Source: Fomitopsis serialis (Eukaryota; Basidiomycota; Agaricomycetes; Polyporales; Fomitopsidaceae). From it: a stretch of 64,000 nt of DNA. Of this stretch, positions 1 through 64,000 are shown piece by piece. A program made the position numbers and the translations under genes. The stretch is from positions 29,016-93,015 of the forward strand of contig NW_025955117.1 of the NCBI RefSeq assembly GCF_022376445.1. Direction: 5' to 3'. Within the stretch, counting starts at the first letter, position 1, and every line of letters begins with the position of its first letter. Under the pieces are notes generated by a model. The model made no database searches, was not told the origin of the DNA, and saw nothing but the letters and a program-made list of their open reading frames with translations.

Positions 1-1030
1 GTTGAGGTATTGAAGGTACGTCTGGCATCTATGTTGTGCCAGGACGATTGCCCGCAGATAACTCATCGACATTACCAGAGATACGCTAAGGAGGCGACGA
101 TCTGGAGGCGTCTAGCGCATCCGAATATTACACCCTTCTACGGAATCGATACTGAACACTTCAAGATTAGTATGGTATATAAATGGATGGCGCACGGCAT
201 ATCATCGAGTTTTTGGGCACAGTTCGAGAAGCCAGCCGCCCACATTTGGTGAATTATATCATACAACATTGATGCCGCTCTTCAACGCTGATTCTGTGTG
301 ATTGTGATTAGCTCCTGGATATCGCCGCGGACTTGGATATCTTCATTCAGATAGTGTTGGCATTGTCCATGGGACCTCAAAGGTGTAAGTATTACATAAT
401 ACTAGCATTACTATGCGCACTCATCAGAGAGAAGGCAAATATCCTTGTAGACGAGCACCACTGTGCTTGTCTTTCGGATTTCGGGGTCTCTACTATTATA
501 TACGAAACCTCTACCACACTCAATACGGTCACTCAGCCGTACAATTTCAAGTCCACGCTTCGCTATATGGCTCCGGAGATCCACGACCCTGAATGATTTC
601 TTGGGGAAGAAGTTGCGAAACCATCTAGAGAGAGCGACGTATACTCATACTCCTTGGTGATGTGGGAGGTACGTTGTAACATATCATCCTGCCATCTGAT
701 CGGCTTAATATAGAGCCAAGTAGATATTCACGGGAGAAATGCCGTACCAGAGCAGTTGGCACGACGGGGCCATTATAAACAAGATCGTCAATGGTGCACG
801 ACCTCAGCGTCCGCCCGATGCTACGCGTCTTGGGCTATCTGACACCATCTGGCGTATCATGGGGAAGTGCTGGAACGAAGTTCCTTCCACAAGACCATCC
901 ATACTGGAGGTGATCTACGACCTGGAACATGAGTGGAGCTCGTGGTTCCGTCGCGGGGTCTCACTGATGCAGAGAAGGAGGCGGTCGCGGGTGCGGTAGG
1001 TTCGACACAAACCCCTCACATGGAGGGTCT
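1..1030 (+). pseudogene. Decayed copy of the TKL-like kinase domain at 56941-57960
   Basis: This is a second copy of the kinase part of the composite gene at 56067-59222, entering the window at the end of its fourth exon. The same introns are recognisable: a donor after the LLK-type codons near 15, one ending before CTCCTGGAT near 312, and one after the GGGAG near 667. The kinase elements DFG (SDFGVST, about 475), YMAPE (about 570) and the C-lobe (739-940) are visible. It looks dead: CGA has become TGA at 594-596, directly after the HDPE residues, and there are small deletions near 198 (the HGHII segment) and 370 (the HGDL catalytic loop). Similarity to the intact copy fades between about 950 and 1030, and no Fungal_trans exon follows. 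Whether a Zn2Cys6 exon lies upstream cannot be seen because the window starts here. Confidence 0.8.
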
Positions 1031-2869
1031 TGGTAGTATGAGACTACTAGCGAGTGCGGTCGAGATGTACGACAAGCGCATGTGGACGGCCCGCGCCGTT
1101 CCCGCACTGTGGTAGTATTCGTCACATTTGAGCAGACCCTAGTATCATTGCACGAGTGAGAGGAGAGGCAGGCGAAGCAAGAGAGAAGCTCCGAGAGAGT
1201 CAGACGGGACAGCGTACCAGACTGACATGCACTGGTCACCTGGCAAGCGTTACAGCTGGTTCCCGTCCCTCCGTCCTCGCAGCTGCACCCAGTGATGTTT
1301 GGGAAAAAACCTGAAGACCAGTCCGCCAGAGAACGCCCCGACCCCTGGAATATGTTCTCCCCACACGCGGGCGATGCGCAAGCAAGCTGCAGGGGCCAGG
1401 ACAGTTGACGGTGTTTGCGGGGTAAACGCGATCGTGGCGATCGAGATCTGCACGCGTCAAACACGTGAGAGCGCGCGCCCCGCGTCCTCCGAGTGGGAAG
1501 AGGTGGGAAGGTCACTGGCCCCGCACAGAGTGTTTGCTGCGTCCTTGCATGCGGGTCCTACAGCCAGAGCGACGTGGCTATGGTTACTGCGAGTTTCACG
1601 CCAGCTCTCAATGCATCGTAGATGTCATCGGAAGGAAGAATCACCGTGTCGCCGTAGTTCGCGCAAGTCGAGGTGATGCTCTTGTGGTGTGGTGTTCAAG
1701 CTAGCACCCACTCACACTGCCGCCTTGGCCCTACCGCGCCCGAACAGGGACCATCCTGGCCTAGAAACCAACATTTGTATGTGGCGGCCGAGACTCTTGG
1801 TGCGAGACTGGGATGGTCCTCGCCCTTGCGAAACGGATGGCGGAGATTGGCAACATGAGTCGTGCCAAGGTCCAGGCACACCGCACGATCGAACAGACCG
1901 TCGAGTGCAACGAGCCGTGTGCTGGGCGGGGGTCAAGCGAAGTTCTGATGAGTACATTCTCCACCCGTTGGTGAGTATATATACTCCTGTGGTGTGCAGC
2001 GCTCTCACTCACAGTCGACCCTCTTCTTGTCATCCTCAGGCTATACGACGGGTCAATTTGATGCGGCACATCGACCGCAGTGTCACCGCTGGTACCGTGC
2101 GTCCTATCGCTGCAAGGCGAATTGTGCTCAGGGGTGAGAGCAGATTGCTGAATGCTGCTATCCTTCATCCCGATTCTCCGGTCTGACAGCGTATGAAAGA
2201 CGTTCGAGGCTCGAGTCCGAGTCCTGATTGTCCTGGACCACACTGAGACAGGCAGAGGCTGACCCAGCCGTCGACGACACGGTAGGGGCGAGGATGTGTT
2301 GACGCGGAGAGCGGTGTGGAAGTGTGGCCTGTCGCAGGGTGGGATGTCCGCGCAGGCCGGAGGAGGCTCGGGCAGGCGGCGGGGAGCCCCGGAGGACGAT
2401 GGGGAGGAACGTGCGCTGATAGCATCGAAGGCTTGGCGCTGCGCGACGTGACGGTCACGTCGCACCGGACCGAGTCACGGGGAGGGTGACGGAGGTGGCC
2501 TGTGTGGACTCCACTGGCGAGACTCACGTCGACGACTCCTGCCCGGCCCTGCGCTGGCGACGCTGCCCTTGTCTTCTCTCTGCCATGGTTCTCTGACCCG
2601 ACTCGCACTTTCAGGATCTCTTTCTCCTCCCCAGCCCCGGTTCTGGACACCCTACAAGCTCCGGACATCCACACCATCTCGGGCATATTTCTTTGGTCAG
2701 CGAGCCCGTGTACCCCCGCTGCCTCGCAAACTTCTCTCTCGGAGTGGGGATAGACGGGACGGTTTCGGTTGGTTGACATACCCTACGCTCCCTTGCCTTC
2801 TTCGCTTCTCCCTGTAAAACCTCCCTCTCGCACCCGCCACTCTCCAATCTCCTCCTCGCTTCCGCGACC
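1031..2869. other. Intergenic; promoter side of the kinase gene
   Basis: I see no convincing gene. Open frames on both strands (such as a Cys-rich minus frame at 961-1515 and a minus frame at 2165-2779) lack recognisable domains or splice logic. The last 100 bases before 2870 are strongly pyrimidine-rich, as is common in fungal promoters and 5' UTRs, and support an ATG at 2870. Confidence 0.5.
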
Positions 2870-5267
2870 ATGTTGGCCAGCTGGAGCGGGCACCTCAGTC
2901 CGTCCCCGTCGACGGACAGCAACTCGACGCGGTCGTCGCACCTCAGCCTGCTATCCTCCGCCTCATCGATATCATCCCCACCCTCGGCACCGTCGCCGCT
3001 TCCCTCGCCGTCGCCATCTATCGCATCTATCGGCAACAAGACACACGCGTTCTTCGGCTCGCCCTGGGAAGGCTCGCCCACGCCCATGCCGCCCCCGAGT
3101 CTCCACAAACGGTCTCTCAGGTCTAAGGCGTCCACGAGCTCGATTACGTCCCAGAGCTCCAGCTCCGCATCCAATCGTCCGACAACGGACACGGCGCACA
3201 CCCCGACGAGACGCCCCGGATGCCCCAGGAGACCCCGCGCATCGAGCAACGTGTGGTGCCCAAGCGCTCCCTCAATGAAGAGTTTTTCGGGCCCTCGACC
3301 CTGCCCACCCCACCTCCTACCTCTGCGCGGCTCCTGACGCCGTCCATCTCCTCGCGCGAGAGCTCCTACTCTCCGCCCAGCACACACCGGACCCTCCCTC
3401 CCTCTGCGATATCCCGCCTCTTTCCTTCCCGCCGACGCTATGCCTCCGAGGACAACGAGCCCCCAGAGCTAGAACCTACGCCCACTCACCGTAGGGAGTT
3501 CCTGCAGCTCGATACGGATACGGCTGCTCCGTCCTATGCGGACGCATTCACTGCGTCGCCCGCAGTAGCACAATTCCCGATACCGAAGGTACATCCGGAC
3601 TCGTCGAACATGCCGACACCGCTGCCGCATCCTACAGAGCACGAGCGGACGTCATTCATTCCGTCAGAACGCAATACGAAGCCGCTCCCACCCGTACCAT
3701 TACTCTCCGTGCAGCCCGACCCCGTGGTGCTCGAGCAGGGAACAGTGCTGCGAAGCACGTCCTTATCAGTACGGCTGGAGCGCGTGCTGGGCCAGGGTGC
3801 GTTCAGCAGCGTGTGGCTTGCCAGTGATCTCGAGGGACAGGTCGGTGTGCTCGAGCTGTCGCGGAGGACTAGTCTACTTCGGAGTAAGAGCCAGAAGCGT
3901 GGGCGACGCTTAGAGGGGACAAGACCGAAGGCGAGTGGTATCCGCGCAAAGGGACCCGTCCCTATGCAGCGGGAGAAGAGGCTGAACGTGCATGAGCGGG
4001 TGGAGAGCGAGGAGAGCGTGACATTGCGCGACGTGGACGCGACGCCGAGGCCGGACGAGATCGCGGCGGCGATGGGGAGGCAGCAGGAGGGGCGGCTGGT
4101 CGCGGTGAAGATGACGGAGCGGACGATGTGCGAGAAGAACTCGCGCTCGAGGGTGAGCTTCGTGCGCGAGGTTGAAATCCTGCGGGTAAGTCCACAGCCT
4201 CCGCCGAGTGCCTTGGCCCCGCGCTCGCGCAGATCGGTGACTTACTGATCCTGTGCCCAGCATATCGCACACCCGTCCATTGTCTCGTACGTTCACTCGT
4301 TCAGCACGCCGGCGCAACATTGTCTCGTGCTGGAGTATGTCGGTGGCGGCGAGCTGTTCGACCTGATCGGCAACCCCGAAAGCCACGCGCGGTTGGACGA
4401 GCCCCTCCTCAGACGGATGTTCGGTGAGCTGTGCAAGGCCGTAGGCTGGATGCACGGAGTCGGACTCGTCCACCGCGACATCAAGCTTGAGAGTACGTCC
4501 TCCATCTACTCTCCCCTGTCCGACTCACCACTCACTCACTCCACAGACATCCTTCTCACCACTTACCCGTTACCTCCACCCTCCCCGCGGCGCCCGCCTC
4601 ACTCATCAAGCTCTCGGACTTCGGCCTCTCGCGGTTCATCGACCCCGCAAAGCCGCTGCTCACGACACTCTGCGGCTCCGAGTCGTACGCGGCACCGGAG
4701 CTCGTCACCGGGCGGCCCTACGACGGGCGCGAGACAGACGCGTGGGCGTGTGGCGTGGTGCTGTACGCGCTCGCGGCGCGCCGTCTGCCCTTCGATCGGG
4801 TGGTGTCACGTGAGCGCGAGGAGGGGTGTGATGGGGAGGGGAGAGGCCCGGCGGTGAACAGCAAGGCGGAGCGCAGGGCGCTGTTGATGCGCATCGCGAA
4901 GACGGAGTATAGCTGGCCTGAGGACGACACCAACGCGGTTGGCGAGACCATACTCGCGGGGGCGCAACTCGCGCGGAGTGCTGGCGTGCGCAGGGTGGTC
5001 GAGCGGTTGCTTGTGCGGAATCCGGCCAACCGCGCGAGGATTATCGACCTGTGGGAAGAAGAGTGGATGCGTGGCGAAGGCGCGCCGTTCGTGCCCCAGG
5101 GCGTCACGCACGGGGACGTAGGAGACGCGTTGGCTGATGCGGATGCTACGCCCGTACCGGCCCAGATCGTCGATGCGCACTGTGACGCGGACGTGGAAGA
5201 CGACGACGGCCTCATCGTGGATGAGCAAGACATTGGACCGGGCAGCGTCGCACACCAAGAGCACTAG
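2870..5267 (+). CDS. Serine/threonine protein kinase with Ser/Pro-rich N-terminus
   Basis: A cytoplasmic/nuclear protein kinase (phosphotransfer from ATP to Ser/Thr) of a CAMK-like type, inferred from the motifs. The first roughly 280 residues are Ser/Pro-rich and low-complexity. Then come the glycine loop LGQGAFSSVW (about 3788), the ATP lysine in RLVAVKMTE (about 4097), the catalytic loop HRDIKLEN split by an intron, SDFGLSRF (about 4614), the ESYAAPE segment (about 4680) and the WACGVVLYALAARRLPF F-helix. About 85 extra residues lie between the glycine loop and the ATP lysine. Introns at 4186-4260 and 4493-4546 are clear (GTAAGT/CAG, GTACGT/CAG). Two frame changes are not explained by introns: one near 3178, and one of a single base between 4547 and 4601. 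Both could be assembly indels. The start at 2870 follows a pyrimidine-rich leader; an alternative ATG is at 3220. The substrate is unknown. Confidence 0.8.
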
Positions 5268-5894
5268 CCCGTGCGCCGGGGACCCCGCCTACTTACTGTG
5301 ACACGACAGCCCTGGTACTCGCCAGGGCGCATATGACGACTTCTCTGTAGATATCTCTCGTCCCCTTTTGTCCAAGTCGCTTGATGCAGCACTCGCTTCT
5401 AAGCTATAACGTGCCCCTACTGTTGTTGTGCCAATAGCGGTTGGTTCCCTTTCATGCCCCGGTGCCCAGTGCCCGCCCTCCGCTCGTTACCCTCTTTGGC
5501 CTCACCCTCTGTCCATTAGCTGTCTCATATGTTCCACGCGCACATCACCCACCCGTCGTCGATTTCATCTATGCGCCCTGTCTGCCTACAGTCGCTGGTA
5601 TTAGTAACGTACGGTTTGGCTTACATTATTGTCGTAGGGCCCCTGGGTAATGCAGTGGGCGTCGCGATCTTTGACTTGTCTGTCTGTCTTGCCGACTCCT
5701 CTCGTCTACATATTTTCTGTTGTTTGGCGTTCGATATCCGTGTCGGTCCTCTGGTTTGTACGTGCTCGTGTAGCTCACCTAGACATATCGCTAGAACCTC
5801 AACTGTACTTTCAATATATTGTATGCTCTGTGTATGTGTACACGCAGCGTGGCTGAGGCGAAGACGTCTTTCATACGTCCTTACAGTCTACTCA
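5268..5894. other. Intergenic / 3' UTR region
   Basis: This stretch holds the 3' flank of the kinase gene up to the outer edge of the inverted repeat. It is pyrimidine- and AT-richer than the genes around it. I see no gene in it. Confidence 0.5.
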
Positions 5895-8832
5895 CCGATC
5901 GGGAGCGCTTTGCGCAGGAATTCATGTCGTCGCTGTATCGTGTGACATACTTGACGTCGAATCGGTTTTGACTGGCTCAGATGCGTCAAATTACGACGGC
6001 CTGCAGCACAGACAGTGACATTGCGCATTAGGCATGTTACTTAGCATCCAACAGATGTGGGTACACAACAGCGAGTACATCATGATATGGACCGATCTTA
6101 CTCGACGCTTTAGCGTACGCGAAGAGGACCTACGGAGCGGAATGCCAGTTAAATGCCACCCCTTCATGTCGCACTTGCCCTAGCACGATCTTGCTGACTG
6201 CACCAAGCCCTCATCGACTCAATGCTCACTATGGAGGCACACGACATCAGTGTGCGAACTATGGCCGACCGCACACTCAAAGCCACGCACCACAGATTGA
6301 ACGTTTGCCCGAACCTCTGTTCATCCACTGTCTTCACGATCAGCGTGCGCTCCTTCATGAGCTCCTCCCGATACTGTTTCGCCTGTTCCTCTGTCAACAG
6401 ATCCAGCCGCTCCCAAACCATCTCTTGCAGCTCGAATGGGAGCCTCCACCAGAGGTTCGTGCTCTCCACTGCCCGGCGGATCCACGACTCTTGCTGCGGG
6501 CCCACCGTCGTCGCTGACGGAAGGTGATGTTCGGGTCGACAAGGAAGAAGACGAGGATCTGCGGTGGCCTGGCTTGGTGGGGTCTACGAGGCGGAAGGCG
6601 AGACGAGGTGTGGTAGATGTTCGGGAAGGCGATACACCGGTCTTGCTTGGTTGTGACTTGGCCGACGGTTTGCACGCAAATCTGGTCACTGGAAGCGGCG
6701 AAGATGACATGACAGTTAGATGAAAGGCATGATGAACAACGCACACGTTGATGTTGTATAGATGCTGCATGCAGTAGTAGTCGAATTGTGCATGATAGCG
6801 CGGCTCGTTAACTGCGTTGCGGAAAGACAGGGTCGAGTCGGTGATGTTTTCTGTGTCATAGTACTAGGTGCATTGTCAGCGCAGAATTGCGGCAGCACGC
6901 GAACGCGAGCGCCCACATATATGAACGTAGACACTATCGCCTCATTGTCCATCCCTGAGTTATGTAGGGAGGCTGAAGTCAGAAGCGCTTGTAGTGTGTC
7001 GCATGATCCGGCTCGCCTTCTACATGCCATGTCCCACCGCTATACTCTGGCTTCTCGGGTGTCAGGACTATGTTAGCCAACTTCACGATGACATGGAGCG
7101 TTTTCCCTCGCAAATCAACTGTCTTCTTCACTCCATCCAGTCCACCATCGTAGCTCGGCTTGCTATCCGGCCACAGATGTTCTGCCTGTGCACCCAACCA
7201 CTCATCCAGGAGTTTTACGAAATAGTTGACTTCCTTGAACTCCGAGTACGGCGGCTCCACCCACTTCTCGTCTTCGCTGGGACAAGTAGCCAGGAAAACA
7301 TCCCACTCGTCGTCCAAGAACTTATCCCTGCCGGCTTCCCACACCTTGCGGTCCTCAGCTCGAAGACGGTCGTGCTCTGCGATGAAGCGCAGCCTTGTGT
7401 CCTCATCCAAGTAAGGCTCGTGCTGGTAGAGTGAGCACGGCTTTGATGACTATGAGAAACGACACGTACGCCATTCGGCCAGACGCAACCCGGGAACTTA
7501 CGCCCCTTCAGGTCAAGGCGCGTAGGGAGCTGCGTTTCTCTCGCCAAGTCAGATAGGATCCGCTCGAACATTGGAACCGCCTTCTCCATGATATGGGGAT
7601 GACCTCGGTGAGCGCCTTGTGGTCTTCTGGGTGGATGTTGTTGATGTATGGCGAGGCCAGCTTCACTGTGCCATCCTCCTCGACGTGGAAATCCGAAGGG
7701 AGCCACTGGAAGCGTTCCGATCGGAACATAGCAGCGACGTCCGTCGCGCGGGGCTGGAGGGTCTCCTCAAAGCCGCGTGTCGTGGTACGCCCGTAGACCA
7801 CAGGGTAGAGCGATGGGTGGACGAGGTCGAGACTTACCATCTGACCCTGGATGCCAGTCCTTCTCCGAGTCCGGGACAGACTCGAGAGGTGCGACTGCTG
7901 AAACGAGACTCGCCTTCAGGGACGCAGGCACTAGTTGATCGGACTGCCAGATTCTCTCATAGGGACCGGGCTGTGAACGCAGATGAGGGCAAGGCAAGAG
8001 GGGTTGGACCATACACTTCGGACGAACCTCAACGCCTGTCTCCGGATCCCGCAGGGCTGCATACGCGTCAAGCTCGCCCAGTATGTAATGTATCTATTGC
8101 ATTTTCTATCAGGCTCACTGTTCGCGAAACTCAACCTTAACCAAACGCACCATGTTGTCAGTGAGCTGCAAGCTCCGATGCATATCTTTCTGCTGCTCCT
8201 TGATCTCCTCTGTCCACTTTGCCTGCACCTCTTCGTCCCGGAACTTAACCCACCACTCAGGCTTCTGGCGTATCGCCGCGCTCAGAGCGCACATGCGCAA
8301 CTCGGCGAGTGTGCGCGGCGTGTCCTTCTCCGTAGGGTCATCGTCCTTTGAAGCGTAATATTGCCAGTCTCCGTTTCCGGTGAATGGATGCTTGTACCGC
8401 TTAAGCACGCTAGCCGCAGGTCCCGAGGGGGTACCATTGCGGTCGTTTGAGGCCATCGTTGAACGTTGAAGGCAAGTCCAGTAGGTGGGTTGGAAGCTAG
8501 ATGTAATCAGGCTCTATGCTCAGGAGCAGTCAGATCTGGACCCGAGGCTGCACGGGTCATATGTCCGGTACTTATCGTCCGCCGTAGAACAAAAGTGCAG
8601 TGTGCGCGAGACAGATGTGGGTCGAGTGACTCCCCGTGGGTGGCTTGTGGCGGCGGTGCGCGATGCGCGCGTTGAAGTGTTTCATACGACCGCGGCACCG
8701 CTCAAGCACGGCGCATTGAGTCGACTGAGCGTGACACCACGACAGGCACCGACCAGTATGCTCGCGCGGAACTTCAACTTGGCATCAACGCGCCCGTCGG
8801 GATATTTCCTGTTATAGTAACCCTGAGGTCCT
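5895..8832. repeat. Left arm of ~3-kb inverted repeat (with 11510-14497)
   Basis: The reverse complement of this segment matches 11510-14497. The match covers the whole DUF4246 copy A/C, its upstream region (matching blocks around 8821-8835 and 11510-11530, and around cttatcgtcc at 8571) and its downstream flank, to a conserved block at 5905-5944 that pairs with 14448-14485. The spacer holds copy B. Edges were placed by eye and may be off by tens of bases. Confidence 0.85.
6219..8456 (-). CDS. DUF4246 family protein, copy A
   Basis: A fungal protein of the DUF4246 family (function unknown). Exons in order: RYKHPFT...LTDNM (8456-8152), GELDAYAALRDPETG, GPYERIWQSDQLIPA to LPTRLDLKGRKFPGCVW, YLDEDTRLRF to TWHVEG, DNEAIVSTFIY, YYDTENITDSTLSFRNA, then the QDRCIAFPN block to FNL, and the tiny last exon ending in CEH-stop (TGA at 6219-6221). 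The HxE of TWHVEG and the later His after PNIY in the PGHRK region fit a double-stranded beta-helix Fe(II) site (inference). Relative to copy C it lacks bases near 7842 (DGK segment), 7590 (IPK), 6649-6660 (YQH) and 6580-6590 (HRK), each breaking the frame. Most are one base of a short run, so assembly error is as likely as decay. It is divergently arranged with copy B. Confidence 0.8.
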
Positions 8833-8960
8833 CGGCACCGTCGACACGGTCACCGTGTGCCGCATGCATCCCTCGGTGCAGTGCCTGACGCTCGGCCTCG
8901 AACGAATAAAGGGGCAGCCTGCAGTCCCCCTAATGTCACTGTGATCCAACCATCATTGTT
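8457..8960. promoter_or_regulatory. Shared divergent promoter region of DUF4246 copies A and B
   Basis: About 500 bases separate the start codons of A (-) and B (+). The part next to A (to about 8832) is also found upstream of copy C in inverted orientation, so the promoter was duplicated together with the gene. No specific factor site can be named. Confidence 0.45.
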
Positions 8961-11074
8961 ATGTCTTCCCCGGCGGCGAGCGACAGCGGTGACTTTGGCG
9001 AGAAACCGCCCGCTTTCGACACCCGTTCACTGACGTCGGCGACTGGGACTACCTCGATGAGGACGACGATGATCCCGACGACAAGGATACGCCTCGCACC
9101 CTCGTCGAGCTCCGTATGTGTGCGCTGAGCGCGGCTATCCGTGAAAAGGTCGACTGGCATGTCAAGTATCGCGACGAGAACATACGGAACAGGTGGGCGC
9201 AAGAGATCCCGACCAACAGCAAGAGTGCATGAAAGTCTGCAGCTCACGGATAACATGGTATGCAGAACGTTGTGGAATGTCTGCCTTGTCATGCTGATGG
9301 CCTCGAAGATAAAGTATGTTCTGGCTGAGCTTGACGCATACGCTACTCTCCGTGACCCAAGCACAGGCATCGAGGTTCGTGCCCGTACATGGATGTTCCA
9401 CTTGATGCCCATTGTACGCTTCAGCCCGGCCCGTACGAGCGGACATGGAAGTCTGACCAGCTCATACCTGCCGAATTGAAGTCGGAACTGCTGTCTGCGG
9501 TCGCCCCCCTCGAGTCGATCCCCGACGCCGAGAAGGACTGGCACCCGGGATCAGACGGCAAAGTCTTGGATCTCGTCCACCCGTCGCTGTATCCGCTCGT
9601 CTACGGACGTACAGCCTCGACGTCCGGTGAACTGTTCGAGCCTCGTATAGACGACGACATCGACCCTGTCTTCGCGTCCGAGCGTTTCCAATGGCTGCCG
9701 TCGGACTTCTACGTCGCTGACGACGGAGCCGTCAAGCTGATGTCGTCTTATATCAACAACGTCCATCCAGAGGATCATGTAGCCCTCGACAGGGTTATAC
9801 CCAAAGTACTCGAGCGTGCGGTACCCATGTTCGAGTGGGTGTTGTCCGATCTTGCACGCGAGACACAGCTGCCGACGCGAATGGATCTAAAGGAGCGCAG
9901 GTTTCCGACTTGTATATGGGATACTGTAAGAACTCTAGTTGGCGGGGACCGGCTTATGCTCATCTTGATGGTTGGTAGGAAGAGCCGGGCCTTCAAGACG
10001 AGGAACAGGAGGCTATGGACACCGAAGTTCGCCGCCTCGAGCTAGCGAGAAATCCTGACGATCCGTGGGTTGACTACTACCGGCAACTCAAGTCCGTCTA
10101 CTTAGACAAGCAGCCCAAGACATGGCCGGATAGCAAGCCGGAGTACGATGGCGGCTTGGACCAAATGAACAAAACCATAAATCTGCGGGGTCAAACATTG
10201 CAGATTATCGTCAAGCTGGCGAATATTGTCCTGACCCCGGACAAGCCTGAGTACGATGGCGGAAAGTGGCACGTAGAAGGTTGCCTGAGATCTCTTCCCG
10301 CTGATTGGCAACCTGTTGAGCGAACCTGTCAGGCATGAACAACGAAGCTATCGTCGCACATTTATATACGTGAGCACCCGACTTGTCTCTGGCATCTGTG
10401 AACCTGTTCTCATCGCGTCCTAGTATTATGACTGTGAAAACATGTCGGAATCGACTCTTTCCTTCCGCAACGCCGTCAACGAGCCTCGGTATCACGGTCA
10501 GGATGACAGCTATTGCATGATGCACCTCTACGGCATCTGCCGGTACGTGCTCAGTCCGATGCAGCCCTTCCCAGCTGAGCCTGAGTCCGATGCGTCTCAG
10601 AGACGACCGCTGTGTGCAAGACGTCGGTAAGGTCGTCACGAAACAAGATCGGTGTATCGCGTTCCCGAACCTATACCAACACCTCGTCTCGCCCTTCCGG
10701 CTAGTCGACCCCACCAAGCCTGGCCATCGCAAGATCCTCGTATTCTTCCTCGTAGATCCTCACATCAAGATCCCGTCCACGTCCGTCGTGGCGCCGCAGC
10801 AGGCATCGTGGATACGACGCGCCCTTCCGGGAACTGTGCTGTGGGAGCGTCTGCCCCTCGAATTGCAGGATATCGTCTTGAGCTACACGGACCTCATGAC
10901 GGATCAAGAGGCGAAGGCGTACCGGGAGGAGCTCATGAAGGAGCGCACGGCATTTGTCGAGACCGTCAACGAGAACCGCTTCGGGCATGAGTTCAATATG
11001 TGGTATGCACTTTTTGGGCGTCTTTTGCTGTATGACGCGCTGATACAGTCGTGCGTCTTTACAGTGAGCATTGA
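8961..11074 (+). CDS. DUF4246 family protein, copy B (most divergent)
   Basis: A full-length member of the same family, clearly more divergent than A and C. Recognisable blocks: HPFTDVGDWDYLDEDDDD (about 9024), DTPRTLVELRMCALSAAIRE, GPYERTWKSDQLIP (about 9430), DWHPGSDGKVLDLVHPSLYP, FQWLPSDFYVADDG, RFPTCIW, then after an intron (9924-9980) KTWPDSKPEYDGG, GKWHVEG (HxE), AFPNLYQHLVSPF, KPGHRKILVFFLVDPH and RFGHEFNM, and the last 10-nt exon after an intron with donor GTATGC (TGA at 11072-11074). Single-base frame breaks lie near 9015, 9212-9235 and 10354 (one A missing in the AIVATFIY segment). It lies in the spacer of the A/C inverted repeat, so it is probably the older resident. Confidence 0.8.
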
Positions 11075-11509
11075 ATGGTTTGGGCTTTTTTGCAAGATCA
11101 ACGGCCGCTGAGGGTAAGACTGCATGTGTTAGTAGCATGGACCGTCAGTAGCTGCGAAGTCGCCCTATCGTTTATTACGCGTTCAACATGGGCATCACCA
11201 CTACAACTACGGTGCACTCTTTGTGTCTTGACCCTTTTTGTGAGAGTCGTACAGTATTGTGCAATACGAATGCCAGCAAGCCTGTTGTGTTTGGTCTGTC
11301 CCGGAGATTGTCTGTATAAGGTATGTTTCCACGCTATGTGCTCACTCCAATATACGACAACAACGCAGCTGAAATCGTCCCTTTATGTCACGAAAATGTA
11401 TCGTGCGCAAGAACCATAGTTATAACTGCGACCGTACCATTGACCATGTCTGGTCGTACTACGTGCACATGATGGAACAAGGGCTGCCTCATACACACGC
11501 ATGCGGTCG
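11075..11509. other. Intergenic between DUF4246 copies B and C
   Basis: Nothing recognisable. This is the 3' flank of B up to the inner edge of the right inverted-repeat arm. Confidence 0.4.
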
Positions 11510-14497
11510 AGGTCCTCAGGGTTACTGTAAAAGGAAATTTCCCGACGGGCGCCGCCGCGTTGATGCCAAGTTCTGCGCAAGCATACTGGTCCGATGGTCG
11601 GTGTGTAGTGAGTCGACTCCGTGCTTGGGCGGTGCCGTGGTGGTGTGCAGCGCACGTTCAGCTATGCCAACCGAGTCGCGTACCGCCACCCACGAGGAGT
11701 CACTTCTGTCTCTCGCGCATTAGTAGTGCGTTTGTTCTTCGACGGACCGATAAGTACCTGGTATATGATCCTTGCAGCCTCGGAACAGATCTGACTCCTC
11801 CTAGGCATATAGAGTCCTGATGCTTGTGTGCAGGAACGCGACGCCGCTCTGATTACATCTGAAATTCGAAATCTCAACTTTCACTAGCACTGGCCATATT
11901 CGCCCTGCTCGCGTAGTATTGGCTTCAACGATGGCCTCAAACGACCGCAATGATACCCACTCGGAATCTGCGGCTCGCATGCCTAAGCGCTATAAGCACC
12001 CATTCACCGAAAACGAAGACTGGGCATATTACGCTGGAAACGACGACGACCCTACGGAAAAGGACACGCCGCGCACGCTCGCCGAGCTGCGTATGTGCGC
12101 TCTGAGCGCGGCGATACGCCAGAAACCTGAGTGGTGGGTTAAGTTCCGGGACGAAAACGTGCAGACGAAGTGGACAGAGGAGATCAAGGAGCAGCAGAAA
12201 GATATGCATCGGAGCTTGCAGCTCACTGACAACATGGTGCGTTTGGTTAAGATTGAGTCTCGCGAACAGTGAGCCTGATAGAAATGCATAGATACATTAC
12301 ATACTGGGCGAGCTTGACGCGTATGCAGCCCTGCGGGATCCGGAGACAGGCATTGAGGTTCGTCCGAAGTGTATGGTCCAACCCCTCTTGCCTTCCTCTC
12401 ATCTGCGTTCACAGCCCGGTCCCTATGAGAGAATCTGGCAGTCCGATCAACTAATCCCTGCGTCCCTGAAGGCGAGTCTCGTTTCAGCAGTCGCACCTCT
12501 CGAGTCTGTCCCGGACTCGGAGAAGGACTGGCATCCAGGGTCAGATGGTAGAGTTCTCGACCTCGTCCACCCATCGCTCTACCCTGTGGTCTACGGGCGT
12601 ACCACGACACGCGGCTTTGAGGAGACCCTCCAGCCCCGCGCGACGGACGTCGCCGCTATGTTCCGGTCGGAGCGCTTCCAGTGGCTCCCTTCGGATTCCA
12701 CGTTGAGGAGGATGGCACAGTGAAGTTGTCCTCGCCGTACATCAACAACATTCACCCAGAAACCACAAGGCGCTCACCGAGGTTATCCCAAAAGTCATGG
12801 AGAAGGCGGTGCCAATGTTCGAGTGGATCCTGTCTGACTTGGCGAGAGAGACACAGCTCCCTACACGTCTTGACCTCAAGGGCGTAAGTTTCCGGACTGC
12901 GTCTGGCCGATGGGCGTACGTGCCGTTTCTTGATAGTCATCAAAGCCTTGCTCACTCCACCAGTACGAGCCTAACATGGATCGGGACACAAGGCTGCGCT
13001 TCATCGCAGAGCATGACCGTCTTCAAGCTGAGGACCGCAAGGTGTGGGAAGCCGGCAGGGATAAGTTGTGGGATGACGAATGGGACGTTTTCCTGGCTAC
13101 TCGCTCCAGCGAAGACGAAGAATGGGAGGAGCCGCCGTACCCAGAGTTCAAGGAAGTCAACTATCTCCAACGATTTTTCAACGAATGGCAGGACGCACAG
13201 GCAGAACATCTGTGGCCGGATGCAAGCCGAGCTACGATGGTGGACTGGATGGAGTGAAGAAGACAGTTGATTTGCGAGGGAAACGCTCCAAGTCATCGTG
13301 AAGTTGGCTAACATGTCCTGACACCCGAGAAGCCAGAGTATAGCGGTGGGACATGGCATGTAGAAGGCGAGCCGGATTCTGCGACGTATCACAAGCGCTT
13401 CTGACTTCAGCCTCCCTACATTATTCAGGGATGGATAATGAGGCGATAGTGTCTACGTTCATATATGTGGGGCGCTCATGTTTGCGATGCTGCCGCGGTT
13501 CTTCGTGACAATGCACCTAGTACTATGACACAGAAAACATCACCGAATCTACCCTGTCTTTTCGCAATGCAGTCAACGAGCCGCGCTATCATGAACAATG
13601 TGACTACTACTGCATGCGCCATCTATACAACATATCGGTGTGCGTTGTCCATTATGCCTATCATCTAACCGCCATGTCATCTTCGCCTCTTCCAGTGACG
13701 AGATCTGCGTGCAAACTGTCGGCCAAGTCACAACCAAGCAAGACCGGTGCATCGCCTTCCCGAACATCTACCAACACCTCGTCTCGCCCTTCCGTCTCGT
13801 AGATCCCACCAAGCCAGGCCACCGCAAGATCTCGTCTTCTTCCTTGTCGACCCGAACATCACCGTCCATCAGCGACGACGGTGGGCCCGCAACAAGAGTC
13901 GTGGATCCGCCGGGCAGTGGAGAGCACGAACCTCTGGTGGAGGCTCCCATTCGAGCTGCAAGAGATGGTTTGGGAGCGGCTGGATCTGTTGACAGAGGAA
14001 CAGGCGAAACAGTATCGGGAGGAGCTCATGAAGGAGCGACGCTGATCGTGAAGACAGTGGATGAACAGAGGTTCGGGCAAACGTTCAATCTGTGGTGCGT
14101 GGCTCTGAGTGTGCGGTCAACCGTGACCATAGTTCCCATTCTGATCCGGCGTGCGTCTATAGTGAGCACTGAGGGCTTGGTGCAGTCAGCAAGGTCGTGC
14201 TAGGGCAAGTGCGACATGAAAGGGTGGTATTCAGCTCGTGCTCGGCCCGGTAGTACGCTAAGCGTCGAGTAAGATTGCTCCATGTCATGAATAATGTACT
14301 CACTTCTAGGTCCCACGTCTGGTAGATGTTAAGGACACGCTTCACAGTGCGCGATGCTACTTATCATGTCCATGCCGTCCGAATCGTGGTTTGACGCACC
14401 AAATCGTGAATGATTCGACGTCAGGTGCGTGGTTCAAGTTTCCTCAGCACACGATACAGCGACAACATGAATTCCTGCGCAAAGCACTCTACGATCA
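11510..14497. repeat. Right arm of ~3-kb inverted repeat (with 5895-8832)
   Basis: Inverted partner of 5895-8832. It contains the upstream region of copy C (11510-11930), copy C itself, and about 320 bases of downstream flank up to a block at 14448-14485 that matches the reverse complement of 5905-5944. Small insertions and deletions distinguish the arms, so this is not an exact assembly duplication. Confidence 0.85.
11931..14172 (+). CDS. DUF4246 family protein, copy C (near twin of A)
   Basis: Nearly identical in content to copy A but on the opposite strand. ATG at 11931 (MASNDRNDTHS). Blocks: KRYKHPFTENEDW, EWWVKFRDENVQTKW, LTDNM followed by a GTGCGT intron, GELDAYAALRDPETGIE, GPYERIWQSDQLIPASLK, DLVHPSLYPVVYGR, FRSERFQWLPS, the intron at about 12917-12961, MDRDTRLRFIAEHDR, TWHVEG (HxE), DNEAIVSTFIY, QDRCIAFPNIYQHLVSPF, and the terminal 10-nt exon (TGA at 14170-14172). 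Frame breaks by single missing bases occur near 12693 (GATTTCC read as GATTCC), 12760, 13232, 13285, 13310 and 13830. Either decay or homopolymer undercalling explains them. Role unknown. Confidence 0.8.
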
Positions 14498-14506
14498 GGT
14501 TTAGAG

Positions 14507-14993
14507 GTGCCAGGCCAGTCCGTGACTGCACAAACATTGCATTTCCAAACCTCTATCAGCACCGAGTCTCTCCCTTCCAATTGGCAGACGCCACGAAACC
14601 AGGTCGTCGCAAGATTCTTGTATTCTTCCTTGTCGACCCACACATCACAGCTAGGTCCATATCGTTGGGCCCCGCGCCTTTCAAACACACATAGGCGGAG
14701 TCCAGCGGGTTTGATATGGGATCACGCCGGGCGCAGCGGAATTTGACGGCCAGGCTGAGCCAGGCAGCCGCGACCTTGGCTAGGCGGCCCAGGTCGAGCG
14801 GCACAATGTCCGGATCACCAAATACCAACGTCCGACGACCCCCGCTCCTATGCGCACTTTCCGTGCGGGGCCCAACGATATGGACCTAGCTGCAAGATCC
14901 CATCCGCGGCCGACAGGATCAATATGTGGTAAGTCCCCATCTATTATGTTGCACCGCGTACTCATCGCATATTCCATATGTAGTGAGTATTGA
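14507..14993 (+). pseudogene. DUF4246 remnant G (3' part only)
   Basis: A 3' fragment of a further DUF4246 copy. It starts inside the conserved C-terminal block (NLYQHRVSPFQLAD then RRKILVFFLVDPH, 14535-14646). It is interrupted by a 244-bp inverted-repeat element at 14649-14892, resumes with ATCCCATCCGCG (matching the ATCCCGTCC of other copies), then has an internal deletion up to a CAATATGTGG block equal to the last large exon end in copy B. It even keeps the terminal 10-nt exon (stop at 14991-14993). It has no start and is not expected to be functional. Confidence 0.75.
14649..14892. mobile_element. 244-bp MITE-like element with perfect 28-bp terminal inverted repeats
   Basis: Bases 14649-14676 (starting CAGCTAGGTCC) and 14865-14892 are exact reverse complements over 28 bases, and partial pairing continues inwards. 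The element contains no coding frame. The insertion point is exact: copy B reads CACATCAAGATCCC, while here CACATCA precedes and CAAGATCCC follows the element, so the two flanks share CA, a probable 2-bp target duplication. It is therefore a short non-autonomous DNA transposon (or a relative) inserted into DUF4246 remnant G. The superfamily is not determined, because a CA duplication is unusual. Confidence 0.8.
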
Positions 14994-15197
14994 CGATGGC
15001 ATGCGTCGATCGACGAATATCGGCACGGCACTCGTGAAGCACGGGCCAATTGTTGAAGTAATTCTACTCCTTTCTGAGGAATCATAGAAACTCCAACACG
15101 ACGTTTCCAAATAATGCACCGTTCGTCACGTCATTATGGTCGTCCTGGTAATACATGCAACGTTCGTGAAGACTTCAATGTCATTATACTACCTTCG
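14994..15197. other. Short intergenic gap
   Basis: Convergent 3' ends of remnant G and the P-type ATPase gene. Nothing else is seen. Confidence 0.4.
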
Positions 15198-19603
<4,406 letters not shown>

Positions 19604-20910
19604 TCAGCAGCCACGGTCAGAAACGATAGGGAGCAAAACTGAGACGAGAGGGGACAAACAGCCCTGTTCGTCCCTTCATTGAATATATACATGGTGACCT
19701 GGGGCGGGCCTGAAAGATGCCGAAAACTTCTCTTGAAGCGATGACAGAACTCGGGACACAGAATCCCAGCGGTGAGGCTTATCGGATTGCACATGCGCGG
19801 TGTGATTGGAGCTGGCGAGGCAGCCCTGTATAAGTTGAACGAACAGCCAAAAGCCCTCAGAGCTGATGGCGTGAATTCCTCCGCCACCAACGCAAGTTCG
19901 GACGCCCACGTGGCGGCGCGAGCTAGCGCTAGACCCGTCCACGGAACAGTTTCCTTGACGAGTGACGGGAGACCCCCAGCCTCGAGGTAGGGCGAACGCC
20001 TTGCCTTATGGAAGTTGCTGGCCAATTTCCGACAGCCAGGGAGCGCGGCTTATCGACCGACCTCGGTCGCGAGCAGCCACTGTTGCATGTAAAATGCCAC
20101 CCTAGCTTGAAGGGGCCGAGAAACGCCCTTGTAAGGGTCGTCATGGTTCTGTCGCTGAAAAGCTTTCAGAGCGAACAAAATAAGGCATGGAAACACTCAC
20201 TGAGGATCACCGTAAGGCTTGGCCGCGCAGTCTGGACACGCGAAGTGCCCGAGTCAAGGTCCGGACTGGAGCGGACATAACACACTGCTTCGGATAAGCC
20301 AGACACAGTGGATGTGTGGCTTCCGAGTACCAACGACGGGGAGAATCAGTACCGGATGGATCACAACCAAGCACGAGTTGCATCGGGACTCCAGAGGTCG
20401 GTCCGATGGGTTTGCTATGGGACTGCTAACCACATGAAACCCTGGGGCGTCAGCCAGTCGGGAACGACGGATATGACAACAGTATAGCAATCGATGCGAC
20501 TTGTATTGTCAGGCGAGCAATACATTCTGGCCGCGATGGAAGGTGAAGTTGAACAACTAGACGTTTGAACTCGATCGCCAAGTGCAACACGCAGTGATCG
20601 AGCGGCACCTCCCGCTGGGGCTCCCGAATTTACTAATACGGCAGGCGTGCAAGAACGAGCGGCCAGGCATCTGGCAAGTCCGGGCGCCCTCTCGTTCAAT
20701 CTTCCTCGCGGAGCACTGCGCAGCGCCCCGAGTGGTGCGACAGCCGATACTATTCCGATTCGAACTCGGTGGCTATTGATTTATCTTTGTACTGCTTCTT
20801 GGGTACATTACACGCTACTCTACATCTTCTACCACTACTGCCGACCACAATGACGTCCACACGGGCATCACGGCCATCGAAGCAAGCGTACCGGCCCCGA
20901 CGCACGAGCC
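19604..20910. other. Intergenic / upstream of the ATPase gene
   Basis: About 1.3 kb with no recognisable gene. An open minus-strand frame (20025-19604) runs into the ATPase start, but it shows no domain and is more likely 5' region. Confidence 0.4.
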
Positions 20911-22150
20911 TCACGCGACGGGGGCGATATCTTGGGTCAACACATACCGTAGCGCACCTTCCCGCCTTCACTTCTCCACCGCCTCCTTCGCCTGGCTCAT
21001 CGGGAGCTCCTGGACCCACGGCTTGACGCCCTTCTCCGCGGCGAGCTTCAGCATCGCGTTGCAGTCGTCCTTCGAGCCGATGTGCGACCCGCCCAGGAAC
21101 GCCCGCTCAGCAGATCGAACGCGTGCATCTCCGGCAGCGGGTTGTTCGTGTCCGGCAGCCCGACGTTGATGAACTTGCCGTGCACGTCCAGCATCGACAT
21201 GTACGTCTTCAGCGGCCGGTCCGGCCGGAAGACGTCGATGGTCGAGATGAAGATATCCAGCTCGCCGAGGTACGGTTTGTAGAAGTCCTGTGTGGTGCGG
21301 GTGGATCAGAGGAAGGCGGCAGTCTCACGAAGACGACGTACATTGGAGTGTGTGCTGATGACGTGGGTGGCCCCCATCTTCTTTGCGTCCTCGAGCTTCG
21401 CTTCGCTGTGTGTGAAGGCGTACACCTCCGCGCCCATCGCAGCCGCAAACAACACGGCATAGTGCCCGAGGCCACCGATGCCCATCACACCGACCTTCTT
21501 GCCGGGGCCACAGCCGTTTCTCCGCAGGGGCGAGTACACCGTCAGGCCGGCACAGAACATGGATGCCGCATCCTTGGACTCGATCGCCTCTGGGATGGCG
21601 AACACAAATAGCTGGTTTGCACGGATGGCCGTTGAGTAGCCGCCCTGCGCGAACACGCCGTCGGGGTAGTATGCGTTCTACGGACAGTCTCAGCACGAGG
21701 ACCGCGCATCAATCGCATCTTCACTCACGTAGGTGTCGATCATGCCGTCTGCGCAGTAGTTCTCGTTGTTGTTCTTGCAGCGCTTGCACTTGTAGCAGCT
21801 GCCGATCTGGGCGCCGACGCCGACGCGCTGGCCGACCTTGAACTCCTGCACGTTCGCGCCGACCTGCGTGACAATCCCGACGATCTCGTGCCCGACGACG
21901 AGCGGCAGCGTGCCCGTGCTGCCCCAGCCCTGGCTCAGGGTGTGCACGTCCGAGCCGCACACGCCGCAGTGCGTGATCGCGAGCTCGACGTCGTCGTCCT
22001 CGAAGGTTTTTGGCTGGTAATTCACCACGCTCAGCGTGCTCCATGCCGACGGGTCTGTCCAGCAAACGGTAAATAAGCAATATTCTCTGTGCCGACGAGT
22101 TAGGATCATCATTACGAACCGGTCAACGCGTAGCCCTTGAATTCAACCAT
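20911..22150 (-). CDS. Zinc-dependent alcohol dehydrogenase (NADP-dependent, cinnamyl-alcohol-dehydrogenase type)
   Basis: A medium-chain dehydrogenase of the ADH6/7-CAD group, expected to interconvert alcohols and aldehydes with NADP(H). The start is ATG at 22150 (MVEFKGYALT), joined over the intron 22119-22055 to DPSAWSTLSVVNYQ. Visible: CGVCGSDVH (catalytic zinc Cys), VVGHEIVG (catalytic His-Glu), the structural zinc Cys of CYKCKRCKNNNENYC, and GIGGLGHYAV for cofactor binding. Further introns are at 21728-21678 and 21341-21288. The 3' end is disturbed. Near 21106 the frame before FLGGSHIGSKDD breaks, near 20975 AAGTGG is read as AAGTG, and a few extra bases lie before the final VLTQDIAPVA block that ends at 20911. 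The physiological substrate cannot be told. Confidence 0.85.
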
Positions 22151-23108
22151 GATGCCGTCAAGTGGTGAGCTGTTGCAAGAGTCTGTCTCTGGGAATGTGG
22201 TCGTGCTCCCACAGGGGCTTTATATATAGGTTCACAGGATGTTGGGATGTGCCGTCTGCGCTCCGTCGGGATGGCACATCGGTCCGCCCGCGCGAATATT
22301 GACAGCGTTCACATCGCACACCACTGCAACGGCGCGCGGACCGTCCGGCAGCGGCATGGAGCAGCCGAGTCTAGTCAGAAAAAGCTGAGCGGAAGACAGT
22401 CAGACAACGCAGATATCCGCGATGACGACCATCCTGCGGGAGCCGTAAGTATGCCGCTCGCACATTCGTCGGACATCCAGCATACTGTAGCATAGGAGGA
22501 GGACATAAGGCGATAACCGCTCACGGTGGCGCCGACCATGGGACCAGGGATGATCGCGTTTATTTCGGATAAATGATATGTACGTCAGCCCATGACGCCA
22601 ACATCCATATGAACGATAAGGCACACCTGAAATCGAGTTCATGAAGTAGCGAGAATTAGGGAGACGAGCACGAGGAGCAACGATCGGTCGAGTCCGGGAG
22701 GTACAGAGGGTGGGCAATGCCCATCAAGGTACAGAAAATCTGTATCGAGTAGAAGCTCGGATCACCAGTGAAGAACTACACGCAACGATATATACGACAA
22801 GCGATCCAGAGCACAACTATACTTGTGTACACTACAATAACAAATACTATACATCCAGGGAAACATGACAAGGGCATCGAGGGTCATCATGTCCGTCGTA
22901 TATCGATAACAATGCTGAGGTGGCGCAGGGAGCATGACTGGTATAAATACAAGCAAGGGAAGGCAGTGACCTGAGAGACCGCTTTAGATTCTCAGGTGCA
23001 CGGCAGATGAGGAAAACGTACCAAAGCACAGTAAAACTCATCCTTAAAGGGTGAGCATCAGATGCAATGCAAGTGTTTCGCAATGCAGCGGAAGGGCTAA
23101 CGAAGCAC
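22151..23108. other. Intergenic
   Basis: The ADH promoter (a TATATATA-like run near 22223) and about 0.9 kb of AT-richer DNA without a recognisable gene. Confidence 0.4.
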
Positions 23109-23917
23109 CTAGAATTCCAACGCCTCCTTAAACTTCGTCCCACTCTCGAACTTGCGCATGGACCGTATGCTAACCGCATCGGATACCTGGCGCTGAGGAG
23201 AACTCGCCGCCGTCTGCACGCTGAAGCGTCCTTCCCGGGTCTCCTTGGGTGTGGGTGGACCATTGGAGTGCTCGGTAGATGTCGGCGATGGCGACGAGAC
23301 GAAGGGATCGCTGTAGCGCGTGGCCGGATGTTCCGAGTGCTCCGGAGCTTGGAGCTCAACAGAGTCTGCGCTCGCGTCCTCGTCGCGCCTCGGTAGGTGC
23401 GTGTCGACGTGGAGAGGCGACGGGTCTCGCTGGTGTACCTGCTGCTCGCGTTGTGGGTTGTAGGATGGCAGCTCGTCCCGTGCGTCCCACTCGTCACCGT
23501 CCTCGCCGCTCGCCCGCACCCATCCCTCCGATCTCCGCCTCCCGAACACGCGTGTCAGTCTGGAGAGCCATGACGGGGCGTGGAAGGCACTGCTAGGCGA
23601 GTCCGAACGTGCTTGCTTCCTCTGCAGTCGTCGTGCACGCCGAAGTTGGCGCTCGTAAGGCGTAGGGTTGTACCTTTTGAGGAGGATAAAGACGAGCACG
23701 GAGCAGACAAGAACGACAACCCCGAGGGAGACGACCAGCGCGATGAACGCCACGGGCGAGCCATTGATCTCAGGGACCTCCGTTGCCCCTCTGATTTTGG
23801 TTTCTTGCTGCGAATAGGAATCCGAATGCGTCAGATTCTCATCATTCACTCATACGCATGACTGGGACTCACAGGAGCTGATGGATCTGTGACCGTTACT
23901 TGTCGTATAGAAGGCAT
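23109..23917 (-). CDS. Single-pass membrane protein, unknown function
   Basis: About 247 residues in two exons: 23917-23873 (MPSIRQVTVTDPSAP) and 23807-23109, joined over a 65-nt GTGAGT/GCAG intron in phase 0. One strong transmembrane helix (AFIALVVSLGVVVLVCSVLV) is followed by basic residues (LLKRYNPTPYERQLRRARRL), so the long Ser/Pro/Glu-rich tail is probably cytosolic and the short N-terminus outside. The layout resembles fungal plasma-membrane proteins with a juxtamembrane basic stretch. I do not recognise a family. An in-frame ATG lies upstream at 24112 and would add about 65 residues with an NSS glycosylation site; neither start gives a classical signal peptide, so a 5' exon may be missing. 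Confidence 0.65.
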
Positions 23918-24662
23918 CGTAATGGTCGTGAGGCTCGAGTTAAGATATGCAAAAGACTGAAGAGTATTATCGTACAGTGGGAGGTATACAGATGGCACTG
24001 GTGAGGAGGATTGGCGCCCGAAGGTTGCGGCAGCGTAGCGCCCAAAGGTGGGGATGGGCCCGACCGGCCCGCCTGTGTCGCAACCAAAAGCAGCAACTTC
24101 CGGCAACCACACTCAGACTGCCAGCGTCGCCTTACTAGTTAGTACAGTATACGACCACCCTCTTCTCACTGAACAAGGTCGTATTTAGGGTCTGCCTCAG
24201 GGAGAGTAGCATGGCACCTCTACACTGACGGTTGATTTATCGCTAGAACCCTCCAAAATCGCAACCACATTCCGCCGTCCAGTTGTGCATGTAGGCGACA
24301 CCGCGTCTGCTCGATGTGCATGGCCCCAAACCCAAACTCCATGATCTAACAACTCACAGTGCACAGCCTGAGCCAGAATTACGTTATTGCTGATCATGTA
24401 TACCAAACCATGGTGTTGTCGCTTCGAAACTCCGGTGGACCCCAAGCTTCAACTCGCTCATGCGGCTCTGCGAAGACGGTGAAATCGAAGCTAATGCTAC
24501 AGTATATACAACGGCACGAAGGAAGATACATATAGGCCACAAGGTAAGTGTCCATAAACTCGTAACGTCGTGTCACCCGTTAATCTGCGTAACAAAATCG
24601 TGAAACAGCGTGGATACAGCCACGTCTAGTCCGCGCGAAGACGCCTCCGGCTCAGTCTTTTT
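23918..24662. other. Intergenic
   Basis: The upstream region of the membrane protein and the 3' flank of the HMG gene. No gene is recognised. Confidence 0.4.
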
Positions 24663-26413
24663 TTATCCCTGCGCGGCGACGTCCGCGTCGAAATTGAAGA
24701 ACTCGTTGATGTCGAGGTTTCCAAAGGGCGACATGCTATAGTTACCTGGCTCGATGCCTAGCTCGGTCAGCCCCATCGTGTAAGATTCGATGTCCGCCTG
24801 GATGCCGCTGTAGGTGTTCGCAGCGACGCTCGTCGGTCTCGGTCCTTGCCCCGCGTATGTGGACCCAACAGACTCGAAAGACGAGCGGCCCCCTCGGTGG
24901 TCGGCGGGACGTATGGCGCACGCGCGTTCACCGGGAACTCGGACGACCTCGGGGTGCGATCGAAGTCGACTTCGCCGACGGGCGTAGCAAGCGCGCCGGC
25001 GGGGACGAATGCCTCGTTCGGCCACGACTGCATGGTATTGGGCGGTACGTACGTCTGCGTGGGCACGCGGGCTTCTGCGGGCGACTCTGCTGTAGGATCC
25101 ACCCCTGAGACGGTGACGGTAGGAACCGGCATAGTGTTCCACCCGGAGAGCGACGAAGTCACCATGGTGAGCGGAGATGGAAACGCGCCAGAAGCCGTCG
25201 CAGCCCTCCGCCGTCGCAGAAGGGGGCTTGTCGATGTGGGTACAGAGCTACTGACGGCCGATGTGGACGTTGGTGGACGTGCCAGTTGCGGGATCGCAAT
25301 ATCCTCATTCTAACCATGATGGTAAGTGATACCATTCCCGTCACTATGAAACGGTTACGCTTACCTTGATGTCAGAGGTATCGAATGTAAACGCGTCTGG
25401 GGCGCTGTGTACCGACGACGTCGAAGGCGATGCAAACCCGGCGCTCGGGTCACTCGACCAGAGGTTGAACCCGGCATCCAGGGGCTCGATGGGCCACGCA
25501 AACGGACTGAGGTCGTATGGCGATAGAGAATCCGCGAACGACTCCATCTTCACACCCGTGGGCACACTCGGCCGTTGCCAGGCCGCGCTCGCCCCCGACA
25601 GGTATAGGAAGGCTGGAAATGGTCATGAAGCGGCGCTCCAGGTCGAGAAGGCATCGACACGGACCGCCCTCCGTGTCGCACGGACGCCGTCGCGCTGTCG
25701 TCGTAGAACGGGGTACTGGGGGGCTCTGGGGACGGCGAAGAATAGCAAACGCTACCTGGGCTGGAAGCCGACGTGTAGTCGCTCGCGGACTCCGACTCGG
25801 AAGAGTGGCCTTCCGATCTGGTCGCGGTACGGCGCACAAGCGACTCGACCTGCTCACGCCTGGAGATCGCGACGGTCTCCTGCTGGCCGTCGCTCTGGCG
25901 TCTGCGTGGCTTGTACCTGTAGTGGGGGTGCTTCTCCGCATGGTCTAGACGCTCCTGCTCCGCCTTCTCCTTATACGGCGCCTTCTCCTGAACAGAGAGC
26001 GCCTTCCAGGCCTCGGCAGCTCTCTTGGAGAGCGTCTTTTCAGGTGTCGGTGGGTTGTTTCGGTTGGCCTGCGCGTGCTTGCGCGAGTACTCAGAGCGGA
26101 AGATGATGAAGGCATTCGGGGGTCGCGGGACCCACGATGGATCCCGCTCGCGGTTCCTCTGAGCTCGACGCTCGGAGGTGGCGCTCATATGCGAGTGAGT
26201 GCGATAATATGGTTGACGCTGCATGTCGGAGAGAGATGGAGATGCTGCGCGGGACGGTGAGGTATCTGGTCGTTGCAGGTGAGCAACGAGTGACAATGAA
26301 GAAGAGAGGAGCGAAGCACCTCGAAGTTCGGTAGAGGAGTAAGTTGGCCACGCTTTAGAACCACTTGCTATGTTGGACATCCAGCCGAGGATTGTGGCCG
26401 GAGCGGAGGTCAT
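24663..26413 (-). CDS. HMG-box transcription factor
   Basis: A nuclear DNA-binding protein. The HMG box of the fungal mating/Sox-like type starts at WVPRPPNAFIIFRSEYSRKH (about 26130) and continues through SKRAAEAWKALSVQEKAPYK and HPHYRYKPRRR (about 25905), with a basic end typical of these boxes. The rest is Ser/Pro-rich. The second exon pair is joined by an intron around 25370-25317 (GTAAGC/TTAG, after FTFDTSDIK). The C-terminus ends with FNFDADVAAQG at 24663. Frame changes near 25620 (before PSVPTGVKMES) and near 24860-24900 have no splice signals and are probably 1-nt indels. The target genes are unknown; it is not next to a recognisable mating-type partner. Confidence 0.8.
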
Positions 26414-29246
26414 GTGTCAGAGTTGTGCGCAAGTACAAAGCGTGCAGGGGCCCGCGAGAGTGGCCAGAGGGAAATCGGCTATTCTGCGGCACCATCATGC
26501 TTTATAACAACCTTCCCCCGATATTCCGACTGGCGATGCTCCCCTTTCCCATTTGATACTTTGGACCGCCACTCCGACGGTAATTGTGCGTGCCCAGGTC
26601 ACGGAAGGGGTTCGCGTCGCCGCCGGCGCCTGTGCCACTGGCGTGGGCGCCCAAGATTGCGATCTGTGCTCATCGTGTCTGATGAGATTGCGATCTGCGC
26701 GCCGCCGCACGCACACCACGAGGCTACCCAACGCGAAGTCCCGACCGACCCGCAAACCGCATGATGCTCAGCAACACGTCCCTCTCGGCGGACTCGCGCT
26801 CTGATGTGCGTGCTCGCCGTTATGTCCCGTGTCTCACTGCGGCCGCCGCACCTTGACCTAGGAGTGGGTCCAGCGTAAAATTGAACCAAATTTCAATCTC
26901 AGAGACTCAGACTACCCCTTACTGATCGCCGCGGGGGTCCCGCGGCCAATTCTCTAGATTTCTTTTGGGCACCGTTGTATTTTGGACAGGAGTGGTGGCA
27001 ATCGCGGCCGCCCGCAGGCGGGGCGTGCGCGCATCGCACTCGGGTCTCCTGTGTGGCCTCCGCCGCACGACGTGGCGACCCGGCCTCGACCTACCGTACC
27101 TTCGCGGGTACGATCTCCCAGAAAAGGCTAGTGTGGACCGGACGCCACTCCCGTTCACCGTGGATTTCTCTAGGAACGAGTTCGGCTCTGCGGTGGCACA
27201 TGTCTCATCCTGGACCCGCCGACCAACGGACCTTCAGAGGACAGTGGGCATTGGGCTGAGCATCCTCCATTGAGGAACTGTCGCCGCCACCAACCGCTGA
27301 AAGTCAAATTACGTAGAGGGAGCAACAGACGATGGTGATGTTTGCGGGGACGGCACATGTTAAGGTGAATCCCATGGCTAGACCCCGGCTAGTGAGCGAA
27401 CACTGAACGTTAGTCATTAGGTTCTGATCAGCGAAGGTGGCATGCACAATCGCGGAAGTTATCGAATGCCAAGTTTACCGGTATATACTGCCGCATCTGG
27501 CGTGTTTGCCCCAAGATTGCCGTCACCCACGACAGACCGACGGGGCCTCGTATGGCATCACGTTACTGGCTACATCCATGGCGACAGAGGTACAGGAGTC
27601 TGAGGAGACAGGAGACAGGACAGCTATCAGCTTGTTATCAGAGTTGCGCTCTCGAACAGAGGGCACAGTGCCAGAGTACCTCACATCGGGCCGGTCGAAT
27701 ACCGTTTCCAGACGAAGAAGGGGCTGACATCGCAGCGGCGAATACTGATTTGCGAGAGACGAGGAATTTCTTCGAGTTCCTACTAAGGATATGTGTTCAC
27801 AGGGTCGTCTCGAAGCATCAGAGCACGGGTAGGTCTCCTGTCTCCTGATTTCCTTCGGAACCGAGGGCCAATCCGAGCATAGTGGCAGGATATGTCGATC
27901 GAGCAGGATCTTCGCGGGAGGTTTGGTTGCAAATAAGTGGGAGCAATGTCATTTGCCTTTTGCGAGGCGACATTGTCAACTGGACAGCACGGGAAGCCGA
28001 ATTTGCTTCGGCGGGGGACAGCGCCCCAGCGTGCCTCTTTAGATAGCAGGGCGCGAATCCTCCTGTCATAACAATTCTAGACCCCAATATCACTCCATCA
28101 AATCTCCTACGGGTACACTCGCAGAGAACCGAACCGTTACTTTGGGACGGTAATTCCGCCGTGATAAGTAATACTGCTGCGAGGCCGAGACTGCAACTCA
28201 GTGGCACAGCACACATACGGGCTGCCACCGGTGGGTGCAAGTCAACCCAGGCGATGCACAGCGCCAGATCCGCCGAGGCCACCGCACCATTGTTCAACAC
28301 ATGGACGTCTGGCAGCACTGCTGCCATATGCCTGCTATCCCTCATTCGCTGTAGCGGGGGGTCCCTTCTCTCGCTTGCGTCAGTCTAGCTTTGGAGTGCC
28401 CAATCGATTCAGACTGACCATGTCTTCAAGCTGAAGTAGTAAGTTAGTATATGAAGCAGAGGTTAAAGGTCACATCGCCAGACTCTGAGAGCACTCGGTG
28501 TTGTAGTTGTCATATCAGAGTGCGGTACAATGTTGCATAGCAGCGTACTGACATCATGATGGTACCCGCGATTCGAGCGGACACGCATCGAACTGGTGGG
28601 AAGACCCGATGTCTGGGACAGGTCGCCGCTTCTGTTCGCGGGAACACGCGATCCAGCGCAGCGTCGTCGGAATTCGCGAGGCAAAGATCAATAGGGTGGC
28701 CCCTAGAACGGGCGGCGACCATTGGACGGCGAGCGCCACGCAAACAAAGCATGGCTTACTCAAGAGGCACAAAGGACTCGTGCGCACGGCTCGCCAGCTC
28801 CCTCGAGTCACGTAATTCTCCGGCGATCTCGCAGGGATCTGATGCCCCTGTCCGCCAAAGCCCTGCTAAGGCTCGAGCATCGCGGATGCTGATTCGGGTA
28901 GCTGTGATCTGCAGGAAAACATCGGTCAGAGATCGGTGATGCTTTCCGGTCTCTTAGTAGCGAGGTGTTGACGAGGTGCTCGTGAAGGTCATATTGCACC
29001 CCGGAGTGAGGTGACAGGTCTCACCCATGGTCGTGCCACCAGTGCTAGCGGTGCCGCCACTGACGACGCCCAGACCAACGGATGGTTCGTATACGGCCGC
29101 CGAAGGTTGTTACTCGGACTCGACCGTCGACGCCCTCATGGGGCGCATCGGAGAAGAAGATAGAGTTCCAACAGGATCTCGCCACTGGAGATTTGATGGA
29201 CGCATGTTCAATTGGGCTAGAACATCAAAGTCCACGTGTGATACCG
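26414..29246. other. 2.8-kb region without recognisable gene
   Basis: Open frames on both strands are short, lack domains and overlap each other. I see no terminal repeats, retroelement motifs or RNA gene. It probably includes the HMG gene promoter (26414-27300) and decayed DNA. Confidence 0.4.
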
Positions 29247-29864
29247 CTACGGACACCACGGACACCGGTATGCGCAAGGCGAAGTACACGATGAAGCGAA
29301 ATGTTCGAACGTCCATGAACACATTGTGGAGTCCAAAGAGCGTTCACATCGCAGGCGCCATCTACCGCGCGATAGCCTTGTCAGTACTTGAAGTCGCGTC
29401 GAAGGATCAGCGTACCACGAATTGTTATTCGGCGCCTGTGCCAACCCGCACGACGAGGCGTCCAGCTGAACGGCAGTGGCATTGATCCTTCCCAGGAACT
29501 CCGCCTGGCCGTTCGTCAACGTGTTCATCGCCTCTAGCGCGATATTGAAGCCGGTGGCGGCGTAGTCGATGGCAAGGACGTTGACGGTGTACGACTCGAA
29601 GGAGAGTTGCCAACAAGTACCGCACTCTGCTGAGCCCCAGCCCGTCACGACTGCAGCCCCTCCGATATCCGGGAAGCCGGGAAGAGTGCCGAAGGTCGTA
29701 TAGCCGTATTGCTCCAGGCCGTTAACTCCGTCGGAGCAGGCGACGGTGTTCAGCGACCCGGATGAGTTATCATACAACTGATCGTACGACACAGACACTG
29801 TCGTTTGACCGAGGACGGCTGAAGCGCAGAGGGCAAAGACAGTGCCGACGCGGAGGAGCTGCAT
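29247..29864 (-). CDS. Cerato-platanin family secreted protein
   Basis: A small secreted cysteine protein of the cerato-platanin family, known as cell-wall/chitin-interacting surface proteins that plants can recognise. ATG at 29864 starts a signal peptide (MQLLRVGTVFALCASAVLG). The mature part begins QTTVSVSYDQLYDNSSGSLN. The four family cysteines are visible: VACSDG, ECGTCWQL (two) and DASSCGL. VTGWGS and GFNIALEAMNTLTNGQA are also typical. Family members normally stop right after the CGL tail. Here there is no stop and the frame runs on for about 57 residues to 29247, with extra cysteines. Either the stop was lost, an intron or indel is hidden at about 29445, or the tail is real. The domain itself is certain. 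Confidence 0.88.
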   Translation of the reverse strand: MQLLRVGTVFALCASAVLGQTTVSVSYDQLYDNSSGSLNTVACSDGVNGLEQYGYTTFGTLPGFPDIGGAAVVTGWGSAECGTCWQLSFESYTVNVLAIDYAATGFNIALEAMNTLTNGQAEFLGRINATAVQLDASSCGLAQAPNNNSWYADPSTRLQVLTRLSRGRWRLRCERSLDSTMCSWTFEHFASSCTSPCAYRCPWCP

Positions 29865-30962
29865 GATGGAACACGAGAGCGACTGGTGCATCGGGAGTGC
29901 ACTGAGGATCAAGATGCCTCGCGCAACGCATTTAAACGTATTTCGAGAGGTGACCGTGACCACGTACGCCTCGACAGCATCCGAGCCAAATAACGGCACA
30001 AGGTCTTCGACGGTCAACCACTGGTGGCAGGACGAACCTTTTCGGCGGCAGGACGATACCTCATGGCGCCGCTCCATGAGACTTTACGCCAGAAATAGAG
30101 CCGATTCCATCCCAGGACGGGCAGCCTTGCCGGTAAGCAAGAAGATTAATGCCATGAAGAGTAGAAATGGCGGTCAGCGACAGCTACCTTGATGGGGGGG
30201 CCCATGCAACCCGACAGCCGATGCTCTAGCGACGAAAGCTCTGGCAGCGAACGCAAGAGACTAATCAATCTAGGCCAGCGAAGTGAGGGACTCTGGGCAA
30301 GAAGTATGAGGTCTGTCGACTTGTGTGAGAAGAATCCGCACTCACGCCGCGAACGAAGCCTGAATGCACGCTCAACACCTGCTGATACGGCACGAGGACT
30401 GCTCTTCCTGTCCGATTTTGAAGTACAATTGCATCCATATCCACAGTGGTTTCCCATCGTCCTATCCCTGTTCTTGATTGACATCGTACTTACGTCCACA
30501 GCCCGATAGGGAGCTCGGCATCCAGTGCAATCGATCTGGGCATGGGAGTGCTTGAGTCGGTTCGGATGTAACGGAAATCTGATGCTGTCGCCGAGCAAAG
30601 TATACAATCCGAATAGACACAGCGGGGTAATACAGCATAAGCTTTTGCATTGAGATCGTCGTATATGTCAAGGGCGACCCAGCGCGCCCAAGTCGATCGA
30701 GTCGCTGCCTATGGTCGCGGGAAGACCGATCGTCCCATGCCGCGTGACAGTCACATTGCATCACACACCGTAACACAAGTGACCGCACCCAGGTCGTTAG
30801 TTAGGCGCTCTATTCTCGCGCTCGCGTCGACGCTGCAGTCTGGCTCCAGTTCACCGTACTGCACAGTGAGCAAAGGTCGTTCTCTGTCTAGCTTGGCATC
30901 CAATCATCTGCACTGCTCTACTTGTATCTGTAAGACGAACGGACACACGAGACTCGAACGCG
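29865..30962. promoter_or_regulatory. Divergent intergenic region between cerato-platanin and PFS2
   Basis: About 1.1 kb between two genes that point away from each other, so it holds both promoters. No gene or named site was found. Confidence 0.45.
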
Positions 30963-33003
30963 ATGTCTGTCGCAACGGACTTGCCTGTCCTGCTTCCGCG
31001 CAAGGTGCTACCTCGGACAGAACTACTACCACGAGAATGGTCATCAAAAGCAGACCTCTCAATAACAAATCCACCACCTCCTGACGATGCAAGAACACAC
31101 GACCAGGAGATGGCTATGGCGAGACAGCTCATGGACGGCAAGACTGCCAAGAAGGTCAGACCGAGGAGAACAGTTGACTACGGCGGTCCCCTGGGACGAT
31201 GGGCATTGGTGAGCTTGTCTTATAATAAGCTTTACTGGATCTTTGCTCATACTCCCCCAGCTACGGAAGTCGCGGCCCAACTCGACATATGTACCATATC
31301 TGAGGCCCGCACCTCCGTATATCATTGATGTACGACTAAACACTGGCCAATATATTTTATTCGGGCTGAATGAACATCAACATACAGTTGCTGCCACCAA
31401 AAGCTTACCCGGACAACCCTTCAACATCACTCTGTACTAAGTTTGTGCACACGTCCACCAACAAGCTCAGATGTCCGGTCAATTGTGTTACGGTTCGTCT
31501 TCCGCAGGCGCTCTTACTCCTTGCTCTGACCCAAAGACAATTGCAGTGGACCCCTGAGGGCCGCCGGGTGCTGACAGGTTCCACGAGTGGAGAGTTCACG
31601 CTCTGGAATGGCCTGACGTTCAACTTCGAGACCATCCTACAAGCGCATGACAGCGCAGTGCGGGCCATGGAGTTCACGCACTCCGGTGCCTACCTGGCGT
31701 CGGCGGACCAGAGCGGCATCATCAAGTACTTTCAGCCGAACATGAACAACTTGACCGCGTGGACGGGGCACCGCGAAGCGATCCGTGGGCTGACTTTCAG
31801 CCCCGACGACAGTCGATTCGCGACGGCGAGCGACGATTCGACGGTCAGAATCTGGTCGTTCGAGGAAAGCCGCGAAGAGCGCGTCTTGACAGGTGAATAC
31901 ATACGCGTAACTGAAGAGCATGCTTCAATGGGCTAAATTCACCCTAGGGCACGGTTGGGATGTCAAATGCGTCGAATGGCATCAATCAAAGGGGCTCCTC
32001 GTCTCTGGAAGCAAGGACAACATGATCAAATTCTGGGATCCCAGGACAGGGACTTGTCTGTCGACGCTGTGAGTGCTATCTTCCCTTATCGAGTTATATT
32101 GCTGTACTCACTCCGACGTGCAGACACTACCACAAAAACACAGTCCAAGCCCTTTCGTGGTCTCCGAACGGGAACATGGTCGCAAGCGCGTCCAGAGACC
32201 AGACCGTGCGCGTGTTTGACATCCGGGCGATGAAGGAATTCCGGGTGCTGAAGGGGCACAAAAAGGAAGTCTGCTGTACGTCCCTTTCCCTTTCCCGGCG
32301 CCCGCACCAGCCCGTGCGGCCCCCGAGTTATCTTCGCTCACCAAATCATTTTGCAGCTGTCGCCTGGCACCCCGTGCACCCAATCCTGGTCACCGGTGGA
32401 TCGGAGGGCGCGATCTTGCACTGGGACCTCTCCTCCTCCACCGACACGCTCGCGCAGTCCCCGTCGCAGCCGCCCGGCGCCCGTGCGACGCTCTCGCAGG
32501 CACACGACTCCAACGTCTGGTCGCTCGCCTTCCACCCGCTCGGGCACCTCATGGTCAGCGCGTCCAACGACCACACGACGCGCTTCTGGTGCCGCGAGCG
32601 CCCCGGCGACGCGACGTCCGTCTTCTCCGGCGGCGGGCAGAAGCCCCCCGAGGTCACGGACACCGCCGGGCAGGACGACGAGGACGAGAGCATGGTCCCC
32701 GGCTTCGGCTTCACGGGCGCGGGCGGCGGCCAGTGGTGGGGCAAGGAGGAGGACGGGGACACCTCGATGCAGCAGCACCCGGGCTTGCCGGACGCGTACC
32801 CCCGGCGGGGCGGCCAGGTCCAGGATGGCGGCGACGACTACATCCCAGGGTTCGGCGCGTCGGATGGGCCGGGGACGGTCACGGGCCGTCAGAACGGACC
32901 ACTCCCCGCTCAGGAGGAGCTGTATCCTGGACCAGGAGATGGGGATGATTCATTCAAACGAGGCGGCCGCAATCGCTGGGGGCCTAGACGCGGGCGTCAC
33001 TGA
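30963..33003 (+). CDS. PFS2: Polyadenylation factor subunit 2 (WD40 protein)
   Basis: A nuclear subunit of the cleavage and polyadenylation factor that brings together mRNA 3'-end processing components. The family-specific block [19 protein letters not shown] precedes the WD repeats: [109 protein letters not shown] and [14 protein letters not shown]. The C-terminus is Gly/Asp-rich and ends GPRRGRH. Seven exons join in phase, with introns 31209-31260, 31330-31387, 31493-31546, 31893-31947, 32069-32123 and 32276-32356, giving about 561 residues. No frame break is needed, unlike in many neighbours. It is a conserved single-copy housekeeping gene. Confidence 0.95.
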
Positions 33004-33698
33004 AGCTGACCCTCGTACTAACGGCTTTCCATGTACTCGATGACCGTCACGCATTGCGAGGATGTATCACGATCGTGAGGGATCATCACACAGAAGCACG
33101 AAAAGGTTGAAGGTCGTGAATTCGTGTCATCTTTATCGGGTGTAGACTACGGTTACTGGCGACACTATGCAGCAGACGAAATATGTACAGTACATCGTCG
33201 CCCTAAAGCGTCGAAGGGTGCTGCAGTATGTATGGTAGAATGTGTCCGTTCGTAAGGGAAATTAACAACGCTGCCCTAAAGGGGCCGGAACCAACGGGCG
33301 GGGTACGACACGCCCGTGAACACGCGTATGTAGTAGGTCCACCGTGGTACCGTATGCATCGTCTGCGGAATTTTCTAGCTGGAACGCTCCTCGGACTCAA
33401 TATCATACACACGCAGGCGGAGACGTAAAAAGTCGTGGATCGTGGATCGTCATGCAGGAGCCGCGCGCGCGGGCACTAACTGCTCGCGGGCACGGCACGG
33501 GGTACAGGATGTCGGGGGGAGTACGTTCATGTATGGATGGGATGGATTGGGAAGGGTGGTGATGATAGACTGGATGTGTGGAGGGGGAGGCCATATATGC
33601 AAGGAAATAATGATAAACTGAGACAAGAGACAAAGACGAGACGAGATCGACGACCTGATAGGGCGATGTGGCGGGGATAGTGGAGATGCTGATTGCCA
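33004..33698. other. Convergent intergenic region
   Basis: The 3' ends of PFS2 (+) and the CBM21 gene (-). It contains a short repeated GTGGATC motif near 33432 but no gene. Confidence 0.4.
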
Positions 33699-36239
33699 TT
33701 AGGAAGCAAGGGATATAGGGGTGGGTGTCTGCGAGTCGACGATGCTCCGCGCGATGGGCGTCGACGCGCCGCTCATGTATGCGACGTCGTCGAAGCTGGG
33801 GGAGCGTGTCGGGGTGTTGCCAGGTGACAGGTGGTAATTCGACGTCGGCGACGAGAGCAACTCCTCAACGCTCGAAGCAGAGTGCGAACGCTGAATAACC
33901 TCTGGCTGCACGTCTAGGAGAGAATCCGAGCCGGTATAGAAGCAGAACCTGAAGGTAAGTTAGACAAGAATGAGAATCGGGCACGCCGCAACGACAGCTG
34001 TATACTCACTTATTCAAGAATACGTTGTAACTGGGATCGTTCGCCGGACTCTGCACCCTCTCCTGCCTCGCCAAATACCCAAACAAGCCCTCCTCAGGGG
34101 GCGACCCCGACGGCGAGCTCGACGCACTTGACTCCTCCGACTGGCTCGTCACCGACGGCGTCGACTCCTCGCTCCCTCCCCTCGTGATCGGCCACGGACC
34201 CAACAAGCCCGCGCCCATCCCTATCCCCACGCACACCGCCGGCGTCCTATACGTATCCACCGAACCGAACCGCGGCACCGCCTCCTCGCGGAACGCCGCG
34301 GGGAGCGCCTTCCGCGCACCGAACCCGGGCGTCGACGGGCTGAGGTCGAAGTAGCCGCGCTGGTGGTTGCGTCCGCGCACGCGCGAGAACGGCATGGGCG
34401 TCGCGCTCTCGCCGTCCTCCTCGTCGCTGCCAGAGTACAGCGCGACCTTCGGGATCGGCGGCGCGTCGTCGTCGGGGTCAAGGATGCGCGGGGAGCCACG
34501 CGTGAGCGGCGTAGAGTCTTCGACGACGCGCGGCCGCCCCAAGGTGCGCGGCGAAAACCGAGGGCGGTTGCGCGCGTAGCCGGGGGTGTGATACGCATTG
34601 GGCGACGTGGCAGAGGGGTACGTGCTCGTGCGCGTGTGCGCGGTCGGCGACGGTGACTTCCACGGCCGCTTGAATGACGCGGAGAGGTCGTAGCGCGCAG
34701 AGAGCGGCGTCGACGAGCGGAGGTTGAACGTGTCTGCGCGGGGCGAGGGTGACTTGCGCGCGGGCGACTGGGTGGAGGCGACCTTCTCGAGCTTGATGCG
34801 CAGGTCGGAGATGTTCTTCCGCTCGGTCTGCTCCTTCTCCGTCTCGCTCTCGCTCTGGGACAGGACCGCCGGGCGGGCGGGAGAGGGCTGCGGCGCCTCC
34901 AGATGTCTGGAGAACTTCACCTGGAAGTTCTCGCCGCCGTTGTTGTCCCAGATCTCCTTGCCATCGACCGTGTACCGGATCGCCATGAAGAGCGTCTTCT
35001 CCTCGATGCGAGCGAGCATGTCGTTGAGACGTATCGTGAACGCGAACACGTCGAACAAGCCGCCCTCGAGGGTGTGCACGTACCGCGCGGTGACCTCGCT
35101 CGTCGTCTGCCACCAATCGAACGTGAACCGCACCGCGACCCACTTCTGGAACGCGATGTTCTTCACACGCACCCGGCCCTGCACCGCCGCGCTGTCCGCG
35201 CCCAACGTGAGCTCCTCCAACGCACACTCCGCCGCCTTCCGCTGGGGCGTGTCCTTCGCAGGCATATTCATCACCTCCATCGCCAGCCTCCCCTTCTTCT
35301 CGCCAATGCGCTTCTCGTCCTCGCCATAGATGAACGCGGGGAAGTCGCTGTCCGTCCCGCTCGTGTCCGTCGTCGGGCTCCCGTCTCTGCTCACCGCGAG
35401 CGGCTTCTGCTCCGCAAGGAACAGCTTGACGTGCTCGAGCTGCGAGTCGAAATGCACGCTCTTGCTGGAATGCACCGGCGTCGTCGGCTCGCTCTTCGAT
35501 AGGCTCGCCTCCGCCTCTGCGCCCCCTCCCGTGACGACGGAGAGGTCACCACGCACGACCGCGCGTCGCGACTTGAGGGACGACTTGAGGGGCTCGCCGG
35601 ACTTCTTGCGCGTGAGCTGGGCGGAGACGTTGGACGGCACGCTCACGCTGACAGCGCGGCTGGGCGGCTCGACGCGTACTGCAGTCGGAAATTCGGGCAG
35701 ACTGGTGACGACGGTGCCGTTGCCGGGGCGTGCGGGATCCCGCCGGAGGAAGACGGTCGCGGGGTCTCCGGGCTCAAGGGCCCCACGTGCGTCGGGAAAG
35801 CGACCTGCTCAGAGGGAGACGACGAACGTGCGCGGAGCACGGCGGGCGTAGGGGTGGACTCCTCGGGAGAACGCATCTTGGAGCCCATTCTGCTGCGGCG
35901 TTGGCGGGTGACGAAGAACTGCATGGACGAGTCGGAGCTGCTGGACGAACCTGAGGCTGAGGCTGTGCAGGGGGGTCGAGGGGTAGTCATCGCGGCGGCA
36001 TGAGGAGGCGTAGGGGGCTGGACAACCAAGACAGTTGGCTTCGGCGGGCTCGGCGGCGAGTCGGGTATGGCCTTCGTGAATGAGAATCGTGAGTTAGATA
36101 CGGATGGGCTGCGGCGCGGAATGCGGGGGAGCGCAGAGCCCGCACTGTTCGAATGCCGCGAGAATGAAGGCGGCATGTCAAGGATGGTCATGGTTGGGGG
36201 TAGTGCTGTGGATTGGGGTAGGCTGGCCATGGGGCTCAT
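33699..36239 (-). CDS. CBM21 / protein phosphatase 1 regulatory (glycogen-targeting) subunit
   Basis: A large Ser/Pro-rich protein of the Gac1/PPP1R3 type, expected to dock PP1 onto glycogen and so favour glycogen synthesis. Visible: a PP1 RVxF-type site, SKSVHFDSQ (about 35455), and a carbohydrate-binding module 21 from about 35230 to 34905 (RVRVKNIAFQKWVAVRFTFD, WWQTTSEVTARY, FAFTIRL, AIRYTVDGKEIWDNNGGENF). The last intron, 34009-33949 (GTGAGT/CAG), joins FLNK to FCFYTGSDSLLDVQPE. The N-terminal 198 residues (from MSPMASLPQSTAL at 36239) lie in another frame; the switch at 35643-35650 has no splice signals and looks like a 1-nt indel, because the sense is continuous (RPAALS / VSVPSN). Upstream exons are possible. 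Confidence 0.82.
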
Positions 36240-38942
36240 AAGGGACGTCGTATGTGGGTTACCGTGGGTGGGGTACGCTAAAATGAACAGTCAGTCAGTG
36301 GCTGGTTGACATTTCGGGCGAAATGGACGACAGGGCGTCGGCGCCGCTGTGTTCGGGATGGAGGACCGGAACTTACTGGGGATTTGACGTCGGACAGACG
36401 CTGGTCGTAATTTGCGGCCGCTGCGTCTGTGAGTCCCAACGGTCCAAGCGGGGGTGGGCGAGTAAATGCGCCGCGGATACGCAGAGCTAAGAGGGACTAT
36501 ATGCGTCAGCACGGTGGCTAACGGGCGGCCTGCGGCCCTATGCGGCTGACAGGGGAGCCACTCACTGCGATAAGTGTTGCGGTGCTGTGTGGTGTAGCAC
36601 GCAAGGTGATTTCGCAGAGTGCTGGAGGAGCAGCGAGCCTCAGCCGGGGAGTCGAGGAGGGAGCTGGGGACTGGCTGATAACCTGTGGGGCAGCAAAAAT
36701 TATATGAGGGCGACTATTATGTAGATCCGGTAAATAGACGCGACGGACCAGAGCACGCTTCTCGGACGATAAGATCCAGGAAGGCGAGGAGGAATCCGAC
36801 TCGGGAGGTGGGGGAGACGTCCCCGGGCTGTGGGAGGAGGGCAGAGGACGAGGAGCATAAAAGGGCGGCCTGGTTGGGACAGACTCACGCACGTGAGCGT
36901 CGGTCTGGAGCGCCATCTCACTTGCATCTGAGGCACCATCCAGCCACAGCTGATGGCCACAGTCGCGACTGCCGTTTCCGGCACTCGCGCCCCGCCAGCC
37001 CGTCCCAACTCTATTCCTCAATCTGCTTTACGGCACCGTCCTCGACGACCTCGCTGCGCCCGCCGCCGTACGCGTGTCGCCCATCCTCCCCGCTCTGCTG
37101 TGCCAAGGCTCCTCCTGCGGACCCGCGCAGACAGCGATAAGAAGTTATGCTCAAGCTAACATTCGCGCGCACCGCATCCGCTCGAGACTCGGACTCGCAA
37201 ATCAGACCACACCTCTAGGTCCGAATCTCACGCCAATCTTTCACTACTCTTGTTCTCCGCGGTCGAGTCTCTCCACTGACAGCGCACTTCTCGTCCAGGC
37301 TCTCCTGCACGCGCTCCCTGTATCGCCCGCTGACTTCCCTTAGTGCGCCGGCCTGCAGCCTATTTCTGCCAGTGTCGTTCTGGGTGTGCTCTCGAGCCCG
37401 CTCAAGACACTCACTCAGCAAAAGGTGCGAGCTCGCGACTTCCCTGATGTCGATAAGATGTACTACTGCAGGCCTTGTTTGGGCCGGACTGCACGTCATC
37501 CAGTCCAGACCGTCCGCGCGCCAGGAAATTTCTCAGGTCGTCACCGAGAGCGCGACCCGCTGCACCCCGGGGATGCGGGGATTGGCTGCCCATTGCGCGG
37601 TGGCGGGCCTCGCGCGCGGCCTACAGCAACACGAGCCCGGGGTGGCCAATCCGGGCAGCGAGCGCTGTGGAGCCCCTCACGCAGACGCGGTTTATGCGGG
37701 GAAATTTCACCCGCCGCCCTCGCCATCGATACAGTACCGGTTCGGGCAATGAGCTCATTTATTACTGCAGAGGTTTCCCGCCGCGAAAAGCAGCCGATGC
37801 GTTCCAGCGCCTCTCGCGTCCTACGGTCCTGGTCACCATGGCTGCTGCGCTGTCCTTCGGCGGGTCAGCTGTCAAGTCAGCTGGGCGACCGCCCATACGT
37901 TGGTGCGCAAAACTGTCGTTGGTGTGTTGCTGAACTCTCTCGTCGATGCTCCACCTTGTACATGATGAGGATGATCCCTACGTACCCAACCTGTTGGTAG
38001 TGGATGGTAAGTAGTTGATCGACCACTTGTCATGCTGCCCGCCTCGTCAGGACGCCACATCGTCATTTGCTCATCATCACGGTATACCTGTTTCGAGGTC
38101 GACGTGCGTCCTCCGAACCGACGCGTTGTACGCGAATCATTCGTGCTTGTTCCACGACATCCCCGCTCCATATTCAGCGGGGACGAACGGCTAATCACTG
38201 CTCCAAGAGATGTGTTCCTCCACGTTCTGCCGCTGACATTCCGTCTGTCCTAGACCGCTTCGCAATCGCCGTCGCCGTGCTCGCTCAAGCCAGCTGACGC
38301 GACTTCTCAGCATTCATCGACGGTGCCCCGTGCAGGGTGAGTTCAGACATGATGCTGTGCACGACGCAACAAAACATCACGAGCTGCCCGCTCTCCCACC
38401 GCTTTCCATCATCGCTCAACGTCTGATGCGACAGATTCACGCACGTCTGTCGCACTCTACTCAGTGGGTCCAACTTCCCGTGATCCTTGATTCCTGGGCG
38501 AGCTTGCTGTTCAGCAGGCGGACATCTGATGCGACTGGGCTCGTGCGGCGGCTCTGGTGACAGTGGCTTTCCCGGACTAATGTGGGTCTCAGAGCCGCAG
38601 GTCTGACCAGCCCGAGTCCTTTCGTAGCAAGGACGGGCTGGGTGCGATAATATGTCTCGTCGAGGCATTGTGGTCGGTGTGGTTGCATGTTGTCTCTGAT
38701 ATATCTCATTGTATTCAGATCTCTTGGTATAGAGAACTTGTGCTCACTGTTCATTCTTGACTGTGAGCTCTGATGCATAGTGCTGATGTGCATAAGAATC
38801 TCGTTACGATCATATGTGTTACATGTTGTGAGTGTTATGCTATACATGTAGTGAAGGACTACCTAAGAGCCATATAGGAAGTATGATGCATGCTTGGCCA
38901 TATAGTGTCAGAGTGTAGGTCAATAATCCTACCATTCCATCA
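36240..38942. other. 2.7-kb region without recognisable gene
   Basis: Several overlapping open frames exist on both strands in GC-rich DNA (36500-38000), but none shows a domain or consistent splicing. From about 38600 on, base composition falls towards that of the BTB gene. Nothing further can be supported. Confidence 0.4.
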
Positions 38943-40008
38943 TCATTCCTGAGGCCATCCCTCTACTTCAGCTTCCACACCCATGAGGGCTGGTAGCTCA
39001 CACCAATGTCCATGAATCCCATCCCATCTCTTCCTACACAGCATCCTCCAGCATGGCCTACAGATATCTTCATACCCTCCCTCATTCAAGTCTACCCAGT
39101 GAAATGGCTTATAGGCACACATTTGCCTGGTCTCCACAAAGAGGTGTGCTGCCCTCTTCATGACAGGGAGACATATGTTCCTAGTTTTGCAAGATGTAGA
39201 GGGTACCTTGATGTCAAGCACCCACATGTTGGTCTTGGCATTTAAGTTCATCAGGTTCTCCTTCCCTTCAAGGACCTTCTCAATGTCTTCATTTGAAAGC
39301 TTGTCCAGCTTTCCATCTTCTCTGTGGTATCCATGCAGGATGGTCTTGATGGGAAGTTGACAGACATAGTAGAGGGCCGCAGGGAGGATGGTGGGAATGC
39401 CCAATTTCCTGGCCAAGACAACAGCTGAAAGGGCTGCCTCTACAGGCTCAAACTCTGAGTCATCTCCCCACCACTCATTGAATGTGGTTGGGAACCTGAA
39501 TTGCAGATGGGGCATTGCCAGTTGGGTGATGGTGGGCACTTGATACTTGGCTGCAAGGTCCAGCAGTGCCAAGACAGTGAAAATTGGGAGTTTGGCTCCT
39601 TCAAAGAACCTATACAATGACAATCCTATGAGCATCAATAATCATTAATGTACACATGAAGCCTGACTCACCCAGGCCCTTTGTACAATGCAGACAACAA
39701 TACTGCCATGTCATCTGCATGATCAACAACTGCCATTACTGGACAGTTGTCAAATTTGACAAGGCCCTCCTCTGGAGGAATTTGAGCCAGGTGGTCTTTG
39801 AATACCCCTGAATGCTCTCGTAGGATGTGCATGTGGACACGGAAAGCCGTTGAGTTGGGCAGTGGCCCTGCTGCAATGACTATATCACCATCATTGTGAT
39901 AATGTTCGGCATGCCGAACAAGTTTACCTGATTCAAAGTCAGTTTCGGGTTGGCTCACTAGTGTGGCGATATACACATACGAAAATCGGGGTCCAGTAGA
40001 GCAGCCAT
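38943..40008 (-). CDS. BTB/POZ domain protein
   Basis: About 316 residues in three exons: 40008-39981 (MAALLDPDF), 39927-39672 and 39609-38943, with introns 39980-39928 (GTATGT/CAG) and 39671-39610 (GTGAGT/TAG) that keep the frame. The BTB fold is seen in HAEHYHNDGDIVIAAG, FRVHMHILREHSGVFKDHL, NCPVMAVVDHADDMAVLLSA and LYKGPGFFEGAKLP, followed by VLALLDLAAKYQVPTITQLA, the usual helical end in mushroom BTB proteins. The family is large in Agaricomycetes; members are thought to act as protein-interaction or ubiquitin-ligase adaptors, but the role here is unknown. The coding DNA is much less GC-rich at third positions than its neighbours. Confidence 0.85.
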
Positions 40009-40694
40009 GACCCGGAGATTTCTAGGTTACTATCCCGACTGGGAGTGGCACTCTGTGGCAGTGGCAAATGGCTAAGTTAGAGGGCCTGTGGTTCGCATTC
40101 AGGAAGAGACTCACCACTATGGGATATGTGTTTAGTCCCAAGTGATTTTTCGCGTTGAAGTGTTGTCGTTGCGGACTACACGACGTCGACTTCTGAAAGC
40201 TGGAGTTGTGGTAGTTCACAGGTTGCTCACGAGGCGCGCAGCGGCGATCGCGCGACGCGTCAAGCGCCAACCCAACGCCCGGGCCAAACCGACTCGGACG
40301 TTCCCTCAAAGACGCGCTGTGGACTCGGATGTGCTCTCAATCTCGCGAGACTAGTACTGGCAGTCGAACCACTACGTAGCACACAAGCAAAAAAAGGCGT
40401 TGATCAACGGTGTGGGTCGGGTTTTGCGGTATGCCGGTAACGTACAGTCACACTGAACAAGGGCCGAGGCGGTGCAGTGTATGATCATGTCTGTACGGCG
40501 TGGCCATCAACACCGACGTGCACGTTCATTACATACTTGTTGAGCCTGGTACGTGTGAGCTTGTTCGTTATGACCACAGTGGTACTGATCCTGCAGTAGC
40601 ATATATACACCGCAAGTACCTCGACACTCTCGCTTTACATCTTGCCACTCAGCCCCGATCGCCGTGGGGCTGCTCATCTCGCATACCCCTTACG
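40009..40694. promoter_or_regulatory. Divergent intergenic region between BTB gene and DUF4246 copy D
   Basis: It holds the two promoters. A plus-strand frame upstream of 40695 is open but is not shared with other DUF4246 copies, so the start was placed at the ATG. Confidence 0.4.
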
Positions 40695-42922
40695 ATGCCT
40701 GCAAGTGTCGGCAATGAGACTAGCCTCGAGCCCTCTGCACGCGAACCCCAGCGATACAAGCATCCGTTCACCGAAGATGGGGAGTGGGAGTATTACGAGG
40801 ACGAGGACGAGGACCCTACGGACAAGGACACGCCGCGCACGCTCGTCGAGCTGCGCATGTGCGCTCTGAGCGCGGCGATACGCGAGAAGCCGGAATGGTG
40901 GGTGAAGTTTCGGGATGCGGAGGTGCGAGCGAAATGGTCGGAAGAGATCAAGGAGCAGCAGAGAGGCCTACATCGGAGCTTGCAGCTCACGGACAATATG
41001 GTGCGTGTGCTTCGATGATGTATCGGCGACGTTGACTCGAGGACGGTATAGATCAATTACATTTTCGGTGAGCTGGAGGCGTATGCGACCCTCAGAGATT
41101 TGGAGACAGGCATTGAGGTTCGGCGGGGACTCACAGCGGATGACACGCTGACTTACTTGTTACTCGCAGGCCGGCCCATACGAGCGGATCTGGCAGTCAA
41201 ATCAACTCATTCCCGCCTCCCTCAAAGCCGACCTCGTCTCAGCAATCGCCTTCTCGACTCTGTCCCTGACTCCGAGAAGGACTGGCATCCAGGATCCGAC
41301 GGCAAAGTGCTCGATCTCGTGCACCCCTCGCTGTACCCCGTCGTCTACGGGCGTACCGCAGCACGCGGCGCTCAGGAGCCCCTCCTACCCCGCGCAACGA
41401 ATGTCATCCCTATGTTCAGGTCAGAGCGGTTCCAATGGCTGCCTTCGGAGTTTCATGTCGAGGAGGATGGCACTGTCCGCTTGGTCTCACCATACATCAA
41501 CACATACACCCAGACGATCACAAGGCACTCACGGACATCATCCCGAAAGTGATGGAGAAGGCCGTGCTGATGTATGAGCGGGTATTGTCTGACCTTGCGA
41601 GGGAGACGCAAGTCCCCACGCGCCTGGACCTCCAGGGGCACAAGTTCCCGCAGTGCGTCTGGCCAGATGAAGTACGTCATGCGTGCTTTCTTGACATGTC
41701 CAACATAAGCTCACTCCACCAGTACGAACCCGGCCCAGATGAGGAGACTTACAGTGGCTACATGACGGAACACACCCGGCTGCAGGCGGAGGACCGCAAA
41801 CGATGGGAAGCGGACGAAGAGAAGTTTTACGAAGACAGCCGCAAAGCCTTCCTGGACACTCACTCCAGCGTAGACGGTTGGCGAGCCCCGCCATACCCCG
41901 ATTACCAGGAGGTCGACCATTACGGACGATTCGAGCAAGAGTACCTGGATGCAGCGGCGGACACCAGTGGCCGGATAGCAAGCCCAGCTATAGCGGCGGC
42001 CTTGACGGCGTGAAGAAGACTGTGAACTTACGGGGAAGACGCTCCAAGTGATTGTGAAGCTCGCTAACATTGTCCTAACACCTGAGAAGCCTGTATACGG
42101 AGGCGGGACATGGCACGTCGAAGGCAAGTCGCGCCATCGAACAATTCAATTGCATATCAGTGTGGAACTGACCTGACTCCGTGCAATGCAGGAATGGACA
42201 ACGAGGCGATAGTATCGACATTCATCTATGTGAGTCATTACGACTCTATGGATTCCCTTCACACTCACGATGCATCCAGTACTATGATACGGAAAACATC
42301 ACAGAGTCGACTCCTTCCGCAACGCCGTGAACGAGCCGCGTTACCACGAGCAAAACGACATCTACTGTATGCGTCATCTCTACGGGATCATACAGTAAGC
42401 TGTCTGGTATGCCACCCGAAACACTGCTAAATTTGAATTCGCTGTCTAGTTTCGAGCAGTGCGTACAAGTCGTCGGGCAAGTCACCACCAAGCAGGATCG
42501 GTGCATCGCCTTCCCGAACCTCTATCAGCACCTTGTCTCGCCGTTCCGCCTCATTGACCCAACCAAGCCGGGGCATCGCAAGATCCTCGTCTTCTTCCTC
42601 GTCGACCCGAACATCACCATTCCGTCTGCGACAACGGTGGGTCCGCAGCAGGAGGCGTGGATTCGCCGCGCAGCGGAGAGCAAGGATCTGTGGCGGAGGC
42701 TCCCAGTCGAGTTGCATGAGATGATCTGGGAGCGGCTCGATCCGATGACGGAGGAACAGGCGAAGAAATACCGGGAGGAGCTGATGAAGGAGCGGACACT
42801 GAACGTCCAGACTGTTGAAGAACAGCGGTTCGGGCGCTCGTTCAACCTCTGGTGCGTAGGCTTCGTGGTCAGCTGCAGTGCGTAGGCTGACGTGCTGATG
42901 CCGTGTCCCTAGTGAACACTGA
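40695..42922 (+). CDS. DUF4246 family protein, copy D
   Basis: Full-length family member starting at ATG 40695 (MPASVGNETSLEPS). Blocks: QRYKHPFTEDGEWEYYEDED, DTPRTLVELRMCALSAAIRE, LTDNM plus a GTGCGT intron, DWHPGSDGKVLDLVHPSLYP (41281), FQWLPSEFHVEEDG, LPTC/VPTRLDLQGHKFPQCVW, an intron, then EPGPDEETYSGYMTEHTRLQ, TWHVEG (HxE), MDNEAIVSTFIY, QDRCIAFPNLYQHLVSPF, PGHRKILVFFLVDPN and RFGRSFNL, with the terminal 10-nt exon (TGA 42920-42922). Single missing bases break the frame near 41504 (AACAAC read as AACAC), 42031 (one G missing from a G run) and around 41200-41250. It forms a tandem unit with the MCP1-like gene downstream; the E unit is its neighbouring copy. Confidence 0.8.
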
Positions 42923-43411
42923 GGAGCTCGAATGTAACGGACGAGGTGCAGAAACTGTGTAGTTCGATGCGAGGACTCGGAGGGGTTTGGAATCGGTCGC
43001 GGCTGCACAATCCTTTGCAATGCTCCCTCATCTGTCTAATCCAATACATCTGATCCGAGTGCTCAAACTAGACAGCCTCGCTGCAAATATTATAGGACGC
43101 AGGATCTGAGCCCTACAATCGGTTTGTGAGATTCTGCTCCGCAATGATCATGCAGACATTGAACATGGCACGATCGCAGCGGACGACCGACCGACTTATA
43201 GCGTCTGTCAACTTCGTAGTCAGGTTGTATCTTGTCAAATGTCTTCTGCTTTCGCCGCTCGAGTTCGTCAGTGAATCATGTATGTTAGCATGCTGTTGAT
43301 AGGTGTGTGCACCTGACAAGTGTTGAGCCAGAACGGTTAGCTGCAAACAGTCCACTGTCCGACGACCCGAGAAAGTTGTATTGAGAATCGCCACCGTCTG
43401 GACGACCTTGT
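42923..43411. other. Convergent intergenic region
   Basis: It lies between DUF4246 copy D (+) and the MCP1-like gene (-). This stretch is missing from the equivalent place behind copy E. No gene is seen. Confidence 0.4.
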
Positions 43412-44916
43412 CTATAACCGGTACAAAATAGATTTCGTGAACGCCGCGCGGAACCGTACAGCGGTCGAGCTCAGCACCATTAGTGGCTCCGACGAGATAA
43501 CCCATATGCCTGAAGCAACCGGGATGACGACGGCAGCCACCATGCCGGCCGTCCGCCCACACCACCCTTCCACCGACCCAACACGTCCCTCGCCCACGTA
43601 TTCCACAGCACCCTCACGCCCTCTGCCGCGTGCGTCGCGACGACGGCCGTGAGTGCGAAGTACCCAAGACCCGCGCGCCACGGCCACGCATGGAGCGCGT
43701 ACTTGACGTATTCGTAGTCGAGCTCTGCGGGCGAAAGCGCGAGAACGGGCGCCGCGGCGTCGGCGGGGTGCACGCGGTGCGTGAGGAAGTGGCCGAGGAC
43801 GAGCAGGCCAGCAGCGTACCCGGTGAGGCTGAGTGCGCTCGTGGGGCGGCGCGCGGGCCGGGGTGCGAGGAACCGCTTGGACAGGCTCGAGAGCGGGTGG
43901 ACGAGGAGCGGGAGGAGGACGAGGTATTTCTCGCCGAGGGGCGTTTGGTAGTATTCTCGGCCGAGGAGCTGCAGGAGGGTGTGGGTTAGCAGGCTGCTTG
44001 CAAAGTAGGTGTCATCATCAAAGGGTGTTATGTTGGATGCGACTCTGGGCCGTGGACATTTGTACAGTTCACAGCGTTGGCCCGAGTGCAGCCGGGCCGA
44101 AAGGTATCAGACATTGGACGGGTCACGATACTTGGCCGACGTCGCAGGATCAAGGAATCCGTGGAGAACCGACGCTAGGTGCGACCTCGACATAGCAATA
44201 CAAGCATGAATGATTGCTTGATAGCCCTGTAGAGCGTCGGAAGACGCACTAGACGAGGTCGATCTAACTTCAAAAGCAGACTGCGGTGGTGCATCTAATC
44301 AATTCAAACGAGCTGCCAATCGCATGGCCGTCACGACGGACCTGAAGCATTCAGCATTCCACCACAGCTGTCGTATCTCAAGGCACCGACTGAATCGATA
44401 ATTGAATATGATTCTAGTCTGTCGCTACCTGACAGGTCCCAGGCTGTCCGATGGCAGGAGCGTAGACCGCGCTACCGTCGCCTGTTGCTATCCAGCGTTG
44501 ACGATGCAGAGGCCCTAAGTGAGACGCATCGCGATAAGTAGGCCTTTACAACGTCGATTGTATGAGCACCCAGATTGTATTCAATGCTGATGCGGACGCG
44601 ATCGCTCGCCCCGCCAGAAACCTTCCATATCGTGACATTGCGACGGCGGGCATATGGTGCCTCGAGGGCCCATTTCAGGGAGCTCTCGCGCATTGAATGG
44701 ACCGCGTGTATTTAGCGTTTTGACACGTACCATCACCTGCGAGGACAGCGACGTGCCGCCCAGGCTCGCTAGGGCGGGCGCCGTCAGATGAATTAGCACA
44801 AAGGTGGTAATGAACGGAGTCGAGCCATGAGAGACCCGGGTGAGGACAGACAGAGCTGCACGGCGCCAAGTGGGAGGTGTTGAGGGCGAACCTGAGTCGT
44901 CGGGGAGAGCAGACAT
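43412..44916 (-). CDS. MCP1-like (DUF1691) membrane protein
   Basis: A multi-pass protein of the fungal MCP1 family. The yeast member is a mitochondrial outer-membrane protein linked to lipid homeostasis. Exon 1 (44916-44731, 62 codons, MSALPDDSGSPSTPPTW to LGGTSLSSQVM) ends at a GTACGT donor. Exon 2 begins at 43968 with LLGREYYQTPLGEKYLVLLP, then SLTGYAAGLLVLGHFLTHRV, HPADAAAPVLALSPAELDYE, AWPWRAGLGYFALTAVVATH and EGVRVLWNTW. The end (SGIWVISSEPLMVLSSTAVR to LYRL, 43412) is one frame away from about 43560, again consistent with a 1-nt indel. The single intron of 762 nt is about ten times longer than others here and contains sequence also present behind copy E. I am fairly, not fully, sure of the family name. 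Confidence 0.72.
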
Positions 44917-45589
44917 GAACGCGGTTGGTATGCGCGGGACCGGATACTGTATCAAGTTAGACTGTGCGTACCAATCCCGATCCCGATTAGGAACGGGACG
45001 AAGCCTTTGGTAAACAGCACCAATCACCTTCTGTGGCGTGAGACTCCGCATCTCCTTCACATGTGGCCTCGATCAGAGTTACGCGTTCGTCGCGATATGA
45101 GCTCAAGCTGTCGGAGAAGACCTTCGACACTGAAAATTCTCATTTGTTAGTATTGTGGACAGTTACATGCAGGCATCGCACCTAGCAGTGCATCCTTCAC
45201 GGCGTCCTTTGGGTGAGTCGAGTTTCTGATACCCATAGTCACTATAATGATGCACACTACACGGTACAGCATGATACACTCCACGGTCGTGGCACAAATT
45301 GTGCACCTAGGGACTCCGTATGACAGAACATAACTTCGATGGACAGGTCGGCAACGGCGCGAATGGCCGCATTCCTACCATGGTGTTTGGGCGAGATGAG
45401 TCGAGTCACAACGTACGTCTACTATGACACGATACTCAATTGCAGTACTACACCGTGTCCAGTCAGTACAGGCGTCCATCTTGGACCTCTTCTTGATATC
45501 CTGACTGTAAGGAGTTGACGAGGGCCGCTAAGTAACACTCCATGGGTGATTTTCAAGAAGCCGGCTCTGTCCACGCGTCAGTCTTCTCA
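44917..45589. other. Intergenic
   Basis: The upstream region of the MCP1-like gene. The open frame extending exon 1 to 45060 is probably 5' region. No gene is seen. Confidence 0.4.
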
Positions 45590-48195
45590 TCCAAAACGCG
45601 GTCATTCTGACTGCAGCACGGTCACCGCAATGATGCGGCGGTGCGCAGGCGATGCACGGTTATCGTGGCTGTCTCCAGACGAGCCGTACAGTTCTTGGAA
45701 CCGGAAGCCTGATTATCAGTGTTGCCGTGGGCGCAAATCTGGTGTACGTCTGCATTTCGGTACGTAATCTCGTGGCCAGTGCCAGTCGTGATGGGCTTAC
45801 ACTATGATACAATGATATATAGTCTCAGCGTGTCCGATGCTTGTGCTGAGCGTATTCCCCCTGTATCTGATCGCTTCCATCCTGCCTTGCTGTAGGTCTA
45901 CAAAGATCTTCTCATTCGTACAACCGCTTTGACCATGGCCTCAAGCGACAACGACGGACCCACTGCTAACCAGACGACCAAGCGATACATGCACCCGTTC
46001 ACAGAAAACCAGAGTGGGATTACTACACCATGGAGGACGATGACCCTACAGACAAGGACACGCCGCGTACGCTCATCGAGCTGCGCATGTGCGCCTGAGC
46101 GCGGCCATTCGCGAGAAGCCAGAATGGTGGGTGAAGTTCCGGGACGAGAACGTGCAGGCGAAGTGGAGAAACGAGATCAGGGAACAGCAGAAGGATCTGC
46201 GCCGCTGTCTGCAGCTCACGGACAACATGGTGCGTCTTACGGTTTACCGAGGTCGTTCAAGGAAGAAGGGGTGAAGACGATATCATAGATCAACTACATC
46301 ATGGGCGAGCTCGAAGCTTATGCTGCGCTTCGAGACCCAGAGACAGGCATCGAGGTCGGTCGACATAAACTCGCTATACAGTGTCCCCCTGCTCATGTCC
46401 GATTGGCAGGCTGGTCCCTATGAGCGGATCTGGCAGTCTGATGAGCTCATTCCCGCCTCCCTCAAAGCCGACCTCGTCTCAGCGATCGCCCCGCTCGAAT
46501 CCGTCCCTGACTCCGAGAAGGACTGGCATCCAGGATCCGACGGCAAAGTGCTCGATCTCGTGCACCCCTCGCTGTACCCTGTCGTCTACGGGCATACCAC
46601 AGCTCACGGTGCTCAGGAGCCCCTGCAGCCCCGCGCAACGGATATCATCCCTATGTATAGGTCAGAGCGGTTCCAATGGCTACCTTCGGACTTTCGTGTC
46701 GAGGAGGATGGCTCCGTCTGCTTGGTCTCGCCCTACATTAACAATATCCACCCGGAAGATCACGAGGCGCTCACAGCGATGATCCCGAAAATGTTGGAGA
46801 AGGCCGTGCCAATGTTCGAGAGGGTGCTCTCCGACCTCGCGAGGGAGACACAGCTCCCTACACGCCTGGACCTCCAGGGGCACAAGTTCCCGCAGTGTGT
46901 CTGGCCAGGCGGTCCGGAAGTCAGTTCCTTCTACTTCATCAACCTCGACCATGCCCGCTAACCCTCATTTAGACCGAGCACAACTATGAATGGGATTTCG
47001 ATGGTAGTTACTACGACGAGGCCGAGCGGCTTGTGAACGAGGACCGCAGACGGTGGGAAGCGGAGAAGGCCCAGTTCGTAGAGGAAGCGCACGCGGCATG
47101 GCTGGCCAATCGTTCCAGCGAGGACAGGCAGTGGCAGGAGCCACCGTTCCCGCCTTTTGTGCACGTCCCGTACTGTGATATGTGGCATGAAGAGTTTTTG
47201 GACAAAGCGCCAGTGGAGCACCGCTGGCCGGAGAGCAAGCCGAGCTATACGGATAGCCTGGACTGCGTGAAGAAGACGAAAGATCTGCGAGGGAGGACGC
47301 TGCAGGTGATCGTGAAGCTGGCGAATATTGTGCTAACGCCTGAGAAGCCTGAGTACGGAGGAGGCGCGTGGCACGTCGAGGGTAAGTCGGGTTGGCATGG
47401 CGTACCACATTCCCTGCTGATTCCTATGAAATACAGGGATGGACAACGAAGCGATCGTCTCCACGTTCATCTATGTGCGTGAGGATAGCTATAGCCCTGC
47501 GACATCCTGCATGTTGACTAACATCGCACCCAGTACTACGATGCAGAAAACCTCACCGAATCGACGCTGTCCTTCCGCAACGCCGTCAACGAGCCCCGCT
47601 ATCACGGCCAATGCGACTATTACTGCATGCGCGGTCTCTACGATATGTCAGCGTACGTCTTCCAGCCCGCCTCCCTCCACAGCCGGCTAACAAGCCCCTC
47701 TCCAGAGACCAGTTGTGCGCACAAAACGTCGGCTACGTCACCACCAAGCAGGACAGATGCATCGCGTTCCCGAACCTATACCAGCACCTCGTCTCGCCGT
47801 TCCGCCTCGCCGACCCCACGAAGCCGGGGCATCGCAAGATCCTCGTGTTCTTCCTCGTCGACCCGAACATCACCATCCCGTCCGCGTCGACGGTGGCTCC
47901 TCAGCAAGAGCGGAGGATCCGCCGCGCAGCGGAGGGGTCAGAACTGTGGTGGCGGCTTCCGAATGAGGTGCACGAGATGATCTGGGAGTGGTTGGACCCG
48001 ATTACGGAGACCCAGGCGAGGAAGTATCGGGAGGAGCTGATGAAGGAACGATCGCAGACCGAGAAGGCGTGGGGCAGGGACAGGTTCGCACTGTTCTTCA
48101 ACCTGTGGTGCGTGGGCTTCTATCTTCAGCGATATGGATGCGCCGCCCTTCTGACTTCGTTGTTGTGCTTGTCTTCAGTGAACACTGATGCGTGA
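45590..48195. repeat. Left arm of inverted DUF4246 pair (E/F)
   Basis: Reverse complement of 51935-54460 with moderate divergence. Besides the genes, the upstream blocks match: 45599-45670 (ending in GATGCACGGTTATCGTGG) pairs with 54381-54455. The match ends shortly after the terminal exon on the inner side. Confidence 0.75.
45935..48188 (+). CDS. DUF4246 family protein, copy E (best preserved)
   Basis: The cleanest copy. ATG 45935 (MASSDNDGPTANQTTKRY). Exon 1 has two 1-nt gaps against copy D (46012, CAGGAG read as CAGAG; 46094, GCCCTG read as GCCTG). The rest reads through: INYIMGELEAYAALRDPETG, GPYERIWQSDELIPASLKAD to QCVWPGGPE (46409-46920), an intron 46921-46973, TEHNYEWDFDGSYYDEAERL to GAWHVEG (47382), MDNEAIVSTFIY, YYDAENLTESTLSFRNAVNE, DQLCAQNVGYVTTKQDRCIA, FPNLYQHLVSPFRLADPTKP, GHRKILVFFLVDPN, RFALFFNL and the 10-nt exon ending CEH-stop (TGA 48186-48188). 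HxE in WHVEG plus the downstream His (YQHLVSPF) and basic residues (GHRK) suggest an Fe(II)-dependent oxygenase core (inference). Inverted partner of F. Confidence 0.85.
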
Positions 48196-48239
48196 GGTGT
48201 TTGCCGAGATGGTGGAGTCTGCAGCCTTGTCTGCAGCCG

Positions 48240-49115
48240 GTCAGAACTGTCATACTCGGAGGGGGAGAGCGCGAGGACTGGGGTAGCGGCGTCCGCGGGG
48301 TGCACGCGGTGCTTAAGGAAGTGGGCAAGGACGAGCAGGCTGGTGGTGTATCCGGTGAGGCTGAGGCCGCCACGACGGACCTGAAGCATTCAGCATTCCA
48401 CTACAGCTGTCGTAACTCAAGGCACCGACCGAATCGACACAGTACTTGAATCTGATTCTGGTCTGGCGCTACATACCTGACGAGTCGCAGACTCCGCAGA
48501 CCGCGTTACCGTCGTCTGTTGCTGTCCAGTGGAGAGGACCTAAGTGAGGGTCAACGCATCACGATAAGTAGGCCGTTGAACATCATGTTGTATGAGCACC
48601 CAGGACTGTGTTCACTCTGATGCGTACGAGGTCGCTCTCCCTGTCAGAAACCTTCAACGCATTGTAACACTGCGACGGTGAGCTGAAGCATATGGCAGAT
48701 GGTATTGAGCAGACAAACGGTACATGTGCCGCATACCGCCAAGGGCATTTGTGATAATTCGCCACAGTGCAGTGTTACTCCTTTAAATTGCCGTATATAT
48801 TCAAGTAGACTTTGTGAACGCTGCACGGAATCGTACAGCGGTCGAGTTCAGCACCATTAGCGGCTCAGATAAAATACCTCACACGCCCGAAGCAACCGGG
48901 GCGACTACCACCGCGCCCTCTGCCGCGTACGCTGCGACAGCGACATGTCGCCCAGGCTCGCTAAGGCAGGCGCCATCAGGGTGAGTCAGTACTCTAAGGT
49001 GGTTATGGGGGAATGGAGTCGAGCCATGAGAGAGTCGGGTAAGGACAGACAGAGCTACACGCCGCCAAGTGTGAGGTGTTGAGGGCGAGCGTGAGTCGTC
49101 GGAGAGACTAGACAT
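48240..49115 (-). pseudogene. Scrambled copy of the MCP1-like gene
   Basis: Three pieces of the MCP1-like gene at 43412-44916 lie here out of order. On the minus strand from 49115: exon 1 (MSSLSDDSRSPSTPHTW, VALSVLTRLSHGSTPF), then directly the C-terminal piece (VVAPVASGV and a STAVRFRAAF segment, about 48910-48800). Then comes a stretch equal to the long intron of the other copy (48770-48366; compare 44720-44340), and last the middle of exon 2 (LTGYTTSLLVLAHFLKHRVH, ending after SPSEYD). The region after SPSEYD is lost, so the membrane protein cannot be made. It belongs to the duplicated D/E unit. Confidence 0.75.
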
Positions 49116-49705
49116 GAACACAGTTGGTACTACCTGTACTTACTTACCGTCAATGACCGATAGGAATGCTCGCGCGCGGGAAGCAGTCCGATATTCCCGG
49201 AATTGGGAAGATGATGGTGATCAAATGATGATAACTTGCACATTTCTAAAATAACCGCCACAAGCAAACAAGTCGTCCGGAAATCCTGTTGATGGTATAC
49301 ATTCGTAGTCTCTTGGGGAGGTGTTGTAGTATATGTCAGATGTTGAGGTACTGTGTGCAGTTGGTTGGTTGGGAGGACGAGGCCTCGGGGACCGCTCAAG
49401 CGCTCAACGGCTCAACGGGGGCACGTGCAGTCGCGGGGCCAACGCACAGTGGAACCGAAGAGTCGGCCCCTGCGACGTTCCGTCCGCTCGTCTGCGACCA
49501 TTCGCCAAGCTCGCCCGAGTCGCCGTCGGCGGACACGTCTCCCAGCTTCAGAACGTCGCATGCATAGATCTGGAAGGTCTGTGACGGGACAACGGGGGCT
49601 GCGCGAATGACTGGACATGTCCGCGGAATCCGTCGGACACAACTATATACTTGGTTTCCTCGCTTACTGCAGCTATTCATGGCCTGAACCTTGCGTCCTT
49701 CCTCC
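49116..49705. other. Intergenic / F-box gene promoter
   Basis: About 590 bases upstream of the F-box gene, with a possible TATA-like ACTATATACTT at 49639. No gene is seen. Confidence 0.4.
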
Positions 49706-51697
49706 ATGTCCCACTGCCACCGTGCCCTCCAGCACAACGACGTCCTGCATGAGGTCTTCACCTGGCTCACGCCCCCACTCCTCCGCGGCGACCTCTCGCC
49801 CGAGGAGGAAGAGATCAGACACAACGCGAGACATGACCTCACCAACATCGCCCGGGTGTGCAAGGCCTTCTCGGAGCACGCGCTCGATGCGCTCTGGAGG
49901 GAGCTCGACGACCTACTTCCCGTCATGCAACTCTTGACCGAGTCTCACGACTTTGACGGGGACGGCACAGCGGTGGGCGGACTTGCGGGGGGTCAGGACG
50001 TATCGGTGAGTAATCCCTTGGATCTCAGCACAAGTCCCACTCTCACACAGCACTTCGCCCAGCTTATCTCTGAGAACGAGTGGATGCGCTTCCGGCACTA
50101 TGCCAGAAGAGTTCGCGTCATCCGCTCGTCTGGCTTCGGGACGTTCGAAGCGTCCATGCTGCTGCACCTCGCTCGCCGCAACGCAGACAAGGCCCTCTTC
50201 CCGCGTCTGCGGTGTCTGACGCATACGGTCAGATCGAATCTCGACACCGGCCTGCTGTCGCTAGTGACACCGACGCTCGAGGAGGCCAAGCTCGAGTTCT
50301 GCGGCGAGACTTGGTACGGACTCGACACGGAAGAGTCGCCCGCCATCGCACGCAAGCTGCGGGACTATGCCGTACAGTTCTGTCTGAGTACGGTATGTTC
50401 GAATGCGCCAGAGCTCCAGCAGCTCACCATCACCGGCCTGGGTCGCATCTCTTCGCTTTCCCCGCTCGTTGCGTGCAATCGCCTCCGGCGACTGCACGTC
50501 CATGACGTCGTGCTTAGTCCGCGATCGCTCCGCACCCTGGTCTCCCTGGATAGTCTGCACGAGCTGGACATGTCCTTCGAGCGCACAAACTGCGACCCGT
50601 CTGGTGCTGGCTTGGCTAGCCTGCAGAGGCTATCGCTCTCCGGACCGATGTGCCAAATGCCCACCATCCTCGACACCGTGTCGTCCACCCACGTCCGTGC
50701 AGTGCGCATCTCGGACGCCTCCAACAAAGCGACCTACCAAGAATGCACAGAGTGCATCCAGGCCATCTCCAAGTTCCCCCTCCTCGACTCGTTCCACCTC
50801 GCCGCCGACAACGTGTCCGTCGACGACGACGTCCCCACTAGCGTCCCGCTCACCGGGCTGCTCGCACCGCTCCTCCCGCAACGTCGCCTGCGCACGCTCT
50901 CCGTGAGCCGCTGGCAGCCCGGCGGGTTCATACTCGGCGACGACGACGTCGAGACGCTCGCCTCCGCCTGGCCCGACATCGTCTCGCTCGCCCTCGCCGT
51001 AAACCGCGCCGATGTCGTCCCCACCCTGCACTCGCTCGTCGTCCTCGCGCGCGCGTGTCCGGCCCTCCGCGCACTCGAGCTCCCCTCGATCACGATCGCC
51101 TCCGCGGAGCAGCTCCGCCTTCCTGTCGTGCCGCACCGCCTGCGCACCTTCGAGGTCGGCGACCCCGACCGGCGCATGGAAGACTTCGACGCGGCGGAGG
51201 TCGCGCAATGGCTGTTCGCGCTCTTCCCGCGGATCAGCATGCCCGGGGAGAGCGAGGACTATCCCGAGTTTTTGGCGAGGCTGCTGGGCGAGCTGCAACG
51301 TTTGCGGCGCGAGGCCCCGCCGTCGACCGACTCGGCCCGGGGTCTGAGGCAGGGGAGGGAAGCGCTGCTTCCCTTGAGTCGTGCCAGTGACGCCGTGGCC
51401 TGGACTCGCGATCGTACTCTCGCGATCTCAGTACATTTGTGCTTCTGTCCGGGATGGACAGAGTGTAATCGGGGACGGAGGCGCTTGAGTGCTTTGAGCG
51501 CGTGCCTGTGGGTCCGCGGGCGAGTCCCCGTTTTGTGCCTCTCGTTCTGTGGCGGATGCGCGGCGCAGATCATGTTCTTGCCCGGACCTGGACGTGCGCA
51601 TTGGGCCACAGATACGCGAAAAGTGGCGGGCGCGCGGGATGCAGCGGAAAAGAGGTTCAATCTGCGCGGGGTCTCCTCCGACGTTTGGACGGCGTGA
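49706..51697 (+). CDS. F-box protein with leucine-rich region
   Basis: A single-exon gene of about 663 residues starting at ATG 49706 (MSHCHRALQHNDVLHEVFTW). The N-terminal F-box-like motif covers VLHEVFTWL to IARVCKAFSEHALDALW (residues 12-60), followed by WRELDDLLPVMQLL, the usual continuation in mushroom F-box proteins. The rest has irregular leucine-rich repeats (LQQLTITGLGRISSLSPL, LRRLHVHDVVLSPRSLRTLV, LRALELPSI). Such proteins are expected to serve as substrate receptors of SCF ubiquitin ligases; the target is unknown. The last about 120 residues (after 51340) are compositionally different and may be read-through. It sits between the inverted DUF4246 copies E and F. Confidence 0.8.
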   Translation: MSHCHRALQHNDVLHEVFTWLTPPLLRGDLSPEEEEIRHNARHDLTNIARVCKAFSEHALDALWRELDDLLPVMQLLTESHDFDGDGTAVGGLAGGQDVSVSNPLDLSTSPTLTQHFAQLISENEWMRFRHYARRVRVIRSSGFGTFEASMLLHLARRNADKALFPRLRCLTHTVRSNLDTGLLSLVTPTLEEAKLEFCGETWYGLDTEESPAIARKLRDYAVQFCLSTVCSNAPELQQLTITGLGRISSLSPLVACNRLRRLHVHDVVLSPRSLRTLVSLDSLHELDMSFERTNCDPSGAGLASLQRLSLSGPMCQMPTILDTVSSTHVRAVRISDASNKATYQECTECIQAISKFPLLDSFHLAADNVSVDDDVPTSVPLTGLLAPLLPQRRLRTLSVSRWQPGGFILGDDDVETLASAWPDIVSLALAVNRADVVPTLHSLVVLARACPALRALELPSITIASAEQLRLPVVPHRLRTFEVGDPDRRMEDFDAAEVAQWLFALFPRISMPGESEDYPEFLARLLGELQRLRREAPPSTDSARGLRQGREALLPLSRASDAVAWTRDRTLAISVHLCFCPGWTECNRGRRRLSALSACLWVRGRVPVLCLSFCGGCAAQIMFLPGPGRAHWATDTRKVAGARDAAEKRFNLRGVSSDVWTA

Positions 51698-51934
51698 TGA
51701 CCGCTCGGCGTTGGCAGGGCTGCTTTGGCTTCGTGGATTGCCCGAGAATGGTCGCGGCTCAATTGAGCGCAAGTCTTGCTGTTATTGGGAATACAGTTCG
51801 TCTTGTGTCGCCCCTGGAATCCTCCATGGACGATGGCGTTTGGCAGCGGCACCATGGCCTTGCATACACATGCGCCTCTTGTGGGCTCAGCACCATCTGA
51901 GTGCTAGTCAAATCTACACGTCTTGGCGGACACC
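51698..51934. other. Short intergenic gap
   Basis: Convergent 3' ends of the F-box gene and DUF4246 copy F. Nothing else is seen. Confidence 0.4.
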
Positions 51935-54460
51935 CCACGCATCAGTGTTCGCTAAAGGACAAGGGATGTCAGAAGGCCAATACATGCCACTGATGACAGA
52001 GGCCCACGCACCACAGGTTGAAGAACTGCCCGAACCTTGTTTTGTCGACCGCCCTCGCGGCCAGCGTTCGTTCGTTCGTCAGCTCCTCCCGATACTTCCT
52101 CGCCTGCCTTTCCGTAATCGGGTCCAGTAGCTCCCAGATCATCTTGTGTACTGCCTTCAGAAGCCTGCACCACAGCCAGCGGATCCACAGTTCCTGCTTA
52201 GGAGCCACTGTAGATGCGGACGGGATGGTGATCATGTTCGGGTCGACGAGGAAGAAGACTAGGATCTTGCGATGTCCCGGCTTCGTGGGAGGCGGAACGG
52301 CGAGACGACGTGCTGGTAGAGGTTCGGGAATGCGATGCATCGGTCTTGGTTGGTAGTGACGTTGCCGACGTTTTGCGCACACCTTTCGTTTCTTAGGAGG
52401 AGCTCGTCAGTTGGCTGTGGAGGGAGGTGGGCTGGAAGACGTACGCTGACATCCCGTAGAGGTGGCCCATGCAATAGTGTTCCCATTAGCCGTGATAGCG
52501 GGGCTCGCGGACGGCGTTGCGGAAGGACAGCGTTGATTCGGTGATGTTTTCTGTATCGTAGTACTGAGTGCAATGTTAGTCAACACACAGAATGCCGCAG
52601 GGCCGTAGATATCTTCGTGCACATAGGTGAACGTGGAGACGATAGCTTCGTTGTCCATCCCTGTTTTCGTATAGAAGGCTTCAGCAGCGAATGTGGTATA
52701 CCGAGCATGCCCGACTTACCCTCGACGTGCCACGTCCCCCTCCGCACTCAGGCATCTCAGGTGTCAGAACGATATTCACCAACTACACGATCACCTGCAG
52801 TGTCCTCCCTCGCAAGTCTACCGTCTTCACGCAATCGAGACCATCCGCATAGCTCGGCTTGCTCTCCGGCCAGCGGTGCTCCGCCGGTGCGTTGTCCCAA
52901 AACTCTTCGTGCTAACTGGTACGGAACGTGCACAAAAGGCGGGAACGGCGGCTCCTGTCACTGCTCATCCTGCGATTCGTCGCGTGTGCTGCCTCCAGAA
53001 CTTGAACTGAGCCTTCTCCGCTTCCCAGTGTCTGCGGTCCTCCGCCAAGGATTGCCGTGTATTCTAAAATAGCGTGAGTTTATCTCGGGGTCCATTGTGG
53101 GCTCAATCTAGATGAGCGTGAGCGGGCACAGTCGAGGATAATGAAGCAAAAGGAACTCACTTCCGGACCCAGACGCATTGCGGGAACTTGTGCCCCTGGA
53201 GGTCTAGCCGTGTGGGGAGCTGTGTCTCCCTCGCGAGGTCGGAGAGCATCCTCTCGAACATTTGCACGGCCTTCTCCAACACTTTCGGGATGATCGTTGT
53301 GAGCGCCTCATGATCTTCCGGGTGGATGCTGTTGACGTATGGCGAGACCAAGCGGACGGCGCCTCCTCGACATGAAACTCCGAAGGCAGCCATTGGAACC
53401 GCTCTGACCTGTACATAGGGATGATATCCGTTGCGCAGGGCTGGGGGGCTCCTGAGCGCCGCAAGCGGTGGTATGCTCGTAGACGATGGGGTACAGCGAG
53501 GGGTGCGCGAGATCGAGCGCTTTGCCGTCGGATCCTGGATGCCAGTCCTTCTCGGAGTCTGGGACAGACTCGAGCGGGGCGATTGCTGAGACGAGGTCTG
53601 CTTTGAGGGAGGCGGGAATGAGCTGATCAGACTTCCAAATCCGCTCATACGGACCAGCCTGTGAATGGAAATGAGAAAAGTGCATTGTATAATGGGATTA
53701 TGGGGCCGACCTCGGTGCCTGTCTCTGGGTCACGAAGGGCAGCATAGGCCTCGACCTCACTCATGATGTACTTGATCTATGACGCTCCCTTCACCCGTCC
53801 TCGCGCGAATGACCTCCGAAATCAGACGTACCATGTTGTCCGTGAGCTGTATACTGCGACACAGATCCTTCTGCAGTTCCTTGACATCATTCTCCACTTC
53901 GCCTGCACGTTCTCGTCCCAGAATTTCACCCACCACTCCGGCTTCTCGCGGATGGCTGCGCTCAGAGCAGCTCAATGAGCGTACGCGGCGAGTCCTTGTC
54001 TGTGGGGTCGTTGTCCTCTGCCATGGCGTAGACAACCCACTCTAGGTTTTCTGTGAACGGGTGCATGTATCACCTGGGTGTGCTCAGCTGGTTAGCAGGG
54101 TCCGTTGCTGTCACTTGAGGGCGGGATTGAGGCGGTGTATGGAATGGAGAAATCCTGTGTGGACCTACGGCAAGGCAGCATGCAAGCGATCAAAGGCGGA
54201 AGGCGAAACACTGAGCACAAGCATCGAACACGCTGAGGATATATAAGTTAAGCCCCAGGCCTGGCACTGGCTGGCACGAGATCACGTACCGAACTGCAAA
54301 CTGCAGACCTATATACACCAGATTTTCGCCCACGGTAGCAATGATTATCAGGCTTCCGTTTGCAGGAAGTGTATGGCGAAATCCACGATAACCGTGCATC
54401 GCCGGCGGCGCACCGTGACCGCCGCATGATTGCGGTGCAGTCAGGATGACTGTGGTTCAA
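51935..54460. repeat. Right arm of inverted DUF4246 pair (E/F)
   Basis: Inverted partner of 45590-48195, covering copy F and about 340 bases upstream of its former start. Confidence 0.75.
51942..54123 (-). pseudogene. DUF4246 family copy F (start codon lost)
   Basis: Inverted sister of copy E. All blocks are present: MHPFTENLEWVVYAMAEDND (from about 54066), SDQLIPASLKADLVSAIAPL, DWHPGSDGKALDLAHPSLYP, FQWLPSEFHVEE, LPTRLDLQGHKFPQCVW, the HVEG region near 52716, MDNEAIVSTFTY, QDRCIAFPNLYQH, PGHRKILVFFLVDPN, KTRFGQFFNL and the 10-nt last exon (TGA at 51942-51944). Where copy E has ATGGCCTCAAGCGAC, F reads CCCGCCCTCAAGTGAC, so the start codon is gone by substitution and a TGA follows. Further stops and indels lie in exon 1 and near 52910 and 53360. 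Unlike the other copies, this one is broken by more than homopolymer gaps. A later ATG at about 54066 could in principle start a shorter protein. Confidence 0.7.
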
Positions 54461-55164
54461 CTGTGGTTGGAAGATAAGACATTCGCGTAGGCAAAGCCAC
54501 ACATGCACTGGTGTCGCGACTGTTAACGTACGCTTTATGAGGGTGTATGGTTCTCATCATCTCCTATCGTTACTTACACTGCATGAAGAAAGGGTAGACG
54601 TTTGTACTGACGTACGAGACACGGTGTTGTCTTGCAATCGAATATCAGCCATAGTGCACGTCGTGATTCGTCGTTGTAGTGATTAGGTTCGACCCATCTC
54701 ATCTACACGACGCTATATCAATGCTACATCCAACCGTTCAGCCGGGTACCGTGGCAGGGATGCGGCAAGTCGTGCTACCATTGAGCGGCCCATCGTACTC
54801 TACTATGTTCTGTCAGGACGGAGTGCATTCAAGTGAGTCCCGGGGTGGACTGTTTGCGTCACGATCGCGCAGTGTACTGTCATTATAGCGACTATATAAT
54901 AGTATGGGTATCAGAAGCTGTATTCACCCAATCCACGCCGTTGGAAATGCAATACCTGATGTGATGTCTGTATGTGACTGCTTCTAATGTGGGGTAGAAT
55001 TCTGGGACAAAGGTCTTTTTCGTGCTTGAGCTCATTTGATTGGGTCCTCGGCCATGTTTGAGGGGTAACTCGGGGTTGGCACACGCGGCGGCGACGGAGC
55101 ATGTAGGTAAGTAACTTGATTGGCGCTGTTTGCCAAAGGCTTCGTCCCTTAGCGCCTGAGTATA
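54461..55164. other. Intergenic
   Basis: No gene recognised. A minus frame at 55203-54892 overlaps the small inverted-repeat element and has no domain. Confidence 0.4.
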
Positions 55165-55417
55165 CTGTACCATTTCGACCTCAAGTTCAGTCACAGGTCG
55201 CACCCCCCTCTGAACTAGGGTTTTAGTTCAATGTCACAGGTCACAAGCCGTTCCGGGGAGCACTTTTTCTATCCTTCTCGGCGCTTCCGGCGCCCTACGG
55301 GCGCCAAATTACCGTTTATGGTAATTGTCACAGTTCACAGGGCCCTATGAACTAGGTATTTCGTTAGTTCATTGGTCACAGGTCACACCCCGTGAACTAG
55401 AGGTCGAAACGGTACAG
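55165..55417. mobile_element. 253-bp MITE-like element with TA flanks
   Basis: The ends are inverted repeats of about 25 bases with two mismatches: CTGTACC then TTTCGACCTC and AGTTCA at the left (55165 on), and the complement at the right ending GGTACAG (55417). TA flanks both ends, as expected for a TA target duplication of Tc1/mariner-like and related elements. Inside are repeated TGAACTAG / AGTTCA and GTCACAGGTCAC units (55196-55246 and 55328-55390) and two hairpins (GGCGC..GCGCC near 55280-55305, AATTACC..GGTAATT near 55307-55327). No coding frame, so it is non-autonomous. Confidence 0.75.
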
Positions 55418-56066
55418 TAGTTCCTGATCGGGCAATGATCGAGATCGAGACTGGCAACCGTTAAGGACGGCGGCCCGTCCGCTCTGCGTCCGCTACCGTG
55501 ACTTTCCTCCACTCCAAGTACTTAGGGACATGCTTATGTTCCTCTGAGTCTGTGCCAGAATAGGTGCTGGCGTTTCCCACCAGCCTCATGCCCTCAGCCG
55601 TGACTGGGTCACAGGATTGGGAGGGATGATGGGTTCTCGCAATCATCGCGATGCTGGCTGGGGATAGTCCGCGGGGTGCGTGCTTGCGTGGAAGCTCAGC
55701 AGAGTACTACAGGTCATGCACGGCGGCTTTGGTCAGGTTTACATATGGAACCGCCCAGCCGTCCGAGACGCGCAGCTCTTCCTTTCCATTCAAGTTCACC
55801 CTGCTTCACCCCCTCTTATCTCGTCTGGACGAGCTGCCCTGCCTTGGGTCGCCTCCGACGAGAGCTAGTGTGTCCACTGCATCCGGCCGTCAACCTCACC
55901 ATCCTACATCGCTCCTGCCTATTCGACCATCCAGCTGCGCGGGCGCCGTGCAACAGGCGAACCATCAGAAGCTGTCCAGCTTGTGGACTGTCCAAGACTA
56001 CCCCTCATACTTATCGGTCCCGGCGCGAGGTCCTCTTCTCTATATCAACACATCCTCGCCAACGCC
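55418..56066. promoter_or_regulatory. Promoter/5' region of the composite TF-kinase gene
   Basis: From about 55618 this sequence is shared with 62938-63363 upstream of the second Zn2Cys6 start (for example the GATGCTGGCTGGGGA block at 55650 and GATGTTGGCTGGGGA at 62972, and CTCGCCAACGCCATGTC at both starts). The promoter was thus copied along with the gene start. Confidence 0.55.
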
Positions 56067-56330
56067 ATGTCGGGCTACGGCCATGGGAGCCCACAACAGA
56101 ACGGCGGCCGTAGGATGTTCAGCTGCAAGCCCTGCCGCATGCTCAAGATCAAATGCGATAGGTGCGTCGTTACGCCAGATTTTCTTCGCCGCCCTCACTC
56201 ATCGAGTCATCGCTTTGCAGGAAGCAGCCCTGCACGCCGTGTCAGGTGGCATGTTCGTCAATCTTGCCTGCTGATGTTTCATATTGAAGCTGACGACACG
56301 TCGGACCATTTGCAGATACAGCGAAATATT
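55618..56330. repeat. Segmental duplication, copy 1 (with 62938-63650)
   Basis: The 5' region and first exons of the composite gene are repeated in direct orientation at 62938-63650, with intron 1 and intron 2 in the same positions (the GAAGCTGACGACACG block before exon 3 is shared). Confidence 0.75.
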
Positions 56331-59222
56331 GCCTATACAAGGGTGACAAGGGATATGACGGCGACGGCGTCGATCCGCCTAAGCGATCACTTCAAGATTA
56401 TGCACGCAGCGAAGCATGCCAGAACCTCGTTCAGTCACTAGTGAAGGCTGATGCGTCCCTTGCGGAATTCGGCGCTACGACTGGTGAGATACAGGGCACC
56501 TTGAAGGTCCTACAGGCGGCGATGTCTACGGAGCAAGGTATCCGGGCCGTGAAAAACTGCGCAGAGGGTCATCACGAAATGATTGTGAATCTCCTGGATG
56601 CGGTGAGTGACTCTTAAGGTGTCTCTGTGCAATTCACAAATATCCTATAAATTTACGCCGCTTGTGATCCACACAGGTATTGGAACGAGTTTCTCCCCAG
56701 TCCCGCCAATACACCACGGTATTCCATGCACTTCGCAAATTGTGTGCACAGCATGGCCACGTCCCGGATTCATTGATCCTGCCAAGGGGTTCGGTTGTTC
56801 TGAGTCCGTCGACGTTTGACGAGACAGGCAGACCCGAGCCACATGCAAGTGGTGGGTTTGCAGACATCTACATGGGACAGTGGAAGGGGCAGGTTGTCGG
56901 GATCAAGGCTATGAAAACTTCCAGCCGTGACTCCGTTCAGTTATTGAAGGTACGTCTGGTGTCTATGTTGTGCCAGGACGACTGCCCTCAGACAACTCAT
57001 CGTCATTCCCAGAGAATTGCCAAGGAGGCGACGATCTGGAGGCGTCTTGCACATCCGAATATCACACCCTTTTATGGAGTCGATACTGAACACTTCAAGG
57101 TCAGTATGGTATGTAAATGGATGTCGCACGGGCATATCATCGACTTTTTGGGCGAATATCCAGAAGAGAGCCGCCCGCGTTTGGTGAATTTTATCTACAA
57201 CCCCAATATTTACCGCTCTGCATCGCTGATTATGTCATGTGATTGTGATCAGCTCCTGGATGTTGCCCGTGGACTCGCATACCTTCATTCAGACAGTGTT
57301 GGCATTATCCATGGAGACCTCAAAGGTGTACGTATTATATCATATCAGCATATGTGCACTCATCAGAGAGAAGGCAAACATCCTGATAGACGAGCACAAC
57401 TCTGCTTGTCTTACGGATTTTGGGGTCTCTACTATCGTATACGAAACCTCTACTACACTCAATACGGTCACTCAGCCATGCGACTTCCACTCCACGCTTC
57501 GCTATATGGCTCCGGAGATCCACGACCCCGAACGATTTCTTGGGGAAGAAGTTGCGAAACCATCTAGAGAGAGCGATGTATACACATACTCCATGGTGAT
57601 GTGGGAGGTACGTTGTAACATATCATGCTACCATCTGGTCGGTTTAATATAGAGCCAAGTAGATATTCACGGGAGAAATGCCGTACCAGAGCAGTTGGCA
57701 CGACGGGGCCATTATAAACAAGATCGTCAATGGTGCACGACCTCAGCGTCCGCCCGACGCTGCGCGTCTTGGGCTATCTGACACCATCTGGTGTATCATG
57801 GGGAAGTGCTGGAACGGAGTTCCTTCCACAAGACCATCCATACTGGAGGTGATCTCCGACTTGGAACATGAGTGGAGCTCGTGGTTCCGCTCACACAGAC
57901 CCACGGATGCAGAGAAGGAGGCGGGGGCAGCAACTACCGGGTCTCAGGCGATGCAAAACACGTCTGGTATGTTCTTGGGCCCTACCAGCAATGTGTTCGC
58001 CGTGAACCAGGTATGTCATGAGGTCTCTGTGGTCTGCAGTTTGCTTAGGGTATCTCTACTTGCTGTAGTTCGTCGGCGGGCGACCTTCACAGGGCCTTCC
58101 GGGCTTTTTGTCGAACCATGTCCCCGTTCTCGACGTGCGTCACCATGACGCAGATATTGTCGCCCAGCTCCCGGACCACAACACCGTGGAGTACCTCATC
58201 AACCATTATTTCGAATGCTGCAACTGGATCTACCGCTTCGTCCATGAACCAACCATTCGCGATGCGTGGTGGCGGTTCAGAAACGGCCAGTCTATGACCC
58301 GCGTCGAGCTCGCCACTGTTTGTGTCGTTATCGCCATCGCTATCCAATATCTCCCTCTGAGTCGTCACAAACTCTTCTCCGCCCTCCGCGGCAGTGCAAT
58401 CGAATTGGGAAACACTTGCTTTAAGTTGTCCCGCGATCTTCTCGAGCGTCACCGCGAGATCACGCCGACACACACGCTCGAGTTTGTCGAGCTCCTTTTG
58501 GCGCAGACCACTATCTCATTGTCTTCGAGACGCGCCTTGAGGAGGTCTGCATTATGTGCGGCGAGCTGCTCACTATCGCTACCGCTATGGGCCTGCACTG
58601 CGATCCTCAGAACGTCTTGCCGGTCGAGCTGGCTGAACGTCGCCGCTGGGCGTGGTGGAACCTTATACTCATCGAGCGCTGGCAGGCCTTCTGTCTTGGC
58701 CGGCTTAACCACAACGGCTCTGATCACTTTGACGTCCAGCTGCCTGCGGAGAATCCGAACCCCTTCGGCTCGGACAGGCTCTTTCTGCCGCACTTCGCCC
58801 TCTTCAAGCTCATGCACATCTCCGCAGCGACCTTGGACGAGGCGACGGCGAAACTCCAGGTCACCTGGTCGGTCCTGCAGCAGAAGGATAAGCTGTTGAC
58901 TGACTGGTTCGCCGAGCTCCCTCATGAAATGCTCCAGGAAGGTCAAGAATTGATCGACGGCCTCGCCAGCCTACACCCAGTTGTTCGCCGTCCCGCTGTC
59001 CAGGGCACGATCTTGCGCTTCATGTACAACTCCCTCCGCTTCACGCTCCACCGTCCCTGGATCCTCTTGCCGACGAGCTTGGATGTCGCGAGACAATGCG
59101 CATCGGAGCTGCTCCGTTTGATGGCGAAGGTGAAGGCCTCGCACACGCCGGCCCACTTCATGTGTGGCCCCTTCCAAACGGAAGTGGCCGCAACGTTTCT
59201 CTCCCAGCGAAGTTCATCATAA
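56067..59222 (+). CDS. Composite protein: Zn2Cys6 DNA-binding domain - protein kinase - Fungal_trans domain
   Basis: Nine exons join in phase: 56067-56161, 56221-56252, 56316-56602, 56677-56949, 57013-57183, 57253-57327, 57374-57607, 57663-58010 and 58069 to the end. Residues 20-48 form a Zn2Cys6 cluster (Cys 20, 23, 30, 36, 39, 48; C-x2-C-x6-C-x5-C-x2-C-x8-C). Residues about 60-185 are mostly helical. A TKL-like kinase follows (about 190-455): GGFADIYMGQWKGQVVGIKA, EATIWRRLAHPNITPFYGVD, HGDLKGANILID (HGD, D308), TDFGVST (D326), YMAPEIHDPE and a C-lobe with GKCWNGVPSTRPSILEV. From residue about 525 comes a fungal transcription-factor middle domain (HVPVLDVRHHDADIVAQLPD, MGLHCDP, ERRRWAWWNLILIERWQAF, LRFTLHRPW). 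One base is missing near 58510 (GCAGGACC read as GCAGACC). It probably couples kinase activity to transcription (inference). Alternative: two genes with cryptic starts; the in-phase junctions argue against this. Confidence 0.75.
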
Positions 59223-60131
59223 GATGTCAGCCGACTTGAACGTAACATCCATTGGCTGCTATTTCGGCGCGCGTCCGCGCCTACTGTGGCTATGGCGGGT
59301 CATAGCTTGCGCTGTCGCTGTCGCTGGGATCTACAGTGGCTCTGGGAGCCTACTATATTGGCTATGTAGCCGCGAGTGGATGCAATGGCCCCGGAATACT
59401 TTTTCTGACTCTGCCATCTGGGACAACAATGTAAGATATAACTCATCGCAGTCACTCATTGTATGTACACATCACTAGGAGATACAACACGAGACACTAT
59501 CGCTCCGCTCCTGTGGAACAACGGATTCATGAGAGTCGGAGAGTAGACTCATTCGTGCCAGTGGTCATGTCGCTTGCAGTAGACCATCTCAAGATGCGGC
59601 TTTCATGGTATGCGACAGAAAATCACCGTGTCTGATTCGCAGGACGACTCCAGTCACTGGTGCTTGCTTGGGTGTCAGTGACATCCGTTGAACCCAAAGG
59701 TACGAGAAATCCCGCATAGCAGCGGAGTATATGTTCCTATCGAACGCAGTCTCGGCGAAGATGGCATTTAGGAGAGCATCGCCGCATCGAGCACGTCTTG
59801 GCTCACTCCGGCTCAAGAGCCATGAATGGAGAATATTACTTCCGAGTCAAGTTGGCGAGTTCTTCCTAAGTAGGTTCGGAACAGTCCTTGCTCGAGATCT
59901 GACTCATGCGCCACACGCCACCGTGACAGCAGGTACTCACTCGAATGCGTCGCTCGTCGCGTCTTCTTTTGCCAGAACGGATGCAGACTGAAGTACTGAC
60001 TAGCGACTGCTGGAAAACATAGCCCCATCAGCCTCATGACCTCTTCAGATTAACGCGTTAACGGCGGCCGGCGCGATCCCCCCATTTACGCTCTGCGAGC
60101 TAAGTTGCCAAGCCAGGCCAACCAGGCATTA
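59223..60131. other. Intergenic; possible 3' exons of the composite gene
   Basis: Related Fungal_trans proteins often continue past the GPFQ segment. Here the frame ends at 59222 and I could not find a convincing continuation. No other gene is seen. Confidence 0.35.
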
Positions 60132-62217
60132 ATGGATGCGACGGACTCGGGGACACCGTTTGGACCGCTGTTGCTCACAGTCCATGATGTGAGTGCACGT
60201 TCGTATTACTACATAGTCCTCTCTACTTCCATGCAAAGCTAGACAGGGGTGTTGCAGCTAACGCGCTGACGGCAGGCTATTTTTGAAGTCGTGCTGGTCT
60301 GTTCAGCTGGGTACATCCTGGCGCGAAAGGGCATCTTAGACAAACCAACACAAGGTCGGTCACTCCAGTGTCACTCTGACAAAGACCGATTTCGACGGCA
60401 GGCGCTGACGACCATATGCTTGCCAGCAAATCAATCGTGTCAACGTATCATTCTTCACGCCGGCGCTGTTGCTCTCCAAAGCAGTGTTCTTCCTCTCACC
60501 AAGTGAGCGCGGTACCTCGCAGACACAAGTGTGTTCTTCCAATACTCATCCTTTGACTACCGGCGAAACTGCGCGAGCTATGAATTATATCCATTTTATT
60601 CGCCCTAACGACCGTCGCTTCGATAACTTTCGCACAGTTCTTGGGATGGTTGCTCAGAGAAATCCAGAGGTACGTCCACTTGGCTCTACATCGCCGCTCA
60701 TATCCCGAATGACTGACGGTTTCTATCTGCAATCCTTACATTTGATGCATGTGGCGTACAATTGACATCCTGCTTGTCATGGTGCCACAGGGCCTTCGCA
60801 ACGGCCGCAGGAATGTTCATGAATTCAAACACGCTGCCCATAGCCCTCATGCAAAGCCTGGTGATTACCGTCCCAGAGATTTGAAGTGGGGCGCGGGCGA
60901 TAGTGGCGAGGAGATGCTTGGCCGGGCGCTGACATATGTACCTCGACCTCCATCCGGGGCTTGGGATGATGGTATGTAATCTCCGTCCGCGCAGAAGCCG
61001 TGTTTCCTGTGCTGAGAGCCACGATTCTCTCGCAGGTCCGTTGGAGTTACGGGGTACGTCTTCTGTCCAAAGCGGATCCCGAAGTCGCCGGAGAAACTTC
61101 GTCGGAGCCTGTCCACAAGCCGGTCGCGGAGCCTGTGGAAACGGTCTACTCAGACTCTGCTGAGCCGCCGCCAGAAGGCGGCTCGGATGACACGCCGGTG
61201 GCCATAACCAATGACAGAGGCAGGACAGACTTCTTCCTCAAACTATGTGCCCCTGCAACGTTGACGAGCCCAATGCGTCACCCCGCGACGAGGAGTCCGA
61301 CGACAATGCAGCCAATCTCCCGCTCGCCCGGCGCCTACGTCTTCGATATGGCAGTCGCACCGTCGACGCTTGGGCAATCGTCTTCGCGAACTGTGGAAGG
61401 TCTTCTGTGAACGCATGAAGATGCCATTTTGGGCAGCGCTGGCCGCCCTCGTGTTCGCGTGTATCTCCCCGCTCCAGCGGACACTCGCACATATTGAGTG
61501 CATCCGAGGCGCGCTGGACATGGCGGGCGATTGCTCGATCCCACTGACGCTCGTCGTGCAGGGCGCGTACTTTTACACGCCAGCCACCGTGGCGGTGACG
61601 GGCACGCGCGCCTGCCTGTTTGCAAGCCAGCGCCAACGCGCCTCGCGGGCTCAAATTCAGCGCGCACTTCCAGGACCCGGTCCTCTCGGAATTTCTTTTG
61701 ATAAGGACTTACGGGGACGAAGGCGCTCTAGAGGAGAGACGGGGAACGGGGAACGACGGCCGGGAGGGAGCAAGATAGTCGGCATCGCGGTGCTGTCGCG
61801 ATGGATCCTCGCGCCGGCCGTGCTGCTGCCGCTGTTCATGTAGGCGACGAAGGAGAACTGGCAGCCGGTCTTCGAAGAGTGAGTGTGGCTCGAGCTTATC
61901 TTATTATGGACGTTCGCCGCTAACCGCCGCCTTCTTCATAACCATCGTCCCACTTCTGTGGCCCCTGCCTGCTTCGCGCGATGCCCGCCGTGCGCTTCTT
62001 TATTCGCCGTGCCGTGCCGGTCCCCCTCCCAGCCCGGTCGTCGTCGTGCACCACGTCCTGCTGCTCACTTCGCCGTCCGCGCAGATAACGCAGACTGCCT
62101 CGGGTGGACGCGTTCGAGCGCCTGCTGAGCCGAACGGTGTTCTGGAGTTACTGCGTCGTGACGCCCTCAAGCATGATCGCGGTTGTGGTCGTAGGTTTGT
62201 TATTGACGAAGCTCTGA
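60132..62217 (+). CDS. Auxin efflux carrier family (PIN-like) membrane transporter
   Basis: A membrane transporter of the Mem_trans/auxin-efflux-carrier family, common in fungi with unknown substrate. Pieces in order: MDATDSGTPFGPLLLTVHD (60132), intron 60189-60276, AIFEVVLVCSAGYILARKGI, QINRVNVSFFTPALLLSKAV (60427), KLRELWIISILF, MFMNSNTLPIALMQSLV (60814), DLKWGAGDSGEEMLGRALTY, VRWSYGVRLLSKADPEVAGE (61036), an acidic cytosolic loop with a TDFFLK end, FWAALAALVFACISPLQRTL (61430), SIPLTLVVQGAYFY, and the C-terminal FERLLSRTVFWSYCVVTPSS to VVVVGLLLTKL (TGA 62215-62217). The frame must be shifted several times (60578 GG read as G, 60884, 60935, 61400, 61650-61900). Some are probably consensus errors, but the number leaves open that the gene is decayed. 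Confidence 0.7.
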
Positions 62218-62937
62218 TGCAGACGGGCCGCGACCTACACTTCAGTCCCATAGAGCCCCATGGCACCTCGCTGTCACAGCTGTGCCTTCCGCCAGGGCTG
62301 ATGCTACGCAAAGGACGTGCATCGTGCCGCCGGGTGCATTGACATGGGAGATCCGCGTCTGGCGTTGGTGCCTCAGGCCTCATCGACATCGGTGAATCCC
62401 TGATGTGACCTCAAGAGTTGGATGCCCCCGCCATTGTTGTTGTGTGATCCGAATGAGGATCGGGTGAGCGAGACTCGTCTGGACTGTCGAGCGTGCTTTC
62501 TACGGCTCTGTGGATGTGTGGTGAGAGTTCGAACTGTGGTACGATGGGTGCGGTTATGGCTGGTGTTGTCAGTAATACTTCTGGGAGACTTGTAAATGAG
62601 AGTTGTCCACACCCGCGGTCATTTGCAGGCGATGCTGGTGTGGCCAGCTTCGAACTTGCACACATACAATGCCGGACTGGCAAGCGGCGGCAGCTGCAAC
62701 GTGTGTCACTCGCGGAAGCCCGTAAGCGCCGTAAGCGCACCACGCGTTGCTCAGGCTTGCCACACCGATCAAGCGCCCGACTTAAGGCTTACGATGCACA
62801 ATAGAGTTCGGCTGGAATGGCAATAACCCGGCCTCCTCCCTGCCCGGCCGTGCAGCGGAGGTGCGGCCGGTCGTTGAGGGTGCGGTATGAGTGGCTGCGG
62901 CAGGCGGCGGAGGCATATCGAGGCAGGGGTACTGTAA
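62218..62937. other. Intergenic
   Basis: 3' flank of the carrier gene. Short open frames without domains; no gene supported. Confidence 0.4.
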
Positions 62938-63650
62938 CGGGATCGGGAGGATAAAGAGTTCTTGCAATCGCGATGTTGGCTGGGGACCGTCCGCGGGGAG
63001 CGTGCTTGGGTGCGCGGAAGCTTAATATAGTAGTCTAGGGAGGCTTTAGTCGGGCTTACAAATATACTATTAATCCCCAGTCGGCCCAGGCGCGCAGCTC
63101 TCTCACTTCCTCCCATCTCGTGTGGCGTCGTCCCCTACGAGAGCTGCCTCTGCCTCGAGTCACCTCACCTCGAGCTAGTGTGGCCACCGCATCCGGCCAT
63201 TAACCTCGCCAGCGTACACCGCTCCTGCGTCTTCACCCACTAAGCTGTGCAGGCGCTGTGCAACAGGCGGACTAGAAGCCGCCCACTGTCTGTGACACCC
63301 CTCGTACTTCTCGGTCCCGGCGCGAAGTCCTCTTCTCTTTACCACTACATCCTCGCCAACGCCATGTCTGACGACGGCAACGGGAACTCACTACAGAACG
63401 GCGGCAGCAAGGCGGCCCAGCGCGCCCGTAGGGTGCTGAACTGCGGGCCCTGCCGCAAGAACAAGCTCAAGTGCGATAGGTGTGTCGCTGCGTCAGCTTC
63501 TCTTCGCCGCCCTCGCTTACCGATCCTCGCTCTGCAGGAAGCGACCCTGCTCGTCGTGTCAACTGCGAAGTTCGTCGTTCTCGCTCGCTGATGTCATGTT
63601 GAAGCTGACGACACGTGTCGAACCATTTGCAGAGCGAGACCGCTTGCCGC
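62938..63650. repeat. Segmental duplication, copy 2 (with 55618-56330)
   Basis: Second, diverged copy of the promoter and first exons of the composite gene, in direct orientation about 7.3 kb downstream. Confidence 0.75.
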
Positions 63651-63761
63651 TACGAGGACGAAGGGTATGCGGCACGGCCAGTGGCGTTTCGTTGGACCTC
63701 AGGAGAGACCATGGATGTCTACGAGCCTGAACCGCCAGCGATCCTGAGTCGACCGGGCTGA
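63364..63761 (+). CDS. Zn2Cys6 protein, partial second copy of the composite gene start
   Basis: ATG 63364 (MSDDGNGNSLQNGGSKAAQR) starts a paralog of the composite gene's DNA-binding part. Exon 1 (63364-63479) encodes LNCGPCRKNKLKCD, intron 63480-63537, exon 2 RKRPCSSCQ, and after a further intron SETACRYEDEGYAARPVAF, which gives the sixth cysteine. The third junction is off by two bases compared with the paralog, so splicing or sequence is disturbed there. The frame then runs 45 residues without a kinase-type helical segment and stops at 63759-63761. Either it is a truncated gene or it continues past the window through another intron. Expected role, if expressed: DNA binding in the nucleus. 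Confidence 0.6.
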
Positions 63762-64000
63762 TAACGTGCCCGTCGAGCAATCGTGCCTAATTGGTGCGTT
63801 GTACTGATGCAAAGTAAGCACCGCATGCGATTCTGTCGTCCTGTCAGCTCATGTTGTTGCAGCATGAACACCGATCTATCAACGAGTCGCACAGGTTCGC
63901 ACCAGCTGGAGGCGTTGGAGGCCAACTGAACAGGCATCAAGGCGCTTCTCATCCAGCGGTGGCTTCGCTGCGCGCAGCTACCCAGGAAAACCATCCGACA
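63762..64000. other. Window end, nothing assigned
   Basis: The last 239 bases hold no recognisable exon. Further exons of the Zn2Cys6 gene could begin here. Confidence 0.3.

Follow-up and report, generated by a model that had tools for sequence, protein, structure and literature searches.

In Zn2Cys6 regulators of fungi the zinc cluster is usually followed by a linker with a dimerising coiled coil. The members closest to the locus described here form a Zn2Cys6/Fungal_trans family comprising P0012 of Rhodofomes roseus, P0014 of Daedalea quercina and P0007 of Fomitopsis serialis. Its closest kinase relatives are F-box-like plus kinase proteins from related polypores, namely P0004 (Daedalea quercina), P0002 (from a metagenome) and P0005 (F. 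serialis); the F-box-like match in the N-terminal half of P0002 and P0004 is weak (16.4 and 13.0 bits, under the 24.3 cut-off). A fungi-specific kinase lineage, FslK, is expanded in Agaricomycetes, and the passages of its description consulted here give only 16 of 241 members as having additional domains (PMC3937382); a zinc cluster may be among those 16. A DNA-binding-type domain and a kinase are likewise joined in one chain in Arabidopsis WRKY19/MEKK4 (WRKY-TNL-MAPKKK); its domains, as given in the excerpts used, are unrelated and in another order, with a plant immune receptor in the middle, which makes the likeness an analogy only (PMC3782705).

The window analyzed here is a stretch of 64,000 nucleotides, C65:29016-93015, from the 66 Mb, 806-contig assembly of F. 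serialis; its right edge is the contig end. It contains a gene of nine predicted exons, beginning at 56067, in which a zinc cluster, a kinase and a Fungal_trans region follow one another (the fusion gene), together with parts of two related genes, A and C. A second contig, C57, carries the 3' half of the fusion gene, all of gene C, and the kinase genes K1 and K2. The features of the window are as follows.

1..984, + strand: 3' part of gene A, a decayed second zinc-plus-kinase copy (C65 about 28.1-30.0 kb, beginning before the window)
55608..56066, + strand: upstream region common to the fusion gene and gene C, a parental-type promoter and 5' leader (alignment of 55608-56368 to C57:5766-6517, 71%)
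56067..56161, + strand: exon 1, with the start codon, Cys20, Cys23 and Cys30; intron position as in gene C
56221..56252, + strand: exon 2, with Cys36 and Cys39; intron position as in gene C
56316..56602, + strand: exon 3, with Cys48, join 1 and the stretch preceding the kinase; frame open throughout
56368..56384, + strand: join 1, regulator to kinase fragment; the gene C match ends at 56368 and the K1 match begins at 56384
56677..56949, + strand: exon 4, with the glycine loop and Lys215
57013..57183, + strand: exon 5, with Glu234 and the remainder of the N-lobe
57253..57327, + strand: exon 6, with the catalytic loop and Asp308 (HGD)
57374..57607, + strand: exon 7, with Asn313, Asp326 (DFG), Glu359 (APE) and Asp379
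57663..58010, + strand: exon 8, with the end of the kinase (Arg446), join 2 and the start of the regulator part; an open frame, present also on C57 and in P0001
57902..57943, + strand: join 2, kinase fragment to regulator; the K1 match ends at 57902 and that of gene A at 57924, and the gene C match begins at 57943
58069..58899, + strand: exon 9 as it stands in the window, with the Fungal_trans region read in frame as far as about 58506 and a tail out of frame thereafter; stop 58897-58899
58507..59222, + strand: rest of the Fungal_trans region, in frame +3; stop 59220-59222; open frame on C57
63364..64000, + strand: 5' part of gene C, a kinase-less sister regulator, cut by the contig end (full stretch C57:6198-8977)

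A first-pass annotation of this DNA had proposed that nine exons join in phase. When the model was rebuilt, all introns between 56161 and 58069 had GT-AG borders and the phases joined, and the coding lengths quoted earlier proved correct: 414 nt for exons 1-3 (95+32+287), then 273, 171, 75, 234 and 348 nt. A single mRNA is predicted from splicing of all nine exons. The last exon had also been described as open to 59222, which is not so in the window, since 58069-59222 is 1154 nt, no multiple of three. The window copy loses its frame at 58507 and stops after 781 residues in all.

Contig C57 starts inside the fusion gene. Its first 1569 bases are identical to window positions 57654-59222, with zero substitutions, apart from two one-base length differences at 57671 and 58507, and on C57 the 3' half of the gene is in open frame up to the stop. 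The NCBI protein annotated there, P0001, begins at fusion residue 395, near the start of C57, and contains both the +1 stretch (146 residues) and the +3 stretch (236 residues) of the window, each identical. With the C57 frame the chain would comprise about 889 residues, by arithmetic. Contig ends in this region look error-prone, because window positions 63500-63999, compared with C57, lack 20 bases but show a single substitution; sequencing error is therefore a likelier cause of the 58507 break than a broken allele. Past the overlap, window positions 59284-63999 differ from C57 (positions 1-6854 compared) by many substitutions and indels, following the substitution-free stretch of 57654-59222; this shift in divergence at 59284 may reflect gene conversion, shared reads or some other cause. 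In a search for a haplotype lacking the fusion, queries with the fusion gene, window positions 15000-25000 and C57 positions 2200-10000 returned no further allelic contig beyond C65 and C57. Opposite window positions 59797-59964, C57 (L021 2146-2794) is longer by about 480 bases. Part of this is a 200-base repeat that is listed at 31 other places; many of these form pairs spaced about 4.7 kb, the pattern expected for LTRs of a retroelement.

The spliced protein was scanned against Pfam (cut-offs: Zn_clus 21, PK_Tyr_Ser-Thr 23.1, Fungal_trans 23 bits). The 651 residues before the break matched Zn_clus at 24.0 bits and PK_Tyr_Ser-Thr at 141.8 bits, the latter over profile positions 9-258 of 258; Fungal_trans was not among the matches listed for this piece. 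The proposed three-domain chain thus stands for the zinc cluster and a complete kinase, but its Fungal_trans domain is split by the frame break in the window, where only the +3 piece exceeds the cut-off (24.6 bits). In P0001 this domain scores 43 bits over profile positions 1-187 of 262, the same extent as in P0007, P0012 and P0014; the kinase tail of P0001, at 14.0 bits, is under the kinase cut-off. All six cysteines of the cluster are present, in the order Cys20-X2-Cys23-X6-Cys30-X5-Cys36-X2-Cys39-X8-Cys48, and zinc and DNA binding are predicted for it. The kinase carries the expected catalytic residues (Lys215, Glu234, Asp308, Asn313, Asp326, Glu359, Asp379 and Arg446) and is of the non-RD type, since Asp308 sits in HGD. 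It can be aligned with solved kinases, among which a reconstructed Src-Abl ancestor gives the highest score (110.9 bits). As in FslK, so far as the consulted passages describe that lineage (PMC3937382), this is an Agaricomycete kinase with G-x-R-P in subdomain X (here GARP), no AARN and the catalytic residues kept, all judged by eye; the likeness is one of motifs (complete core, P in GxR(P), no AARN). As sequence, the anatomy of the fusion gene is solid, and it is not a chance arrangement: every segment has near relatives that follow in matching order, and join 1 is seen again at a second locus.

The two ends of the fusion gene correspond to gene C, a tandem Zn2Cys6/Fungal_trans regulator that lacks a kinase and whose product is P0007. 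Besides the upstream and zinc-cluster region (55608-56368, 71%), positions 57943-59220 match gene C at 84%, and introns 1, 2 and 58011-58068 lie at the same positions in both genes. With the P0007, P0012 and P0014 family the fusion protein thus shares the six-cysteine cluster, intron positions, upstream region and the front of Fungal_trans. It differs from that family in having a kinase in place of the linker. Gene C carries about 370 bases between its matching parts, among them an intron and a run that by eye resembles a coiled coil. These are missing from the fusion gene, and in the alignment to gene C no counterpart of the linker was found. The fusion protein also falls about 265 residues short of the family at the C-terminus: P0014 has 841 residues, the match to it ends near residue 571, and P0001 ends within five residues of that point. 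Gene C itself shows a departure of frame from P0012 and P0014 near its C-terminus (L021 about 8150-8200), which may equally be a sequencing error or a real change; P0007, the NCBI model, ends in an unrelated tail.

The middle of the fusion gene comes from a different source. Positions 56384-57902 match K1, which encodes P0005, at 63%, with five introns at identical positions. K1 lies on the reverse strand of C57 at 39.2-41.6 kb and its neighbour K2 at 45.0-47.3 kb, which places these kinase genes about 40 kb downstream of the fusion gene. Both K1 and K2 also match the N-terminal half of P0004, which the fusion gene lacks; the K1 match starts only at 56384, within a K1 exon. In a kinase tree of 31 rows, the fusion kinase grouped with P0002, P0004 and P0005 at 100/100. 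Compared with these free relatives, it belongs to their clade but has lost their N-terminal half and gained a zinc cluster and Fungal_trans.

Retention of the introns, together with absence of the kinase genes' own N-terminal half, points to a genomic fragment of a kinase gene, about 1.5 kb of which likely took the place of about 0.4 kb of regulator. The earlier suggestion of a kinase fused within a regulator is borne out insofar as a piece of a kinase gene is there, but that piece replaced the linker and did not simply interrupt the regulator. The likely origin, well supported by these comparisons, would be a tandem duplication of the regulator followed by capture, in place of the linker, of a fragment of a neighbouring kinase gene. 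A contig of 729224 bases is listed alike for the nearest Daedalea quercina regulator, P0014, and for the nearest free kinase of that species, P0004, so the parent genes may be old neighbours. Because both parent types, the fusion and a decayed copy are still found close together, join 1 is located to about 16 bases and join 2 to about 41.

Both joins fall inside single uninterrupted open exons, join 1 in exon 3 and join 2 in exon 8. This bears on the possibility that the region is a row of two or three independently transcribed genes: what is left of a zinc-finger gene, then a kinase gene, then the tail of a regulator. None of the annotated proteins found in protein searches, not even from the F. 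serialis assembly, spans join 1, and P0001 begins within the kinase, although its contig begins there as well. Against these points, the N-terminal half found in the free relatives is missing from the kinase fragment, and P0001 continues through join 2 from kinase to regulator, so that we regard separate genes as very unlikely. An artefact of assembly, in which unrelated reads were stitched together, might be suspected from the position of the gene near a contig end and the imperfect overlap of the two contigs; however, join 2 is present on both contigs and join 1 recurs in the diverged gene A, 57 kb away on the same contig, and this reading is scarcely credible. Neither a split gene nor an artefact can serve as the main reading, given that open exons contain both joins and that each join is seen again, either at another locus or on another contig; both are much less likely than the two alternatives considered below.

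Gene A matches the fusion gene across join 1 and up to 57924, at 82-85%. Its zinc part is disrupted and the coding part of its kinase contains one stop and six one-base losses. Sequence comparison found no similarity to the regulator tail (Fungal_trans) after gene A, which may represent either an earlier stage, with zinc cluster and kinase only, or a copy that has lost its tail. An upstream neighbour of DUF4246 type (Pfam match from a related copy) is common to gene A and the fusion gene, at 79%, and a block of at least two genes was therefore copied. About a dozen bases past the end of the match between gene A and the fusion gene (57924, near join 2) begins a 50-base stretch, L019 6011-6061 (window 996-1046), that has three further occurrences in the genome.

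The state of gene A raises the question of whether the fusion gene is a real but decaying chimera, the outcome of local rearrangement, which is turning into a pseudogene as gene A did and has no selected function as a whole. Rates of change in the two halves speak on both sides. The regulator half, compared with gene C over 404 codons, gives dN 0.134, dS 0.332 and a ratio of 0.405; by 60-codon block the ratios are 0.20, 0.13, 0.46, 0.23, 0.60, 0.60 and 0.62 (the last block of 44 codons). Where P0012 and P0014 agree, over 401 ungapped sites, 74 changes are private to the fusion gene versus 3 to gene C, which indicates that the regulator half is fast-evolving in the fusion, its front least so. 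The zinc cluster departs from that of gene C at 14 of its 29 residues, yet none of the six cysteines is changed (chance about 0.01); dN/dS there is 1.37 on 29 codons. For the kinase part, dN/dS between the fusion gene and gene A is 0.34 on 407 of 423 codons, a value that mixes two histories because the comparison is pairwise with a decayed copy. At sites where P0002, P0004 and P0005 agree, 3 are changed in the fusion alone, 8 in gene A alone and 25 in both, and the fusion branch in the kinase tree (0.33) is of ordinary length beside those of P0005 (0.48), P0004 (0.26) and P0002 (0.21).

The broken copy A, the excess of private changes in the regulator half, the loss of frame in the window copy and the high ratio in the zinc cluster are all what decay would produce. 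Set against this, the window keeps an open frame between 56067 and 58506, C57 does so across the 3' half, and all six cysteines of the cluster are retained along with the catalytic residues. Under simulated drift, a regulator half free of stops has P 0.006 when every change is placed on this branch, 0.042 when 60% are and 0.067 when half are, which speaks against pure drift in a suggestive, not a strong, manner. On balance we think a decaying chimera somewhat improbable, though it is the foremost of the alternatives.

We give about even confidence to the reading that the zinc-kinase-Fungal_trans frame was made by a kinase fragment replacing the middle of a duplicated regulator, and that its product is a kinase carried to the regulator's DNA sites. 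From sequence alone we infer how such a protein might work. As the upstream region resembles that of gene C, the fusion gene is likely to be expressed similarly to gene C. The zinc cluster and the conserved front of Fungal_trans, whose first 120 codons with ratios of 0.20 and 0.13 count in favour of this reading, would form a targeting or partner-binding end. The kinase would then probably be the working end, brought to the DNA sites or partners of the parent, since the regulator's linker and C-terminal tail are gone while the kinase residues and an ordinary branch length have been kept; kinase activity and promoter targeting are accordingly predictions for this protein. A role as a classical activator is unlikely, given the missing linker and C-terminal residues. 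Only tentatively do we go further and suggest a zinc-cluster regulator whose own kinase phosphorylates the transcription machinery or co-regulators at the parent's promoters, built by capture of a kinase fragment in one lineage. Counted against the main reading are the lack of join 1 in any annotated protein that the searches found, the window frame break at 58507, the fast regulator half with its later blocks near 0.6, the decay of gene A, the ratio of 1.37 in the zinc cluster, and absence of the coiled-coil-like linker usual in DNA-binding dimers.

Loss of both linker and C-terminal regulator residues would also suit a brake on the parent, in which the product competes with that of gene C for partners or for sites on DNA, with kinase activity playing a secondary part or lacking altogether. 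Such a competitor would make use of the retained cysteines and conserved Fungal_trans front, under an upstream region similar to that of gene C. Its kinase nevertheless retains the standard catalytic residues, on a branch of unremarkable length, and with nearly half of the zinc-cluster residues unlike those of gene C it is doubtful that sites are shared; we judge a brake on the parent to be unlikely. If the fusion protein is made and active as in the main reading, a fungal regulator would unite DNA targeting and phosphorylation covalently. Even if the protein has no function, the locus records the assembly of a three-domain gene, with both parent types, the fusion and a decayed copy close by, and the fate of each half of the fusion can be measured here.

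The first-pass annotation knew of no other example of this domain order, and none emerged from our protein searches. A search with the 651 residues, limited to candidates within set protein lengths, gave 521 matches; among the 120 listed, the precomputed Pfam column shows Zn_clus in 2 and Fungal_trans in 6, and neither occurs together with a kinase domain in any. P0001, a fragment of the fusion itself, is listed with Fungal_trans only. None of 25 matches to P0014 (query included) has a kinase Pfam domain, and the zinc-plus-kinase front (359 residues, region 1-240) found one match among 576 candidates, the free kinase P0005. Among papers listed from one open-licence full-text library, judged by titles and abstract openings, none was recognisable as dealing with a Zn2Cys6-kinase protein. 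The order zinc cluster-kinase-Fungal_trans thus appears to be unseen elsewhere among the matches listed, the component families themselves being known. Related Agaricomycete kinases among these matches carry many unrelated extra Pfam domains, septin, G-alpha and WD40 among them; they may be either true fusions or merged gene models.

The surroundings of the fusion gene and gene A contain several direct and inverted copies of the DUF4246-type gene, at window positions 6283-14102, 40692-48211 and 51864-54803 and at L019 111-3124. Most pairs are 68-85% alike, with inverted arms up to 98%; the Pfam assignment was made on two pieces of one copy. A long open frame on the + strand, at window positions 49688-51697, gives a weak F-box-like match of 22.4 bits, short of the 24.3 cut-off.
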